From Nitrosomonas sp. (GTDB lineage: Bacteria; Pseudomonadota; Gammaproteobacteria; Burkholderiales; Nitrosomonadaceae), in assembly GCA_019745325.1 (NCBI GenBank), contig JAIETK010000014.1, positions 1-64,000 of the forward strand: a stretch of 64,000 bases of DNA, in the 5' to 3' direction. A program made the position numbers and the translations under genes. Under the pieces are notes generated by a model. It had not been told where the DNA came from. It ran no database searches and was given only the letters and a program-made list of their open reading frames with translations. Below are positions 1 to 64,000 of this stretch, one piece after another (positions within the stretch are counted from its first letter, which is position 1; the number at the start of each line of letters is the position of its first letter).

Positions 1-65
1 TATGCTTTTGTGGTTTTCCATTATCGAATCGATGTTAATTTTAAATTCTTGAAGAAAATTTTCGT

Positions 66-1253
66 GTGACGAATCATTATCTTTTGATTGCAGGAATTCA
101 CCTGCAATGTGTACGTACCGCCAAATTAATTTCGAAGCGCTATTTGACTTCTTTGGGGTGCTGCTTAATCAGTTTCTTGTTGATCGCTTGCAATGCCAGT
201 GACTCCGGTCAGCCATCGGCACGCCCGGATTCTGCAATACCGGTTACCTATATCGCAGCACAACCGGTTGATATGCCGGTGAGTCTCGAAACAATTGCAC
301 AAGCGGAGGGCGCGAAAGAAGTGGAAATTCGTCCTCGAGTAAGCGGGATTATCCTCAAGCGCCTGTACGCGGAAGGTACTGAAGTCGAAGCCGGTCAATC
401 ATTGTATCTGATCGATCCGGAGCCTTTCGAAAATGCTTTGGCTGAGGCTAAAGCGGAATTCCGTGAGCAGGATGTGCGGGTGATGCGAGCGAGAAGCGAT
501 GAACAACGCCAACGGCAATTATTGGCGCAGAACTTTGTCAGTCAGCGGGCTTATGATTTGGCAACGGCGGATTTGGCGATAGCGGTAGCCGGCTTGCAAG
601 CAGCAAAAGTTCGTGTTCAGCAAGCGCAGCTCAATTTGTCTTACACCACAGTCAAAGCGCCTATCCATGGCGTGACGGGGCGGTCGCTTTTCTCGGAAGG
701 TGCATTGGTGTCGGCCAATAGCAGCGTGTTAACGACATTGGCGCAGCTGTCTCCGATCTGGGTGCGATTCAGTTTCTCGGATAATGAGTTAACGAAATTC
801 GGTGGTCATTTGCATGGCAATAACGTTCAGAAAGTTATCATGATTTTACCGGATGGCTCGGAATATCAACAGGAAGGCGAAATTAATTTTGCTGCCAGTA
901 AAATTGATCCTTTGCTGGGCACACAACAATTGCGCGCTACTTTTGAAAATGCCGATCAGCGCATTCTACCCGGCCAATTTGTCCGGGTGCGCGTGATTGC
1001 AAGGGAATCCAGAACAGTTTTCGTGGTGCCGCAGGTTGCGGTATTGACTTCTGATTTTGGGCGACATGTTTATGTGATTGATGAGAATAATGCAATCACG
1101 CAACGGCCCGTCGTTGCAGGGGATTGGATCGGTAAGGACTGGATTATCATGGACGGATTGAAAACAGGCGATCGCGTTGTAGTTGATAATCTCATCAAAT
1201 TGGCACCCGGAAAGAGCGTGGTTCCCAAGCTGCAGGAGACCGCTCCTTCTTAA
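66..1253 (+). CDS. RND efflux periplasmic adaptor lipoprotein (membrane fusion protein)
   Basis: AcrA/MexA-family adaptor that would bridge an inner-membrane RND pump to an outer-membrane channel. From the GTG at 66 the lipobox LLIAC places the lipidated Cys near residue 42; a later TTG start is possible because the N-terminus is long for a lipoprotein signal. After the signal come a biotinyl-lipoyl half-motif (EVEIRPRVSGII), an alpha-hairpin rich in Ala/Gln/Arg (about residues 130-190), the second half-motif (KAPIHGVTG) and a beta-barrel/membrane-proximal domain ending in GDRVVVDNLIKLAPG. The usual partner pump gene does not follow: the next gene converges from the other strand. It is either an orphan adaptor or has its pump elsewhere. 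The family call is firm; the substrate is unknown. Confidence 0.88.
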   Translation: MTNHYLLIAGIHLQCVRTAKLISKRYLTSLGCCLISFLLIACNASDSGQPSARPDSAIPVTYIAAQPVDMPVSLETIAQAEGAKEVEIRPRVSGIILKRLYAEGTEVEAGQSLYLIDPEPFENALAEAKAEFREQDVRVMRARSDEQRQRQLLAQNFVSQRAYDLATADLAIAVAGLQAAKVRVQQAQLNLSYTTVKAPIHGVTGRSLFSEGALVSANSSVLTTLAQLSPIWVRFSFSDNELTKFGGHLHGNNVQKVIMILPDGSEYQQEGEINFAASKIDPLLGTQQLRATFENADQRILPGQFVRVRVIARESRTVFVVPQVAVLTSDFGRHVYVIDENNAITQRPVVAGDWIGKDWIIMDGLKTGDRVVVDNLIKLAPGKSVVPKLQETAPS

Positions 1254-1281
1254 CTTTAAGAGTGTATAAGCCCAATCAGCT

Positions 1282-2865
1282 TCATGGCATGATATAAAAT
1301 TCACCGCTGAATCCGGCAATCGGTACTTTTCTGTAGTTGTTGGCTACTGCAAATTCGATCAGGGGTTTATTTAGAGGTATCATGTCTTTCTCTTCATTGG
1401 AGTCAATAACTATTGCTGCGGGCGGATCCTTTGAAAGAAGCTCGTGTAAACTTTCAGGTGAAGTTCCCACGTAGTGTTTGCGTTGTTCGGCGGTTAAAAA
1501 ATCACCCACTCGATATAGAAATATGCCTGTCGATAATTCAGGATAGATTGGAAGATTGGTTTCTAGTGCATAGATCGGATGCAGAGTTGCGATCTTATTT
1601 TTAATGTCAATATCATTTTCTATAAGCGTTTTTTGCATATTGATAGAGATGTTATGTACTTTTATGCCTGTCCAGGTGTCTGCATTGACTAATCGGGCAA
1701 TGGGCAATATAGTCTGCGGCCCATTGGAAGCCGTCACCATTAATACAAGAATTAACATCAATCTCTTTTGAAAATTTGACGTAATTTCCGAGCTCGCAGC
1801 GAATGAGAAAATAAGCAAAATGAGTAGGAAACTTAAAGGAGTAACATAATAATGAAGCCATGAAGGAGTGGGAAGCACGGCGGTTATCGCAGTTATGCAA
1901 ACTAAGAAGAATGCCAGGTATGCGCCCGCGGGGAATTGCTCTAGAAATTGTTTAAATGATTGCGGTTTTCTGAATACCATTCCATATGTGCACATGATTC
2001 CGAACAATAAAATTAAGTTATCGGACTTAAAATATTGTTTGTGAGCAAAGACTATCTTTTTGTAGAGTGACATCGGGCCTTCAAAATCGGTCGTCCATCG
2101 CCATTCTGTGGTGACATGATGAAATCTCAAATTGTTGAAGATGAAAGAGTCAATATCAGATATAAAAAGAAGTACAGGCAGCAATCCGGCGGTGAGCCCC
2201 ACTGAATAACAAAAGAAACTTATTGCTATGCGCTTTCTGATATCACTGGCAGGATCTTTTTTGATCGCAAAGTAGTAAACCATTATTGCTACAAACGGGA
2301 TGACGGCAGTGACATATGTCAGCCTTGTTCCAATTGCAAGAGCTAGGAATATTCCAGCAATCGTGATTCCAAAATACTTGATTTGGTTTTCCAGAAACGA
2401 AATATAAAATAAGTAAAAGCTGATAAATGAAAAAGTGACCGGTGCTAGAGTGTTTGTGGCATATCCCGCCGCGCCGGGAGCGCCAATTATAGTAATGTTA
2501 AATAAAAAAAGTGTCGTGATACCGAGAGCAAGAAAACGATCGTTCAGAACACGCTTTGCGAGTACGAATAAAACAAGAGAAGTAATAAGAAGAAATAGCC
2601 AGTTGATTAGTTTTGCAATTATTAAATAATAAGACTCAATGCCCAAGAAATGGTAAAAATTTCCTAGAAATATAGGAAGATATGGCATTTGTAAATACGA
2701 AAAGTCTTTGTATAGTTCTTCACCTTGTGCAACGAGAACACTTGCAGCAATATACATTTGCTCGTCACGCATAACGTCAGTGGTCATGCTTATCGCAAAT
2801 GATCCTAAAGTTGCAAACAACAAGATAAGAATTAATGTTCCAAGTTTAAAGTTTTCATTGTTCAT
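1282..2865 (-). CDS. GT-C fold membrane glycosyltransferase (candidate arabinosyltransferase)
   Basis: Polytopic protein of 527 residues with about 10-12 hydrophobic segments and a hydrophilic C-terminal domain after about residue 390. An acidic motif (MRDEQ) sits just after the first membrane segment, in the first periplasmic loop, as in GT39/GT83/GT87-type polyprenyl-phosphate-sugar-dependent transferases. No close family is recognised. Its position beside a complete set of decaprenylphosphoryl-arabinose genes makes it the natural candidate to move the lipid-linked pentose onto a glycan or protein; this is inference from context. The gene is visibly more AT-rich than its neighbours, which fits separate acquisition. 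It converges with the adaptor gene on the left and is separated from the PAP2-like gene by about 200 bp. Confidence 0.75.
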   Translation of the reverse strand: MNNENFKLGTLILILLFATLGSFAISMTTDVMRDEQMYIAASVLVAQGEELYKDFSYLQMPYLPIFLGNFYHFLGIESYYLIIAKLINWLFLLITSLVLFVLAKRVLNDRFLALGITTLFLFNITIIGAPGAAGYATNTLAPVTFSFISFYLFYISFLENQIKYFGITIAGIFLALAIGTRLTYVTAVIPFVAIMVYYFAIKKDPASDIRKRIAISFFCYSVGLTAGLLPVLLFISDIDSFIFNNLRFHHVTTEWRWTTDFEGPMSLYKKIVFAHKQYFKSDNLILLFGIMCTYGMVFRKPQSFKQFLEQFPAGAYLAFFLVCITAITAVLPTPSWLHYYVTPLSFLLILLIFSFAASSEITSNFQKRLMLILVLMVTASNGPQTILPIARLVNADTWTGIKVHNISINMQKTLIENDIDIKNKIATLHPIYALETNLPIYPELSTGIFLYRVGDFLTAEQRKHYVGTSPESLHELLSKDPPAAIVIDSNEEKDMIPLNKPLIEFAVANNYRKVPIAGFSGEFYIMP

Positions 2866-3070
2866 TATGGAGGTGTTCCTAATAACTGTATCTACACATT
2901 GAGGTGACTATCTGCCGGAATCGAATGAAAACCTGTCGGCTAAAAATTGAACTTTGGATTGATAATTTTAATTTACATCCAATTTCTGATGAGCTGACAT
3001 TTTATACAAAATAATTTATTGAATGTCATCAGAATCGGATGTGAAAATTGGTTTTTTTAATTAGTTGACA

Positions 3071-3493
3071 TTATTCGAATATCAATAATATAGAAGCTGC
3101 TACCGCAATACCCATCAAAACGCCCGCAGCGATTTCGATGCGGGTGTGACCCATGCGCTCTCGCAAGGCTGGACGATCCGGAATGGCGACCGACAGCTTG
3201 TTGATAACAGCAGCATGTTTTCCAACTTGGCGACGCAGACTGTTGGCATCCAGCATTACAATGAACGCAAGCGTTAAGGCCACGCCAAAAGCGGGATGAT
3301 CGATGCCTTCTTTAAAAGCAATGAGAGCGGCCATGCTGCTGACAATGGCGCTATGATTGCTTGGCAGACCGCCGTAACCGATTTGGCCGAATGCCAGTTG
3401 TTTTGCCTTGACACTGTTGATAATAAATTTCATGACGCCGGCTGTTAGCCAAGCGAGAAAGGGGGTTAATGCATAAGAGAAATCCATGATCAT
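3071..3493 (-). CDS. Divergent PAP2-family phosphatase, Rv3807c-like
   Basis: Small membrane protein of 140 residues when started at the ATG at 3493, which overlaps the TGA of the upstream ubiA-like gene as ATGA; a longer upstream reading lacks this coupling. It carries the divergent-PAP2 (DUF212) signature: GGLPSNHSA, then MLDANSLRRQVGKHA, then GHTRIE, with hydrophobic segments around them. In mycobacteria the equivalent gene follows the decaprenyl-phosphate phosphoribosyltransferase gene and is thought to remove the 5-phosphate from decaprenyl-phosphoryl-phosphoribose. The same gene pair and translational overlap here support the same step. The family is clear; the substrate is inferred from context. 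Confidence 0.85.
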   Translation of the reverse strand: MIMDFSYALTPFLAWLTAGVMKFIINSVKAKQLAFGQIGYGGLPSNHSAIVSSMAALIAFKEGIDHPAFGVALTLAFIVMLDANSLRRQVGKHAAVINKLSVAIPDRPALRERMGHTRIEIAAGVLMGIAVAASILLIFE

Positions 3494-4374
3494 CCTTGAA
3501 CCGGCCAGAGCACCCAACCACATGCAGCAACCCAAAGGGCTACCGTCAGCAGTAATTGCCAATCACTCAATAATGCATCAGTGGGTGATTCACCACCTTC
3601 AAATTTTTCGACGATGTACCAATAGCGGAACATGCCGAACATTACCAAAGGTACAGTGATAACCAGTTGGGATTTGGCTGACATTACAAACATGCTATAA
3701 AAAATCAATGCACTGGTTGCAGAGATCTCGGCATACCGGTCGACGAGCGATACCGAGTATTTCTCCAGAACCTTGCGGCTTTTAACACCAATCTGACTCA
3801 ATTCTTGGCGGCGTTTGACCGCAGCCAGATAAAGCGCCAAACTGAGGGTGGTAATAAACATCCAGTCCGAAACCGGCACCGACAAGGCCGTGGCGCCGGC
3901 ATAAACTCTGAGTACGAAGCCGATGGCGATCGTAAAAATATCCAATACCGGTTGATATTTTAGTATAAACGTATAGGCCAGATTGAGAATGAGATAAGCT
4001 ATGATCACCCATACCACGTTTGAGAAGTAAAACCACCCCCAGATTAATGATGCGTATAACATGCCCAGTGTCAATAATGCCGCGGGAATGGTTACGATAC
4101 CGGTTGCCAAGGGGCGTGTTTTGGATTTTTTCGGGTGACGGCGGTCATGCTCGATATCATGTATATCATTGATAATATAAGTTGCTGAAGAAGCCAAACA
4201 GAAAAGCAATGTTGCCAGTAAGGCCTGTTGCACGGCTTCGGGATTAAGAAATTCACCGGTAAACAGAAGCGGAGCCAGGACGAAGCTATTTTTAATCCAC
4301 TGTTTCGGCCGCATGAGCTTAATAACGCCGATCAACTGCTGTGAAAACGTGTAATTCTGTTTGGTATCGTTCAT
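3490..4374 (-). CDS. UbiA-family decaprenyl-phosphate phosphoribosyltransferase
   Basis: Integral membrane prenyltransferase of 294 residues that should transfer phosphoribose from PRPP to a polyprenyl phosphate, the first committed step towards decaprenylphosphoryl-D-arabinose. The N-terminus MRPKQWIKNSFVLAPL and the catalytic stretch NDIHDIEHDRRHP (from residue 69) followed by KTRPLATG match the DPPR-synthase subgroup of UbiA (Rv3806c-like) rather than ubiquinone UbiA. Eight or nine membrane helices are apparent. It is translationally coupled to the PAP2-like phosphatase downstream and divergently transcribed from gtrA-dprE1-dprE2. Start chosen at the ATG giving MNDTKQ. Confidence 0.9.
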   Translation of the reverse strand: MNDTKQNYTFSQQLIGVIKLMRPKQWIKNSFVLAPLLFTGEFLNPEAVQQALLATLLFCLASSATYIINDIHDIEHDRRHPKKSKTRPLATGIVTIPAALLTLGMLYASLIWGWFYFSNVVWVIIAYLILNLAYTFILKYQPVLDIFTIAIGFVLRVYAGATALSVPVSDWMFITTLSLALYLAAVKRRQELSQIGVKSRKVLEKYSVSLVDRYAEISATSALIFYSMFVMSAKSQLVITVPLVMFGMFRYWYIVEKFEGGESPTDALLSDWQLLLTVALWVAACGWVLWPVQG

Positions 4375-4462
4375 AGGTATGCGTTTTTTTGGTCTTGGTA
4401 TTATTGTTTAAGGTAATATCATTCTTTATTATCGATGGCTGTGATTATTGCAGTATTTTTAT

Positions 4463-4495
4463 TAATACTCAAAGTATTAGAATAGCAATTATAAT
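4463..4495. promoter_or_regulatory. Dyad plus TATAAT in the divergent promoter region of the arabinose cluster
   Basis: The AT-rich 200 bp between the two divergent operons contains a perfect inverted repeat TAATACT-CAA-AGTATTA (4463-4479), followed 10 bp later by TATAAT (4490-4495) facing gtrA. The spacing suits an operator over or next to a -35 region. Seen directly: the symmetry and the hexamer. Inferred: regulatory use. No matching regulator gene is adjacent. Confidence 0.4.
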
Positions 4496-4574
4496 AGTAT
4501 AAAAACTTTGCCAGGTCGTTTTTTACCTTTACTGATAGCTGCATGATCTTGCAGTTTAATTAAAATCTCACTCG

Positions 4575-4979
4575 ATGAAACTAGCAATAACCTATGCGAT
4601 TCTTGCGCTAATTGCGACTGCTGCGAATATCGGCGCGCAGGATTTGGTCATTCGCGTGTACTCCGGAATGTTTGATGTCTTACTATCGGTGGCGATAGGA
4701 ACCGGGGTCGGGCTGGTGGTAAAGTATGTGCTCGACAAGCGCTATATTTTCAAGTTTCGTGCCCGTAGCGCGGTGCATGACGGCCAGGTTTTCGCGCTCT
4801 ATGTTCTGATGGGAATAGCCACAACTTTGATTTTCTGGGGTTTTGAATTTGGTTTTCACTATCTTTTTGGAACAAAAGAGATGCGTTATCTGGGTGGTGT
4901 CATCGGTTTGGCAATTGGTTATGTGACGAAATATCACCTCGATAAGCGGTTTGTTTTCCGCAATCAGGGGGGGGTGTGA
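4575..4979 (+). CDS. GtrA-family membrane protein
   Basis: 134-residue protein with four hydrophobic segments and the internally repeated basic motif KYVLDKRYIF / KYHLDKRFVF typical of GtrA. GtrA-like proteins act in translocation, or as partners, of polyprenyl-phosphate-linked sugars. In Mycobacterium tuberculosis a GtrA-like gene (Rv3789) lies directly before dprE1, the same order as here. Its TGA overlaps the GTG start of dprE1 (GTGA), so the two are probably translationally coupled. Likely role: helping move or present decaprenylphosphoryl-arabinose; this is inference from family and synteny. Confidence 0.85.
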   Translation: MKLAITYAILALIATAANIGAQDLVIRVYSGMFDVLLSVAIGTGVGLVVKYVLDKRYIFKFRARSAVHDGQVFALYVLMGIATTLIFWGFEFGFHYLFGTKEMRYLGGVIGLAIGYVTKYHLDKRFVFRNQGGV

Positions 4980-6277
4980 GAGCGGTTTCCTCTTGGGGGC
5001 GACTGGATGCCCCCCTTCATCGGGTTGTCGTGCTGAATGATCCTGCCAAGGTCAAGAGTCTCGTTTCCGGTGGAGATTCACTAGGACTGGCTCATGGCAT
5101 GGGACGAAGCTACGGCGATGCGTGCCTCAATCCGGAAGGTATTCTTTGGCTCACCACCGGACTCGATCATCTCATTGCTTTTGACGGCAGCACTGGCAGG
5201 TTGACATGCGAAGCCGGTGTTTTATTGAGAGATATCCAACGGCTGGTGATTTCGCGCGGCTGGATTCTGCCGGTTACCCCGGGGACACAGTTGGTGACGG
5301 TGGGCGGTGCTATCGCCAACGATGTGCACGGCAAGAACCATCATCTTCTTGGCTCCTTCGGCGATCATGTTCAAAGAATCAAATTGCTTCGCACCAATGG
5401 TGAAATGATCGACTGCGGCCCCCATATTCAACCGGATTGGTTTGCTGCAACCGTTGGCGGATTGGGGTTGACGGGCATAATCGTGGAAGCGGAGATTCAA
5501 TTGCGCCGGGTTGCGAGTCCCTGGCTACAGACTGAAACAATTCCCTATGGTGATTTGGATGAATTTTTCCAACTCGCGGATGGCTCCGAGGCTGACTGGG
5601 AGCACACCGTTTCCTGGATCGACTGTGTCTCCGGCAACGGCAACCGGGGGCTTTTCATGCGAGGCAATTTTTCGGATAGCGAGCAACGGCCGGAACCCAA
5701 AAAGCGGCAACTGGTCATGCCTTTCGTGCCGCCTATTTCGCTGGTAAACAGCTTATCGCTGCGGCCATTTAACGCGGCATACTACAATCTCAAGAAGTCG
5801 AAGGCAGGATCAGCCATTGTCCATTACGAATCTTTCTTTTATCCGCTGGACAATCTTCTTGAATGGAACCGGATGTATGGTCCGAAAGGGTTCTTTCAGT
5901 ACCAAAGTGTGGTGCCTCGCGAAGCCGGGCAAGATGCGACCCGAGCCATGCTGGGTGAAATCGCCAAATCCGGTGAAGGATCTTTCCTCGCCGTTCTGAA
6001 GACTTTCGGCAATAGGCAGCCGGTTGGGATGATGAGTTTTCCACGCCCCGGTGTTACCTTGGCACTGGATTTTCCAAATAAGGGCGCGAAAACGCATAAG
6101 CTGTTTGAATGCATGGATGCCATTGTGCGGGAAGCGGGAGGCAGAATCTATCCGGCCAAGGATGCTCGCATGCCGCGGGATTTGTTTGAAGCGGGCTATC
6201 CGCGGCTACATGAATTCTTGAAGTATCGTGATCCCGGTATCAGCTCGGGATTGTCACGCCGTTTAATAGGAGCATGA
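4976..6277 (+). CDS. dprE1: DprE1-like FAD oxidase (decaprenylphosphoryl-D-ribose 2'-oxidase)
   Basis: 433-residue flavoprotein that would oxidise the 2'-OH of polyprenylphosphoryl-ribose to the keto intermediate. The FAD_binding_4 domain shows GMGRSYGD (residues 41-48), TPGTQLVTVGGAIA and HGKNHH (118-123), the last characteristic of DprE1. The C-terminal substrate domain has YGPKGFFQYQ, LALDFP (362-367) and YPAKDAR with the catalytic-site Lys at 395. The residue aligned with mycobacterial Cys387, the covalent benzothiazinone target, is Ala363. It starts at a GTG overlapping gtrA and is followed by dprE2 after one base. Assignment is strong from motif and gene order. Confidence 0.93.
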   Translation: MRAVSSWGRLDAPLHRVVVLNDPAKVKSLVSGGDSLGLAHGMGRSYGDACLNPEGILWLTTGLDHLIAFDGSTGRLTCEAGVLLRDIQRLVISRGWILPVTPGTQLVTVGGAIANDVHGKNHHLLGSFGDHVQRIKLLRTNGEMIDCGPHIQPDWFAATVGGLGLTGIIVEAEIQLRRVASPWLQTETIPYGDLDEFFQLADGSEADWEHTVSWIDCVSGNGNRGLFMRGNFSDSEQRPEPKKRQLVMPFVPPISLVNSLSLRPFNAAYYNLKKSKAGSAIVHYESFFYPLDNLLEWNRMYGPKGFFQYQSVVPREAGQDATRAMLGEIAKSGEGSFLAVLKTFGNRQPVGMMSFPRPGVTLALDFPNKGAKTHKLFECMDAIVREAGGRIYPAKDARMPRDLFEAGYPRLHEFLKYRDPGISSGLSRRLIGA

Positions 6278-6278
6278 A

Positions 6279-7031
6279 ATGAACAACAAGCAACGGATTG
6301 TCATCGTCGGCGCTACGTCGGCGATCGCCGAGCACTGCGTCAGACTGTGGGCGCAAGATCAACCGCTGGACCTGACTTTGATCGGACGGGATGCCGGCCG
6401 GATTAAACGCGTTGCTGCCGATATCGGTGCGCGCAGTCCCGAATCGGATATTCACGTGATACAAACGGATTTTCTCGATACGGCCGCCATTCAAACGACG
6501 GTTGACGAGATTGCCAAGCAGCAAGCCGTTGATGTTGTTTTGATTGCGCACGGTTCTCTGCCGGAACAAGATGCTTGCCAGAATGATTTGCAGGCGTGCC
6601 GGGAGGCGTTAGAAATCAATGGAATTTCTCCGCTGCTTTTCACCGAAGCGTTTGCGAAGCATATGGCAAAGGCTGATTCCGGTACCTTGGTGCTGGTAGG
6701 GTCGGTGGCTGGTGACAGAGGGCGCAAGTCCAATTATGTTTATGGTTCGGCCAAAGGCTTGGTGACGCGATACGCGCAAGGCCTGCAACATCGTTTCGCG
6801 GGAACCGGTGTCAAGGTCGTTCTGGTTAAACCCGGGCCGACAGACACACCGATGACTGCGCATTTGAAAGCTCAAGGCGCTAAATTAGCCTCTGTCGAAG
6901 CAATTGCAAAAAACATTGTGGATGGGGTAAAACGTGGCCAGCCGGTTGTGTACGCGCCACCAAAATGGAGGCTGATTATGTTGATTATTCAGCATTTACC
7001 CAATTTTATCTTTCATAAATTGAATATCTAG
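6279..7031 (+). CDS. dprE2: DprE2-like short-chain dehydrogenase (keto-intermediate reductase)
   Basis: 250-residue SDR that should reduce the DprE1 product to decaprenylphosphoryl-D-arabinose using NAD(P)H. The nucleotide-binding stretch is GATSAIAEHC near residue 11, the catalytic YxxxK is YGSAKG, and the preceding LVLVGSVAGDRG supplies the Ser of the triad. The C-terminus ends in a short hydrophobic tail (LIMLIIQHLPNFIFHKL), as in DprE2 proteins that associate with the membrane. It follows dprE1 by one base, so an operon gtrA-dprE1-dprE2 is clear. An SDR alone would be unspecific; the pairing with DprE1 decides the call. Confidence 0.9.
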   Translation: MNNKQRIVIVGATSAIAEHCVRLWAQDQPLDLTLIGRDAGRIKRVAADIGARSPESDIHVIQTDFLDTAAIQTTVDEIAKQQAVDVVLIAHGSLPEQDACQNDLQACREALEINGISPLLFTEAFAKHMAKADSGTLVLVGSVAGDRGRKSNYVYGSAKGLVTRYAQGLQHRFAGTGVKVVLVKPGPTDTPMTAHLKAQGAKLASVEAIAKNIVDGVKRGQPVVYAPPKWRLIMLIIQHLPNFIFHKLNI

Positions 7032-7243
7032 TGAAACGTTAAACGCTGAATAATCTTAAGGGAATTTCTATAAATTCAGTATTTTAAACAAGCCGGGGCG
7101 AGTGCAAGAAATATTGCCGCAGCATAAGATTGAAAGGCGAGGAAATATTTGTATTGAACAACCTAAATCGTAGCGAGACGGATTAAGCAATCGAAGGATT
7201 GGATGCTCGTAAATATGAATATTTACAGATAGCCCTAAATAGA

Positions 7244-7275
7244 AAACGGCCCCTGAAAACTGACAGGAGCCGTTT
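7244..7275 (-). terminator. Hairpin terminator after the small lipoprotein gene
   Basis: Stem AAACGGC-CCTG pairs with CAGG-GCCGTTT (one C/A mismatch, 8-base loop). It lies 17 bp beyond the stop of the minus-strand lipoprotein gene and is followed on that strand by a T-rich run. It could also stop readthrough from dprE2, so it may be bidirectional. Confidence 0.7.
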
Positions 7276-7292
7276 GATAATCAATCAACCGA

Positions 7293-7451
7293 TTAATCTT
7301 TACTACCGGCAGGAGCACCCAGTCTTTCGCCTGATTCAGGATCTTTATATAAGCTTGGTGGTTTATTATATGGTTTAGGTTCGCCACATCCAGATAATGC
7401 GGCTGTACTAACAAAAGCTAACAGGACGGCTGCGAAAATTGTGTATTTCAT
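7293..7451 (-). CDS. Small secreted lipoprotein
   Basis: 52-residue protein starting at the ATG at 7451, which has a strong AGGAG ribosome site 7 bases upstream; the longer upstream reading has none. N-terminus MKYTIFAAVLLAFVS is a signal peptide ending in the lipobox LSGC. The mature part is only about 30 residues, Pro/Lys/Gly-rich (KPYNKPPSLYKDPESG), with no known domain. It resembles the generic short lipoproteins (LptM/entericidin size class) but no specific family is recognised. A clear terminator follows. Confidence 0.65.
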   Translation of the reverse strand: MKYTIFAAVLLAFVSTAALSGCGEPKPYNKPPSLYKDPESGERLGAPAGSKD

Positions 7452-8168
7452 GAGAATCTCCTTTGTTACTAAAATAATAATGTTTATAAACAAATTTAAT
7501 GTCACGTTGAAACTTCATCAGCTACAAGCCACATCTCCTAAAATCTTTTTCCGCAATGTCCTTTTCTTTTACAGAAGAAGATCTTGTAATAGAAAATCAT
7601 CCAACTTATGCAACCTATTGATCTCCTAAAATTAGAGAGACATGGTTTCAAATCGAATAAGAAAACGACTTATTCATATTAAGCATAACACTAAAAAAAA
7701 AAGGATGGAATTGTTAATGCATCAGATAACCGTATATTTATCAAAGAAAATGGTGCGGAGTCTGTGAATTTTTTGTGATTTTGATGAAGATTCTTCCCAT
7801 AAAATAAACAGTTAGTGATCGATTGTAAATGAATATTCTGGATGATTTTTGAAACGGCCGAGCGGATCAAAATTTCATTCATCTTTGCTGAGTGAATCGC
7901 TCCGGTGCTTTATTTTTTGCCGCCGGAGAAAAACGGCTGATAACGGGTTTTAAATAAACGTTGTGTCAGCGTTTTTTTCTTTGGCTATTTCGATTTTTAT
8001 TAACAAGCCGTTGAGAAACGTTTTCAAGAAAGCCGATACAAGGAAAAAACAGGTGAAGAGGCGCAGCTTATGCATAATAAATGAGCACTCTGAGTCTGTT
8101 CTTAACACCGCAACGGCAACGCAGATAGTTTTCGGCTTGTTAAACGAAGATGTCATTTGTTATCTATC
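7452..8168. other. 717-bp AT-rich intergenic region
   Basis: Lies between the lipoprotein gene, whose minus-strand promoter should sit near 7460-7560, and the 3' end of the photolyase gene. Short open frames occur on both strands but none has a ribosome site, a recognisable motif or gene-like composition. No convincing RNA gene or repeat was seen. Confidence 0.5.
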
Positions 8169-9470
8169 TTAACTAACTGCTTCCCGGTAAGCATGAAGGC
8201 AACGCGTGCGCGCGGCTGCGTGATCCACCATCGGCGCCGGATAAGAGAACGTGTGCCAATCATGCACCCAGGTTTGGATATAGTCGAACTGTTGATCGAA
8301 CTTCTCGATTTGCGTGGTTGGGTTAAAAATTCTGAAATAGGGTGCCGCATCGACGCCACAGCCGGCCACCCACTGCCAGTTGCCGACATTACTGGCCAAA
8401 TCGTAATCCAGCAATTTCCGCGCAAAATAAGCCTCACCCCAGCGCCAGTCGATCAGCAGGTGCTTGCACAGAAAACTGGCGGTAACCATACGGATGCGGT
8501 TGTGCATTAATCCGGTGGCATTGAGCTGGCGCATACCGGCGTCGACCAGTGGATAACCGGTGGTGCCCTCGCACCAGCGCTGAAATTCCGTTGCATCGTT
8601 ACGCCATTGAATGCGATCGTATTGCGGTTTGAAGCTTTTATGCACAGTTTGCGGGAAATGCCACAATATTTGACTGAAAAACTCCCGCCAGATCAGTTCA
8701 TTGCAAAAACTGTCACTGATTTCAAGCGACTGCTGCGCGATCCGGCGGATACTGACGGTGCCGAAACGCAAATGCGGCGATAATCCCGACGTGCCCTGCC
8801 GTGCCGGGAAATCCCTGTCTGCGGCGTAGCATTCCAGTATGCCGATACTGAGCTGATAGGGTGGAACGGTGATTGCGGCACGGACAAAGCCGATATCCGC
8901 CAGCATCAGATTGGAGCATGACGGTTGTTTGACTAGCCCGGATAATCGTTCGGCGCTGGGATAGACCGTCAGTGCGGTTTGACTCAACATTGACCGCCAT
9001 TTGCGCATGTACGGGGTATACACCACATAAGGATCGCCGCTTTCTTTCACGACTTCGCACTTTTCGAACACTACCTGGTCTTTGAAGCTATGGAACGTTA
9101 CCGATTGTGTTTTCAGCCATTGCCGTAAGGCGTCGTCACGTTCTCGCGCATAAGGCTCATAATCATGGTTGGTGTATACCGCCGCAACCGGGTACGAATG
9201 CAGGATGCGCTCGAAAACTTCCAGCGGCTTGCCGTGATACAGCGCCAGTGAGCTGCCGTGATCCCGCTCCAGCTGCGTGCGCAACGCTTGCAGCGTATCG
9301 AAAATAAACGTGACGCGTGCGTCGTCTTGTGGCAGTCCGCTGAGAATGTTCGAGTCAAAAATGAAAACCGGCAGCACCGCATGACCGGATGCCAGCGCCT
9401 GCGCGAGTCCGGCGTTATCGTGCAAGCGCAAATCGCGCCGGAACCAGAAAACAGCAAGCGGTGTCGTCAT
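8169..9470 (-). CDS. phrB: Deoxyribodipyrimidine photolyase
   Basis: 433-residue class I CPD photolyase/cryptochrome-family flavoprotein, which uses light to split cyclobutane pyrimidine dimers. The N-terminal antenna domain begins with LAVFWFRRDLRLHDN; the FAD domain shows ELIWREFFSQI, TGYPLVDAGMRQL, MHNRIRMVTASFL and the highly conserved DYDLASNVGNWQWVAG and FRIFNPTTQ. It ends with YPAPMVDHAAARTR, the normal C-terminus, so it is complete though slightly short. The gene lies 16 bp downstream of the TIGR01777 epimerase gene on the same strand; the two are often neighbours in proteobacteria and are probably cotranscribed. Confidence 0.95.
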   Translation of the reverse strand: MTTPLAVFWFRRDLRLHDNAGLAQALASGHAVLPVFIFDSNILSGLPQDDARVTFIFDTLQALRTQLERDHGSSLALYHGKPLEVFERILHSYPVAAVYTNHDYEPYARERDDALRQWLKTQSVTFHSFKDQVVFEKCEVVKESGDPYVVYTPYMRKWRSMLSQTALTVYPSAERLSGLVKQPSCSNLMLADIGFVRAAITVPPYQLSIGILECYAADRDFPARQGTSGLSPHLRFGTVSIRRIAQQSLEISDSFCNELIWREFFSQILWHFPQTVHKSFKPQYDRIQWRNDATEFQRWCEGTTGYPLVDAGMRQLNATGLMHNRIRMVTASFLCKHLLIDWRWGEAYFARKLLDYDLASNVGNWQWVAGCGVDAAPYFRIFNPTTQIEKFDQQFDYIQTWVHDWHTFSYPAPMVDHAAARTRCLHAYREAVS

Positions 9471-9486
9471 ATGCGGCTAAACGGAA

Positions 9487-10398
9487 TTAATGCGGCCGGT
9501 GCAAATCCGCCAAAGCTGCCGGTAAATCGCTATATTTGAAATGAAAACCGAATTCTTCCAGCAATCGCCGCGGCGTGACGCGATAGCTGTTTAAAGCCAG
9601 TGCAGCGGCTTCGCCCAATACCAATTTCAAAATAAATGCCGGTGCCGGGAAAAAAGCCGGACGTTGCAGTGCATGGCCCAGTGCCGTGGCGAATTCCCGG
9701 TAACGTACCGGGTTAGGCGCCACGGCGTTGACCGGACCTTGATAACGCGAATCCAGCGCGGCTGCAATGTAGACGGATACAATGTCATCGATGTGTATCC
9801 AAGGCAACCATTGTTTTCCATTGCCGGCGGGGCCGCCAAGACCCAGTTTGAAAACCGGCAGCAGTTTCTGCAGCATGCCGCCGTGACCGAGCACCACGCC
9901 GGTGCGGATGCTGACCCGGCGTACACCATTGCTTTCGATCCTTGCCGCCTCCTGTTCCCAATCATGGCAAATCGTTTGCATGAAACTGCGTTGTTCCGGC
10001 ACGGTGTACGACTCATCGTAACAATCGTCGCCGGTACCGGGGTAAATACCGATCGCCGAGCCGCACACGAAAGTGTGCAGACTGTCCGGCGCGGCGGCAA
10101 CCAGCTTGCGGGTGCTGAGGATGCGCGAAGCATAAATCTCGTGCTTGCGCGCTTTAGTCCAACGGCCTTCGCCCAAATTCTCGCCCATCAAGTTGATGAT
10201 AACCTGACAGTCTTTTATTGCCTCAAAAGGGATATCCTGCGTGGCGTAATCCCAATCGTACGCCGGTACGCCAAGCATTTCGCTCGCTCTCTTGGCATTG
10301 CGGCTCAGCGCGGTGATGATGTGGTGGCCTTGCTGCAAACGCCGTACTAATTGCTGACCAATGAATCCCGTTGCGCCTGTGATCAGAATATTCATCAT
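9487..10398 (-). CDS. TIGR01777-family (YfcH-like) NAD-dependent epimerase
   Basis: 303-residue extended SDR protein with GATGFIGQQLVRRL at the N-terminus, NLMGENLGEGRWT (a family hallmark), CGSAIGIYPGTGD and a C-terminal DUF1731 region around RRLLEEFGFHFKY. The biochemical role of the family is not known. It is the first gene of a likely two-gene operon with phrB, which suggests a link to light or damage stress, but that is inference. Start taken at the ATG giving MMNILITG. Confidence 0.88.
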   Translation of the reverse strand: MMNILITGATGFIGQQLVRRLQQGHHIITALSRNAKRASEMLGVPAYDWDYATQDIPFEAIKDCQVIINLMGENLGEGRWTKARKHEIYASRILSTRKLVAAAPDSLHTFVCGSAIGIYPGTGDDCYDESYTVPEQRSFMQTICHDWEQEAARIESNGVRRVSIRTGVVLGHGGMLQKLLPVFKLGLGGPAGNGKQWLPWIHIDDIVSVYIAAALDSRYQGPVNAVAPNPVRYREFATALGHALQRPAFFPAPAFILKLVLGEAAALALNSYRVTPRRLLEEFGFHFKYSDLPAALADLHRPH

Positions 10399-10561
10399 TG
10401 AAAGTCTTTAAACAGGTTGAAGATTTTTTCAGAATACACTTATTTTAAGCTTTTTTCAGTCGAGCACGGTTAGTTTCTGGAACGCTTGCAACCTGAATGA
10501 TGAGGCTCACACGTAAAGAATCTTGCGCATGATCCTCATCAAAGACCGGTTAGTACCTGAG

Positions 10562-11572
10562 TCATTGACCGATGGCGTCAACCAGGAATGTCTCGTCGCA
10601 ATTCGATTTGCCCTGAACCGGCGCGTCCGGCAATAATTTCTCCAGATCGATACCAGGGGTCAGACTGGCGGATAGATTCAATTGAATTTCGACCAGCATG
10701 CCTTGGTTGCAATTCAGTTTGATCCGGTCCTTCGCGGCTGCTCCCAGCACCGCTGTTACGCGATTAATGAAATCATCGGTGCGAACCTGCTGTCCGATCC
10801 TGCGGTTCATAAAATACGCCATGCCGGCATCGTTAAACTGGCGGGTCAAGTCGGCTGCCAAATCGAAATAGTCTTCCAATGACCACTGAGCGCAGGTACC
10901 GTGCTTGTGCCATTCATGCCGTTCCAAGCAAGAACCGGCGGTTACGCTCGGCATCACTTCGGCTAATGAAGTGCGGGGGGCGTCATCCAATTGAACAGCC
11001 GGGTAATCGCAGAAATTGCTTTTCTGGTTTTTGATATCCCCGCAGAATCCATAATGCGTGCCGCAGCTTTTTTTGTTCGGCCATAAACCATGTAGCGTGA
11101 AATGTTTGGCTTGGTAAACTTTAGGGTCGGTAATTTTGCATTCTGCTTTATCGGGTTTGGTTTCACAGAATGCCGGCTGCCACGACAACGCCAGTACATA
11201 ACTATCGCCTTGTCCCGCGGTATCGCAGCTACCGCCACCGCCGCCATTATTGCCGCCGCCCCCTCCACCGCTCAGTTGCGCTTGGCCGCAACTGGCATTA
11301 ATCCAGCGTTCTTGCGGATTGGCCGCAGGTACAATCACGCGATACCAGCTGGGATTATTCGCCGTCAGCACTTCGGTGATCGCGTATTTGCTTCCGGTCA
11401 GAATTTTTGCATTATCCGGATTGGTCGATTTATTTTTGGATACATAAGCCGGACAGGTTTGCTGCGCCGTGAATTCGCCGGACGTTTTTTCCGCCCAGAC
11501 GGGCTGAAAATAACCGAGCGTAACAATGATCAGGAAAACTTGAAAAATCGTGTTTTTTCTGAGAACTATCAT
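10562..11572 (-). CDS. Secreted ribonuclease T2 family protein with N-terminal SH3-like domain
   Basis: 336 residues from the ATG at 11572, chosen because AAAGGAG lies just upstream and a clean signal peptide (cleaved after QPVWA) follows; a reading 39 codons longer has neither. Residues about 30-100 form a small Cys-containing domain resembling an SH3-like module with WYRVIVPA and ERWINASCG. A Gly/Asn linker (about 101-116) follows. The RNase T2 domain has CAS I FTLHGLWP (158-165) and CAS II HEWHKHGT (219-226) with the catalytic histidines, plus many cysteines for disulfides. It would cleave RNA in the periplasm or outside the cell. The gene is monocistronic and divergent from cobS. Confidence 0.9.
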   Translation of the reverse strand: MIVLRKNTIFQVFLIIVTLGYFQPVWAEKTSGEFTAQQTCPAYVSKNKSTNPDNAKILTGSKYAITEVLTANNPSWYRVIVPAANPQERWINASCGQAQLSGGGGGGNNGGGGGSCDTAGQGDSYVLALSWQPAFCETKPDKAECKITDPKVYQAKHFTLHGLWPNKKSCGTHYGFCGDIKNQKSNFCDYPAVQLDDAPRTSLAEVMPSVTAGSCLERHEWHKHGTCAQWSLEDYFDLAADLTRQFNDAGMAYFMNRRIGQQVRTDDFINRVTAVLGAAAKDRIKLNCNQGMLVEIQLNLSASLTPGIDLEKLLPDAPVQGKSNCDETFLVDAIGQ

Positions 11573-11739
11573 GACTTTCTCCTTTATCGCCAAAAATAGA
11601 TGGAACGGCTGGAACAATGCCGGGTTATTATGCGGCAAGTGTTGCCTGTGAGCTATGGTATTTATCACACAACCGCAAAGCAATGACATGTGGCGCCGCC
11701 ACTAGCTAAAAAAAACCGCAGACGCTACACTCATCGCCC

Positions 11740-12531
11740 ATGACGACTCCGTCGCATTCTCCTTCCCCGAATCGTTCCTGGTTCCAGCAAGAATGGCGTG
11801 GCTTATTGCTGGCCATCGGTTTCTTTACGCGCATCCCGGTACCGGCATTGCCGGATTTTCACGAACAGGAGTTGAACACGGCAGCCAAGTATTTTCCGCT
11901 GGCGGGGATTATCGTAGGCGCTTTTGCAGCCATTGTTTACTCGCTTGCCAACGCAGTGTTGCCGCAGGACATTGCGGTACTGCTCAGCATGGTTGCGACG
12001 ATATGGCTTACCGGCGCGTTTCATGAAGACGGCTTGACCGATGCAATCGACGGTCTTGGCGGTGGCTGGGAAAAAGAGCAAGTGCTGCAAATCATGCAGG
12101 ATTCGCGTATCGGCAGCTATGGTGTGGTGGGTATCGTGCTGGTGCTGTCGCTGAAATTTGCCGCGTTGAACCATTTTTCGCCGCTGCTGGTGCCGGTCTT
12201 GTTGATCGCGGGCCATAGTTTGAGCCGTTTGGGCGCAGTGATGGTAATGGCCACGCAGCGTTACGTGAAATATTCGGGTAAATCCAAACCCCTCGCGACC
12301 AGCATGCCGCTTACCCATCTTGCCGTGGCCGCTCTATTTGGATTATTACCGCTGCTGTGGCTGCCGTCCTCCTGCTATTGGGGAATTGTGCCCGTGGCGG
12401 TTGTGTGGATGTGGTTTAGCCTTGTTCTGAAAAAGCGCATCGGTGGTTACACCGGCGATTGTTTAGGCGCCATGCAACAGCTTACCGAAGTCTCTTTTTA
12501 TCTCGGTGTATTGGCATGTGCCGCTACATAA
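11740..12531 (+). CDS. cobS: Adenosylcobinamide-GDP ribazoletransferase (cobalamin synthase)
   Basis: 263-residue membrane enzyme joining adenosylcobinamide-GDP with alpha-ribazole (phosphate), the last step of cobalamin nucleotide-loop assembly. Visible are FFTRIPVP near residue 28, the metal-binding FHEDGLTDAIDG (94-105), DSRIGSYGV and GYTGDCLGAMQQLTE, with five or more hydrophobic segments. No other cob genes adjoin it and no cobalamin riboswitch can be placed in the short upstream gap. bluB, which makes the lower ligand, lies about 17 kb away. Its 3' end overlaps the convergent zapE by 8 bp. Confidence 0.93.
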   Translation: MTTPSHSPSPNRSWFQQEWRGLLLAIGFFTRIPVPALPDFHEQELNTAAKYFPLAGIIVGAFAAIVYSLANAVLPQDIAVLLSMVATIWLTGAFHEDGLTDAIDGLGGGWEKEQVLQIMQDSRIGSYGVVGIVLVLSLKFAALNHFSPLLVPVLLIAGHSLSRLGAVMVMATQRYVKYSGKSKPLATSMPLTHLAVAALFGLLPLLWLPSSCYWGIVPVAVVWMWFSLVLKKRIGGYTGDCLGAMQQLTEVSFYLGVLACAAT

Positions 12532-13726
12532 TGGCTTTGCCGTGACCTCTCGCAAGGTAAGCTTCCGACTGCATTTCCGTTAAGCGTGAAACGGTGCGTT
12601 CAAACTCAAAGCCGATGTCGCCGCCGACGTACAGTTCCGCTAGCGGCACGGCGGCGGAACACAGAAATTTGACGCCGTGCTCATACAGCGCGTCGATTAA
12701 ATGGATAAAGCGCCGGGCCTGGTCGCTGTTATGCTCATTGAATTGCGGGATCGCGACCATGATCACAGTGTGATAGGCGCGGGCGATGGCGAGATAATCG
12801 GCGGTGCCGAGCGGATTGGCGCACAGCCGCTTAAACGAGAACACCGCCACGCCGCGTGCCGACTTGGGCACGAACAAAGTTCGTCCTTGCACGTTTAATT
12901 CCTCGCTGGGCACCCTGTCGCGGTCTTTAATTTGGCGGTCGGTTAAACGAAAGAAAATTGTTGATAGCTGCGTGCTGGTTTCTTCGTTCACCGGGTGGTA
13001 ATAGGTTTGCGCACCTTGCAACCGGTCATAGCGATAATCGACCGGGCCTTGCAGTGGAATGATTTCGAGTTTTTCCTTGACTTGCTCGATGAATGGCAAA
13101 AAACGCTGGCGGTTCAAACCGTTCTTGTACAGCTCATCCGGCGGCCGGTTCGATGTCGCGACCACGATCACGCCTTGCGCGAACAGTTCCTTGAACAACC
13201 GTGTGAGCACCATGGCATCGGCGATGTCGGTCACTTGCAGTTCGTCGAAGCACAACAAACGCGCTTCCAGGATGATTTTACGGGCGATGAATGGCATCGG
13301 ATCGTCATCGTTGCCGCGCCCGCCCTGTTGCACTTTTTCGCGAGCGGAGAGCGCATGCCAGGTTTTGAGCCGGTCATGCACATCGAGCATGAATTCGTGA
13401 AAATGCACGCGCCGTTTCGCTGTGACCGGCGCTACTGTATAAAACAGATCCATCAGCATCGACTTGCCGCGCCCGACGCCACCGTAGAGATAAATGCCTT
13501 TCGGCGCCGTTTTGCCGCTGTTCAACCAACCGAACAATACCGTCGACAAACGCGACTTGGAGCGCTCGCCGCGCGTGTTGTCAGCGGGCAGATCGATCAA
13601 CTCCAGGTACAAACGCTCAAGCGCGTCGACCGCATGGGCTTGATCGGCGTCCGGTTTCAGTTCGCCGGCCTGGATCAACGATTGGTATTCAGTTTTAGGA
13701 CTTGTTGTGTGTGAAACTTCAGACAT
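12524..13726 (-). CDS. zapE: Cell division ATPase ZapE (AFG1-like)
   Basis: About 400-residue AFG1/ZapE AAA-type ATPase that acts at the Z-ring in other proteobacteria. It has Walker A GGVGRGKSMLMDLF, preceded by KGIYLYG, HFHEFMLDVH, Walker B LLCFDELQVTDIADAM, and VVATSNRPPDELYKNGLNR, all family signatures. I place the start at the ATG at 13726 (MSEVSH); a TTG five codons earlier is also open and neither has a strong ribosome site. It is the last gene of xthA-ampG-zapE on the minus strand, 18 bp after ampG, and converges with cobS. Confidence 0.93.
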   Translation of the reverse strand: MSEVSHTTSPKTEYQSLIQAGELKPDADQAHAVDALERLYLELIDLPADNTRGERSKSRLSTVLFGWLNSGKTAPKGIYLYGGVGRGKSMLMDLFYTVAPVTAKRRVHFHEFMLDVHDRLKTWHALSAREKVQQGGRGNDDDPMPFIARKIILEARLLCFDELQVTDIADAMVLTRLFKELFAQGVIVVATSNRPPDELYKNGLNRQRFLPFIEQVKEKLEIIPLQGPVDYRYDRLQGAQTYYHPVNEETSTQLSTIFFRLTDRQIKDRDRVPSEELNVQGRTLFVPKSARGVAVFSFKRLCANPLGTADYLAIARAYHTVIMVAIPQFNEHNSDQARRFIHLIDALYEHGVKFLCSAAVPLAELYVGGDIGFEFERTVSRLTEMQSEAYLARGHGKAIM

Positions 13727-13744
13727 AGTAAATTGCAGCAATAA

Positions 13745-15115
13745 CTAATCAGTGGTGAAGGTCGCTTGCCCGGCAAGCCAGACCAGAATCAACACCGGCA
13801 AACCCAAAATGGCAGTGGCAATGAAGAAGTTCTCGTAGCCGTAGGCATCGACAAATTGTCCGCTGAAACCGGCGATAAACTTCGGCAGCAACAACATCAC
13901 CGAGCTGAATAACGCGTATTGGGTCGCCGAGTAGGCCGAGTTGGTCAAGCCTGACAAGTAGGCGATGAACGCGCAGGAAGCGATTCCAGCGGATAGATTG
14001 TCGGCGGAAATAGTGAAAATCAAACCGCTGACATCGTGGCCGCGTCCTGCTAGCCAAACAAACAATAAATTGGTCGCGGCGGACAGTACCGCGCCGAGAA
14101 ACAAGGTGCGCATGACGCCGATTTTTGCGGTCAGCACGCCGCCGATGGCCGCCCCGGCGATGGTCATGATCACGCCGTAGACTTTGGAAATGGCGGCGAC
14201 CTCGTCTTTACTGTAACCCATGTCGACGTAAAACGGGTTACTCATGACGCCCATGACGACATCGGAGATACGGTAAATCGCGATCAAGCCGAGAATCAGT
14301 AATGCTTTCCGGCCATGCCGCACGAGAAAATCGCGGAACGGCGCGATCAATGCACCGTACAACCAAACCAGTAACGCTTTAATGCGCTCGGGCAAAGCCC
14401 AATGCGCCAGCGCGCGCTGCGCGATCTGTTCGTTTTCGGAAACGGTACGGCTGTAGGGCACATCCGGTTCGCGGATGATGAGCGTGGTGACAATGCCGAC
14501 CGCCATGCTCGCCGCCATGATCAGATAGGCGAAGCGCCACGGCGCGTGGTCGTACACATCGGCGCTGACATCGACTGCCGCCGCGATCCACAATACGCCG
14601 GCGGAAGCCAGAATCATCGCGACGCGGTAACCGGCTTGATAAGTCGCCGCCATCGCGCCTTGCAGTTCCACCGCGACCGCTTCGATGCGATAAGCGTCCA
14701 ATGCGATGTCCTGGGTGGCCGATGCAAATGCGACGGCCAGCGCAAAAAACACCAGATGCGTCAGATTGATTACCGGATCGGTCATCGCCATCCCCACCAG
14801 TGCGCAGGCGATCACGATTTGCGACAATAGCAGCCACGCTCGCCGCCGCCCCAGCCAGCGTGTCAGCAATGGCAGCGATAACCGGTCGACCAGCGGCGAC
14901 CATAGCCATTTGACGCTGTAAGCCAACCCGATCCAGCTCAAGTGGCCGATGGTGGTGCGGTCGATACCCGCTTCACGCAGCCAGAACGACAATGTCCCCA
15001 TGATCAACAGCAGCGGCAATCCGGCGGAGAATCCCAGCGACAGCATGCCGAGCACGCGCGGGTGGGTATAAACCCGCAGCGCTTGCAACCAGCTGGAAGA
15101 TGCCGAAGCGGTCAT
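13745..15115 (-). CDS. ampG: AmpG-type muropeptide MFS permease
   Basis: 456-residue major-facilitator protein with about 12 membrane segments. The N-terminus LGMLSLGFSAGLPLLL, the loop WLREAGIDRTTIG, LSWIGLAYSVKWLWSPLVDR and ATQDIALDAYRIE match AmpG, the inner-membrane importer of anhydro-muropeptides for peptidoglycan recycling. It overlaps the 3' end of xthA by ATGA and precedes zapE, so it is the middle gene of a three-gene transcript. No ampD, ampR or beta-lactamase gene is nearby, so an AmpC-induction role is not indicated. Confidence 0.88.
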   Translation of the reverse strand: MTASASSSWLQALRVYTHPRVLGMLSLGFSAGLPLLLIMGTLSFWLREAGIDRTTIGHLSWIGLAYSVKWLWSPLVDRLSLPLLTRWLGRRRAWLLLSQIVIACALVGMAMTDPVINLTHLVFFALAVAFASATQDIALDAYRIEAVAVELQGAMAATYQAGYRVAMILASAGVLWIAAAVDVSADVYDHAPWRFAYLIMAASMAVGIVTTLIIREPDVPYSRTVSENEQIAQRALAHWALPERIKALLVWLYGALIAPFRDFLVRHGRKALLILGLIAIYRISDVVMGVMSNPFYVDMGYSKDEVAAISKVYGVIMTIAGAAIGGVLTAKIGVMRTLFLGAVLSAATNLLFVWLAGRGHDVSGLIFTISADNLSAGIASCAFIAYLSGLTNSAYSATQYALFSSVMLLLPKFIAGFSGQFVDAYGYENFFIATAILGLPVLILVWLAGQATFTTD

Positions 15116-15885
15116 AAGGTATGGTCGTAATCGATGATCAGCGGCGCATGATCGGAGAAGCGTTCATCCTTGAAGATCGATACGCGGCGCGCGGTTTGTG
15201 CGATCGCAGGGGTGGCGATCTGATAATCGATGCGCCAGCCGACATTTTTCGCCCAAGCCTGGCCGCGGTTCGACCACCAGGTGTACTGATCGGGTTCGCT
15301 ATTCAAACGGCGGAATACGTCGACGAAACCGATTCGGTCGAACACATCCGACAACCAGGCGCGCTCTTCCGGCAGAAAACCGGAGTTCTTCTGGTTCGAG
15401 CGCCAGTTTTTCAGATCGATCTCCTTGTGCGCGATGTTCCAGTCGCCGCATAAAATAATTTGGCGTCCGCTTGCCATCAGGTTTTGCAACACCGGGAGGA
15501 AATGTTCCATGAAATAGAACTTCGCTGCTTGCCGGTGTTCGCCGCTGGAACCGGACGGCAGATAAAGCGACACGATGCTCAAATCGCCGAAATCCGCTTG
15601 CAGATAGCGTCCTTCGGCATCGATGCCGGCAACGCCGACACCTTCGACGACGCGATCCGGTTGCTTGCGTGTATAAATGCCGACGCCGCTGTAGCCTTTC
15701 TGCTCGGCGCAATGGAAATAGCCGTGATAGTCATCCGGCGACAACATCTCGCCAGAAAGATCGGGCAATTGCGCTTTTAATTCCTGTACGCACACGACAT
15801 CTGCGGTTTGCTTCGCCAACCAAGGGAAAAAGCCTTTTTTCGCCGCCGCGCGGATGCCGTTGAGGTTAAGCGTTATGATCTGCAT
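15112..15885 (-). CDS. xthA: Exodeoxyribonuclease III
   Basis: 257-residue AP endonuclease/3'-5' exonuclease for base-excision repair. Motifs seen: MQIITLNLNGIRAA at the N-terminus, VVCVQELKAQ with the metal-binding Glu, YSGVGIYTR, CGDWNIAH, WWSNRGQAWAKNVGWRIDY and the terminal FSDHAPLIIDYD with the catalytic Asp-His pair. It is the first gene of xthA-ampG-zapE. No good ribosome site precedes the ATG. A second, truncated copy of its first 11 codons lies about 130 bp upstream. Confidence 0.95.
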   Translation of the reverse strand: MQIITLNLNGIRAAAKKGFFPWLAKQTADVVCVQELKAQLPDLSGEMLSPDDYHGYFHCAEQKGYSGVGIYTRKQPDRVVEGVGVAGIDAEGRYLQADFGDLSIVSLYLPSGSSGEHRQAAKFYFMEHFLPVLQNLMASGRQIILCGDWNIAHKEIDLKNWRSNQKNSGFLPEERAWLSDVFDRIGFVDVFRRLNSEPDQYTWWSNRGQAWAKNVGWRIDYQIATPAIAQTARRVSIFKDERFSDHAPLIIDYDHTL

Positions 15886-15898
15886 CGTTTAGTAGCTT

Positions 15899-15985
15899 AG
15901 TAGGGTGGATAAGCAAAGCGCCATCCACCATAACTTTTGTTTCAACCGGATCGGCGGTGGATGGTGTTGCACTTATCCACCCTAC
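15899..15985. repeat. Palindromic small repeat between xthA and pyrE
   Basis: Left arm GTAGGGTGGATAAG...CATCCACC and right arm GGTGGATG...CTTATCCACCCTAC form an inverted repeat with a central spacer of about 20 bp, flanked by TAG/CTA trinucleotides. It encodes nothing and has the form of a REP- or MITE-like element. Similar GTAGGGTGGATAAG repeats are common in proteobacterial genomes (from memory, not searched). Confidence 0.7.
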
Positions 15986-16018
15986 AATGCCGTTTAAGTT
16001 CAGCGTTATAATTTGCAT
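15985..16018 (-). pseudogene. Second, truncated copy of the xthA 5' end
   Basis: On the minus strand the 11 codons from the ATG at 16018 read MQIITLNLNGI, identical in protein to the start of xthA, then run straight into the palindromic repeat. The two DNA copies differ at 6 of 33 bases and every difference is synonymous, so the fragment seems to come from a diverged functional homologue rather than a fresh duplication. The frame stays open through the repeat for about 50 codons but is unlikely to be a gene. Confidence 0.6.
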
Positions 16019-16046
16019 ATTTTTATTATTCAGAGTGATTCCAGTT

Positions 16047-16691
16047 ATGTCCGATTTCCGGCAAGCGTTTATTCAATTCGCCATCGAACGCAACGTGCTG
16101 TGCTTCGGTGAATTCAAAACCAAAGCAGGGCGCCTGTCGCCGTATTTTTTCAACGCCGGTTTGTTCAATGACGGCGACGCCTTGCGCAAACTCGGGCAAT
16201 TTTACGCCAAAGCGATCGTCGATGCCGAGCTTCCGTTCGATACCTTGTTCGGTCCGGCGTATAAAGGCATTCCGCTGGTCAGCGCCATTGCCATCGCACT
16301 GGCGGAAATGGGCCGTAATTATCCGTTCTGCTTCAACCGTAAGGAAGCTAAGGACCACGGCGAAGGCGGTGTGCTGGTTGGCGCGCCGATGCAAGGCCGC
16401 GTGCTGATCGCCGACGACGTAATCTCCGCAGGCACGTCGGTGCGCGAATCGGTTGCGCTGATCAAAGCCGAGAACGCAATGCCCGGCGGTGTCGTGATCG
16501 CACTCGACCGCATGGAGCGCGGCACCGGCGCGCTGTCCGCCGTGCAGGAAGTGCAGCAACTGCACGGCCTGACGGTCACGCCGATCATCGATCTGGACGA
16601 TTTGGTGGCGTATTTGCATCATCATCCGGAATTGTCGCAGCATCTTTACGCGGTGCAACAGTACCGGGACCGGTATGGCGTCAGCTACTAG
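16047..16691 (+). CDS. pyrE: Orotate phosphoribosyltransferase
   Basis: 214 residues from the ATG at 16047, the normal PyrE length; the open frame extends 30 codons further upstream but that part crosses the repeat and xthA fragment. It forms OMP from orotate and PRPP in pyrimidine synthesis. Motifs: FKTKAGRLSPYFFNAG, FGPAYKGIPL, FNRKEAKDHGEGG (flexible loop) and the PRPP-binding VLIADDVISAGTS. It stands alone, and a dispersed repeat starts immediately after its stop codon. Confidence 0.95.
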   Translation: MSDFRQAFIQFAIERNVLCFGEFKTKAGRLSPYFFNAGLFNDGDALRKLGQFYAKAIVDAELPFDTLFGPAYKGIPLVSAIAIALAEMGRNYPFCFNRKEAKDHGEGGVLVGAPMQGRVLIADDVISAGTSVRESVALIKAENAMPGGVVIALDRMERGTGALSAVQEVQQLHGLTVTPIIDLDDLVAYLHHHPELSQHLYAVQQYRDRYGVSY

Positions 16692-16833
16692 GGGAACGCT
16701 GATTAGTTTGGCGAACGAAATGAAACGCGAGGCGCATGGAACGAGCAACTAATACATATCAACAAGATAGGCGAGGGGGCGAGTGCCGCGCGACAAAGTG
16801 ATTCGCTCGCGCGGTCAATGTCAGCGTTTTCTT
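16692..16833. repeat. Dispersed ~145-bp repeat, copy A
   Basis: Begins directly after the pyrE stop with GGGAACGCTGATTAG and ends GTCAGCGTTTTCTTA. It shares most of its length with copy B (16834-16982), including GCGAGGCGCA, ACATATCAA, GATAGGC and ATTCGCTCG, and its ends are related inverted repeats. Non-coding by appearance. Confidence 0.75.
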
Positions 16834-16982
16834 AAGGAAGCGTTGATTAATTCAACGAACGTGATGAAGGGCGAGGCGCACGGAACGCAACAACCGAGAC
16901 ATATCAATCTGATAGGCAAGGGAGTGAGTACCGCGCAACGAAGCAATTCGCTCGTGCAGTCAATTAATCGGCGCTTCCTTAA
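16834..16982. repeat. Dispersed ~145-bp repeat, copy B
   Basis: Bounded by terminal inverted repeats AAGGAAGCGTTGATTAATT and, on the other strand, AAGGAAGCGCCGATTAATT. It lies in tandem with copy A and matches a third copy at 60416-60561 in order and length. It has the structure of a MITE: short, ends inverted, no coding capacity. The parent element is not in the window. Nothing recognisable lies in the remaining 100 bp to bfr. Confidence 0.78.
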
Positions 16983-17082
16983 CAATTTGATCAAACGGAA
17001 TGCATAAGCGGCTTGGAGTCACCGGAAATGACGCAAGCCGCTTACATGGGTATTGCTGGTTACATCGATACTTCACATGCGA

Positions 17083-17550
17083 TCACATTTGCGATTGCAA
17101 ATAATTTTGCAGCCCGACCCTGTTGATCAGTCCCAACTGTTGTTCCAGCCAATGCGCGTGATCTTCCTCGGTTTCCGCGAGCATGCCTTCGAGAATCTCG
17201 CGCGATTGATAATCGCGTTCCTGCTCGCAAATCGCGATGGCGTCGCGTAACGCGTCGATCACCGAGCGTTCCAGCGCCAAGTCGTTTTGCAGCATTTCCG
17301 GCACATCCCGGCCAATCCGCAATGGGCTGCGGTTGCCGATCACCGGCACGCCTTCGAGCAACAAAATCCGCTTGATCAATTGATCGGCATGCTGCTTTTC
17401 ATCGTCCATTTCGTGATTGATACGTTCGTACAGTTTGCTGAATCCCCAATCTTCGTACATTCGCGAATGGGCGAAATATTGGTCCATGGCGGTCAGCTCC
17501 TCTGCCAGTAGTTTGTTCAGCAAGTCGATAATTTTTGGATTGCCTTTCAT
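17083..17550 (-). CDS. bfr: Bacterioferritin-family iron storage protein
   Basis: 155-residue four-helix ferritin. It oxidises and stores iron in 24-mers. Ferroxidase ligands are present: Glu18, Glu51, His54, Glu94 and the late Glu/His pair in ETEEDH. The C-terminal GLQNYLQSQM is typical of bacterioferritin. In an ungapped alignment with E. coli Bfr the haem-ligand Met52 is Lys here, so this subunit may not bind haem by itself. It has one extra residue around 120-128 relative to E. coli. A strong upstream GAGAGGGAT fits a ribosome site. No Bfd gene adjoins. Confidence 0.93.
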   Translation of the reverse strand: MKGNPKIIDLLNKLLAEELTAMDQYFAHSRMYEDWGFSKLYERINHEMDDEKQHADQLIKRILLLEGVPVIGNRSPLRIGRDVPEMLQNDLALERSVIDALRDAIAICEQERDYQSREILEGMLAETEEDHAHWLEQQLGLINRVGLQNYLQSQM

Positions 17551-17738
17551 AATCGTATCCCTCTCATTCTATTGAGTAACTGCTAACACCTGCGGATTGT
17601 TCAAACGGGCAGGCGCCAGCGACGTTTCATGCAAACACCCGGCATTATACGAGTCAAAAATTAAAAAAACAACAATAAATTATTGATTACAAACGATAAT
17701 AATTCTTGATACCGTTTTCATTATTACTTTGATCCGAA

Positions 17739-18962
17739 TTAACGATTAAAACCTCCCAGCACCTCCAGCAAATATTTCAAATCTTTTTCCGTATGCTCGG
17801 CGGAAACTTGCAAACGGATTTCCTGATCGCCTTGCGGCACGACCGGATAGTTCAAACCGGTTGCGAGAATATTATGATCGAGCAGATGCGCAACCAATGC
17901 CGCGGTTTGCGCGGTATCGCGAATGAAGATAGGCACGATCGGATGCTCGCCGTCGAGTGTTTCAAAACCGAGCTGTTGCAGACCGGTTCGCAATTTGCGG
18001 CTGAAATGGCGTAGCTGCTCGAGCAAACGCAAGCCTTCCGGGCTTTCCAATACATCCAATGCCGCTAATGCCGCAGCAGCTTCGGCGGGTGTGATCGGAT
18101 TCGAGTAAATATACAACGGCGCGGTTTCGCGTAAATAGGCGATTGTGGTTGCGCTGGCTACGACGTAACCGCCGTTGACGCCGAATGCCTTGCCGAGTGT
18201 GCCGATCAGCACATCCGCCCGCGTGCCGGTCACTTCTTCGGTGCCGCGCCCGGTGGCGCCGAATGCGCCGATGCCGTGCGAATCGTCGACGATGGTGACG
18301 ATCCCTTCCGGATAATCGCCTTGGTGTTGTTCGCAGCAAGCATCGAGCTCGGCCAGCGGCGCATGATCGCCGCGCATGCTGAAAATCCCGTCGGTGACGA
18401 CGCAAACCCGTTGATAGCGATCGCGGTTGGTGCTCAGAATCGTTTCCAGTTCGCCGATCGTGCTGTGTTTATAAATTGCCTTACCGGCTGAATGCGCCAG
18501 CCGGATCGCGTTGATGATGCAATTATGGTTAAGCGCATCGCTGACCACCAAAGTCTGTTCGGAAATCAATTGCGGCAGCACGCCGACCATCGTGGCGTAG
18601 GCGGCGCTGAACAGCATCGCCGCTTCACGGCCATGAAACGCCGCCAGCCGCCGCTCCAGCTCGATGTGCGGCGCATACGTGCCGCTGATAAAGCGTACCG
18701 CGCCGGGACCGGCGCCAAATTCCTCGGCTGCCCGCGTTTCCGCTTCGATCACCGCCGGATGCCGTGCCAGCCCCAGATAAGAATTCGAATTCATGCGCAG
18801 AAAAGCGCGATCCTCATAACCGTGCAACCGGTAACGTGGCCCGAAGCCATCGGACGGCGGCAGCACACCGGTGACGATTTTTTCGTCGCTCTTGCGCACG
18901 CCTTGCTGTTGCAATTGATTGAGTTTTGCCTGGAACAACGGTTCGATTTTTGCAAGCGTCAT
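17739..18962 (-). CDS. kbl: 2-amino-3-ketobutyrate CoA ligase (glycine C-acetyltransferase)
   Basis: 407-residue alpha-oxoamine synthase family PLP enzyme. It cleaves 2-amino-3-ketobutyrate with CoA to glycine and acetyl-CoA. Motifs: NSYLGLARHP, FGAGPGAVRFISGTY (near 82-96), DDSHGIGAFG (226-235) and the PLP-lysine site GTLGKAFGVNGGY with Lys258. A GGAGGG ribosome site precedes the ATG. It lies 12 bp downstream of the SDR-type threonine dehydrogenase gene, which would supply its substrate; that pairing favours Kbl over BioF or HemA. Confidence 0.9.
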   Translation of the reverse strand: MTLAKIEPLFQAKLNQLQQQGVRKSDEKIVTGVLPPSDGFGPRYRLHGYEDRAFLRMNSNSYLGLARHPAVIEAETRAAEEFGAGPGAVRFISGTYAPHIELERRLAAFHGREAAMLFSAAYATMVGVLPQLISEQTLVVSDALNHNCIINAIRLAHSAGKAIYKHSTIGELETILSTNRDRYQRVCVVTDGIFSMRGDHAPLAELDACCEQHQGDYPEGIVTIVDDSHGIGAFGATGRGTEEVTGTRADVLIGTLGKAFGVNGGYVVASATTIAYLRETAPLYIYSNPITPAEAAAALAALDVLESPEGLRLLEQLRHFSRKLRTGLQQLGFETLDGEHPIVPIFIRDTAQTAALVAHLLDHNILATGLNYPVVPQGDQEIRLQVSAEHTEKDLKYLLEVLGGFNR

Positions 18963-18974
18963 GACACCCTCCGG

Positions 18975-19931
18975 TTATTCGTTGCGTAGTTTCGCCGTGA
19001 TATGCCGCAGCATATCACCCACCATCGCTGATAAATCGTAGCGCGGCTGCCAACCCCATTCAGCACGGGCGGCACTATCGTCCATATGGCGCGGCCAGGA
19101 ATCGGCAATTGCTTGGCGTAGCGGATCGATGGCGTAAGCGATGGTGAAATCCGGTAAATGCTGCTGAATCGCTGCCGCCAATTGCGACGGGGTAAAGCTC
19201 ATCGCGGTGGCATTGAAGCCGTTGCGGTGCATCAACCGGCTGGCATCGGCCTGCATCAACTGCATCGCCGCGGCAATCGCATCCGGCATGTACATCATAT
19301 CGAGCTGCGTATCCGCGCGCAAAAAGCAATCGTAATGCCGTTGCCGCACCGCTGCGTAAAAAATATCGACGGCGTAATCGGTAGTGCCACCGCCCGGCAA
19401 CACCTGGTTTGAAATCAATCCGGGATAACGCACGCCGCGTGCATCGACGCCATAGCGGCGGTAATAGTAGTCGCACAGCAACTCACCCGTGACTTTGGTA
19501 ATGCCATAGATCGTCGACGGGCGTTGCACGGTATCTTGCGGCGTATTGAACGGCGGCGTACCAGGGCCGAATGCGGCAATCGAACTCGGAAAAAACACTT
19601 GGCAGCCATGCTGGCGCGCGCATTCGAGCACGTTCAGCAAACCGTTCATGTTGATATCCCAGGCTTGCAGCGGCTGTTCCTCCGCCACGGCGGAAAGCAG
19701 CGCAGCCAAGTGATAAATCACCGTGATACCGTGTGCTGTCACCACCGCATTAAGCGCCGCCGCATCGCGTACATCGAGGCTGCAATACGGCCCGGTTTGG
19801 GCCAAACCGCCGGGCGGCTCGCGGCGATGCCCTGCAGCGATCACATTATCCGCTCCGTAATGCTCGCGCAGCGCCAGCGTCAACTCGGCGCCAATCTGAC
19901 CGGTCGCGCCGGTCACCAGAATTTTAGCCAT
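18975..19931 (-). CDS. SDR-type L-threonine 3-dehydrogenase
   Basis: 318 residues from the ATG at 19931, which is preceded by a near-perfect AAGGAGGTGA; the GTG two codons upstream lies inside that ribosome site. An extended SDR with ILVTGATGQIG at the N-terminus, YGITKVTGELL with the catalytic Tyr and Lys, and PGLISNQVLPGGGTTDYA, a signature of the epimerase-like threonine dehydrogenases rather than the zinc Tdh. It converts L-threonine to 2-amino-3-ketobutyrate with NAD+, feeding kbl 12 bp downstream. Together they form a threonine-to-glycine operon. Confidence 0.88.
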   Translation of the reverse strand: MAKILVTGATGQIGAELTLALREHYGADNVIAAGHRREPPGGLAQTGPYCSLDVRDAAALNAVVTAHGITVIYHLAALLSAVAEEQPLQAWDINMNGLLNVLECARQHGCQVFFPSSIAAFGPGTPPFNTPQDTVQRPSTIYGITKVTGELLCDYYYRRYGVDARGVRYPGLISNQVLPGGGTTDYAVDIFYAAVRQRHYDCFLRADTQLDMMYMPDAIAAAMQLMQADASRLMHRNGFNATAMSFTPSQLAAAIQQHLPDFTIAYAIDPLRQAIADSWPRHMDDSAARAEWGWQPRYDLSAMVGDMLRHITAKLRNE

Positions 19932-20141
19932 CGTCACCTCCTTAACCTAACATCATACCGGCTTATGCCATGGATCGAGCGGTAGATTGACGGTACGGCG
20001 ATACTGGAAATTCAAACAACGGGCTTGAGTTATTGCGCAATTACGAATGCTTGATCCGTTTTTGGCAGCAACAACCACCGGCCTTAGCCGATGATTGTCG
20101 AATCTGGTTGAATGGAATCGCGCTGCGATTCCGGTGGGAAT

Positions 20142-20843
20142 TTAGCGGCGAGCGTTAACCCGGCTGAGCTTTCTGCGGAATCCGAATAGCGCGATCAAAC
20201 CCGCGCCAAGCAAAAACACCATATTAGGCTCAGGAATCGGTGCTGCTACAAATTCCAGATTGTCGATCGAATAAAAGCCGAAATTGGAGTCGGTATAGTT
20301 AAATGCGACATAGCGGATGCCGTCCATTGCGATGGAAGCCGGTGTCTGATCATAAATACCCGGTAAATTCGTGGTGCTGTAAACCTGACCGATCTGGTTT
20401 CCCGCCGCATCATAAGCCGTTAACGTCACCGATTCGTCATCCGTGCCCAAATTAGTGCCGTTATCGACCCCCACCAGCGATACGCTATTCACGTCAAATG
20501 CAAAGCTGATCAAGATGCCGCCATCCCCATACTCGGTTACTCCGGTATAGGGCATGCTGACCGCAACTTGTGGCGGAGATGCTGCGGAAGCAAAGCCTTC
20601 CGTCCAGGTCGACGCGCCGCCACGAATCGTTGGTAATGTCGCTGGCGCCGGAAAAGCGCCGGAAAGCGGGAAAGGATTGTCGATGGCGTTCAAGGTCACA
20701 CCCAATGCCGCATAGCGGTTGGTGATCTCAATCCTGGAGCCGGATACATCGTCAAAATCGATTAAAACAGGCGCCGCTTGGGTAGCAGACGAAAACGCCA
20801 CGAGCGACAAGCAAAATGTGGTTGTTAAAAGAGATTTTTTCAT
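20142..20843 (-). CDS. PEP-CTERM exported protein
   Basis: 233 residues from the ATG at 20843, chosen for its AAGGAG ribosome site and the signal peptide MKKSLLTTTFCLSLVAFSS that follows; the frame is open 54 codons further upstream without support. The mature part is a beta-rich domain with many aromatic, Gly and Asp residues (SFAFDVNSVSLVGVDNG, ESVTLTAYDAAGN). It ends in a PEP-CTERM anchor: IPEPNMVFLLGAGLIALFGF then RRKLSR. Such proteins are processed by the exosortase/EpsH system and go to the exopolysaccharide matrix. The exosortase is not in this window. Confidence 0.9.
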   Translation of the reverse strand: MKKSLLTTTFCLSLVAFSSATQAAPVLIDFDDVSGSRIEITNRYAALGVTLNAIDNPFPLSGAFPAPATLPTIRGGASTWTEGFASAASPPQVAVSMPYTGVTEYGDGGILISFAFDVNSVSLVGVDNGTNLGTDDESVTLTAYDAAGNQIGQVYSTTNLPGIYDQTPASIAMDGIRYVAFNYTDSNFGFYSIDNLEFVAAPIPEPNMVFLLGAGLIALFGFRRKLSRVNARR

Positions 20844-21087
20844 TTGAGACTCCTTCTGAACTGAAGTAAAGAAAGCTTTCGTAGGCTTCTCGTAACCCGG
20901 CTGATCAGATAAATCATCTGCCCAGCCATTTAAAAGTCCTTTGAAGAATGTAATATCCATGAGGATATTGAAAAGAATCTTAATCGACGCCACTGGCCAG
21001 CCCAATAGAACAACACTCCTAGTTTACTAGGACATTTGTCCTATTTTTACTGACCGGAGCATCAAATCTGCTGGCCACCAAAAAAAC

Positions 21088-21810
21088 TCAGCGGCAATAT
21101 TCGGCCGTCGTCACGTCACGCTTGATTTGATAGGGCGATCCCGGCCGCAGGATATACTCGCTGGCGCCGACGCGACTGTGCGGATGGCCCCAATCGTAGG
21201 TATACCCCAGCCCGGTCCACGGCACACCGGGGCGGGAGCGGAAATCGTTGAAATAAAGATTTTTGTAGAAAGCCGGATAATTAACGATGTTTCGCACCTG
21301 CGGTACTTCATTCTCGGCAAATTTCAATTCACAACGACTGTCGTGAATCTCCGGATCGACACAAGGGCGGAACAGATCCGCCGGATCGACCCATAGCTCG
21401 ATAAATACATCATAGTTCCAATCGGGTTTAAGCCCCAGATACTGCTTCAAGCGTAAATCGAGATCGCCTTGCGGGTTTTGCCGGACGTAATCCCGGCAAA
21501 ATGCCTGCACCTGTGGCACCGCCGTCACCCAAGTTACATACTGTTCTTCCAGCGAAGTCTGAGCTCGTTCTTCGTAATTTTCTTCAAACGACTTCCGGCT
21601 TTTCCACGTCACCACCAACACCTTGCCATCCTGCCATCGCAAGACTTGATTCTCTGAGTTGATAGCAAATAACCTATCGCTGATCTCGCTCGATTCGGCG
21701 ACTGCTGCGTCGTCGACGGCGCGGTTGTAGGCGGTGGTGGGGTCTTGTTGGAGTGTTGCGCAACCGGATAGGAAAGCAACAGCGATGAGCAACTGATAGA
21801 GTTTTAACAT
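21088..21810 (-). CDS. Hypothetical lipoprotein
   Basis: 240 residues from the ATG at 21810. The signal peptide MLKLYQLLIAVAFLSGC ends in the lipobox LSGC. The mature protein has no recognised domain; it is rich in Trp, Tyr and Arg (RWQDGKVLVVTWKSR, PDWNYDVFIELWVDP, WTGLGYTYDWGHP), which suggests a soluble globular periplasmic protein. It shares strand with the SEFIR-NACHT gene 100 bp upstream; whether they are cotranscribed cannot be told. Confidence 0.7.
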   Translation of the reverse strand: MLKLYQLLIAVAFLSGCATLQQDPTTAYNRAVDDAAVAESSEISDRLFAINSENQVLRWQDGKVLVVTWKSRKSFEENYEERAQTSLEEQYVTWVTAVPQVQAFCRDYVRQNPQGDLDLRLKQYLGLKPDWNYDVFIELWVDPADLFRPCVDPEIHDSRCELKFAENEVPQVRNIVNYPAFYKNLYFNDFRSRPGVPWTGLGYTYDWGHPHSRVGASEYILRPGSPYQIKRDVTTAEYCR

Positions 21811-21912
21811 ATGAGATACCTCAACAAACATTTAACATCGTTTACTTGATGTCACTTGCTGCTTCGCCACAAGTGCCGCAAAAAAAAAACCGTTCAGCGT
21901 GACCGCAAACCG

Positions 21913-24792
21913 CTAGCCGATGGGGGACTCGCACAGCACCCGGAAACCGAGATCGAGGCTGCGAGCGTCCGGAAGGTCGTAGTCGCGCGCCGACGAGCGC
22001 GCGAGGTCCGAAAGATTGAGACAGGAACCACCGCGCACCACGCGGGCCTTATCGCCGGATAGCGGGCAATTTTCCGGCGCCGAATATTCGTTCAAACACC
22101 ATTCCCACACATTGCCCACCAGATCCATGACGCCTTCCGGCGATCCGCCCTGCGGATAGATACCCGCTGCGGAGGTTCTGCCGATTGAACCAGCGCAATT
22201 GACAAAATCTTGCCGGAACTCATTTCCCCACGGATATTGCAATCCTTCGGCGCCGCGCGCGGCACGTTCCCATTGCTGTTCGGTCGGCAGTGTCACCATA
22301 AAACCGAGCTGTGCGCTCAACCAGCGGTAGAAGGCGATTGATTCAAACCAACTAACGCTTTCCCGCGGTGCATTGGGTTCGTCCCATGCGGGAGCAATCG
22401 GTGCATCGAAACGATGCGCCAAACCTTGCCACCAAACCTCGTTCTGATAACCACCGGCATCGATGAAAGCCTGGAATTGCGCGTTGGTTACCGGATAGCG
22501 GGCGATATGAAACGTGGAGAGCGGTGGATGCGGATCGTCCTGATAAATGAATGCGCCGGATGGAATTTTGACCCAATCGATATCGGGCAAGCCGTCGGCA
22601 CGCAAACCGATGCCTTTACGCTTGTCCAGACCGAAATAGCCCAATGCACGCCCGATGGCGGCACGCGCCCACGGCTTAGGTTCGCGCGTGACATCGGTCA
22701 TGCGGGGCAACCATTCATCGGCGATCCCAGACAATACATCATGCGGCAAATCGATTTGCCCCAGATGTTGCCAGACTGCACATGCGACTTCCGGGTTGGC
22801 TTGCGCCAGCCACGTAATCAGGCGGGTTTGCGCTTCGCTGTCGTCGCCGCACGATTCGGCGGCGATTTCCGCCACCACTTCCCAGCCGCTGCGCTCCCAC
22901 CAATTGGCCTGCGGCCAGAATGCGCGCGCCGGTTGATTACCGGTGCGGCTGGCGTCGAGCAGCAAACGGCTGGCGAGGTATTCTTGCAACAGTTGGTGGC
23001 TGAAGCGGATCGCATCGTTTTCCACTTGCAGCACGTTGGCGTCGATGGAAAAATCGAGCAGCGCCTGCGTCAATTCCATCGGGCATTGATCGCGTGGCAG
23101 TGATGTTTGCGCGCCATCGTCCGAACTGTTCGCGCGTTGCATTGCGGCGGCAAGCGCCGTCAATGCAGCTTGCCAATCTTGTTGCACCGGGATATTGCCA
23201 TCGAAGCGTTTCTCTCGTGCTTGTTTTTCTCGCCGGTACAAGTTGTTCAAAAATCCCTGGAACAATTGCGCACGGTTGCGCGGCACTTGCGGAAGCGCGG
23301 TAATGATGAACAGCAAATATGGATTCGCCGCTAGCCGGAGCAAATTGCGCGGATTGAAACGGGTTTCACGCCATAGATTATCCTGCTGCAATGAAGTATA
23401 TGCGCTAATTTTTGGATTTTCTCCAGGCACCTTTTCGGCGCTCCAGAAAAAATCCAAGTCCGCTCCGGCTTGCCGCCATACTTCCCAAACCTCCCGGATA
23501 TTCGACCCGCCCGCCAATTGCCAGAAGCGCTCTTCCGCCCAAACCCCCGCGTCGATACCGTCATTTTGCAACATATAGGTGCGTTGCAGAAAAGTCATGA
23601 TTTGCGACGGTTTCAGCGGTTGCAGCAGCAGCGTGTCGAACGGCAAGCGGCAATCGCCGGTGAAATCCTTTTCGCGGCAACTGACAATGACGCTGACAAA
23701 GCGTTCGTCGCGCGCCAGCGTTTCAATTTGTCCGATTTTGGCGGCGCGCTGGCCGGGCGGAATCTCATTAAGACCGTCGAGCATCAACACTGCCCGGCGC
23801 TGATCGCGCAACGCGGTGAAATGGCAGCCAAGCGGCCCCAGTTGTGCGTTGATGAATCCGGCTAACGGCATGTCGTCTTGCGTCCAGAAACCCAACGGCA
23901 ACAACAGCGGAACCGGCGCATCGGCATCTTGCAACGCCTGCTGCGCGTATTCCACGGCAATGCGCTGCAACGAAAACGATTTACCGGCGCCGGGCTCGCC
24001 CAGCACCGCCAAGCGCCGCACCGGCTTGTTTCTCAATGCGCGGTAGGCTTCCAGTGCATCGCTGTAAGGTGTTTCTTGCGCTGTTTCGTGCGTGGTTGGC
24101 TCCAAATTGAAATCCCGCAAGATGACATCGGTATCCATGGCGGTCGCCATCGCCCGTTCCAGCGACATCGAGCGCCGCTCAGTGGCTTCCAGCGCGACAT
24201 AGCGCTGTGCATGCTTGGCGTAATGATTGTGAATTAATTCGTTGAGATAAACTGTGATCTCCGGCGATTGCGCATCGAATGTCAGCGGCTGACCGATCGC
24301 GCGCGGTTTGATTTTTAACGCGCCGATAGCGCCCGGTTCCACGCCGCTTTGATTCAATAGCGCATCATAAAGCGCTTGGTAACTGGCTTCATTATTCAAT
24401 ACATAATAAGTTTGCGGCCGCAGTGGCTCCGGAATATGCAGCTCATCGGTTGGATCGAACAGCACCGGAATGAATTTGCTGGAAACCTGACGCGTGTCAT
24501 AGAGCTCTTGCGTAATCACCGCGCCTTCCCAATCCACGCCCTTGCCTTTGCCGGGTTGTTCATGACCGCGAAAGCGGCGGTAGTAGCTTTCGGTGCACAC
24601 GCACAACACTTGCGCTGCCGCATCCAATGCATTCAGCATCCAGCGCGGCCAGCCCTCCGGTGGTGATCCTCGCCCGACATAGCGGTCAAGAATCGTTTCA
24701 ATGCCATCGGCGCGCAAGCGCTCGGATAAACCGAGCACCCGCTCGCGATGTTCTTCGGAATCGTGGCTGTAACTGATGAATACTTTAGTCAT
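21913..24792 (-). CDS. SEFIR-NACHT-FGE-like NLR-type protein
   Basis: 959-residue multidomain protein. Residues 1-150: SEFIR (TIR-like) domain, KVFISYSHDSEEHRERV, LSERLRADGIETILDRY and VLCVCTESYYRR. Residues 255-500: NACHT STAND NTPase with Walker A GEPGAGKS (265-272) and Walker B VLMLDGLNEIP (335-345), then the RFSHQLLQEYLASRLL motif (596-611) common after NACHT. Residues 600-730: helical linker. Residues 735-955: formylglycine-generating-enzyme/C-type-lectin-like domain with IPSGAFIYQDD, YPVTNAQFQAF, LPTEQQWERAARG, DLVGNVWEWCL, VVRGGS and LGFRVL. This effector-switch-sensor order is that of bacterial NLR-like immune proteins. The FGE catalytic cysteines are not in place, so the domain is probably a sensor. 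The ATG at 24792 opens directly on the SEFIR domain. Antiphage function is inference. Confidence 0.9.
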   Translation of the reverse strand: MTKVFISYSHDSEEHRERVLGLSERLRADGIETILDRYVGRGSPPEGWPRWMLNALDAAAQVLCVCTESYYRRFRGHEQPGKGKGVDWEGAVITQELYDTRQVSSKFIPVLFDPTDELHIPEPLRPQTYYVLNNEASYQALYDALLNQSGVEPGAIGALKIKPRAIGQPLTFDAQSPEITVYLNELIHNHYAKHAQRYVALEATERRSMSLERAMATAMDTDVILRDFNLEPTTHETAQETPYSDALEAYRALRNKPVRRLAVLGEPGAGKSFSLQRIAVEYAQQALQDADAPVPLLLPLGFWTQDDMPLAGFINAQLGPLGCHFTALRDQRRAVLMLDGLNEIPPGQRAAKIGQIETLARDERFVSVIVSCREKDFTGDCRLPFDTLLLQPLKPSQIMTFLQRTYMLQNDGIDAGVWAEERFWQLAGGSNIREVWEVWRQAGADLDFFWSAEKVPGENPKISAYTSLQQDNLWRETRFNPRNLLRLAANPYLLFIITALPQVPRNRAQLFQGFLNNLYRREKQAREKRFDGNIPVQQDWQAALTALAAAMQRANSSDDGAQTSLPRDQCPMELTQALLDFSIDANVLQVENDAIRFSHQLLQEYLASRLLLDASRTGNQPARAFWPQANWWERSGWEVVAEIAAESCGDDSEAQTRLITWLAQANPEVACAVWQHLGQIDLPHDVLSGIADEWLPRMTDVTREPKPWARAAIGRALGYFGLDKRKGIGLRADGLPDIDWVKIPSGAFIYQDDPHPPLSTFHIARYPVTNAQFQAFIDAGGYQNEVWWQGLAHRFDAPIAPAWDEPNAPRESVSWFESIAFYRWLSAQLGFMVTLPTEQQWERAARGAEGLQYPWGNEFRQDFVNCAGSIGRTSAAGIYPQGGSPEGVMDLVGNVWEWCLNEYSAPENCPLSGDKARVVRGGSCLNLSDLARSSARDYDLPDARSLDLGFRVLCESPIG

Positions 24793-24928
24793 GGTGGGCG
24801 AATGTACTGAAAGCCCAATGGGTTGTCAAAGGTATGGATGAAGCGGCGCTTTCAAACATTGTCATTGATTTTATCGTTTGAATTTGCCATCATTGATTGC
24901 ACTTTTTAATTTTCAGCAAGAGAAAAAC

Positions 24929-25177
24929 ATGGCAAGCATCACGATCCGGGATCTGCCCGATAAAACCAAAGAACTGCTGCGCATGCGTGCGGCAAAAGCC
25001 GGTGTTTCACTGGAAGCTTATGTGCGCCATATCTTGCAGAAAGCATCGCTTGCCAACGAATTCACATCCACCGATATTGCGCAAATTGCAGAAAAATACT
25101 TCGGCTCGGAGCACGGGGTTACGCTTGATTTGCCTAAGCGCGGCACGAAACGTCAGGCTGTTGATTTCGACGCATGA
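24929..25177 (+). CDS. fitA: FitA/VapB-type antitoxin
   Basis: 82-residue ribbon-helix-helix antitoxin: MASITIRDLPDKTKELLR is the DNA-binding strand-helix, followed by RAAKAGVSLEAYVRHIL and a C-terminal toxin-binding tail. It should neutralise the PIN toxin and repress its own promoter. ATG at 24929 has AAGAG upstream. Its 3' end overlaps fitB by ATGA. A decayed second copy lies at 26623-26820. Confidence 0.88.
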   Translation: MASITIRDLPDKTKELLRMRAAKAGVSLEAYVRHILQKASLANEFTSTDIAQIAEKYFGSEHGVTLDLPKRGTKRQAVDFDA

Positions 25178-25623
25178 TCGTTCTGGATACCAACGTTATT
25201 TCCGAATTGATGCGCGAACAACCCGATGCGAATGTTAAGCAATGGATAAAAGCGCAAAAAACGATTCATCTTGCCATCACTGCAATCACCGTCGCAGAGA
25301 TTCAGCGAGGGCTGACACGTTTGCCGGAGGGTAAGCGGCGCACTCAATTAACTGTCAATTTTTCGGATTTCATTGCCGAAGCTTTCAGCGGTAGAATTTT
25401 TCCCTTCGACGAAGAAGCGGCCTATCGCTACGGCGAAATTGCCGCTACGTGCGAATCCGTTGGCATCAATACCGATGCCGTAGATCTGATGATTGCCGCC
25501 ATCGCCAGCAGCAGGCGAGCAGCTATTGCCACACGAAATGTCAAGGACTTCATCGGCTGTGGCGTTGCAATCATTAATCCTTGGGTAAATTCTTCCCCGC
25601 AGATTCCGCCTGACAAGCAATAG
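25174..25623 (+). CDS. fitB: FitB/VapC-type PIN-domain toxin
   Basis: 149-residue PIN ribonuclease toxin. Acidic active-site residues are in MIVLDTNVISELM (Asp5), TAITVAEIQRG (Glu) and NTDAVDLMIAAIA (Asp pair); the typical FitB stretch RLPEGKRR is present. It would cleave RNA when FitA is lost. The last 14 or so residues (after GVAIINP) are not family sequence: they are the antisense of a ParE-type toxin gene into which the pair seems to have landed, so the C-terminus is chimeric. Translationally coupled to fitA. Confidence 0.88.
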   Translation: MIVLDTNVISELMREQPDANVKQWIKAQKTIHLAITAITVAEIQRGLTRLPEGKRRTQLTVNFSDFIAEAFSGRIFPFDEEAAYRYGEIAATCESVGINTDAVDLMIAAIASSRRAAIATRNVKDFIGCGVAIINPWVNSSPQIPPDKQ

Positions 25624-25676
25624 TCGATCGTTTGATTAAATTCGCTCTCCGCATCGGGGTGAAACCAGTAACTCAT
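25577..25676 (-). pseudogene. Remnant of a RelE/ParE-type toxin gene
   Basis: Reads MSYWFHPDAESEFNQTIDY then GEEFTQ, the start of a ParE/RelE-like toxin, before the frame passes into the antisense of fitB. Only about 33 of the usual 95 or so codons remain. Its ATG overlaps the stop of the antitoxin gene at 25673 (ATGA), the usual operon order. The fitAB module appears to have replaced or interrupted the rest, leaving an antitoxin without a working partner. Confidence 0.7.
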
Positions 25677-25900
25677 TTTTCAAATCGTTGCCAGATCCTA
25701 TCAAAGACTTCGTTGCCTGGAATTGCTGCACCGGCAGCTCCGGAGCGCATTTCCATCAAGCGTTGGTGAGCAGTTGTGATCCATTTTTTGTCAATCTCGG
25801 ATTCGGGCTGATTGAGGCTACGCAGTAGTGAATCGACAATCATCACGCGCTCTTCCACCGGAAGCGCTGTAATCTCATCAATCATTTTTTTCGTATTCAT
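25673..25900 (-). CDS. Addiction-module antitoxin (TIGR02574-like), orphaned
   Basis: 75-residue protein: MIDEITALPVEERVMIVDSLLRSLN and EIDKKWITTAHQRLMEMRSG are typical of the putative addiction module component family (Pfam PF09720), partner of ParE-type toxins. The downstream toxin is reduced to a 5' fragment, so it now stands alone, although the gene itself looks intact. It may still be expressed and bind related toxins elsewhere. Confidence 0.8.
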   Translation of the reverse strand: MNTKKMIDEITALPVEERVMIVDSLLRSLNQPESEIDKKWITTAHQRLMEMRSGAAGAAIPGNEVFDRIWQRFEK

Positions 25901-26028
25901 CGTTATTACTTCCCATGCGAATTGGATACATTAATTCACGCAATAATAACATCCAAACTGCTCACGCTTACCGCTATCCTGAAGGCTACCTGATGTAATT
26001 ATCCTTCTGCTGCATAAATTTTCATGAA

Positions 26029-26172
26029 TCGAGACCTTTGCACGGTGTCATGAGCGGTACGAGAATAAGGCAAAAATTTGCGAAAAAGCGGAATTTACAC
26101 GGGGTAAATGAGCATTTTCGCGAATTTTTAACGCAATTATCGTGCCGCGTAGTAACCGTGCAAAGGTCTCGA
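26029..26172. mobile_element. 144-bp MITE-like near-perfect palindrome
   Basis: Exact 18-bp terminal inverted repeats TCGAGACCTTTGCACGGT (26029-26046 and complement 26155-26172). The symmetry continues inward with mismatches across almost the whole element (e.g. GCGAAAA/TTTTCGC and ATTTAC/GTAAAT). GAGACCTTTGCA resembles ends of IS5-type insertion sequences (from memory). It has no coding capacity, so it would need a transposase elsewhere. The rest of the 25901-26265 gap holds nothing recognisable. Confidence 0.75.
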
Positions 26173-26265
26173 ATCGTCTTTTCGTGGCTGGCTGAATAAA
26201 ATGAAAGTGGAGCCAGAAACTGTCAGAGAAGCCTCTGATGTCACCCGATTTGGGGGGGCTGAAAC

Positions 26266-26622
26266 TTACCCACGCACTCTAGCCGCGCGGAATCCAAGCA
26301 AGCCTAAACCCGCCGGCAGCATCGCCCATACGCTGGGTTCCGGAACTGCGTTGATGTAGAAATCGTCGATGAAATAGCGGTCACGCCCGCCGGTGGAAGG
26401 GAAAATATTGTTGAGGCCGACAAAGCCGTCGACCGGGTCGGTCGATACGATGCCGACAAATCCGGAGATTGTGCTGCCGACCGGGACGATCGTTGAGCCG
26501 TTCAATTCGATAGGCCCCATGCCGCCACTAACGTAGTTAAAGCCGAACGCATACACCGCGCTGGTGAAATATCCGCCGACCGCTGCCAGATAATCGGCTT
26601 GCGAGGTATACAGCATTACTGC
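26266..26622 (-). pseudogene. 5'-truncated PEP-CTERM protein gene
   Basis: The frame ends in a normal PEP-CTERM anchor, AVPEPSVWAMLPAGLGLLGF followed by RAARVRG, after a beta-rich stretch (LYTSQADYLAAVGG, DPVDGFVGLNNIF, RYFIDDFYINA). Upstream of about 26622 the frame runs into antisense fitA, so signal peptide and N-terminus are gone. The first in-frame ATG (MLYTSQ) gives no signal sequence. A rearrangement has joined this gene tail-first to the decayed fitA copy. Confidence 0.75.
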
Positions 26623-26820
26623 GGCATGCGTGCGGCAAAGACCGGTGTTTCGCTGGAGGCTTATGTGCGCCATATCTTGCAGAAAGCATCGCTTGCCAAC
26701 GAATTCACGTCCGCCGATATTGCGCAAATCGCGGAAAAGTATTTCGGCCAGGAGCACGAAGTTGCGCTTGATTTGCCGGAGCTCAGCACGAAACGTCAAG
26801 CCGTTGATTTCGACGCATGA
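26623..26820 (+). pseudogene. Decayed fitA copy, 5'-truncated
   Basis: From GCATGCGTGCGGCAAA onward this matches fitA at 24929-25177 with scattered substitutions (VSLEAYVRHILQKASLANEF, then KRQAVDFDA) but lacks the first 18 or so codons with the DNA-binding strand. A one-base difference near the junction and the fused PEP-CTERM sequence mark the breakpoint. Not expected to repress. Confidence 0.78.
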
Positions 26821-27232
26821 TCGTTCTGGATGCCAACGTTATCTCCGAATTGATGCGCGAACAGCCCGATGCGAATGTTAAACAATGGATCAAAGCGCAA
26901 AAAACGATTCATCTTGCCATCACTACAATCACCGCGCAGAGATTCAATGAGGTCTGGCACGTTTGCCGGAGGGTAAGCGGCGCACCCAATTAACCGCCAA
27001 TTTTTCGGATTTCATTGCCGAAGCTTTCAGCGGCAGAATTTTTCCCTTCGATGAAGAAGCGGCCTATCATTACGGCGAAATTGCCGCCACGTGCGAATCC
27101 GGTGGCATCAATACCGATGCCGTGGATCTGATGATCGCCGCCATCGCCAGCAGCAGGCGAGCGGCTATTGCTACACGAAATGTCAAGTACCTCACCGGTT
27201 GCGGCGTTGCAATCATTAATCTTACACATTAG
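26817..27232 (+). pseudogene. Decayed fitB copy with one-base frameshift
   Basis: Matches fitB closely, but ACCGTCGCAGAG in the intact gene is ACCGCGCAGAG here (about 26934): one T lost, shifting the frame after ITA. The downstream part continues in the correct frame from about 26963 to CGVAIINLTH. The family C-terminus is therefore likely the short one seen here, which shows that the longer tail of the intact fitB is foreign. Confidence 0.8.
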
Positions 27233-27246
27233 TTATTGCAGCACGA

Positions 27247-27483
27247 ATGTCACTTGGAAAAATCGTTCGACCAGAATTTGAAACTGCAATCAATCAAGAC
27301 CTAAAAGCACTTTTTTTGGTAGATGGAATTAACAAGACTTTTGTTGAACATTGGTGGAGATCACGTGCAGCTTATATTGTAAGTCTAGGAACTTGCACAA
27401 CTGTCAAAGGAATCAGGTTTATGAGTATTTATCACACAATTACTGGCCTGATGCCAAGTATAAAGCGGAGAGTTTATGAGTGA
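27247..27483 (+). CDS. Short hypothetical frame, doubtful
   Basis: Open frame of 78 codons after the fitB remnant, with AT-rich codon use and no motif recognised. No convincing ribosome site. It may be a remnant of an integrated gene. Otherwise the gap 27233-27535 shows nothing. Confidence 0.2.
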   Translation: MSLGKIVRPEFETAINQDLKALFLVDGINKTFVEHWWRSRAAYIVSLGTCTTVKGIRFMSIYHTITGLMPSIKRRVYE

Positions 27484-27535
27484 TTTTTCGGCGATTAAAA
27501 ACTTGAACTAGCTATAAATTGAATATATCCAATAT

Positions 27536-28411
27536 TTAAATAACGACTGTAGGATCCTTCACAATTTCCTGATGCACAAAACTACGCAAAGTAAAGACTT
27601 GTTCGGCATTCGGATTGGCGAACTCGACGCCGTGGCAAAATAGCAAATTCTGTTTAATACTCGAGGATTTAATATTCACATTCAACAGCATGGGAATACT
27701 TCTCTCTCCAAGCTGCAATTCAAAAGACAACTCCAATTTTTCGTTAATCTTTAGTCCCAAATCGTCTTGTAAAGTGATTTGTGCGCCGCTGGCACTCAGA
27801 TTGGTAATTAAAATTTCAGCACCAGTAACATTGGTCCTTGCTCTGATTTCAGTCCTAATCCGTCTTGATTTCCGGATTTTCTGACCCTTGATTTGACTGG
27901 GAAAAGACAAGCAAAGACATTTGAGTGGATGCTTGATTACATAGTCAATAAAAACCCTAAATCTGAACATATTTTGGCCATTAAAAAAATTGGCCTGCAT
28001 TTGATCGCCTTCCACAAAAGCAGATCCGATCATTTGATCGGCTGTCGGCAAAGAAACTATCAACGTAACTTTAGGGATATATCCGATTACGTTCACCGTG
28101 CAAGTACCATTCTTTGAAAAACATAGGCTACTTGCATTTGATTGCGGTTTTAACAGCAACTTGTCACCGACTTTAAGCTGCATATCGCCAAAATCAAAAT
28201 GAGCCGGATAATCGGCTGGCTTATTATGATTCAATTGATTTTCTTTGCATTGAAAGAAGATTTTTCTATCAGACAGAGTTTTCAGCTCATCCGGCGTTTT
28301 GAAAATATGCCCCCGTTCTAGCAGCACCTCACCGTTCTGGTCTACCAAGTTATGCGGCAATGGCTGGCCGATTTTTAAATCAGATATCTGGATTTGCGTT
28401 AAATTCATCAT
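27536..28411 (-). CDS. PilZ-domain c-di-GMP binding protein (YcgR-like)
   Basis: 291 residues. The N-terminal two-thirds are a YcgR-type beta domain (ISDLKIGQPLPHNLVDQNG; VGDKLLLKPQ). The PilZ domain begins near residue 180 with the c-di-GMP binding arginines in RKSRRIRTE and the second motif NLSASGAQI, then a beta-barrel to the C-terminus. It should bind cyclic di-GMP and alter motility or envelope function by protein contact. It stands alone; a GGDEF-EAL protein is encoded at 40.4-42.9 kb. Start at the double ATG (MMNLTQ). Confidence 0.87.
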   Translation of the reverse strand: MMNLTQIQISDLKIGQPLPHNLVDQNGEVLLERGHIFKTPDELKTLSDRKIFFQCKENQLNHNKPADYPAHFDFGDMQLKVGDKLLLKPQSNASSLCFSKNGTCTVNVIGYIPKVTLIVSLPTADQMIGSAFVEGDQMQANFFNGQNMFRFRVFIDYVIKHPLKCLCLSFPSQIKGQKIRKSRRIRTEIRARTNVTGAEILITNLSASGAQITLQDDLGLKINEKLELSFELQLGERSIPMLLNVNIKSSSIKQNLLFCHGVEFANPNAEQVFTLRSFVHQEIVKDPTVVI

Positions 28412-28569
28412 CTTTATCTTATAAAATGAGTGATGAGGATTACGTTAAATAGATCGGTATCTTAAGTAGGAATGTTCTGTTTTTATGTAGGATTATTCTT
28501 TTAATCGAAGATTGGCACAAAAAGTATCCCTCCGCTGGATTGACTCGAATACAATACACTCCACATCCT

Positions 28570-29232
28570 ATGAAAAATAACCACCGCTTCAATGACGCCG
28601 AACGCGCGGCAATTTACCGAGCTATCGCGGAACGCCGCGACATGCGCCATTTTCTCCCCAACCCGGTAGACTCGTGCCTCTTGAAACGGCTGCTCACCGC
28701 CGCAAACCAGGCACCCAATGTAGGATTGATGCAGCCGTGGCGGTTTATCCGCATCACCGACCACAATCTTCGCAACGCTATCGCATCTATGGTGGAAGAA
28801 GAGCGGCAACGCACTGCTTCGGCTCTGCAAAAACGCGGGGATGAATTTATGCGCCTAAAAGTCGAGGGCATTCGAGAATGTGGAGAACTGCTTGTGGCTG
28901 CATTGAGTGACCGCAGAGAGCAGCATATTTTCGGCCGCCGCACCCTACCCGAGATGGATCTGGCTTCTGTTTCTTGCGCGATTCAAAATCTCTGGCTGGC
29001 TGCACGAGCGGAAGGATTAGGCATGGGCTGGGTTTCATTGTTTGATCCGATACAACTTGCCCAGTTGTTGAACATGCCGGACGGCAGCAAACCCATCGCC
29101 ATTTTATGCATTGGCCATGTCGAAGATTTCTATCCCGCTCCAATGCTGAAACTCGAAGGCTGGGCGGAAGAACGCCCGCTGCATGAATTATTATTTCATA
29201 ACTATTGGAACAATGTAGAAATCAAGGAATGA
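28570..29232 (+). CDS. bluB: 5,6-dimethylbenzimidazole synthase
   Basis: 220 residues from the ATG at 28570. BluB is a flavin-destroying nitroreductase-fold enzyme that converts FMNH2 and O2 into 5,6-dimethylbenzimidazole, the lower ligand of B12. Motifs: RRDMRHFLPNPV, AANQAPNVGLMQPWRFIRI, LPEMDLASVSCAIQNLWLAARAEG (in parts) and GMGWVSLFDP. The reading could extend 10 codons upstream but those have no support. With cobS it points to completion of cobalamin from precursors. A hairpin terminator follows directly. Confidence 0.93.
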   Translation: MKNNHRFNDAERAAIYRAIAERRDMRHFLPNPVDSCLLKRLLTAANQAPNVGLMQPWRFIRITDHNLRNAIASMVEEERQRTASALQKRGDEFMRLKVEGIRECGELLVAALSDRREQHIFGRRTLPEMDLASVSCAIQNLWLAARAEGLGMGWVSLFDPIQLAQLLNMPDGSKPIAILCIGHVEDFYPAPMLKLEGWAEERPLHELLFHNYWNNVEIKE

Positions 29233-29245
29233 CTGAAGGAAAAAA

Positions 29246-29276
29246 TACCCGGAGAATGTTTCCTATCCTCCGGGTA
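29246..29276 (+). terminator. Hairpin terminator of bluB
   Basis: Perfect 9-bp stem TACCCGGAG / CTCCGGGTA with a 13-base loop, 14 bp past the bluB stop, preceded by A5 and followed by AAAAGTT; more likely to act for bluB, though the A-rich left flank would serve the other strand as well. Confidence 0.7.
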
Positions 29277-29371
29277 AAAGTTACTACGGATATAATGCCA
29301 CAATTATTTCGGCATATATTCCGATATCTTAAAGATTTTTCCTACTTAATCTATTGATATTACAATGATTA

Positions 29372-29737
29372 TTAAATATCACCATGTATAACGTGCTGCG
29401 AGCTTTTAGCTGGATCCAACTGACTCAAATCAAGCTTCAGCTTTTCTCCAAGCCATCTTGCAAACACCGTATGTGCTGCCAATTCGTCATCCTGGACAGG
29501 ATGAATCAATACTGATAGTCCCGACCGTTTCTTATCGATGACCGGAACGACACTATCGATTTTTGCTGCGGGAACATGAATCTCAAACATCGGCCTGGGA
29601 TGCGGACCGATCGGCTTAAGTATCAATTCTCCCACGTAGGTTAATTGTGGAATCGCACGGATCAAATCATCCCTGATTTGTTGTGCGAGCTCGATTTCAT
29701 TCTTCATAAAATAGATGTGCACGTGAAATTCTTCCAT
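29372..29737 (-). CDS. DOPA 4,5-dioxygenase family protein
   Basis: 121 residues from the ATG at 29737 (MEEFHVHIYF), the usual family length; the frame opens 44 codons further upstream without a matching domain. DOPA_dioxygen (PF08883) family: HVHIYFM near the start, GPHPRPMFEIHVP and VLIHPVQDDELAAHT carry the conserved histidines that would hold the metal. Bacterial members have no settled physiological substrate. Isolated gene. Confidence 0.82.
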   Translation of the reverse strand: MEEFHVHIYFMKNEIELAQQIRDDLIRAIPQLTYVGELILKPIGPHPRPMFEIHVPAAKIDSVVPVIDKKRSGLSVLIHPVQDDELAAHTVFARWLGEKLKLDLSQLDPAKSSQHVIHGDI

Positions 29738-29964
29738 GATTTTATATTCTTTCCCGTCAAGCGGATTATTAGTTGAGGCCCTCATCTTAGAACTGTTATC
29801 AGAACTAAGATTCACCGCAATACTACCCCGCATTGACAGCACTTGTCTCACATCTATCTCTTTGAACATTTTAGTAAAAATGACTTAATTTATTAAAGAC
29901 AACAGCATTTATCCGATTGTTAATAATCAGGATGAAGTGGGAAGATGTTACGGCTGACGGTGAA

Positions 29965-30310
29965 ATAACTTTTGTCAGATGATTCCCAGAAGTGGATCTC
30001 AATTTCTGGACAGACTGGATATGAACACGCCATCGCGCACGCGCCGTGTCATCGGATAGGTTTGTCAGGAAAGTGATGATCAAATCGTTTTTCGCTATCT
30101 GAAAAACACCCCTGATTTTGAGACGACCTGTACAGCAGGTTTTAAAGGTTTTCCGGCGTTCCGGCTTGAAGATGATGAAGTGCGCCAAGGTGTGATTGAA
30201 TCATTGCTGCGCCGTTTGCCGCCGCGTAATCGCGAGGATTTTGCCGGATTTCCCGCACAGCATCAGCCTGTCTTGTCCATTAAAAGATGCAACGGCAAAC
30301 CCGGACGATG
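29965..30310 (+). pseudogene. Decayed unknown coding region
   Basis: Frame 3 reads like protein on both sides of a single TAG at 30057-30059: FLDRLDMNTPSRTRRVIG before it, and SDDQIVFRYLKNTPDFETTC, GFPAFRLEDDEVRQGVIESL and RRLPPRNREDF after it, up to a TGA near 30308. No start codon with a ribosome site is seen and I do not recognise the family. The amino-acid texture (amphipathic, charged, little bias) argues for a former gene. The opposite-strand frame at 29871-30188 is probably its shadow. The rest of 29738-30527 shows only the site at 30459. Confidence 0.45.
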
Positions 30311-30458
30311 ACCCGGTTCGTCAATATTATCAAGTAGTCAATCCGCTTCTTCACAACCGGAACTTTCTGACCAGGTGATGCGGATCCCCCTTCCATCACC
30401 GATGCCGGATTAACCAGCGCTTCCTGTGGCGCCGCCTCGAACTCCTTCGTTTTGTTAA

Positions 30459-30476
30459 ATGACATCGAAATGTCAT
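30459..30476 (+). promoter_or_regulatory. Pho-box-like site upstream of the TonB operon
   Basis: ATGACAT-CGAA-ATGTCAT, 52 bp before the DUF3450 start codon. It matches the E. coli PhoB box CTGTCATAWAWCTGTCAY at 13 of 18 positions by my count and also forms a 7-bp inverted repeat. Nearly the same sequence stands before the beta-helix gene at 44749. Binding protein inferred. Confidence 0.5.
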
Positions 30477-30527
30477 GAAAGTGAAATATTCGGCTTGTAG
30501 TATTCACGCCAACATAAGAGGGGTTGT

Positions 30528-31295
30528 ATGCAGATTCAGTTATCAAAAAAAATCGTGGTGTTAGGCAGTTGGATGCTGCTTGGTTTTGCATCGCCAGTCT
30601 TGGCAAGCAATATTGAAAATCTTGCAAAATCGCTGGCTAAAATCCGTGGTGAAGTGGAAGCATTGCAATCGCAACTCGATATAGAAAAAGAAAAATACAG
30701 CAGCAAAATGTCCGCGCTCAATTCGCAGTTGGCGGACTTGAGCGTCGAAGAACGCCGCCAGAAATTGAGTATCGAGAAACTGCAACAGTCGATCGACAAA
30801 CTCGGTGTGACCACCCAACAAGCCGAGCAATCCGGCGAACATTTGAAACCGGTCTTGCTTTCCGCATTGGCCGATTACAAGCGCCATATTCAAGGCGGTT
30901 TTCCGTTCAAAGTCGACGACCGCGTCAAAGCCATCCACGATCTGGAAAATAACCTGGTGAATCAGCAAATTGATCCGAGTAAAGCGGTTAATCAAACCTG
31001 GTCGCTGATCGAAGACGAAATCAGGCTGAGCAAGGAAAATGGGATTTACCAGCAAACGATTTTGCTGAACGGCGAGAAGGTGCTGGTTGACATTGCCAAG
31101 ATCGGCACGGTGTTTATGTTTTTCCAAACCAAGGATAACCAGAGTGGGATGGCGAAACGATCCCAGGACGGTGGCTGGATTTTTGAAACCGTGAGCGACA
31201 GTACTGACCGCGAACGCATCCGCAATCTATTTGACTCACTCAAAAAACAAATCCGCCAGGGTTATTTCGAATTACCTAATCCATTAAGTAAATGA
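30528..31295 (+). CDS. DUF3450 periplasmic coiled-coil protein
   Basis: 255 residues with a signal peptide (LLGFASPVLA cleavage region), a long coiled coil at about 30-105 (KIRGEVEALQSQLDIEKEKYSSK is part of it) and a C-terminal globular domain with the family stretch GGFPFKVDDRV and GGWIFETVSD. DUF3450 proteins are encoded first in TonB2-type operons and probably work with the TtpC-like subunit in the periplasm. Its TGA overlaps the ATG of the next gene. First gene of a six-gene operon. Confidence 0.88.
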   Translation: MQIQLSKKIVVLGSWMLLGFASPVLASNIENLAKSLAKIRGEVEALQSQLDIEKEKYSSKMSALNSQLADLSVEERRQKLSIEKLQQSIDKLGVTTQQAEQSGEHLKPVLLSALADYKRHIQGGFPFKVDDRVKAIHDLENNLVNQQIDPSKAVNQTWSLIEDEIRLSKENGIYQQTILLNGEKVLVDIAKIGTVFMFFQTKDNQSGMAKRSQDGGWIFETVSDSTDRERIRNLFDSLKKQIRQGYFELPNPLSK

Positions 31296-32788
31296 AAAAA
31301 TTGTTAATTAATCTGCTGTTGTTGGTGGTGGTCTGGGCCAACTCCAGCTTTGCCCAGCAACCCAAGGATGCGACGGCCGGTGAAAATGTCACGGTATCAA
31401 CGCCGGAAGGAAAATCCGCAACAGCGCCCGCCATAAAGCAACCGGAAGCGAAGAAGCAAGCGGTTAGCTTGGAAACTGCTTACAAACGGGAATATGCCTT
31501 TCTGGAAGCGCAGAAGCGCGAACTCAACGAGCGTTTAAGAAATTACCAGGCCAGCACGCAACGGGAAGAGCAAGCGCTGAACGCCAAGATCATTGCGCTG
31601 GAACGGACATCCGTTGAGCGTTCGTCAAAAATAGATCAGCTTAATGCGCAGTTGGCCGAATCCGAACGCAGTGAAGCCGCGGTATCGGAGCGTCATGACG
31701 CACTCGAAACAACTTATTTGCAAGCTGAGCTGACACTCAAGAATCACGGCATTGAAATGCCCCAGGCGATGAAGGATGCTAAAGGCAATGATCCGGAAAA
31801 AGTCGGCTTTATTTTCAAGCAAGCATTAACGTTGCTGCAGAAACTTGGCAGCATTCAAACCAAACCGGGTCATTTTTTTCTCGCGAACGGTAAGCAGGCC
31901 GAAGGATCGCTGATTCACCTCGGCAATGTCGCAGCTTTCGGTATCAGCGCGGAAGGCGGCGGCAGCCTGGTACCGGCAGGCGGCGGTGATTTCAAGGTAT
32001 GGAAAAACGCAGGTGCGGAAAGCGCTGCCGCGTTGAGCAAAAATGAACAACCGGCGGTGCTGCAGTTATATTTATTCGAATCGCGTTCGACCTCGATTGA
32101 CGAAGCGCCGGAGAAAACGCTGCTGAGCATCATCGATTCGGGCGGTCCGATTGGTTGGGTGATCGTGATACTGGGCGGATTTGCAGGGATATTGGTGATG
32201 ATCCGCGCTCAATTGTTGCGGACCAATAGCGCCGATAACGCGCAATTGACCGATCAGATCATTCAGCAATTGACTGCCGGAGATCTCGAAACAGCCAAGA
32301 AGCACTGCGAAAGCAATACCTCTGCAATCGGGCGGGTGCTGCACTACACCTTGCGTCATCTGAAAGACGATCGCGATCACATGGAAGGTATTGTCTATGA
32401 AGCGATTCTGCAGGAATCAGGGCCGCTCGACCGGTTTGGCCCGGCGATTCTGGTGATTGCATCGGTGGCGCCGCTGTTGGGCTTGCTCGGCACGGTCACT
32501 GGCATGATCGAGACTTTCGACATGATTACCGAATTCGGAACCGGCGATCCGAAGTTGTTATCGGACGGCATCTCGATTGCGCTGGTTACCACCCAGCTCG
32601 GTTTGACCGTCGCGATTCCGGCGCTGTTGCTGGGTTCCTTGTTAACCGCATGGGCAAAGAATATCAAGCGCGATATGGAACATTCGGCGCTGCGGATTAT
32701 TAACATTTTCTTGGGCGGCGGTGTCGATGTTGAGGGATCTGATGAGATCAGCACCGGCGGAACTTCATTTGCGCTAGGCAATGCCTGA
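31292..32788 (+). CDS. TtpC-like MotA/TolQ/ExbB proton-channel protein
   Basis: 498 residues: signal peptide, a periplasmic coiled coil (about 50-150), a beta-like domain (GHFFLANGKQAEGSLI), a membrane segment (GPIGWVIVILGGFAGILV), then the ExbB/TolQ core with GPAILVIASVAPLLGLLGTV, TGMIETFDMI and SIALVTTQLGLTVAIPALL. This long form is the TtpC subunit known from Vibrio TonB2 systems, needed in addition to ExbB/ExbD. Overlaps DUF3450 by 4 bp and exbB by 8 bp. Confidence 0.9.
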   Translation: MKKLLINLLLLVVVWANSSFAQQPKDATAGENVTVSTPEGKSATAPAIKQPEAKKQAVSLETAYKREYAFLEAQKRELNERLRNYQASTQREEQALNAKIIALERTSVERSSKIDQLNAQLAESERSEAAVSERHDALETTYLQAELTLKNHGIEMPQAMKDAKGNDPEKVGFIFKQALTLLQKLGSIQTKPGHFFLANGKQAEGSLIHLGNVAAFGISAEGGGSLVPAGGGDFKVWKNAGAESAAALSKNEQPAVLQLYLFESRSTSIDEAPEKTLLSIIDSGGPIGWVIVILGGFAGILVMIRAQLLRTNSADNAQLTDQIIQQLTAGDLETAKKHCESNTSAIGRVLHYTLRHLKDDRDHMEGIVYEAILQESGPLDRFGPAILVIASVAPLLGLLGTVTGMIETFDMITEFGTGDPKLLSDGISIALVTTQLGLTVAIPALLLGSLLTAWAKNIKRDMEHSALRIINIFLGGGVDVEGSDEISTGGTSFALGNA

Positions 32789-33413
32789 TATGGACGCGGC
32801 TGAACATTTATTGATTGTCAAGGAAATGTTCGCAGCGGGCGGTATCGTGATGCCACCGCTGGTGCTGTGTACGCTATTGCTGTGGTATGGCCTCGGCTAC
32901 CGGTTCTGGGTAATGAAAGAACCGAAACGCATGGGTGTGCGCGATCTATTGCAATACTATCAACAAGATATTGACCGGCCAGCGGTGAATATCGTCGCAC
33001 GCGCGATTCGGCAAGGCGTGCGGTTGCAAAAAAAAGGCGTGCGAAATTTGCGCCGTCATCTGGATGCGGCTTTTTACGAATACGAACGGGAAATCGGAAA
33101 GTTTGCCGTGCTGGTGCGCGTCGTGATTCTCATAGCACCGTTGCTTGGATTGCTGGGTACGGTGATCGGCATGATCGAAACCTTCGACTCGCTGGCGACC
33201 ATGACCCTGCATTCGCAATCCGGCGGTATCGCCGGCGGCATTTCACAAGCGCTGTTCACCACGCAAATGGGATTGACGGTGGCGATTCCGGGGTTGCTGG
33301 CACATAGCATTCTCAGGCGCAAACAGCAGCAAATCGAACTGGATCTGTCGCAAGTCAAGGATTTGCTGTGCCATCAAAGCCATCTTCAACCTTCTAGCGG
33401 GAGTCATTCATGA
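32781..33413 (+). CDS. exbB: ExbB-type proton channel protein (TonB2 system)
   Basis: 210-residue MotA/TolQ/ExbB protein with three membrane segments: VMPPLVLCTLLLWYGLGY, APLLGLLGTVIGMIETF and AIPGLLAHSI. Works with ExbD to couple the proton gradient to TonB. It overlaps the ttpC-like gene and its stop overlaps the exbD start (ATGA). Shorter than the preceding paralogue and without its periplasmic part. Confidence 0.9.
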   Translation: MPDMDAAEHLLIVKEMFAAGGIVMPPLVLCTLLLWYGLGYRFWVMKEPKRMGVRDLLQYYQQDIDRPAVNIVARAIRQGVRLQKKGVRNLRRHLDAAFYEYEREIGKFAVLVRVVILIAPLLGLLGTVIGMIETFDSLATMTLHSQSGGIAGGISQALFTTQMGLTVAIPGLLAHSILRRKQQQIELDLSQVKDLLCHQSHLQPSSGSHS

Positions 33414-33817
33414 TGCGCAATAACGAACCGGCCGAAGCCGAGACAACCATCGATATGGCGCCGTTGATCGACATCGTTTTTATCTTGTTGATCTTCTTTA
33501 TGGTGACAACGACTTTCGTCAAAGACATGAAACTGGATCTGGAGCGGCCCAAAGCGAATAGCGCGGTGGCGGCGTCGAGTAAAGCGATCCGGTTGTTCAT
33601 TGATCGCAACGGCGATACCTATGTCGACGGCGAGGCGGTGCGGTTGTGGTTAATACAAAGCAAATTGCGGGATTTATTGAGTACGTCTTCCAACAAGATC
33701 GTGCTGGTTGTCACCGATGAAGGGGTGCCGGCGGGACGGTTGGTGGAAGTCGTGGATCAGGCGCGCTTGGCGGGTGCCGAGAGCGTGGGTGTAGCAACGA
33801 GAAAAGAAGCGGGGTAA
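33410..33817 (+). CDS. exbD: ExbD-type biopolymer transport protein
   Basis: 135 residues: short cytoplasmic N-terminus, one membrane segment DMAPLIDIVFILLIFFMVTT with the proton-carrying Asp, and a periplasmic domain with the swapped-strand motif IVLVVTDEGVPAGRLVEVVD. Forms the ExbB-ExbD motor. Translationally coupled to exbB; 4 bp before tonB. Confidence 0.92.
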   Translation: MMRNNEPAEAETTIDMAPLIDIVFILLIFFMVTTTFVKDMKLDLERPKANSAVAASSKAIRLFIDRNGDTYVDGEAVRLWLIQSKLRDLLSTSSNKIVLVVTDEGVPAGRLVEVVDQARLAGAESVGVATRKEAG

Positions 33818-33821
33818 TGAT

Positions 33822-34457
33822 ATGAGTACGATGACAATGAAAAAGCATGCAGCCGGGGTGGTATCAATGTTTTTCGGGGTGACGATGGTGTTCGCGTTGA
33901 TCGTGATTCTCAATCACTATATGGGAAAAATCGAACGCACGCCGCCGCAGGAAGTGACGGAAATCGCCATGACCCGGGAAATCAAGCAAGAACCGAAAAA
34001 AGAAATCAAGAAAGTGGAACCCAAGAAACAGGTTTCCCGTCCGCAAGCGCCTGCGCCATTCAAGGGATTGGATACCGCGTTGTCCGGTATTGATCTGGGA
34101 TCGCTCGGGTTGGATGGCGGTTCGCGGGATGTCGACGACAGCCTGCTTGGCAAAACCGGCAATGTCGTGATGACCGCCGATTTGGTGGATGTTCCGCCGA
34201 AGCCGATTGCGCGAGGATCGTTTAAATATCCGCCAGCGGCTAAGAAGAACGGTGTCAAGGGTTATGTGTTGCTGTCGGTGCTGGTGGAAGCCGATGGCTC
34301 CATCAATCAAGTACAGGTTCTGGAATCCAGTCCATCCGGCATTTTTGACGCCGCGGCGCTGCAAGGCATACGCGCCTGGCATTTCGAACCGGCAAAATAC
34401 AAAGGCGATAACGTTCGCGTTTGGGCCAAACAAAAAATCCGCTTTGATTTGTCCTGA
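33822..34457 (+). CDS. tonB: TonB energy transducer
   Basis: 211 residues: N-terminal membrane anchor (VSMFFGVTMVFALIVILNHY), a Lys/Glu/Pro periplasmic linker (KQEPKKEIKKVEPKKQVSRP) and a C-terminal TonB domain with YPPAAKKNGVKGYVLL, VEADGSINQVQVLESSP and GIRAWHFEPAKY. It should contact the TonB-dependent receptor encoded two genes later. The small linker resembles TonB2 rather than TonB1 of E. coli. Confidence 0.92.
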   Translation: MSTMTMKKHAAGVVSMFFGVTMVFALIVILNHYMGKIERTPPQEVTEIAMTREIKQEPKKEIKKVEPKKQVSRPQAPAPFKGLDTALSGIDLGSLGLDGGSRDVDDSLLGKTGNVVMTADLVDVPPKPIARGSFKYPPAAKKNGVKGYVLLSVLVEADGSINQVQVLESSPSGIFDAAALQGIRAWHFEPAKYKGDNVRVWAKQKIRFDLS

Positions 34458-34466
34458 TAAATCCCT

Positions 34467-35639
34467 ATGAAAAACAGGCCGTTCTGGCACTTGCATTGCC
34501 TGATTTATATTGCGATTGCATTGAGTTGTTATACGCACGCGGTGCAGGCGGCGGATAACAAAACGGCATCATCCGATTTCATCGAACTGGCCGCAGTGAT
34601 GCTGAGAGACGGCCATCACGACCGGGCGTTGCTGGCATTGCAAAGCGTCGACCTCGCTAACAAGAAAACCGACCTGGCGCGGTTTTATACCTTGCAAGGA
34701 TTGGCGTATCTGGGATTGAACGACCTGGAGGCTGCCAGAGATAGTTTGCAGCTAGCAATCAAGAATGGCCAGCAGGATCGCTCGATTTTCATCTATCTGG
34801 CGCAAGCGCATTTTGGACTGAAAGATTACCGCAACACCGTGAATGCGATTGGCAAGGCGGGTGATTTAGTCAATAAAGACGCAATGCTGATCAGTTTGAA
34901 AGCGGAATCGTATTGGCACCTGCAACAGCCGGATGCGGCGATCAGTGCTTTGAATGATGGTCAGCGGGCATTTCCATCCGATTTCCGCTTTCTGAAACGC
35001 AAGGTTTTTTATCTGGTCGAGCTGGGACTCTATCAGGAAGCCGTTCAACTGGGCCGGGACTTCTTGCGGCGCTCCAAAGCCAGCGCGGCGGACTACGTGG
35101 CTTTCGGCAATGCCTTGCGGTTGAGCAGCGAATTTCAGGAAGCGATCAATATTCTTGAAATTGCCCGGTTGCAATACCCGGATGACGAACTGGTCGCAAA
35201 GCTGTTGGCGCACACTTATTTGGATCAGGGGCAATTGAATTCCGCAGCGTTTATTCTGGAACAAGCGGCGTTGCTCAACCCAGCCTTGCAATCGGAAGCG
35301 GCGGAAATTTACCGGCGCGCCGGACGGCTTCACAAAGCGCTAACGTTGAATGAAAGTATTCTGGATCAGAAGGTGAAGCTCAAACAGCGGTTATCGATCT
35401 TGCTGGCGCTGAAGCAGTTCGAACGTGCCGCCAATATGGAAAGCAGCTTGTACCGCACTGGTTTATTGGAAGATCAGAGCGTCCGCTATGCATTGGCGTA
35501 CGCGCTGTTTTCGACGCGGCGTTTTGCTGAAGTCAACAAACATCTCGATCATCTCAAGGATGCCGAATTGTTTCGCAAGGCGACCGAGTTACGCCGACTG
35601 ATGGAAGTTTGCAAAACCGAGCCTTGGCAGTGCACCTGA
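34467..35639 (+). CDS. TPR-repeat protein of the TonB2-type operon
   Basis: 390 residues with a signal peptide (IAIALSCYTHAVQA) and about eight or nine TPR-like helical pairs (e.g. YTLQGLAYLGLNDLEAARDS; AAEIYRRAGRLHKALTLNE). In Vibrio a TPR protein follows tonB2 in the same order and is thought to scaffold the TonB complex. It lies 9 bp after tonB and is probably the last gene of the operon before the receptor, 116 bp further on. No catalytic motif. Confidence 0.87.
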   Translation: MKNRPFWHLHCLIYIAIALSCYTHAVQAADNKTASSDFIELAAVMLRDGHHDRALLALQSVDLANKKTDLARFYTLQGLAYLGLNDLEAARDSLQLAIKNGQQDRSIFIYLAQAHFGLKDYRNTVNAIGKAGDLVNKDAMLISLKAESYWHLQQPDAAISALNDGQRAFPSDFRFLKRKVFYLVELGLYQEAVQLGRDFLRRSKASAADYVAFGNALRLSSEFQEAINILEIARLQYPDDELVAKLLAHTYLDQGQLNSAAFILEQAALLNPALQSEAAEIYRRAGRLHKALTLNESILDQKVKLKQRLSILLALKQFERAANMESSLYRTGLLEDQSVRYALAYALFSTRRFAEVNKHLDHLKDAELFRKATELRRLMEVCKTEPWQCT

Positions 35640-35755
35640 AGCAATAGGTCCTTATCCCGCCATAACCAACCGCAATACGTTTGCAACATTTAAAAAATAA
35701 AATTTTATCTCCATCTGCGATGCAATGAAGTTGGAGAGAGTGCTGATTACGCCGA

Positions 35756-38700
35756 ATGAATAAAAAATTAATAAAAATTATCCGGATATGTTGTTTGTTC
35801 CTGGCTGTTTTATTCAATGGCTCAGCCTGGGGAAATGAAGAAAAAGCGGAATTCTCGCTACATTTGTTTCAAAACGGTTTGCCGGTCGCCGATGCGGAGT
35901 TGCTGATTACCAGCGAATCTTTCGAGAAGTCGAGCGCCATTCTGATTTTTGAATCAACGCCTTCATCCTATGCCTGGAAACCCCCTGGCGATGCGCCGCT
36001 CAGGACCAATGACAGCGGCAGTCTGGCGGGAAAATTACCGCCGGGGCAATATCAGTTTACGATCCAGACAACCGATGGCCAGCAATTCACATTTGATATG
36101 CCGTTAAGCGCTGCCGAAAATGCGCAGATTCTGATTACTTTTTATGCCGGCAAAAAAAAGCCGCTGCTCAATATCGAGAGCTCGGCAGCCGGTACGCTGG
36201 CCGGTACCGATGCAGCGGTTGCTGGTGCTCGTGAACAGGGTGAAGGTTTGATTTCGGTGCAAGTGCTTTCGGTGGAAACGCAGAAGCCGCTCAAGGATGT
36301 GCAAGTATTTTTGAGCGGATTGAAAGAAAAACTTAGAACCGACGATCAGGGGCGCGTGACCGCGACCGTTCCGGCCGGAAACTATAGCGTGTCGCTGCTG
36401 CATAGCGCCTATAGCAGCCAGACGCAAGACGGTGTTCAAATAACCGATAGTCAAACGACGGAGTTGAGCTTTAAATTAACGCCGGCTGGCGTGGAGTTAG
36501 CCGAATACGTGGTGCTGGAGCCGCATCTGGCCGGAACCATCGCTTCGATTATGGAAGAACAACGCACTTCGACATCGGTGGCGACGGTGCTGGGCGCGGA
36601 ACAGTTCAGCCGCAGCGGCGATGGCGATGTCGCCAGTGCGCTGCGGCGCGCATCCGGATTGACGCTGGTCGGCGGGCAGTATATTTTCATTCGCGGTTTG
36701 GGTGAGCGTTTTTCAACCACCTTGGTCAACGGCGCGGCGATACCCAGTCCCGATCCGACCCGGCGCGTGGTGCCGCTGGATTTGTTTCCGACTAATATCC
36801 TCGAAAGCGTAATGGTGCAAAAATCCTATTCGCCCGACCGGCCCGCGGAATTTGCCGGCGGTACTTTGGAGATGCGTACACGTGGCATTCCGGATGCGTT
36901 CTTTTTTAACCTCAATCTGCAAGCGGGCGTCAATGACAACACCACTTTCCAGGATGGTTTGACGTATAAAGGCGGCGGTCTCGATTTCACCAGCTATGAT
37001 GACGGCGCGCGGGCGCTGCCCGATTCGATTGCGGATGCGACGGCGGACGGGCGTCCGCTGCAGCAACAGACACCGTTTAATCCGCGTGGCGCTACGCCGG
37101 CGCAGATCGAACGTTTCGGCGAGGATTTGTCCGATGTGTGGAATATCAATAAGCGCACGCGCGGACCGGATACCGGGATGCAAGCTTCGATGGGTGACCG
37201 GTTTACGTTTGGTGATTTTACCGTCGGCTATATCGGCGCGTTGGGCTGGAAGCAGGAATTCCGCAATCAAAATGAGATTAACCGCGAATTTGCCATTACC
37301 GACGGCGAACTGGTCAAGAAAACCGATTTCGATGTGAAGCGATCGCTCCGCGAGGTGCATGTAACGGCTTACGGCGGCACCGAATTGCAGTTCCGCGATA
37401 CCCATCGGTTGTTCGCAAGAACCATGTTTTTGCGGCAAATGTTCGATGAAGCCCGGACCGACCAAGGTTTTACCGATGCCGAAACGTTCGATATCCGCCG
37501 CAGCAAGTTGAAGTTTTTCTCAAACGAATTATTGATGACGCAGGTTGGCGGCGAGCATCGCGCCGACTGGCTGAAAGATTTCACGCTGAATTGGTTGTTT
37601 ACCGATGCGACCGCAACTCGTGTGGAACCTAAAACACGCGATTACCGCTTCGACGATACCGGGGGTGGCGGACGGTTCTCATTCTCGCGTCAAATCGACA
37701 GCAACCGCACCATGTATTCGAATCTGGTCGACCGCGATCAAAGCTGGCGCGTTGACGGCAAGCTGCCGCTGGAGCCGAATTTCAACCATAAAATCGCGTT
37801 GATCGGCGGGATGATCACGCAACAAAAAACCCGGGATTCGGAAATCCGCAGTTTCAATTTCTATCCGGCCGGACCCGATGGGAGAAATAATGCGATACTC
37901 GGGCAATCGTCGCTGGAGAATATTCTCAATCGAAACTATATCGGTCCGAACGGATTCCAGTTGCGTGAAGGCACGCGCGCCAGCGACAGCTACAATGCGT
38001 CGCAAAGCTTGTTTTCGTATTACGGTAAACTGGATTGGACGTTCTACGACCGTCTGAATATTTCGGGCGGTTTGCGCTGGGAGGATAACAATCAAAAGGT
38101 CAATACTTTCACCGGTTCGGGTAACGCGTTGACCCCGACGGTGGCGGGGCTCAATCGTATCGACATGTTGCCTTCGGTAACTACAACCCTGTTTATTTCG
38201 GATAAGCAGCAACTGCGCGCCGGATTCAGTCAATCCTTATCGCGGCCGGATTTCCGCGAATTATCCGTGGCGCCGTTCACCGATATGAATATCAATCAGG
38301 AAGTCATCGGTAATCCGAACTTGAAGCAGACCAGCATTACCAACTGGGATGCCCGCTGGGAGTATTATTTGTCACCGAGTGAGAACATCTTTGCCGGTTT
38401 CTTCTGGAAAGATTTGACCAACCCGATCGAACTGGTGACGCAGGTCGGTTCCGGCGTGCTCAATACTTATCAGAATACCGACAAAGCCAATCTCTATGGT
38501 TTTGAACTTGAGTTGCTGAAAAAACTCGACGATGTGCATCCGTTACTACAGAATTTTTACGTCGGCGGCAATTACACCTGGTCGAAATCGAATGTCAAAT
38601 TAAGCCAGGAAAATCTGGCTTCGCTGTCGACTCCCGAGCGGCCGTTGCAAGGTCATTCGTCGCACATCGTCAATTTCCAATTCGGTTATGACAATCCGGC

Positions 38701-38965
38701 AACCAAAACGCAAGCAACGCTGCTCTACAACGTCGCCAGCAAGCGCATCGTATCCGCGGGATTGCTGGGAACGCCGGATAAATACGAGCAACCGTTTCAT
38801 CAGCTCGATTTCGTGATCAGCCAGCATTTGTACAAACGGCTATCCGGTCAATTGACGATGCAGAATCTGTTGGACGATGACGTGCTCATCATGCAAGGCG
38901 ACGAAATCAGCCGCCAATTCCGCCGTGGACGGTTCTTTAACTTGAGCGTGCGTTTGGCGTATTGA
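35756..38965 (+). CDS. TonB-dependent outer-membrane receptor
   Basis: 1069 residues. Signal peptide ending near SAWG; then two carboxypeptidase-regulatory-like beta-sandwich modules (FQNGLPVADAELLI and SVETQKPLKDVQVFLSG); a plug at about 265-380 (SGDGDVASALRRASGLTLVGG, FIRGLGERFSTTLVNG, FAGGTLEMRT); and a 22-strand barrel ending in GRFFNLSVRLAY. The type is the large receptor class that often imports polymers or conjugates rather than siderophores. It follows the DUF3450-TonB operon, which presumably energises it. No substrate can be read from sequence. Ribosome site weak; GGAGAG lies far upstream of the ATG. Confidence 0.93.
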   Translation: MNKKLIKIIRICCLFLAVLFNGSAWGNEEKAEFSLHLFQNGLPVADAELLITSESFEKSSAILIFESTPSSYAWKPPGDAPLRTNDSGSLAGKLPPGQYQFTIQTTDGQQFTFDMPLSAAENAQILITFYAGKKKPLLNIESSAAGTLAGTDAAVAGAREQGEGLISVQVLSVETQKPLKDVQVFLSGLKEKLRTDDQGRVTATVPAGNYSVSLLHSAYSSQTQDGVQITDSQTTELSFKLTPAGVELAEYVVLEPHLAGTIASIMEEQRTSTSVATVLGAEQFSRSGDGDVASALRRASGLTLVGGQYIFIRGLGERFSTTLVNGAAIPSPDPTRRVVPLDLFPTNILESVMVQKSYSPDRPAEFAGGTLEMRTRGIPDAFFFNLNLQAGVNDNTTFQDGLTYKGGGLDFTSYDDGARALPDSIADATADGRPLQQQTPFNPRGATPAQIERFGEDLSDVWNINKRTRGPDTGMQASMGDRFTFGDFTVGYIGALGWKQEFRNQNEINREFAITDGELVKKTDFDVKRSLREVHVTAYGGTELQFRDTHRLFARTMFLRQMFDEARTDQGFTDAETFDIRRSKLKFFSNELLMTQVGGEHRADWLKDFTLNWLFTDATATRVEPKTRDYRFDDTGGGGRFSFSRQIDSNRTMYSNLVDRDQSWRVDGKLPLEPNFNHKIALIGGMITQQKTRDSEIRSFNFYPAGPDGRNNAILGQSSLENILNRNYIGPNGFQLREGTRASDSYNASQSLFSYYGKLDWTFYDRLNISGGLRWEDNNQKVNTFTGSGNALTPTVAGLNRIDMLPSVTTTLFISDKQQLRAGFSQSLSRPDFRELSVAPFTDMNINQEVIGNPNLKQTSITNWDARWEYYLSPSENIFAGFFWKDLTNPIELVTQVGSGVLNTYQNTDKANLYGFELELLKKLDDVHPLLQNFYVGGNYTWSKSNVKLSQENLASLSTPERPLQGHSSHIVNFQFGYDNPATKTQATLLYNVASKRIVSAGLLGTPDKYEQPFHQLDFVISQHLYKRLSGQLTMQNLLDDDVLIMQGDEISRQFRRGRFFNLSVRLAY

Positions 38966-39009
38966 TCAGGAAAAAGCGGGAACGATCTTTTCCTTATTTT
39001 GAATAATGG

Positions 39010-40410
39010 TTACTGCTGCAAGGGGACCTTGAGTGTGAAACAGGTTGGGTTCTTGCGGTGAATTGTCAGTTCCGCCGAAATCTGCTCGCTGAGCAGTTGA
39101 ACCAGTTGCAGACCCAGCGATGTCGTGTTTTCGATATCCAAATCGCCGGGAATGCCAACCCCATTGTCGCTCACGCTTACCAGCAATTGTCCGGGCGTTT
39201 GCTGCTTCAGGTAAATTTTGATTTTTCCTTTGCGGTCTCCGGGAAACGCATATTTCATTGCATTGGTGCAAAGTTCGTTCAGAATCAATGCAAGCGGAAT
39301 GCTGATATCAATCGGCAAGTGGACCTGATCGGCATCAATCGTGATGGCGGTTTTTTCAGCATCCAATGCATATGAAATCGACAAATTGTCTGTCAGCAAT
39401 TGGATGAAGCTGGAAAAATCGATGCGAGAGAAGTCGAGCGACTCGTATAGACTCTGGTGAATCAAGGCCATTGATTTTACCCGGTTTTGACTTTCTTTCA
39501 GAACGGATATGGCTGTTTCGTCCGGTAACATTTCAGATTGCATGCCGAGCAAGCTGTCGATAATTTGCAGGTTGTTTTTGACCCGGTGATGAATTTCCGA
39601 CAGCAATATTTCCTTTTCTTTGAGCGCTGATTTGAGCAGTGCTTCCTGTTGTTTGCGTTCGGTGATATCGATGACCGATGCGAGCACCATCCTTCCTCTG
39701 GGTGTTTGAATCGGATTGAGACCGGCCTCGACCGGAAATTCCTTGCCGTTTTTATCTAAACCGTACAAATCCCGGCCGTGACCCATGGCGCGTGCGCTGG
39801 GGCTTTTCAAGTATTCACTCCTTAATTCAGGGTGATGCGCGCGGTGTGCGACGGGAATCAAGATTTCGATTGATTGTCCGAGTAATTCTTCCCGTTTGTA
39901 TCCGAAAAGTGCTTCCGTGGTGGAATTAACCAGGATGATTTTTCCCTGTTGATCGGTCATGACCATTCCGTTCGGAGAAGCCTCGACCGCCAGCAATATC
40001 ATTTCTTCAGCATGCTTGCGATCCGTAATGTCGACGATCGCGGCCAGTACAAACATACCATCCCGCTCCGTTTCAACTGGATTCAAACCGACCTCGATCG
40101 GAAACTCTTTGCCATTTTTATGCAAGCCATAGAGGTCTCTGCCGTGACCCATCGGGCGTGTTCGCGATTCGTTGACGTATGCTTCCCGGTAATCTGGATG
40201 ATTGTGGCGGAAACGATCGGGAATCAGTTTCTCCACCGGATAACCGATTAATTCCTGCCGCGAGTAACCAAACAGCTTTTCCGTTGCGGAATTCACCATG
40301 ACAATTTTGCCATCGCGATCGGCCATAATCATACCGTTGGGTGATGCTTCCACGGCGAGAAGCATGATTTCCTCGGTATTGCTGAAGTTTCCGAATCGGG
40401 TCGATGGCAT
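39010..40410 (-). CDS. PAS-PAS-HisKA_2 sensor histidine kinase
   Basis: 466 residues. Two PAS domains in tandem (about 15-135 and 140-262) are close repeats of one another: both begin with LLAVEASPNGM and both contain MGHGRDLYGL-KNGKEFP. The kinase part has the HisKA_2 phospho-site SEIHHRVKNNLQI with the acceptor His near residue 280, then HATPase with LNELCTNAMKYAF and VSDNGVGIP. No membrane segment, so it is a cytosolic sensor. It lies 29 bp after the REC-GGDEF-EAL gene, its probable partner. An AGGA ribosome site supports the ATG at 40410. Confidence 0.92.
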   Translation of the reverse strand: MPSTRFGNFSNTEEIMLLAVEASPNGMIMADRDGKIVMVNSATEKLFGYSRQELIGYPVEKLIPDRFRHNHPDYREAYVNESRTRPMGHGRDLYGLHKNGKEFPIEVGLNPVETERDGMFVLAAIVDITDRKHAEEMILLAVEASPNGMVMTDQQGKIILVNSTTEALFGYKREELLGQSIEILIPVAHRAHHPELRSEYLKSPSARAMGHGRDLYGLDKNGKEFPVEAGLNPIQTPRGRMVLASVIDITERKQQEALLKSALKEKEILLSEIHHRVKNNLQIIDSLLGMQSEMLPDETAISVLKESQNRVKSMALIHQSLYESLDFSRIDFSSFIQLLTDNLSISYALDAEKTAITIDADQVHLPIDISIPLALILNELCTNAMKYAFPGDRKGKIKIYLKQQTPGQLLVSVSDNGVGIPGDLDIENTTSLGLQLVQLLSEQISAELTIHRKNPTCFTLKVPLQQ

Positions 40411-40439
40411 TTTGAAGTCCTATCTCTGAAGGATTGATG

Positions 40440-42881
40440 TTAAAAATCGTAAGCATCGATTCGATCCGGGAGCTTTCGGATCAAGAAAGGAATCTGTTCC
40501 GCAGGAACCGGTTTGCTGAGCAAGTAACCTTGCAGCTCATGACATCCAAGCTTGCCGAGAAAATAGGCTTGATCGTATGTTTCGATTCCTTCCGCAGTGA
40601 CTTGCAGATTGAGTTTCTGAGCCATCGCCAGAATCGCAGCGGCAATGGCGCAATCGTTGTCATCGTGCGGAATGCCTTTGACAAAACTTTGATCGATTTT
40701 CAACCGGCGAATTGGCAGATTCTTCAGCGAACTCAAGCAGGAATAACCGGTGCCAAAGTCGTCGATGGATATCGGTATGCCAAGACTCTCCAGTTGTTCC
40801 AGGTTCGAGATGTAAATCACCTCGTTCTGCAAGCAGGATTCGGTGACTTCCAGTTCCAACAAGCGCGCCGGTATTTCGTGCTGTTTTAATAAATCCGCGA
40901 TCAGCTGTTGCAGATGCTTGTCAGCCAATTGACGGATCGAAATATTCACGGCAATGCGAAGATTGTTGAGACCCTCGGCACGCCACTGCTGGAGCTGTTT
41001 GCAAGCTTCCATCAGAATCCAGTTACCAATTTCGACAATCAGCCGGCTGGTTTCGGCGACAGGGATGATTTCTGCCGGAGACAACAAGCCTTTGACAGGA
41101 TGCTGCCAGCGGATCAAAGCCTCGACACCGGTGATGCGCCGCTGCGAAAAAGAGAATTGCGGTTGATAGTGCAGCACAAATTCATTTTTAATCAGGGCGT
41201 GATGCAATTCTCTTTCCCGGGTTAAATAATGTACTGCTTTTTGCGTCAGCGACGGATGATAAAAAGCATAATTATTGCGCCCTTTATTTTTGGCTTCATA
41301 CATCGCAGTATCTGCCATTTGCACCAGTTCGTCGTGATGCTTCGAATGATCCGGATAAACGCTGATGCCGATGCTGCATGACGGCAAGAACTCCATGTTG
41401 TTGATAACAACCGGTTGCGATAAGCAATCGAGTATTTTTTCAGCGACTTTGATCAGTGACTCGCTCGATTCGATATCTGGCACGATCACGATAAACTCAT
41501 CGCCGCTCAATCTTCCCAGGGTATCGCTTTGCCGTAAGACCGCAACCATGCGATGGGCAACATAGCACAGCATCGAATCACCATGCGCATGCCCCAGGGT
41601 ATCGTTGATCCGCTTGAAATTATCGAGATCGATGAATAACACGCCGATCATCGAGGTGTCGCGTGTTGCTTTTGAGAGCGCCAGCTGCAGCCGATCCATG
41701 ATCAACATCCGGTTTGGAAGCTTGGTCAGGCTATCATAGTAAGCCATGTTGGACAGCTGCTCTTGGGTTTCGCGAATAATCGTGATGTCCGAAATCATCA
41801 CCACATACTGCTGTTCTTCGTTGACTTTTGCCGGGATGAGTCCGATGGTTAGCCAGGCATACATCGCTTCCTTGTTTTGTTTGAAAGTGGAGATTTCTCC
41901 GCACCAATGGTCATGCCGGTCGACATTTTGCCAAATCTCCTCATACTTGCTGTCACCCAAGGTTTGATTGGTCAGAAATGGTAATTCTTTGTTTTTAAGA
42001 TGATGCAATTTGAATTGGGTAATGCTGTGAAAGGCATTGTTGGCGCAGCTGAATTGACGATTCTTGTTCAAGATTACGATACCTTCCGCAGCATACTTAA
42101 ACACAGTTGCCGCTTGTGCCAGCCGGTCCCTGGTGAGTCGGCTTTCAGTCGTTTCTTGCAAGACACCGACAATCTGATTGACTTCCGCATCGCTGGTTGC
42201 AAATGCTTTGCCATACAGCTTATACCAGAGTGTTTTATTGCTATCCGCATGAACGCGAAACTCGATTTCTCCTGTTGAGCCTCTTGTGTTGCGTAGCTTA
42301 TCGATGAAATCGGCTACCTTTTGTTTGTCGCTGTCATCAATCGTAAGAAAAAATCCTTGCCAGTTTGATATCGGTTCGATATTTCCATTAGGATTCTTGC
42401 TCATAAAAATTTCGTGCGAATTTTTAACTTCCCAAGTTCCTAATCGCGCGGCTTCCAATGCAAGGCGGAAATGCTCTTCGCTCTTTTTCAGTTGAAAATC
42501 GTTTTCAAAACGCTCGATACTGACCTGGATGATGATATGCAATTCCCGGTCTGAAAATGGTTTAAGGATATAGCCGTAAGGTTTGGTTGCTTTTGCCCGG
42601 GTTACGGTTTTTTCCTCGGAATAAGCGGTCAAATAAATGATTGGAATGTTGTGAATTTTTTGTAATTGGTTTGCAACCTCAATGCCATCCATTGTTCCTT
42701 GGATATGAATATCCATCAGCACGATATTGGGAAGTTCCTGATCAACCAACGCTAATGCTTTTTCTCCACTTGCGGCCATTCCTGTAACTTGGTAGCCCAG
42801 CTTGGTCAGTCGTCTCTTCAAGTCCAGCGCAACAATTTTTTCGTCTTCCACAATCAGAATCTTGGTGTTTCCATTCATCAT
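40440..42881 (-). CDS. REC-PAS-GGDEF-EAL response regulator
   Basis: 813 residues from the ATG at 42881. REC domain (about 5-120): ILIVEDEKIVALDL, NIVLMDIHIQG with the phospho-acceptor Asp, and KPYGYILKPF. Two PAS-like regions follow. The GGDEF domain has YYDSLTKLPNR and LGRLSGDEFIVIV, i.e. SGDEF at the active loop. The EAL domain has GVEALIRWQHP, NVSIRQLAD-like NISIRQLA, DDFGTGYSCL and LKIDQSFVKGI, so c-di-GMP hydrolysis looks intact. The kinase next to it probably phosphorylates REC. A PilZ receptor is encoded 12 kb away. The reading 15 codons longer upstream lacks a ribosome site. Confidence 0.92.
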   Translation of the reverse strand: MMNGNTKILIVEDEKIVALDLKRRLTKLGYQVTGMAASGEKALALVDQELPNIVLMDIHIQGTMDGIEVANQLQKIHNIPIIYLTAYSEEKTVTRAKATKPYGYILKPFSDRELHIIIQVSIERFENDFQLKKSEEHFRLALEAARLGTWEVKNSHEIFMSKNPNGNIEPISNWQGFFLTIDDSDKQKVADFIDKLRNTRGSTGEIEFRVHADSNKTLWYKLYGKAFATSDAEVNQIVGVLQETTESRLTRDRLAQAATVFKYAAEGIVILNKNRQFSCANNAFHSITQFKLHHLKNKELPFLTNQTLGDSKYEEIWQNVDRHDHWCGEISTFKQNKEAMYAWLTIGLIPAKVNEEQQYVVMISDITIIRETQEQLSNMAYYDSLTKLPNRMLIMDRLQLALSKATRDTSMIGVLFIDLDNFKRINDTLGHAHGDSMLCYVAHRMVAVLRQSDTLGRLSGDEFIVIVPDIESSESLIKVAEKILDCLSQPVVINNMEFLPSCSIGISVYPDHSKHHDELVQMADTAMYEAKNKGRNNYAFYHPSLTQKAVHYLTRERELHHALIKNEFVLHYQPQFSFSQRRITGVEALIRWQHPVKGLLSPAEIIPVAETSRLIVEIGNWILMEACKQLQQWRAEGLNNLRIAVNISIRQLADKHLQQLIADLLKQHEIPARLLELEVTESCLQNEVIYISNLEQLESLGIPISIDDFGTGYSCLSSLKNLPIRRLKIDQSFVKGIPHDDNDCAIAAAILAMAQKLNLQVTAEGIETYDQAYFLGKLGCHELQGYLLSKPVPAEQIPFLIRKLPDRIDAYDF

Positions 42882-43363
42882 TGCTGCCCTTTCGTTAGTG
42901 GTTATTTCTATTGGCAGGGTAGCCAACAGTGAATATTTAGAAAATTAACATATTGTTGAATAAATTGAAATCAGTGAACTCTTATAGCAGTTTTCTTGCA
43001 TATAATATCGTGATCTTCTTACAACGAAGTTGATTGCGACATCACTAGCAGGTGGTAATGAAAAACAAACAAGTGTGATGAGAATTGTGTACACAGTAGC
43101 AATATCAGCGATGTGCAGCGGCGTCTATTTAGACGCTAATCGCGCTAGTCCGCTTTTCAGGATATCGAATAACCTGCACAATCCGCGTTTATTGGTAACA
43201 TCTTCACCGATCGGACAACGGTCCAACGAATCAGTCGAGCTTTTTATGGTGTATCTTAACGAACCGTTAATGTTTGTTTTTCCGAAAGACTTTCTTAGCC
43301 GCGCTTGTTTGCTTGGCAGTGAACGGTGGATCACTGCCGGTTTTCCGCGAGAGCCTGTTTGAT
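42882..43363. other. 482-bp intergenic region
   Basis: Divergent promoter region between the GGDEF-EAL gene and the BASS transporter gene. The part near 42940-43000 is AT-rich. Open frames of about 105-110 codons exist on both strands between 43030 and 43439 but mirror each other and carry no motif, so I do not call them. Confidence 0.45.
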
Positions 43364-44299
43364 ATGCTGCAAAAACTGACATTGTTGTTTCCGCTTTGGA
43401 TGATTTTGATCTGTGCGACAGCGCTGATTTGGCCGGCATGGTGGACGTTTACGAATCAAGGCGCCATCGTGGTGCTGATTCTGGGTTTTGTCATGCTGTG
43501 CATGGGATTGACGCTTACTATCAACGATTTTCACGGTGTCGTCCGCATGCCGAGAGCGGTGGCAATCGGTTTTGCCGCGCAGTTTTCCATCATGCCGCTG
43601 CTCGCTTGGGGAATCGCTTATTTACTGGAATTGCCGGATTATTTTGCGGTTGGTTTGATTCTGGTGGGTTGTTGTCCCGGCGGGACGGCTTCGAATTTGG
43701 TGTCGTACATCGCCAAAGCGGATGTCGCGCTGTCGGTGGTGATGACGGTCTGTTCCACGCTGGCTGCGGTAGTGTTGACGCCGCTGCTGACGCAATTGTT
43801 CGCGGGTGCGTTGGTGCCGGTCGATACCTGGATGCTGTTCAAGCAAACCATCCAGGTGGTGATCGTGCCGATCGCGCTGGGGGTGCTGTTGAACCGCTGG
43901 CTGCCGGGGCTGGTGCAATGCGTGCTGCCGGTCGCGCCGTTGCTGTCGGTTTTTGGTGTCTGCGTTATCTGCGCTATTGTATTTGCCGCCAACGCTGAGT
44001 CTATTTTGGTTCATGGCGCCGACTTGCTGCTGGCAACGCTGATGCTGCATGGCGGCGGCTTTTTGATCGGCTACCATTTCGCAAAATTTTTAGGCTGCCC
44101 GGTACGCAGCGCTCGCACGATTGCAATTGAAGTCGGTATGCAAAATTCCGGTTTATCGATCGTGCTGGCTAAGCAAGCATTTCCGATGTTGCCCTTGGCG
44201 CCGGTGGCGGGCGCGGTATCGGCGGTGATGCATTCGCTGATCGGCAGCTTGCTGGCGGTATTGTGGCGGATTCGCGCTGTCGTTCCCGGCCGGAATTAA
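43364..44299 (+). CDS. Bile acid:sodium symporter family (BASS) transporter
   Basis: 311 residues from the ATG at 43364 (MLQKLTLLFPLW), the normal family N-terminus; the frame is open 30 codons upstream. About nine or ten membrane segments, with LGFVMLCMGLTLTINDF, GLILVGCCPGGTASNLVSYIAKADVALSV (in parts) and the conserved RTIAIEVGMQNSGLSIVLA motif of the sodium sites. Likely a sodium-coupled importer of an organic anion; bacterial substrates vary (pantoate, keto acids, bile acids) and cannot be read here. Confidence 0.9.
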   Translation: MLQKLTLLFPLWMILICATALIWPAWWTFTNQGAIVVLILGFVMLCMGLTLTINDFHGVVRMPRAVAIGFAAQFSIMPLLAWGIAYLLELPDYFAVGLILVGCCPGGTASNLVSYIAKADVALSVVMTVCSTLAAVVLTPLLTQLFAGALVPVDTWMLFKQTIQVVIVPIALGVLLNRWLPGLVQCVLPVAPLLSVFGVCVICAIVFAANAESILVHGADLLLATLMLHGGGFLIGYHFAKFLGCPVRSARTIAIEVGMQNSGLSIVLAKQAFPMLPLAPVAGAVSAVMHSLIGSLLAVLWRIRAVVPGRN

Positions 44300-44460
44300 T
44301 CCGGAAAGCGGCGCAATAGTGCGGTGCGGGTGCTGTGCTCAGTAACGGATCGTCATCCTTTCGATTGTTCAGTGTGCATTAACTGACCCCGGACTAATGT
44401 TGTTTGCAGCCATGATGCAACGGCTATTCAACAATATCGTCAATCAACAAGGGGTTCATC

Positions 44461-44739
44461 ATGAAAAAGGTTGTTATCATCGTTATCGCGGTTTTGCTGT
44501 TATGCGGTTTCCGCGCGCCAAACGGCAATATCATTTCCAAAGGCGATTTGGCCGACAAACTGATCGTCAATATGGGCGAGCCGCATCAAAAAACCGATCT
44601 GGGGATGATTCAAACCCGGGCTTTTGGCGGAATTGCCTATATCAAACGCGAAGTATGGTTCTATAAAATCGACGATTACAACTATCGTTTTGTGATTGAG
44701 AACGGCCAAATCGTTGCCGATCATTGGTCACGCTTCTGA
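44461..44739 (+). CDS. DUF2845-like small exported protein
   Basis: 92 residues with a signal peptide (VVIIVIAVLLLCGF) and an AAGGGG ribosome site. The mature part has KGDLADKLIVNMGEPHQK and VWFYKIDDYNYRFVIENG-type strands, as in DUF2845 proteins of unknown function, whose fold resembles small BamE/SmpA-like OMP helpers. No operon partner is evident. Confidence 0.75.
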   Translation: MKKVVIIVIAVLLLCGFRAPNGNIISKGDLADKLIVNMGEPHQKTDLGMIQTRAFGGIAYIKREVWFYKIDDYNYRFVIENGQIVADHWSRF

Positions 44740-44748
44740 GCGGATCGA

Positions 44749-44766
44749 GTGACATGCAAATGTCAT
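44749..44766 (+). promoter_or_regulatory. Pho-box-like site upstream of the beta-helix protein gene
   Basis: GTGACAT-GCAA-ATGTCAT, 68 bp before the ATG. Matches the PhoB box consensus at 13 of 18 positions by my count and differs from the site at 30459 mainly in the 4-bp spacer. Its position suits an activator site. Confidence 0.5.
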
Positions 44767-44834
44767 ATTCCGGTAATGTTTGACTGTTAGATTGTTGCCA
44801 CCTTATTACAATTAACGCACAAAGGTGGTACATC

Positions 44835-46436
44835 ATGTTTGAAATAAAGCAGGTAACAAAACGATTAACCGCAGTGACAGCATTGCTGCTGGGCGGCTTC
44901 GCCATCAACGGCCACGCGGCGACTGCGACGTACAATCCGTCAACCGGCCTGGTCGAACTTCCGGTCGTGGAAGTGTTGAGCGGTGGGTCATCGGCATTCT
45001 ATAGCGCGCAATTACAATTAAGCGGCAGCGAACTGCAATTGGTTTCGGCGGCTCCGATCGGGGCGGCTACCGGGCAGCGTAACGTATTTGATTCCGATAC
45101 GGCGGCGGTGCATATTCCTTCGGTACTGGTCGGCGCGGATGATTTTTATGTGAAATTGAAGCTGGTGCCCGGATCGAATCCGTTGCGCTTTTCACTGGAT
45201 CAAGTCGTCAGTAACGCTTTCCAAGGTTGCCCAAGTTTCTCGGCCAACGGTCCGGTTGCAGGGTCTTGTATTCTGAGCGGCACGATTACTTCCAATGTAA
45301 CTTTGACCAAAAATATCCAGTGGATTTTATCGGGTGGGGTGTATGTCGGCGGCGATAAAGCGCAAAACGCGACACTGACCATTAATCCAGGCACTCAAAT
45401 TTTCGGACAAAGCGGCGCGGATTATTTGTGGATCCGCCGCGGTTCCAAAATCATGGCCGAAGGCACGCCGGATAATCCGATCGTAATGTCAGGACCGCTG
45501 CAACAAGAGCCCGGCGAATGGGCGGGTCTGGTAATTGCCGGTAATGCCCCGGTCAATGGTTGTAACGCCGGCGTGGCGCTTTGCGAAATTCCTTTCGAAG
45601 CGATTACGACCGAAAAATTCGGCGGCAACAATCCGAACGATAACAGCGGTGTGCTCAAATACGTGCAACTCCTGTTTGCCGGCGCGCAAGTCCGTCCGGA
45701 TGAGGAACTGAACGCGCTAACGCTCAACGGCGTCGGTTCCGGCACCATCATCAGTCATGTGCATGTTCATGCCGGTTTGGATGACGGTATCGAAGTATTT
45801 GGCGGTACCGCGCAAATGAAATATGTCGTCGTGACCGATACCCGCGACGATTCTTTGGATTGGACGCAGGGCTGGAAAGGTCGCGCGCAATTCGTGCTGA
45901 TCAAGCAAGCGGCGGATTCGGGCGATCGCGGCATTGAAGCGGATAATAATGAAGTCAACCACGACAGCGCGCCGCGCGCACAACCAATCCTATCCAATAT
46001 GACCATCATTGGCCGTAACGGCAGCGCGGTTCAAGGGGTGTTGCTGCGCCGCGGCACCGGCGCCAATATTCACAATTCCGTTATTACCGGCGGCTTCAAA
46101 GAGTGTTTGAGAATCGATGGCGCTTCAACCTACAACAATGCCGGATCGGTCAGCGGTTTGAGCGGCAATTTAACCATTGAGAATTCTTTTGTGAATTGCA
46201 CCAGCGATTTCTCCGATGGCGAAGGAAAAACTTTCACGACCGCGGATTGGTTTGCTGCGCAATCCGGCAATCAAGCCAGTAACCCTTTGTTAAACGGTTA
46301 CTTGCCGGCCGCTGGATCGCCATTGACCACGAGTGGATCCGCAGTTAGCGATGCATTCTTTACCGTGGTTGATTATGTCGGTGCGTTCAAGGATGCCGGC
46401 AGCGACTGGACCAAAGAATGGACCTTCCCGTTCTAA
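44835..46436 (+). CDS. Secreted right-handed beta-helix-like protein
   Basis: 533 residues. Signal peptide (TALLLGGFAINGHA). About 25-130 is a beta-sandwich-like region; from about 170 on, repeated strands and turns (TLTINPGTQIFGQSGADYLW, IRRGSKIMAEGTPDNPIVMS in part, VVTDTRDDSLDWTQGW, SNMTIIGRNGSAVQGVLLRR in part) are typical of parallel beta-helix surface proteins; homologues are often annotated as hypothetical lipoprotein or S-layer-like. Two Cys pairs are likely. A GGTGG ribosome site lies upstream. A Pho-box-like site shared with the TonB operon precedes it and a strong terminator follows, so it is monocistronic. Function unknown; a partner of the TonB receptor is possible. Confidence 0.8.
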   Translation: MFEIKQVTKRLTAVTALLLGGFAINGHAATATYNPSTGLVELPVVEVLSGGSSAFYSAQLQLSGSELQLVSAAPIGAATGQRNVFDSDTAAVHIPSVLVGADDFYVKLKLVPGSNPLRFSLDQVVSNAFQGCPSFSANGPVAGSCILSGTITSNVTLTKNIQWILSGGVYVGGDKAQNATLTINPGTQIFGQSGADYLWIRRGSKIMAEGTPDNPIVMSGPLQQEPGEWAGLVIAGNAPVNGCNAGVALCEIPFEAITTEKFGGNNPNDNSGVLKYVQLLFAGAQVRPDEELNALTLNGVGSGTIISHVHVHAGLDDGIEVFGGTAQMKYVVVTDTRDDSLDWTQGWKGRAQFVLIKQAADSGDRGIEADNNEVNHDSAPRAQPILSNMTIIGRNGSAVQGVLLRRGTGANIHNSVITGGFKECLRIDGASTYNNAGSVSGLSGNLTIENSFVNCTSDFSDGEGKTFTTADWFAAQSGNQASNPLLNGYLPAAGSPLTTSGSAVSDAFFTVVDYVGAFKDAGSDWTKEWTFPF

Positions 46437-46500
46437 TGGTTTAGATCGAACCGGTGTAAGGATTTACTGCGACCGAGTTCGATTCTACTTGTCAGCCTAA

Positions 46501-46540
46501 AAAAATCGCTGGTTTCGTCCCTAGGACACCAGCGATTTTT
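46501..46540 (+). terminator. Strong hairpin terminator after the beta-helix gene
   Basis: Perfect 13-bp stem AAAAATCGCTGGT / ACCAGCGATTTTT with a 14-base loop and an ending T-run; 64 bp past the stop. A-run and T-run on both sides make it usable on either strand. Confidence 0.88.
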
Positions 46541-46567
46541 CATTGAAGTCATTGATTCAAAGCAATG

Positions 46568-46585
46568 CTGTCATTGCGCGTTCAT
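46568..46585 (+). promoter_or_regulatory. Weaker Pho-box-like site, distal to pstS
   Basis: CTGTCAT-TGCG-CGTTCAT: first half exact, second half 5 of 7; 12 of 18 overall to the PhoB box. It lies about 190 bp before pstS and may act with the proximal site. Confidence 0.35.
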
Positions 46586-46695
46586 CAAAAATTCATTGGG
46601 TTGACATCGGTATTTCATCTAGTACCGGTAAATTAGCAAGCTGTACAGCTAGCATCTTGCCGGCAGCCGTTGGGGGGAATTGCATTGCAATCTGT

Positions 46696-46713
46696 ACGTC
46701 ATCAGTTTGTCAC
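46696..46713 (+). promoter_or_regulatory. Pho-box-like site proximal to pstS
   Basis: ACGTCAT-CAGT-TTGTCAC, 13 of 18 to the PhoB box, 65 bp before the pstS ATG, as expected for a PhoB-activated promoter. The remainder of 46437-46778 holds the terminator and nothing else seen. Confidence 0.5.
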
Positions 46714-46778
46714 ATCAACGGGTTACTATTTCATTTCATTCAAATTCCATTCATTGTTAGTTAACAGGAGAAGAGGGT

Positions 46779-47822
46779 ATGAAATTACCGGTTAGTGCCA
46801 TGTTGTTTGCAACCGGCCTGTTGTTCGCGGCTGCCGCAGGTGCGGCCGATATTACCGGCGCGGGTGCGACTTTTCCTTACCCGGTTTATGCCAAGTGGGC
46901 GGATGCTTACCATAAAGCAACCGGTATCCGGATGAATTATCAATCCATCGGCTCCGGCGGCGGTATCAAGCAAATCAAGGCCGGAACAGTCGACTTCGGC
47001 GCATCGGATAAACCGCTGTCGCCAGAGGATCTGGAAAAATCCGGTTTGACCCAGTTCCCAACCGTTCTCGGCGGGGTTGTGCCGGTTATAAATCTGGAGG
47101 GTATCCAGGAAGGTCAATTGAAATTGACCGGTGAAGTACTGGCGGATATTTTTCTTGGAAAAATCAAGCGGTGGAATGATCCCGCAATTGCAAGCTTGAA
47201 TGCCGGGCTCAATTTGCCAACGAGCAATATTGCCGTGGTGCATCGGGCTGATGGTTCCGGCACGACTTTTTTATTTACCGATTACTTGAGTAAAGTGAGT
47301 CCAACATGGAAAGAGAAAGTGGGTGCGGATGTTTCAGTAGCGTGGCCGATCGGTACCGGCGGTAAAGGTAATGAAGGTGTCGCCAATTTCGTCAAGCAGA
47401 TTAAAAATTCGATCGGTTATGTCGAAGCGGCTTATGTTAAGCAAAGCCGCATGAATTTTGTACAACTGCAGAATCTGGACGGTGCTTTTGTAAAACCGGC
47501 AGAGGGAAATTTCAGGGCTGCCGCGGCCAATGCGCAATGGGATAACCCCGGTTTTTATGAAATTCTCACGAATAAACCGGGCTTGGAAAGCTGGCCCATC
47601 ACTGGCGCCACGTTTGTGTTGATGCACAAAGTTCAGAATAAACCGGGACAGGCGTTGGCGGTGCTTAAATTTTTCGAATGGGGTTATACCTCCGGCGGTT
47701 CCATGGCGCTCGACCTCGATTACATTCCGTTGCCAGACAATGTTGTGAGCCGGATAAAAGAATCCTGGACAGTCAATGTGAAAGGAAAAGACGGGCAGAT
47801 TATCTACCCTGGCGGGCGTTGA
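46779..47822 (+). CDS. pstS: Phosphate ABC transporter substrate-binding protein
   Basis: 347 residues. Signal peptide ending AAAGAA; mature start [17 protein letters not shown] is the PstS hallmark, then [25 protein letters not shown] and [18 protein letters not shown], which bind phosphate through Ser, Asp and Arg side chains. Periplasmic. AGGAGA ribosome site. First gene of pstSCAB, with Pho-box-like sites upstream. Confidence 0.97.
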
Positions 47823-47865
47823 TAAACAATGCGATAGCAGTAGTTCTAATAATAGATTTCATGCA

Positions 47866-48804
47866 ATGTTAACCAAACAACGGCTATTGGACGGGATATT
47901 TCGCAGAACGACCTGGTTTTTTACCGTGGTCGTATTGGTTTTGCTGGTAGCGCTTATTATTTCTCTGATCATGGGTAGCATGCCGGCGCTGAAGGTTTTT
48001 GGTCCTGGATTCATCACCAGCTCGGACTGGAATCCTGTCGCTGAGCGTTTCGGAGCGCTGGTGCCGATTGTTGGGACCGTGATTACCTCGATTATCGCGC
48101 TGGCCATCGGCATTCCGGTAAGCTTTGGTATCGCGCTGTTTCTGACCGAGTTGTCGCCGCTGTGGTTGCGTCGTCCGCTGGGTACCGCGATTGAATTGCT
48201 GGCCGGTATTCCCAGTATTATTTACGGCATGTGGGGATTATTCGTGTTCGCTCCGTTCTTTGCAGCGACGGCCCAGCCATGGCTGCAGGAAACATTGGGG
48301 AATTTGCCCGGAATCGGATTGTTGTTTGAAGGCGCCTTCATGGGAATCGGCATGCTGACCGCGGGAATCATCCTGGCCATTATGGTGATTCCATTTATCG
48401 CAGCGGTGATGCGCGACGTCTTCGAAATCGTGCCGTCGATGCTGAAGGAGTCCGCGTATGCATTCGGTGCTACGACTTGGGAAGTGCTTTGGAATATTGT
48501 CTTGCCTTATACCAAGTCCGGTGTTATCGGCGGCATTATGCTCGGATTGGGGCGAGCGTTGGGTGAAACCATGGCGGTAACGTTTGTGATTGGTAACGCT
48601 CATCAACTGCATGCTTCATTGTTCATGCCGGGCAACAGTATTGCTTCGGTGCTGGCAAATGAATTCACCGAAGCTGACGGCGAGCTGTATACCTCGGCAT
48701 TGATTGCGCTGGGATTGATATTGTTTGTGATCACCTTTGTGGTGCTGGCGTGTTCCAAATTGATGCTGATGCAACTGAAAAAACGCGAAGGCGTCACTGC
48801 TTAA
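47866..48804 (+). CDS. pstC: Phosphate ABC transporter permease PstC
   Basis: 312 residues, six membrane segments; [37 protein letters not shown] (in part), [12 protein letters not shown] and the EAA loop [19 protein letters not shown] mark PstC. 43 bp after pstS. Forms the channel with PstA. Confidence 0.96.
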
Positions 48805-48817
48805 AAGAGATTTCATT

Positions 48818-49663
48818 ATGATCCCCATCTATACCCGGCGGCGCTTGATCAATGCATTTCATCTGAGCTGTTCGGTGTTGGCTATGATTTTCGGCTTGTT
48901 CTGGCTGATCTGGATTCTGGTTACTTTGTTTGGCAAAGGTTTCGACGGCATCAGCGCGGCATTGTTTACCGAGATGACGCCGGCGCCCGGCAGTACCGGC
49001 GGTTTGCTGAATGCCATCGTTGGCAGCTTGCTGATGGTGACGCTGGCAACCATGATCGGCACGCCGATCGGGATACTGGCTGGCACCTACCTGGCGGAAT
49101 TTGGCCAGAAGGGGTGGCTGGCCTCAAGCACCCGGTTTGTAAACGATATCTTGCTATCGGCTCCGTCGATCGTGATCGGGTTGTTCGTTTACACGGTTTA
49201 TGTGGCGAAAGTGGGGCATTTCTCAGGATGGGCCGGCGCTTTGGCGTTATCGCTGATCGTCATTCCGGTGGTCGTGCGTACCACCGAAGATATGCTGCGG
49301 CTGGTTCCGGATAGTCTGCGTGAAGCTGCTGCCGCGCTGGGCGCGCCGCAATGGAAAGTGGTAACGCTGGTAACCTGGCGGGCATCGCAAGTCGGGATAT
49401 TGACCGGCGTATTGCTGGCAGTTGCGCGTATTAGCGGAGAAACGGCTCCGTTGCTTTTTACTGCGCTGAATAATCAATTTTGGAACGCGGATATGAATCA
49501 GCCCATGGCAAATTTGCCGGTGGTGATTTTTCAGTTTGCCATGAGTCCGTATGAATCCTGGCAGGAATTGGCTTGGGCTGGAGCGCTATTGATTACGTTG
49601 AGCGTGCTGGGCCTCAATATCATTGCGCGGTTCTTTTTGCGCAAACAGGTTTTGCGAGGATAG
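48818..49663 (+). CDS. pstA: Phosphate ABC transporter permease PstA
   Basis: 281 residues, six membrane segments; [41 protein letters not shown] and the EAA loop [19 protein letters not shown] identify PstA. 13 bp after pstC. Confidence 0.96.
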
Positions 49664-49728
49664 CGCCCGGTAATGGGCGTTGCCGGATTGTCTCAAGACT
49701 ACGGATTCACCCACTATGAAAGACTTTT

Positions 49729-50604
49729 ATGATGATAAATCAAGAAATCATGTTTGATAGTAAATTATTCGGATCATCCGATGCTTCACAATGGATGAAC
49801 GCTACGGCGGCATTTAAACCGGAGATGACGATCGGTCAACCCATTGATGCGGATGCCAAAGTGATCATCAACGATTTAAACTTTTTCTATGGCAAGCAGC
49901 ATGCGCTGAAGGCCATCAAAATGAATATTCTGGAAAAGAAAGTGACCGCCTTTATCGGTCCATCCGGATGCGGTAAATCAACGTTGCTAAGGACTTTAAA
50001 CCGGATGTATCAGTTATATCCCGGGCAAGTTGCGCAAGGCGAGATTATCGTGGATGGCGCGAATATTCTCGACAACCATCAAGACATCAATATGTTGCGC
50101 GCTAAGATGGGCATGGTGTTTCAGAAGCCGACGCCTTTTCCCATGACTATTTTCGATAACGTTGCGTTCGGTGTGAAATTATACGAAGCCTTAAACCGTA
50201 ACGATTTGATGGAACGTGTCGAATGGGCGTTACAGAAAGCTGCCTTGTGGGATGAAGTGAAAGACAAGCTGGATCATAGCGGCATCAGTCTTTCCGGTGG
50301 TCAGCAGCAACGCTTGTGCATCGCTCGCGCCATTGCCGTGAAACCCGAAGTGGTGTTGCTCGATGAACCGACTTCGGCGCTCGATCCTATTTCAACCGCC
50401 CATATCGAAGAGTTGATATTTCAGCTTAAGCAGGACTATACCATCGTCATCGTGACGCACAATATGCAACAGGCCGCGCGCGTTTCCGACTTTACCGCCT
50501 ATATGTATCTGGGCGAACTGATCGAATTTGGCGATACCGATACGATTTTTACCACGCCCAAGCAGAAAGCGACGGAAGATTATATTACTGGGAAGTTTGG
50601 TTAA
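49729..50604 (+). CDS. pstB: Phosphate ABC transporter ATPase PstB
   Basis: 291 residues with Walker [10 protein letters not shown], the PstB-specific [17 protein letters not shown], signature LSGGQQQR, Walker [14 protein letters not shown] and switch His in [13 protein letters not shown]. The N-terminus is about 30 residues longer than usual; the internal Met in [10 protein letters not shown] could be an alternative start. No phoU, phoB or phoR follows, which is unusual for this operon. Confidence 0.96.
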
Positions 50605-50611
50605 TCTCTTC

Positions 50612-50712
50612 CGGGTTTAATTCCTCGCCCCTTGGGGCGAAGGCTGGTTGAAAACCAGCAGTCTGAAGAGCGCTTTTAATACCTCGCTGCTTGCGGCGGG
50701 GTGCTTTATTGA
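50612..50712. repeat. Two-hairpin REP-like repeat after pstB
   Basis: First dyad CTCGCCCC-TT-GGGGCGAAG, then CTGGTTGAAAACCAG, then CCTCGC-TGCTTGC-GGCGGGG. Back-to-back GC-rich hairpins directly after the pst operon; they may end transcription or protect the mRNA 3' end. The rest of 50713-50972 is AT-rich with nothing recognised. Confidence 0.6.
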
Positions 50713-50972
50713 CTGTAGTTAATACTTGAGTCTGTCTTTCCCTATACTTCTGCTGTATCAGTAGTAGTTCCAATCATTGGATTTATACTGAAATTAAGAC
50801 ACACATTCTTGAAACTCGGTTAGCTTTGCGCGATATGGCGGTAGAAAATCTTGATGATTTTCGTGCTACTTGATAAATTTCTATAACTTCATGATATATA
50901 GACTTTAACGGCTTCTACTTTTCTATAATCTCAATCACTTTTAGGGCATTCTATGTTGAATATCACTCGTAA

Positions 50973-52023
50973 TTAGTGTTTTGTTTTTTCTTGCAAGTTT
51001 AATAATCCCTCATTATCTTTAGGTAAGATAATGCTAAAAACAGGATAGCCGCCTAGATAAGATGATTTTTTTAAATGAATGCCATCAATCCATATTTCAT
51101 GCCCTTCCGCGAAGGAAAACATAATAGTTCTTATATTCACAGCTCTTGATAGCTCACTTTGCTTCTTAATCAATTCATTAGAAAGAATCTGTGAATACCT
51201 ATACACTAATTCATGATCTGTCGAATAAGGAGGCACAAGAAGAATTTGTACACCATTTAAATCTACGATAGATGAAATATTTCCGTTTTTTTTTCCATAA
51301 AGCTGGTGCAAATTCATAAGAACCGCGTATAAATAGCTTCTTATTTAGATAATCATAATCCAATGAATTTTGGGCACCTGAAAAATGTAGTGCTATAAAA
51401 TCGGAGTAGCCCGGATCTGTTGAAACCATAGAATTAAACATTTTGGGATCAACGTTATTTTTTTTAATATACATTGAAAATGAATAAAATAGCGCCACAC
51501 TGGAAAGTGCCTCATATTCTTTGGGTGAAGGCCAATATTTTGAATTTATTTTTATTTCAACACTTATTGGATTGCCGTTCTGATCGAGTGAATTAACCTC
51601 TAAGTTAGGATTCGACGATTTATCAAATAATTGATCAGCAGAAGTGATTGGATCAAGAAACTGGTCGGCGTTGCTGGCAATCAGTTCATCTACATATCTA
51701 CTGTAATTAGAAACTTCTATGTTGCTTTGTGGTAGTTCTAACCAATAAGTGATCTTTGCTCTCGTTATCGGAGTTTGAGTTCGACTGAATTCATGCAATA
51801 CTTTAGTTGTCTTCGCTAGCTGCTCTTGAGCTTCTATCTTGCTTTCATTTGATTCAATTATGGTAGTAATTATGCTTGTGAAAGATGATAAAAGTATGAT
51901 TGTCAGTATTAATTTTCCAGGATTTGTTATTCTGCCTTCATCATTTCTAAAATTAAAAAATAAACTCAGAATGCCAAGCACAGTAGTAATAAAAATGCTA
52001 AATATTTTTAGTGCTAAGATCAT
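50973..52023 (-). pseudogene. Hypothetical membrane protein gene split by a frameshift at an A9 tract
   Basis: Two overlapping frames (52023 to 51211, and 51317 to 50973) join into one protein of about 349 residues if one A is removed from the A9 run (T9 on the plus strand at 51286-51294): ...PALW-KK-NGNISSIVDLNG... The N-terminus has two hydrophobic segments (IFSIFITTVLGILSLFF and LILTIILLSSFTSIITTII), then a coiled stretch and a soluble domain. No family recognised. It is AT-rich compared with neighbours, suggesting transfer. The break may be a mutation, phase variation or slippage; if slippage, both parts are one working gene. Confidence 0.65.
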
Positions 52024-52196
52024 TTCACAAACTCTGCGAGTGCTAAATCATCAATATACAAAAATAAGCATCACTGCACGTTTAAAGCTCGAACATCATG
52101 CGTCTTACTTGGCATACCTTTCACATTAGCTGGTGGCGCAGAGATCCTTAACTTGCAGTGAATTAAATTGCATTAGCAGTGATGTAGACAATAAAT

Positions 52197-52772
52197 CTAA
52201 TCTTTAATAAAGAATTCGATGGTTTCGACTGGAAATACGGGTTCTACATGAGTGAGTGAAAAAGATTGCGTGACACTACTTTCTGCATTTGTGTGAGACT
52301 TAAAAGCATTACTGAGGCCTGTAACGCTTTTAAGCTTAAAAGCCTGCTTTGCAGGTAAATAATCAAAAACCAGTGTATACATTATTGGGAAATTGAAGTC
52401 ACGAAACAAAAGTGGATTGCCAGGCACGATGTCTTTATTTTGTACAATACTACCGTACGAGACGACTAAGTGAATGCCATTAAAATACGCAACTGCTTTA
52501 ATCTGTGAAAGACCATGAAAATTCTCAGGATCATTTGTAGTGTTATTTATCATTTCCAGACAAACTTTATCCTTAAAGACCAGGTAGCCGCCCTCCAGTA
52601 ACAATTTGTAATGGCCATTACCCAAGTCTTGTTCGATTAAAAATCTGCTTTGTGCAGGAATACTAGAAACTGCAGAATCTTCCGTACATTCAAAACCATC
52701 GTATACGATTGATAAGGCGTAAGTGTTGCCGAGACTTACATATAACACTAGCAAGATAAAAAAATTTTTCAC
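52197..52772 (-). CDS. Hypothetical secreted protein
   Basis: 191 residues starting at GTG 52772 with an excellent AGGAGGGG ribosome site. Signal peptide MKNFFILLVLYVSLGNTYA. The mature protein is AT-rich coded, beta-strand-like, with two Cys (FECTEDSA; DKVCLEM) that could pair. No family recognised. It shares strand and AT-rich composition with the split membrane-protein gene downstream, so both may belong to one acquired segment. Confidence 0.7.
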   Translation of the reverse strand: MKNFFILLVLYVSLGNTYALSIVYDGFECTEDSAVSSIPAQSRFLIEQDLGNGHYKLLLEGGYLVFKDKVCLEMINNTTNDPENFHGLSQIKAVAYFNGIHLVVSYGSIVQNKDIVPGNPLLFRDFNFPIMYTLVFDYLPAKQAFKLKSVTGLSNAFKSHTNAESSVTQSFSLTHVEPVFPVETIEFFIKD

Positions 52773-53011
52773 GATCCCCTCCTGTTTGAAAACCTGTCGG
52801 TATTAAGGATTCGTTGATTATATAGTGTTGGCAGTTTCTGAAAACTAAATTGTAAAAATCATCCACACAATTAAGTCATCATAGATTCATTAGAATTTAA
52901 CCGGTTAATTATGTCGTTGAAACATTCTCTGGCTAACATCCCGGACGGATATGTTGGTAGTATCCGCTCAAAAGTTTTAAATCAATCAACAACGATGGAT
53001 AGGAGAAGGCT

Positions 53012-53154
53012 ATGAAACAGCATCAGGTAATGCAAATTGGTTCGCTGCTGATGGGATCGATCGCGATCATGTTTCGTTAACAACACCTGGTTGGGCCGCA
53101 AGCAGCGATGGCACCTTGGTCAGTAACAATCAAAATCGGAATATGAACGTTTAG
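53012..53154 (+). pseudogene. Frameshifted remnant of a secreted-protein gene
   Basis: After AGGAGAAGG the ATG at 53012 opens MKQHQVMQIGSLLMGSIAIMF and then stops at a TAA (53078). Restoring one T in the TTT before CGTTAACA gives ...IMF-SLTTPGWAA-SSDGTLVSNN, a full signal peptide with cleavage site; that frame stops at 53152. Later bases give only broken frames. A former exported protein; original family unknown. Elsewhere in 52773-53462 a small dyad CCGCCGTCCAACGGCGG (about 53331-53347) is the only structure seen. Confidence 0.55.
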
Positions 53155-53462
53155 CTGGGCGGGAGTTGTGGCTTTGTTTTCTGGTCAATGCTATGGATAG
53201 CGCCAATCTGCTTGTAACCAGTGCTAGTGGCTATTTGAAATGAAAGTAATAGCTTGAGGATTTTCTTCAGGAATTTTTATCGAAGAGATTTCTATTATCT
53301 CTGGGCAGCCCGGGTTTTTAAAACCAGTCAATCCGCCGTCCAACGGCGGCAATGAATACGATTCAAAACGATTGCGCCAGAAGTTCAACAATTCCGGTTA
53401 AGTGTACCGAAAAACGGCTTTTCCTTTGCGAAGATTAATCCAGGCTTAGGATATCGCCTGGA

Positions 53463-55718
53463 TCATAAAAGCGCAGCTTCGTTCTCAAACAGGAGTTTGA
53501 TTTTTTCGTTCTTATCAATGTCGACGGTTACTTTTCCACCATTGACAAGCCGTCCGAATAGCAACTCGTCGGCCAGCGCGCTGCGGATTGTATCTTGAAT
53601 CAGCCGTTCCATCGGGCGGGCGCCCATTAATGGATCGAAACCATGTTTTCCAAGATAACTGCGAAGTTTCTCGGTGAATGTCGCTTCTACTTTTCTCTCA
53701 TGTAGCTGCGACTCGAGTTGGATCAGGAATTTATCGGTTATACGAAGGATGATTTCTTCATTGAGCGGTGCGAAAGAGATAATTGCATCCAGCCGATTAC
53801 GAAACTCGGGGGTGAATAATTTCTTAATATCCGCGAGTTCGTCTCCGGTCGATTTGCTTTTGGTAAACCCGATAGCGGATTTGGTGAGAGATTCCGCGCC
53901 GGCATTCGTGGTCATGATGATAATGACATTACGGAAATCGGCTTTTCGTCCATTATTATCAGTGAGGGTTCCGTAATCCATGACTTGCAGCAGGATGTTA
54001 AAAATATCCACATGTGCTTTCTCAATCTCATCCAGCAATAATACTGAATAGGGATGCTTGATCACGGTTTCGGTCAACAACCCGCCTTGATCGTAGCCAA
54101 CGTAACCCGGAGGGGCGCCAATCAGACGGGAAACGGCATGCCGTTCCATGTATTCAGACATGTCAAAGCGATGTAAGTGAATTCCAAGCGCATAGGCTAA
54201 TTGCTTTGCCACTTCGGTTTTTCCAACCCCTGTTGGTCCGGAAAACAGGAAGGAACCAACCGGTTTCTGTGGATTTCCAAGTCCGCTTCTTGCCATTTTT
54301 ATCGCAGCCGTTAGTGCATCTATCGCATTATCTTGGCCGAATACAATCGCCTTCATATCGCGTCCCAAATTTTTTAATCGATTACGATCATTGGTGGATA
54401 TATTTTGCGGCGGAATTCGCGCGATTTTGGCCACAATATTTTCGATTTCGTTTTTGCCTATCACCTTGCGTTTTTTGGATTTAGGTAATAACCGCTGTGC
54501 TGCGCCTGCTTCGTCAAGCACATCGATCGCCTTATCAGGCAGGTGTCTGTCATTAATGAATCGAGCCGAAAGTTCGGCAGCGGAAACTAGAGCGCTAGCG
54601 GTGTATTTGACTTTGTGATGTTGTTCGTATCGCGATTTTAAACCGCGCAATATGGCAACGGTATCATCCACGCTGGGTTCGCTAACTTCTATTTGCTGGA
54701 ATCGCCTTGATAAGGCGTGGTCTTTTTCAAAGATTCCACGGTATTCATTGTAAGTAGTGGCACCAATGCAGCGTAATTGTCCGGAACTTAAAACAGGTTT
54801 CAGCAAATTGGATGCGTCTAATACCCCGCCGGAAGCGGCGCCTGCGCCAATTAAAGTGTGAATCTCATCAATAAACAGGATGGCGGATGGATTGTCGGTG
54901 AGCTGTTTCAGTAATGTCTTTAAGCGTTGTTCAAAATCACCGCGATATTTTGTACCTGCTAATAAAGCGCCCATATCGAGCGCATAGATTTGATGTTTGA
55001 GCAGCAGATCGGGTACATCACCCTCGACGATGCGCTTAGCCAGACCTTCCGCAATTGCGGTTTTACCGACACCGGCTTCACCGACCAGCAACGGGTTGTT
55101 TTTCCGGCGCCGGCATAATGTTTGAATAACGCGTTCGATTTCTTTTTCGCGCCCGACCAGCGGATCAATTTTATTGAGTAAAGCTAGGTGATTAAGATTG
55201 ATCGTGTAGTTCTCGGGCAATCCATTGGTACTGGATTCATTGTCAGTATCGGTTTCATTGCCTGATTTGGCATCGGTTTCGTGTGAGACTTTGCGAATAT
55301 TATGAGAGATATAATTAACGACATCTAAACGTGTAACGCCTCTTTGATGGAGGAAATAAACCGCGTGGGAATCCTTTTCACCAAAAATCGAAACTAAAAC
55401 ATTAGCGCCCGTGACCTCTTTTTTTCCGGAAGATTGAACGTGAAGAATCGCTCGTTGAATTACGCGTTGAAATCCGAGGGTCGGTTGCGTATCAACTTCC
55501 TCTGTTCCATTAATTACGGGAGTATGTCGTGTGATATGGTCTAAAAGGGCTGACCGTAAATCTTCAATATCGACCAGGCATGCATTTAACACTTCTGCTG
55601 CGCTGGCATTGTCGAGCATCGCCAGTAACAGATGCTCAACCGTTATAAATTCATACCGTTTTTGCCTTGATTCCACAAAAGCCATATGTAAGCTGACTTC
55701 CAAGTCTGGAGCGATCAT
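53463..55718 (-). CDS. clpA: ATP-dependent Clp protease ATP-binding subunit ClpA
   Basis: 751 residues. N-domain (1-145) with [17 protein letters not shown]-1 with Walker [16 protein letters not shown] and Walker [18 protein letters not shown]-2 with [15 protein letters not shown] and [10 protein letters not shown]; no ClpB middle coiled coil, so ClpA rather than ClpB. Unfolds substrates for ClpP, with ClpS as N-end-rule adaptor. It starts 1 bp after the clpS stop codon. A ClpP-docking IGL-like loop is seen as SAIGFTKSK. Confidence 0.97.
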
Positions 55719-55719
55719 C

Positions 55720-56028
55720 TTAATTTTCCTCCATTACACACCTGAGCGGATGCTGATTTCTTCTCGCATAATCAGTAACCTGTTTTACTTTTGTGCTTGC
55801 GATATCACTTGGGTATATTCCGCATATACCCATTCCTTCAATATGCACTTTTAACATTATTCGTGTAGCCTGCTCATGATTCATGGAAAAAAACATTTTA
55901 AGCACTTCAATCACAAACTCCATAGGTGTGAAATCGTCATTTAATAATAATATTTTATAGAGAGGAGGGGGTTTTTGTTTTACCTTCTCGTGTACATGGG
56001 AAATGACTTCTAAATGATTGTCAGACAT
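55720..56028 (-). CDS. clpS: ClpS adaptor for ClpAP
   Basis: 102 residues with [22 protein letters not shown], the NDD/MEFV substrate pocket, and [21 protein letters not shown]. Delivers N-end-rule substrates to ClpA. Directly before clpA on the minus strand, as is usual. Confidence 0.96.
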
Positions 56029-56305
56029 TACGACTTACCAGCTTTTGTGAAACATTGAAGTACCGAAATTAATCCGCATTTTGACATCTTTGACGATTAC
56101 GACAAATTTTTCAAGTATCTTAAGACAATTACATATTCGTTTACCATAAAAATTTTGTAACCGCTTGACTTTAACGCTGGATTTGCGTAAAACTGCACTT
56201 GGCGTTTGATTTCGAGTTTTTTGAGATGTTATTTTTGTTCCTCAGGATTCAAGAGATTCAAATAGTGTTAGGGTTTCCGGCCCAGTTTTTATATAGGAAG
56301 TAGAA

Positions 56306-56509
56306 ATGGCAACAGGTACAGTTAAATGGTTCAACGATTCCAAAGGTTTTGGTTTTATTACTCCAGATGATGGCAGCGAAGATTTGTTTGCTCACTTTTC
56401 GGCAATCAATATGTCTGGATTCAAAACTTTAAAAGAAGGTCAGAAAGTAAGCTTTGATGTCACCCAAGGACCGAAAGGAAAGCAGGCCTCTAATATCCAA
56501 TCCACTTAA
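56306..56509 (+). CDS. cspA: Cold-shock domain protein
   Basis: 67-residue CSD protein: [16 protein letters not shown] contains RNP1 (KGFGFI) and [12 protein letters not shown]2. Binds single-stranded nucleic acid and melts RNA structure. Its long 5' leader (about 277 bp to clpS, divergent) is compatible with a temperature-responsive mRNA leader, which I infer only from length. AGGAAG ribosome site. Confidence 0.94.
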
Positions 56510-56623
56510 CTACTATAAATTCTGGCATGAGAACCCCTATCAGTACCTATATTGATAGAGTTTAGTTAGATAGCCGGTAAGTCTCAATAACAATAACAGC
56601 AATCCAACCATTTATTATTTTTC

Positions 56624-56656
56624 AACCCCCTTTCTGAGAATAAATCGTTAGGGGTT
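56624..56656 (+). terminator. Hairpin terminator between cspA and icd
   Basis: AACCCC (56624-56629) pairs with GGGGTT (56651-56656) around a 21-base loop, followed by TTCGTTTCT. A moderate stem, 115 bp after cspA, could serve the converging genes. Confidence 0.5.
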
Positions 56657-56737
56657 TCGTTTCTATTCTAATTTTGCAATTTCACTGTTTAAAACCGAAG
56701 TTATAAGGTTATAATCTAATTAGCTGTTTAATTAAGT

Positions 56738-57994
56738 TTATAAACTTAGGTTTGCAATTATCGCGTTACCAAACGCAGAGCACGAAACTTCTTTGGAGTT
56801 AGTCATCTGACGTGCGAAGTCATAGGTAACGGTTCCTTGTTGTATCGTTTTTTCCATTCCCTTGATGATCATGTCAGCGGCTTCTATCCAGCCCATGTGA
56901 CGCAGCATCATTTCAGCCGAGAGTATGATGGAACCAGGGTTCACTTGATCTTTGCCTGCGTATTTCGGGGCGGTACCGTGCGTTGCTTCAAAGATAGCTA
57001 TGGAGTCACTCAGATTGGCGCCCGGTGCAATTCCGATTCCACCAACCTGTGCAGCAAGCGCATCGGAAATATAGTCGCCGTTTAAGTTCAAGGTGGCGAT
57101 CACATCATACTCTGCAGGGCGTAATAAGATTTGCTGCAAGAAGGCATCCGCAATGACATCTTTTATAATAATATGATTACCGTTTTGTAATGGCAGTTTC
57201 ATCCAGGGACCACCATCCAGTAACTCAGCGCCGAATTCCTTGGCGGCTAACGCATAACCCCACTTTTTAAACGCCCCTTCGGTGAACTTCATGATATTAC
57301 CCTTATGTACCAGCGTTACCGACTTGCGATTATTGGCGATTGCATACTGAATGGCTCTGCGAACCAGACGCTCCGTGCCTTCTTTTGAAACCGGTTTAAT
57401 ACCGATACCGGAGGTTTGTGGGAAACGAATGCTTGTTACTCCCATTTCTTTAATCAGAAAATCAATAACTTTTTTCGCATCCTCTGTTTCAGCTTCCCAT
57501 TCGATACCGGCATAGATGTCTTCAGAGTTCTCCCGGAAAATGACCATATCCGTTTTTTCCGGGCTTTTAACCGGACTCGGTACTCCATTAAAATAACGGA
57601 CAGGCCGCAAACAGATATACAAATCCAGCAGTTGGCGCAGAGCAACATTAATCGAACGGATGCCGCCACCTACCGGTGTTGTTAGAGGTCCTTTAATTGA
57701 GACTACGAACTCCTTGGCGGCCTGCAATGTTTCATCCGGCAGCCATACATCTTGACCATAGATTTTGGTTGATTTTTCACCCGCATAGATTTCCATCCAA
57801 GCGATTTTCCGCTGACCGCCATACGCTTTCTCAACCGCTGAATCGACAACTTTTTGCATTACCGGCGTGATATCCACGCCGATACCGTCACCTTCGATAA
57901 AAGGAATAACCGGATTATCGGGAACGGTTAATGAATGATCGTTGTTAACCTGAATTTTTTTTCCTTCTGCAGGTATTTTTATATGTTGATACAT
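56738..57994 (-). CDS. icd: NADP-dependent isocitrate dehydrogenase
   Basis: 418 residues, the size of the E. coli-type enzyme. [19 protein letters not shown], the phospho-site/substrate loop in [49 protein letters not shown] and [28 protein letters not shown] (in part) are present. Converts isocitrate to 2-oxoglutarate in the TCA cycle. Single gene. Confidence 0.97.
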
Positions 57995-58274
57995 GGTCTC
58001 TCCAAATATTGGAAGCGGAACGAAATGAGTTAGTTTTTCCGGGGAAGAAGAATGTTTTGCAAAAATTTTTAAATCATTACGCGGAAATTAATTGGTTTCA
58101 TACTTAACTTTGCTTCGATTTTTTGATTATTATACGTGTAATCACAATATCGCGTAAGATAAGAAAAGATGCTCCGCTGCGGTTGGTGATCGAAGACAAA
58201 CCATTGGTTGTTAAGAATACAATTAGTTCTGTTGTTGCTGTTAGCAGTTGCACTATTTTCATAATAGGTGATTC

Positions 58275-59573
58275 TTGGAAGGTTTTCCGTTACACATCTT
58301 GCTGATTGCATTGATGTTATTGCTTATTCTGTCAGGCTTCTTTTCTTTATCTGAAACCAGCATGATGGCGATTAACCGCTATCGCCTGAAGCATTTAGCC
58401 AAGCAAGGCCATCGCGGCGCCCGGTTAACGATAAAACTGCTCAATAAAACGGATCGGTTATTGGGTGTCATTTTACTCGGCAATAATTTGCTGAACACCG
58501 CTTCTGCAACGCTGGTGGCCGTCATTGTCGCCACGCTGTTTGCGCATGATGAGTTCGCGTTGTTGATGGGTACGGTGGCTGTGACTTTCGCAATTTTAGT
58601 TTTCAGCGAAATCACACCGAAGGTGATTGCGGCCGCGTATCCTGAGCGGATAGCGTTAACCGCCAGCTACATACTGACGCCATTATTGATTATTTGTTAT
58701 CCCGTGGTGTGGTTTGTGAACTTATTTGTCAGCGCCTTGTTGCTGCTGTTCGGACTAAAGCCTCAAAAAGGGGAGCTCGAACAGAAAATCAGTAGTGAGG
58801 AGCTTAAGACATTGGTTCTGGAAGGCGGTCATTTCATCCAGCATAAACATCAAAGCATGCTGTTGAATCTGTTCGACCTCGACACCATCACGGTTGACGA
58901 TGTGATTGTGCCGCGCAGTCAAATTGAAGCCATTGATCTAAACGCGGATGACGAGATCATCCATGCGCAGTTACTGACATGCCATCATACCCGCTTGCCG
59001 GTATATCGTGATCGCATGGACAATATCGTTGGTATCGTTCATGTCCGTAAAGTTTTAAATCAAATGCAAGACGGCAAAGTCACGGCGGCAGTTCTGGAAA
59101 AAGTCATGCGCAAACCTTATTTCATTCCGTCAGGGACCTCCCTGTTCTCGCAGTTACAGCTTTTTCAGGAAAATCAAAAAAGGGTTGGACTGGTGGTCGA
59201 TGAATACGGCGAATGGATGGGGCTGGTCACCCTGGAAGACATCATCGAGGAAATCATCGGTGAATTCACCACGCACGCGCCTACACAGGCCAACTCCTTT
59301 ATAAAGCAAGACGACGGCAGCATGATCGTGGAAGGCAGCACCTTGCTGCGTGAATTGAATCGCAAGCTCGGTTACCAATTTCCATTGGACGGGCCAAAAA
59401 CGTTGAACGGTTTAATCCTGGAGTATCTGGAAGATATTCCGGAAGCCGGTATCGGTCTTAATATCGCCGGTTATCCGCTGGAAATCATTCAAACCAAGAA
59501 TCGTGTGGTAAAAACTGTTAAAATCTTTCCGGTTTCTGCATCCATGGCATCGGAAACAAAAGCTACTGAGTAA
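58275..59573 (+). CDS. CorC/HlyC family (CNNM-like) membrane protein
   Basis: 432 residues. DUF21/CNNM membrane domain (1-180) with FSLSETSMMAINRYRLKH, ILLGNNLLNTASATLVA and VFSEITPKVIAAAYPE; a CBS pair (about 195-330; DDVIVPRSQIEAID, FHIHR-like LPVYRDRMDNIVGIVHVR); and a C-terminal CorC_HlyC domain (EIIGEFTTHAP, RELNRKLGYQFPLDGPKTL). This YfjD/CorB type is linked to magnesium or cobalt handling. Start is TTG at 58275, with AGGTGA just before it; the next Met codons lie inside the first helix. Confidence 0.92.
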   Translation: MEGFPLHILLIALMLLLILSGFFSLSETSMMAINRYRLKHLAKQGHRGARLTIKLLNKTDRLLGVILLGNNLLNTASATLVAVIVATLFAHDEFALLMGTVAVTFAILVFSEITPKVIAAAYPERIALTASYILTPLLIICYPVVWFVNLFVSALLLLFGLKPQKGELEQKISSEELKTLVLEGGHFIQHKHQSMLLNLFDLDTITVDDVIVPRSQIEAIDLNADDEIIHAQLLTCHHTRLPVYRDRMDNIVGIVHVRKVLNQMQDGKVTAAVLEKVMRKPYFIPSGTSLFSQLQLFQENQKRVGLVVDEYGEWMGLVTLEDIIEEIIGEFTTHAPTQANSFIKQDDGSMIVEGSTLLRELNRKLGYQFPLDGPKTLNGLILEYLEDIPEAGIGLNIAGYPLEIIQTKNRVVKTVKIFPVSASMASETKATE

Positions 59574-59706
59574 ACCGGTCAATCAATTGCGTGATGCGCC
59601 ACATATTTTTTCATTATGACCATATCCGGCAATACAAGTTGGACGGGAAAAATAAAAGCGGTTATCCTGTCGCCCGGTAAACGATAGTAACCGTCTGTTC
59701 ATCAAA

Positions 59707-59783
59707 GCGCCCATAGCTCAGCTGGATAGAGTACCGCCCTCCGAAGGCGGGGGTCGCACGTTCGAATCGTGTTGGGCGCGCCA
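59707..59783 (+). tRNA. tRNA-Arg (anticodon CCG)
   Basis: 77 nt with encoded CCA. Acceptor GCGCCCA pairs exactly with TGGGCGC; discriminator G; anticodon stem CCGCC/GGCGG around loop CTCCGAA gives CCG; T-arm with TTCGAAT. Sits between the CorC gene and ribE. Confidence 0.97.
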
Positions 59784-59817
59784 AAAAATTTAAAGTCTTC
59801 TAACAATACACATTGCG

Positions 59818-60432
59818 ATGTTTACCGGAATCATTCAAGCAGTCGGGGAAGTAACAAGCGTATGTTCCATAGATACGCAGTGTAATACCGGGCTAACGCT
59901 CGGCATCTCGGCTGGAATGCTTGATTTAAGCGATGTCAAGCAAGGCGATAGTATCGCGGTGAACGGTGTCTGCCTGACGGTGACGGCATTATCCGCCGGC
60001 GCGTTTACCGTCGATGTTTCTCAAGAAACGCTAAATTGCACGCAAGGGCTTGACCAAGCCGGTTCACGGGTTAATCTGGAAAAGGCGCTGCGCCTGTCAG
60101 ACAGGCTGGGCGGGCATTTGGTCAGCGGCCATGTTGATGCGACCGGAATCGTGGTTAAATGCGTGCCGGCGGGCGAAAGTTATGAACTGATTGTGCGGGC
60201 GCCGGAATCATTGATGCGTTACATTACGCCTAAAGGCTCCATCACGGTAAACGGAGTCAGCCTGACCGTGAATAAAATTGAAGGCAATGAATTTTCCGTG
60301 AATCTCATACCGCATACGTTAGCCATGACCAATTTGAAAGAATTGAAACCGGAAGCGCGGGTTAACCTGGAAACCGACATGCTGGCTCGCTATGTGGCAA
60401 GATTACTAAACATTCAAGGAAACGCGGATTAA
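59818..60432 (+). CDS. ribE: Riboflavin synthase alpha chain
   Basis: 204 residues with the two similar lumazine-binding halves: MFTGIIQAVGEV and IAVNGVCLTVTAL in the first, GHLVSGHVDATG and ITVNGVSLTVNKI in the second. Dismutates 6,7-dimethyl-8-ribityllumazine to riboflavin. Its last codons (GNAD) and stop lie inside a dispersed repeat that begins at 60416. First rib gene of the operon; no FMN riboswitch in the short gap to the tRNA. Confidence 0.96.
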   Translation: MFTGIIQAVGEVTSVCSIDTQCNTGLTLGISAGMLDLSDVKQGDSIAVNGVCLTVTALSAGAFTVDVSQETLNCTQGLDQAGSRVNLEKALRLSDRLGGHLVSGHVDATGIVVKCVPAGESYELIVRAPESLMRYITPKGSITVNGVSLTVNKIEGNEFSVNLIPHTLAMTNLKELKPEARVNLETDMLARYVARLLNIQGNAD

Positions 60433-60561
60433 TTCGCTGGGCAAGATGAGATGCGAGGCGGATGGAATGCAAGAACTCAGACCTATCATGAAGACAGGTA
60501 ATTTTCTGAGCGTCCCCGGCGCAACAAATCGCTCGGGTAGGCAATTATCAGTGTTTCCTTA
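60416..60561. repeat. Dispersed ~145-bp repeat, copy C
   Basis: Ends AAGGAAACGCGGATTAATT and (other strand) AAGGAAACACTGATAATTG, with interior GCGAGGCGGATGGAA, ACCTATCA and AAATCGCTCGGG matching copies A and B at 16692-16982. It fills the ribE-ribBA gap and overlaps the end of ribE. Confidence 0.75.
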
Positions 60562-60582
60562 GCTTAACTGGGACAAGAACGC

Positions 60583-61686
60583 ATGAGTATCAGCGCTATT
60601 CAGGACATTATCGCCGATTTGAAGCAGGGCAAGATGGTTATCCTGGTCGATGAGGAAGATCGGGAAAATGAAGGGGATCTGGTGCTAGCCGCCGATTTCG
60701 TTACACCGGAAGCGATTAATTTCATGGCGACGCATGGGCGCGGCTTGATTTGTTTAACCTTAACCGAGGAGCGATGCCAGCAATTGGATCTGCCGCTCAT
60801 GGTGTCGGCCAATCGCTCGCCGCTGGGTACCAATTTCACCCTTTCGATTGAAGCTGCCAGCGGTGTCACCACGGGGATTTCGGCGGCGGATCGTGCGCGT
60901 ACCGTTCAAGCCGCCGTCAAAGCGGATGCAAAACCGCAAGACATCGTGCAACCCGGGCATATTTTTCCGTTAATGGCGCAGAAAGGCGGGGTATTGGTGC
61001 GCGCCGGACATACCGAAGCCGGTTGCGATCTGGTGAGACTGGCCGGATTAACCTCGGCCTCGGTAATCTGCGAGATCTTGAAAGAAGACGGCAGCATGGC
61101 ACGGCTGCCCGACTTGATCGAATTCGCTAAAAAACATCAGCTTAAAATCGGCGCCATTGCCGATCTGATTGAATATCGCAGCCAAACGGAAAGTCTTGTG
61201 ACCCGTGTTGCCGAACGCGTGATCCAGACAATGCACGGCGAATTTTTATTGACCGCTTTTCGCGATGAAATCGCTAATAGCATTCACCTGGCCTTGGTCA
61301 AAGGCGTAATAGACCCGGCCGCCGAAACACTGGTGCGGGTGCATGAGCCTTTATCGGTCATTGATTTATTGGATGTTCATGACAATACCCATTCCTGGAG
61401 CATCCACGATGCCATGAAACTGATCGCGGGAGCGGAGCGCGGCGTTATCGTCTTATTACACCGCAAGGAAAGCGCTGCAAAACTGCTGGAGCGCATTCAG
61501 AAAAAAGAGGCGCAAGGCCACAGTCCGATTAAAACCGATCTGCGCGACCACGGTATCGGCGCGCAGATCCTGAAAGATCTCAATGTTGGTAAAATGCGGT
61601 TGATGGCTGCACCGAGAAAGATGCCGAGTGTCACCGGGTTCGGCTTGGAAGTGACCAGCTATGTCGACATGCAGCAAAAATATTGA
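60583..61686 (+). CDS. ribBA: 3,4-dihydroxy-2-butanone 4-phosphate synthase fused to a GTP cyclohydrolase II-like domain
   Basis: 367 residues. The N-terminal RibB half is complete: [50 protein letters not shown] and [16 protein letters not shown]. The C-terminal half keeps the GCH II fold length and ends ([18 protein letters not shown]), but the zinc-binding cysteine cluster (normally C-x10-C-x-C in a GECLTGD-type loop) is absent, replaced by [15 protein letters not shown]. So it probably makes only the four-carbon precursor, and a separate ribA should exist. Such degenerate fusions are known in betaproteobacteria. Confidence 0.93.
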
Positions 61687-61748
61687 TCCGTGAGTGCGGA
61701 TTGAGCATCAATATCAGCAATTAAGCGCAAGAATTATAGGAGGTAAAT

Positions 61749-62231
61749 ATGGCCTACTTTGACAATATCCTTGAATTTGAACCGAACCTGGATGGATCGG
61801 ATATACGCATCGGCATTGTCATGAGCCGGTTTAACATTGACGTTGGAGAAGGCTTGCTAAGCGCTTGCACCGCGGAGTTGAAAAAGAATCAAGTGCAGGA
61901 CTCGAATATTTTGATTGTTACCGTTCCCGGCGCATTGGAGATTCCGTTGGCGATGAAGAGAATGGCGATGTCGGATCAATTCGATGCGTTGATTGCCTTA
62001 GGCGCCGTGATACGCGGCGATACCTACCATTTTGAAGTGGTTGCCAATGAATCGGCACGCGGTCTGTTGATGGTGCAGCTCGAAACCGAAATACCCATCG
62101 CCAATGGCATTTTAACCACGGATAACGACGACCAGGCGATTGCGCGGATGAGCACTAAAGGGATGGAAGCCGCGCAGGTTGCCCTGGAGATGGCGAATTT
62201 GCATTTCAAGATAGATGAGATCGGTATATGA
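61749..62231 (+). CDS. ribH: 6,7-dimethyl-8-ribityllumazine synthase
   Basis: 160 residues with [53 protein letters not shown] (in part; catalytic His in the TYHF stretch) and [12 protein letters not shown]. Condenses the RibB product with the pyrimidine. AGGAGGT ribosome site. Overlaps nusB by ATGA. Confidence 0.96.
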
Positions 62232-62728
62232 GCGGCATGTTGACTGAGACCGACCCGGCCGCCGGCGGCAAAACGGAGAAATACAAAAGCCGCCGCCGTA
62301 TTGCGCGCGAATTTATATTGCAAGGCATTTATCAATGGCGGGTGGCCGGTGGCAGCGCCAGCTTTATCGAGCAGCAACTGCGCGAATCCGAAGAATTCAA
62401 GCATGTCGATGAAAAGCATTTCACTCAGGTGTTGCACGGCGTCATAGAGCGGGCTGAAGAATTGGAAGAAGCGATACAGCCCTGCCTGGACCGTTCCATG
62501 AAGGAACTCAGCCCCGTCGAGTTCGCCATCTTGTTCTTGAGCACTTATGAACTCAAGCATCACCCGGAAATTCCCTACCGCGCCATCATCAACGAAGCAA
62601 TCGAACTGGCCAGGACATTCGGCGGCAGTGAAGGACACAAATATGTCAATGGCGTGCTGGATAAATTGGCCGTCCGGCTCCGCGAAGTTGAAGTCCGGGA
62701 GCAAAAAACGGTAAGGAAGCATCCATAG
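62228..62728 (+). CDS. nusB: Transcription antitermination factor NusB
   Basis: 166 residues, all-helical: [51 protein letters not shown] and [11 protein letters not shown]. Binds boxA RNA with S10. N-terminal about 20 residues are an extra charged tail. Translationally coupled to ribH. Confidence 0.95.
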
Positions 62729-62740
62729 CGGTATCGCATC

Positions 62741-63709
62741 GTGTGCTCGGAATTCGATCTCATCCAGCGCTATTTCAAGAAATCGTATACGAACGCCATC
62801 CTTGGCATCGGCGACGATGCCGCGCTGATCGCCGTGACGCCCGGTCACGAGCTGGCGCTATCAACCGATACGCTGGTGAGCGGACGGCATTTTTTCGCCG
62901 ATGCCGATCCTTATCAATTGGGTTACAAATCGCTGGCGGTTAATCTATCCGATATGGCGGCAATGGGCGCCAAGCCCCGCTGGGTAATGCTGGCACTGAC
63001 GTTGCTGGAAGCACTGGCCAAACACCCCGGCTGGCTGGCAGAATTCAGCAAAGGTTTTTTTGAGTTGGCTGACAGGCATCAAGTGCAGCTAATCGGCGGC
63101 GATACCACCGCCGGGCCATTGGCTATTTGCGTGCAAATCATCGGCGAAGTAGCGGCGGGACAAGCGCTGCGCCGCAGTGGCGCCAGGCTCGGTGACGATA
63201 TCTGGGTATCGGGCCGGCTCGGTAGCGCCGCGCTGGCGCTCAAGCATGAAACACAGCAGATAATCTTGGATCCGGACGAACGCGCGCACTGTCTGCCTGC
63301 ATTGTTAATGCCCGTTGCCCGGGTGGAATTGGGTCAGCGTCTGATCGGCCTTGCGCACAGCGCCATTGACATTTCCGACGGCTTGCTGGCCGATTTGGGA
63401 CATATACTCGAAAGCTCGGGACAAGCCGCTTGCATTCATCTTGAAGATATTCCATGCGCAGCGGAATTGAAAAAACGGATGCCGCAACCAGCCGCGCTAC
63501 AATGTTTACTGGCCGGCGGTGACGATTACGAGTTATGCTTTACCGCACCTAAAATACATCGTGAACCGATCGACCGGCTGGCTGCTGAGTTGATACTGCC
63601 GCTGACCCGCATCGGCGAAATCGTTGCCGGCGGAGGTTTGATCGTCAAAGATGCGCAAGGAAACCGGATAACAATGGAAATTAACGGCTATGACCACTTT
63701 CGCGCCTGA
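62741..63709 (+). CDS. thiL: Thiamine-monophosphate kinase
   Basis: 322 residues from GTG 62741. AIR-synthase-like fold: FDLIQRYF, GIGDDAALIAV, STDTLVSGRHF, SLAVNLSDMAAMGAKPRW, GGDTTAGP and DISDGLLADLGH. Phosphorylates thiamine monophosphate to the diphosphate. 12 bp after nusB; overlaps pgpA by 21 bp. Confidence 0.96.
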   Translation: MCSEFDLIQRYFKKSYTNAILGIGDDAALIAVTPGHELALSTDTLVSGRHFFADADPYQLGYKSLAVNLSDMAAMGAKPRWVMLALTLLEALAKHPGWLAEFSKGFFELADRHQVQLIGGDTTAGPLAICVQIIGEVAAGQALRRSGARLGDDIWVSGRLGSAALALKHETQQIILDPDERAHCLPALLMPVARVELGQRLIGLAHSAIDISDGLLADLGHILESSGQAACIHLEDIPCAAELKKRMPQPAALQCLLAGGDDYELCFTAPKIHREPIDRLAAELILPLTRIGEIVAGGGLIVKDAQGNRITMEINGYDHFRA

Positions 63710-64000
63710 AACCCAAGACACGGCCGGAACACAACCCGCGCCATTCAAACCCAATCTGGAACTGGTCTACAGTCATCCAGCGTACATCATTGCGTTTTCC
63801 GGCGGCGCCGGTCTCGCTCCGGTAGCGCCGGGCACGTTTGGCACGCTGGTTGCATTTCCGCTGTTTTGGTTGTGTAACCTTTACTTAACCCCGCTGGTTT
63901 TCTTGCTGGTAATCGATCTGATGTTTATTGTCGGTATCTGGGCCTGCGGCCTCAGCGGTAAGGCATTGGGCGACCCGGATCACGGCGGCATGGTGTGGGA
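63689..64000 (+). CDS. pgpA: Phosphatidylglycerophosphatase A (partial, runs off the window)
   Basis: The first 104 codons are present. ATG at 63689 lies inside the thiL 3' end. SGGAGLAPVAPGTFGTLVAFP is split across the PgpA signature GxGLxPxAPGTxGTL, then membrane segments and GDPDHGGMVWD, the acidic site that binds magnesium. Dephosphorylates phosphatidylglycerophosphate. Gene order nusB-thiL-pgpA is common in proteobacteria. Confidence 0.94.

Follow-up and report, generated by a model that had tools for sequence, protein, structure and literature searches.

A SEFIR-NACHT-FGE gene of Nitrosomonas with a candidate retroelement-diversified sensor tip and no such retroelement found in its genome

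The question raised by this locus is whether a single Nitrosomonas gene, carrying an N-terminal SEFIR domain, a STAND NTPase and a C-terminal FGE domain, could serve as a one-gene, NLR-like immune sensor, as the initial annotation had proposed. The window, meaning the whole 64,000-nucleotide stretch of DNA that was analyzed, holds the gene as an ORF with an ATG start and zero internal stops (Table 1). The proposed order stood up to the Pfam search, in which every domain exceeded its gathering cutoff (E-values: SEFIR, 9.9e-15; TIR_2, 4.7e-11; NACHT, 5.2e-9; FGE-sulfatase, 1.6e-38), and predicted effector, STAND NTPase, and C-terminal FGS are thus combined in one polypeptide. The NACHT match is to PF05729 (36.6 bits versus a cutoff of 26.7), and TIR_2 also matches the SEFIR region (43.7 bits), SEFIR being a relative of TIR. 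The NTPase motifs are intact, with GEPGAGKS as Walker A and LMLDGLNEIP as Walker B. Relative to the closest orthologue, in genome G002, the protein has a dN/dS of 0.15 to 0.19 in its four large regions once the variable region described below is set apart, indicating that it is under constraint.

Table 1. Coordinates of the gene, its domains, and neighboring features in the window
Feature	Position	Strand	Basis
SEFIR-NACHT-FGE gene, 959 aa	21913..24792	-	ORF + Pfam
SEFIR domain, residues 3-135, predicted effector	24388..24786	-	Pfam + alignment
NACHT NTPase, residues 259-377; Walker A 265-272, Walker B from 336	23662..24018	-	
Residues 378-735, mostly helical in model; NLRC4, NOD2, and NLRP3 chains align to ~682	22588..23661	-	
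FGE/C-type-lectin-fold sensor region, residues 736-959; Pfam match 759-952	21916..22587	-	
DGR-type variable region of 25 codons (residues 924-948)	21949..22023	-	
3' flank, stop codon to edge of synteny with same-species strain G149	21811..21912	-	
FitA-like RHH antitoxin ORF, divergent neighbor	24878..25177	+	
PIN-domain toxin ORF, overlapped by FitA-like ORF	25174..25623	+	Pfam
Unstab_antitox ORF	25673..25900	-	
Dispersed ~150-bp repeats	16833..16982 and 26030..26171		

The full-length structural model (pLDDT 76.7, pTM 0.65) places residues 170 to 682 in alignment with animal NLRC4, NOD2, and NLRP3, which, together with the two Walker motifs, bears out the resemblance to NLRs that had been claimed from the domain order. 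The modeled C terminus aligns with ToxD, EgtB, FGE, and TvpA, a variable protein of a diversity-generating retroelement (DGR). The SEFIR active-site stretch is poorly modeled (residues 78 to 90, pLDDT < 50); the SEFIR-only model had a pLDDT of 52 and was left out of the fold search, and no SEFIR or TIR chain was among the 50 rows listed from VIA-align and Foldseek. A promoter-like site (24829-24801, minus strand, 10/12) ends 8 nt 5' of the ATG and would leave almost no leader. The promoter and terminator scan returned 3 promoter-like sites against 1.9 expected and was given no weight, and an Rfam scan of the window returned 0 matches.

Our main reading, to which we assign a probability of roughly 0.65, is that the gene encodes an NLR-like suicide sensor in a single polypeptide. 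The sensor would probably deplete NAD, and its recognition surface would have been varied by a DGR until the loss of that DGR froze it. The C-terminal FGE/C-type-lectin-fold domain would bind an invader-derived ligand through a surface of 25 codons. Binding would release the NACHT switch and permit ATP-dependent oligomerization, the switch-and-oligomerize step being a property of the NLR family. The clustered N-terminal SEFIR domains would then act as the effector, most likely by cleaving NAD+, with cell arrest or death as the outcome.

The 25 codons in question, at the tail of the sensor, provide the main new result, one absent from the initial annotation. When the window gene is compared with G002, 17 of these 25 codons differ at positions 1 and 2, against 236 of 933 in the rest of the gene. 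For the third base the corresponding figures are 1/25 and 359/933. All 17 codons changed at position 1 or 2 keep their third base, as opposed to 113 of 236 elsewhere (P = 9.6e-6; Fisher tests here take codons as independent). The same conservation of third bases is seen in the other two species pairs formed by the window, G002, and a further relative, G020. Synonymous difference in the region is 0.000 in all three pairs, compared with 0.49 to 0.54 in the NACHT and FGE regions for the window and G002 and 0.65 to 0.76 for the pairs that include G020. Copying of a template built of AAY codons, with random replacement of its adenines, would give just these zero synonymous differences and kept third bases.

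Comparison with template repeats, all of them from other species (G010, G033, G039, and G083), points the same way. Relative to the G039 repeat, 17/26 template adenines but only 13/94 other bases are changed in the window (P = 6e-7); across the four templates, the changes amount to 16/25, 21/30, 17/26, and 21/30 adenines and to 14/95, 14/90, 13/94, and 15/90 other bases. G020 is likewise enriched in changes at template adenines (P = 1.8e-6 to 4e-9), G002 more weakly so (P = 2.7e-3 to 4.9e-5). Each template differs from the window region by 13 to 15 mismatches at bases other than A, so none of them is its direct template. The variable-region pattern was found in 22 of 85 genus genomes and the reversed control pattern in 0 of 85. 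Four of the matches are themselves template repeats, runs of AAC and AAT codons that lie beside a reverse transcriptase (RT) in G033, G039, and G083 and near a contig end in G010. The expected offsets are present at 14/14 in the window, G002, and G020, a partly circular count because they were picked from these three, and at 14/14 in relatives with an intact DGR as well. Residue 924 is Cys in the window and Trp in 38/38 other motif matches in 40 genus loci, four of these matches being template-repeat ORFs; as an off-template change, Cys924 fits an end of retrohoming. By their pattern of substitution, then, the terminal codons (22023-21949) are read here as a DGR variable region.

The opposite end of the protein appears to have been exchanged. 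With a threshold of E 1e-10, 68 of 149 relatives have some match to the protein, for the most part to its FGE domain, and G002 is the only other full-length match among those listed (959 aa, 75 to 76% identical). In G020 the NACHT and FGE parts (64% and 66% identical) stand behind a TIR domain, G006 has a TIR-NACHT-FGE gene split across two frames, and a Zoogloea MAG carries a TIR-NACHT-FGE gene (L160, JADJBR010000007.1) whose NACHT and FGE domains are 55% and 54% identical to those of the window. Across the STAND-FGE proteins of the genus, TIR, DUF4062, or bDLD3 replaces SEFIR. These alignments indicate that SEFIR and TIR, as predicted effectors, interchange on one NACHT-FGE chassis. A search of 84,980 species genomes with FGE peptides kept 80 loci, and only in G002 and Thiothrix eikelboomii (L161, 965 aa) did the SEFIR, NACHT, and FGE queries all match one ORF. 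SEFIR itself was present in 15 of 369 genomes of the class; of 14 such regions examined, one encodes SEFIR-nSTAND1-FGE (G344, L258) and two encode SEFIR with NB-ARC or AAA plus TPR matches. SEFIR-STAND-FGE genes known from these searches therefore number four (window, G002, Thiothrix, and G344), and SEFIR seems to be a common effector on several NLR-like chassis. The window gene is the single SEFIR match in its own genome, which has 4 FGE matches and 3 NACHT matches (2 above cutoff).

Several related loci were noted along the way. In L056, L057, L058, L256, and L257, the SEFIR domain belongs to proteins that also match AAA or NB-ARC plus TPR. A cassette in L042 (G022:C1, 2547-11216) contains a 479-aa SEFIR protein (SEFIR 73% identical to that of the window), a 1,046-aa FGE protein in which Pfam finds no NTPase, an RT of the DGR type, and an FGE ORF of 363 aa. 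Relative to the template, the two variable copies of this cassette are changed at 18/18 and 15/15 adenines. L041 and L043 hold similar cassettes in which no template/variable pair was found; the template/variable scan gave nothing in 5 of 9 genus loci (these two, L050, L056, and L071) and, of five further loci, nothing in L159 and L161. The Thiothrix locus L161 showed no RT with a YxDD-type motif within 14.85 kb, and some codons of its tip depart from NNY. L068 (G034:C4, 1100-15561) packs three genes of STAND-FGE size (910, 931, and 932 aa) into 15 kb, and RVT_1 has no match in that genome. L055 (6484-8955) encodes bDLD3-nSTAND1-FGE, with an N terminus that passes the Pfam cutoff for the eukaryotic Death domain (27.6 bits versus 22.6).

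What the SEFIR domain does once clustered bears on the last step of the mechanism. SEFIR domains of animals are adaptors, and the window's domain might likewise recruit a separate effector by homotypic contact rather than act as an NADase; SEFIR domains 73 to 75% identical to it occur on separate proteins of 475 to 479 aa near FGE genes (L041 and L042), once with a DGR RT. We regard this as possible but doubtful. TIR takes the place of SEFIR on the same chassis, Glu89 is identical in 14/14 aligned SEFIR domains, and two later papers call bacterial SEFIR NAD+-depleting; from these three points together an NADase activity may be inferred. A defense protein named bSEFIR was reportedly described by Millman et al. 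2022. The PADLOC profile of that name (PDLC03957) matches residues 2 to 192 at E 3.6e-46, covering profile positions 39 to 203 of 412. bSEFIR, which is cited in PMC12774641 and PMC12926258, has the SEFIR domain in common with the window gene, and a match to bSEFIR implies neither NACHT nor FGE.

The surroundings of the gene are largely those that had been described for it, an accessory setting with toxin-antitoxin modules and a MITE. The two ~150-bp repeats recur in at least roughly 28 and 14 places in a same-species genome, and the repeat at 26030-26171 also aligns with its own reverse complement, as expected of a MITE with inverted repeats. Proteins of the PEP-CTERM type flank the gene on both sides (20142-21005 and 26266-26799). 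The same-species strain G149 is collinear with window positions 11099-21810, has no match in the DNA comparison for 21811-25707, and carries the segment from 25708 to ~52468 in inverted orientation. At its breakpoint (L120, 3159-9104) lie two transposase-type ORFs, an 866-aa DEAD helicase, and a HepT/MntA-type pair, possibly an accessory hotspot. Absence from G149, the inversion, and the transposase ORFs indicate that the gene sits at an accessory, rearranging site. The defense island that the initial annotation would have looked for did not materialize: PADLOC, run on 20 window ORFs, gave no other strong defense-specific match and revealed no further system that convinces; the matches of a ClpA-like AAA protein (53463-55718) are cross-hits only. 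That result would suit a STAND-type regulator with no immune role, which we nonetheless consider improbable, since a role in conflict fits better with the effector-type N termini (TIR, SEFIR, DUF4062, and bDLD3) on the same C-terminal half, with DGR diversification, and with absence from a strain of the same species.

The apparent work of a DGR raises the matter of where the DGR is. In the window's own genome, RVT_1 was without a match at E 1e-3, the DGR RT of G039 found nothing as a protein query, and the variable/template pattern did not recur at ≤3 mismatches; this genome is a draft (33 contigs, 99.98% complete) in which a plasmid or contig bearing a DGR could be missed. Within these draft-genome limits no RT or template repeat was found, and the tip is at present frozen. 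Relatives suggest how this came about. RVT_1 searches of G002 and G020 gave no match; both genomes keep C-terminal RT fragments that are convergent with the sister gene and lie 71 and 51 nt beyond its 3' end. The fragments score 165 and 113, where 500 shuffles reached at most 50 and 46. G033 has a complete RT, and 42 nt separate its end from a second FGE target in convergent orientation. The order is the same in Zoogloea L160, with a template, an RT represented by its C-terminal half, and TIR-NACHT-FGE as the convergent gene. Given these stumps and this convergent order, the window gene appears to be a former second target of a DGR. Zoogloea L160, whose variable region differs from its template at 10 adenines and at no other base, departs from the window in having TIR instead of SEFIR, in retaining the template, and in having an RT that is open only in its C-terminal half. 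The window's 3' flank contains no RT stump (score 34 versus a shuffled 95% level of 37). Its first ~24 nt match the flanks of relatives at 15 to 18/24, a likeness that is suggestive by eye but not significant, as at least 20/1,000 shuffles reach the local alignment score.

Could a DGR carried by a plasmid, a phage, or an unassembled contig still be rewriting the tip in trans? A draft genome could hide such an element, and the identity of third bases between species that differ at 0.49 to 0.76 of their NACHT/FGE synonymous sites means that template copying was recent relative to the species split. We think it quite unlikely all the same: the assembly lacks an RVT_1 match and a template repeat, and retrohoming across codon 924 would reset Cys to Trp. 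A phage-borne template was rejected after a scan of viral contigs returned 0 matches to the exact degenerate template pattern.

If the DGR has instead been lost, as we favor, the loss need not be an isolated one. Among the 22 genomes with the variable-region pattern, 8 have a DGR-type RT with the xTSQ motif and 14 have no complete DGR-type RT, a count made with an xTSQ-motif regular expression and a protein query in 20 genomes, all on drafts with one genome per species; in G010 the template repeat lies ~0.7 kb from a contig end, and an RT may therefore have been cut off. Of the 14, 4 keep short C-terminal fragments, 7 give no match, and 3 give only 26 to 29% matches to the G039 RT. On the strength of these 14 genomes we tentatively raise the idea, a long way from established, that in Nitrosomonas the DGR is a disposable maturation device: many NACHT-FGE tips are made, selection keeps one able to recognize a prevalent invader, and the RT is deleted to leave a fixed, inherited receptor. 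On this view the loss is adaptive and has recurred.

The variation of the tip might also be explained with no retroelement at all, by positive selection of the usual kind or by recombination between paralogues of the FGE domain, and paralogues common enough in the genus to reach those 68 relatives offer material for gene conversion. This is highly improbable, as selection on amino acids predicts neither the kept third bases (17/17 versus 113/236) nor the changes at template adenines (17/26 versus 13/94), and conversion from a DGR-diversified paralogue would still deliver a DGR product. A role for the FGE domain as a formylglycine-generating or sulfoxide-synthase-like enzyme, with the protein modifying some substrate, is barely tenable in spite of the domain's fold and sequence match to FGE, EgtB, and ToxD entries: a formylglycine-generating enzyme is marked by a catalytic cysteine pair, and the catalytic Cys residues of FGE structures 6s07 and 5nxl align to a gap and a Ser.

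Much of this has precedent. Kaur et al. (2021, eLife, PMC8195603) set out STAND NTPase-FGS conflict systems with a C-terminal FGS proposed as the invader sensor; like the window gene, these have an N-terminal effector, a central STAND NTPase (NACHT, nSTAND1, and others), and frequently a link to DGRs. They differ in that the window genome retains no RT that was found. The initial annotation had held the pairing of a SEFIR effector with an FGE-type sensor to be uncharacterized. That holds only for SEFIR, which has 0 occurrences in the available text of PMC8195603 and so goes unnamed there among the effectors; the effector-STAND-FGE class as such is in print. Dore et al. (2024, PNAS, PMC10907252) reported that NACHT/nSTAND1-CLec sensors of Thiohalocapsa PB-PSB1 and relatives are diversified by DGRs, that "degenerate" loci occur in the PB-PSB1 genome, and that Nitrosomonas is among the organisms with several related DGRs. 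Those sensors, like that of the window, join NACHT to a C-terminal CLec/FGE domain with a variable region; complete loci remain in that genome, whereas none was found in ours. Orphan targets are familiar too, as far as the excerpts used here extend: in Treponema denticola (PMC4891356), isolates without an RT or template repeat have variable regions that differ from known templates mostly at adenines, and for Anabaena all3226 (PMC7517822) removal of the DGR after selection has been suggested. NLR-like sensors are undescribed in those excerpts (NACHT, 0 occurrences in PMC7517822).

All three elements, STAND-FGS systems, NACHT sensors diversified by DGRs, and orphan targets of DGRs, are thus already published. 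What looks undescribed in the open-access literature searched, most subscription papers being outside that scope, is a sensor of the SEFIR-NACHT type whose tip was written by a DGR and whose genome has no detectable DGR. There, SEFIR with diversity-generating retroelement led to a single mention of SEFIR, in a table row of a review; SEFIR domain with NACHT and bacteria led to animal work only, judging by the listing; and bSEFIR led to nothing.

If our main reading is true, one gene links animal-type NLR switches, SEFIR (the signaling fold of the interleukin-17 receptor) as a bacterial effector, and retroelement diversification of a receptor. The genes of the window, G002, and G020 would form a natural receptor series, with constant parts about 66 to 76% identical and tips independently rewritten, from which ligands might be found by comparing tips. 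Surveys that begin from the RT would probably miss orphan variable regions, and receptors of an adaptive type may thus be commoner in bacteria than has been counted. The window gene itself may be a frozen, preselected invader detector, and the fixing of a useful receptor by discarding its mutator is directly testable in Nitrosomonas.
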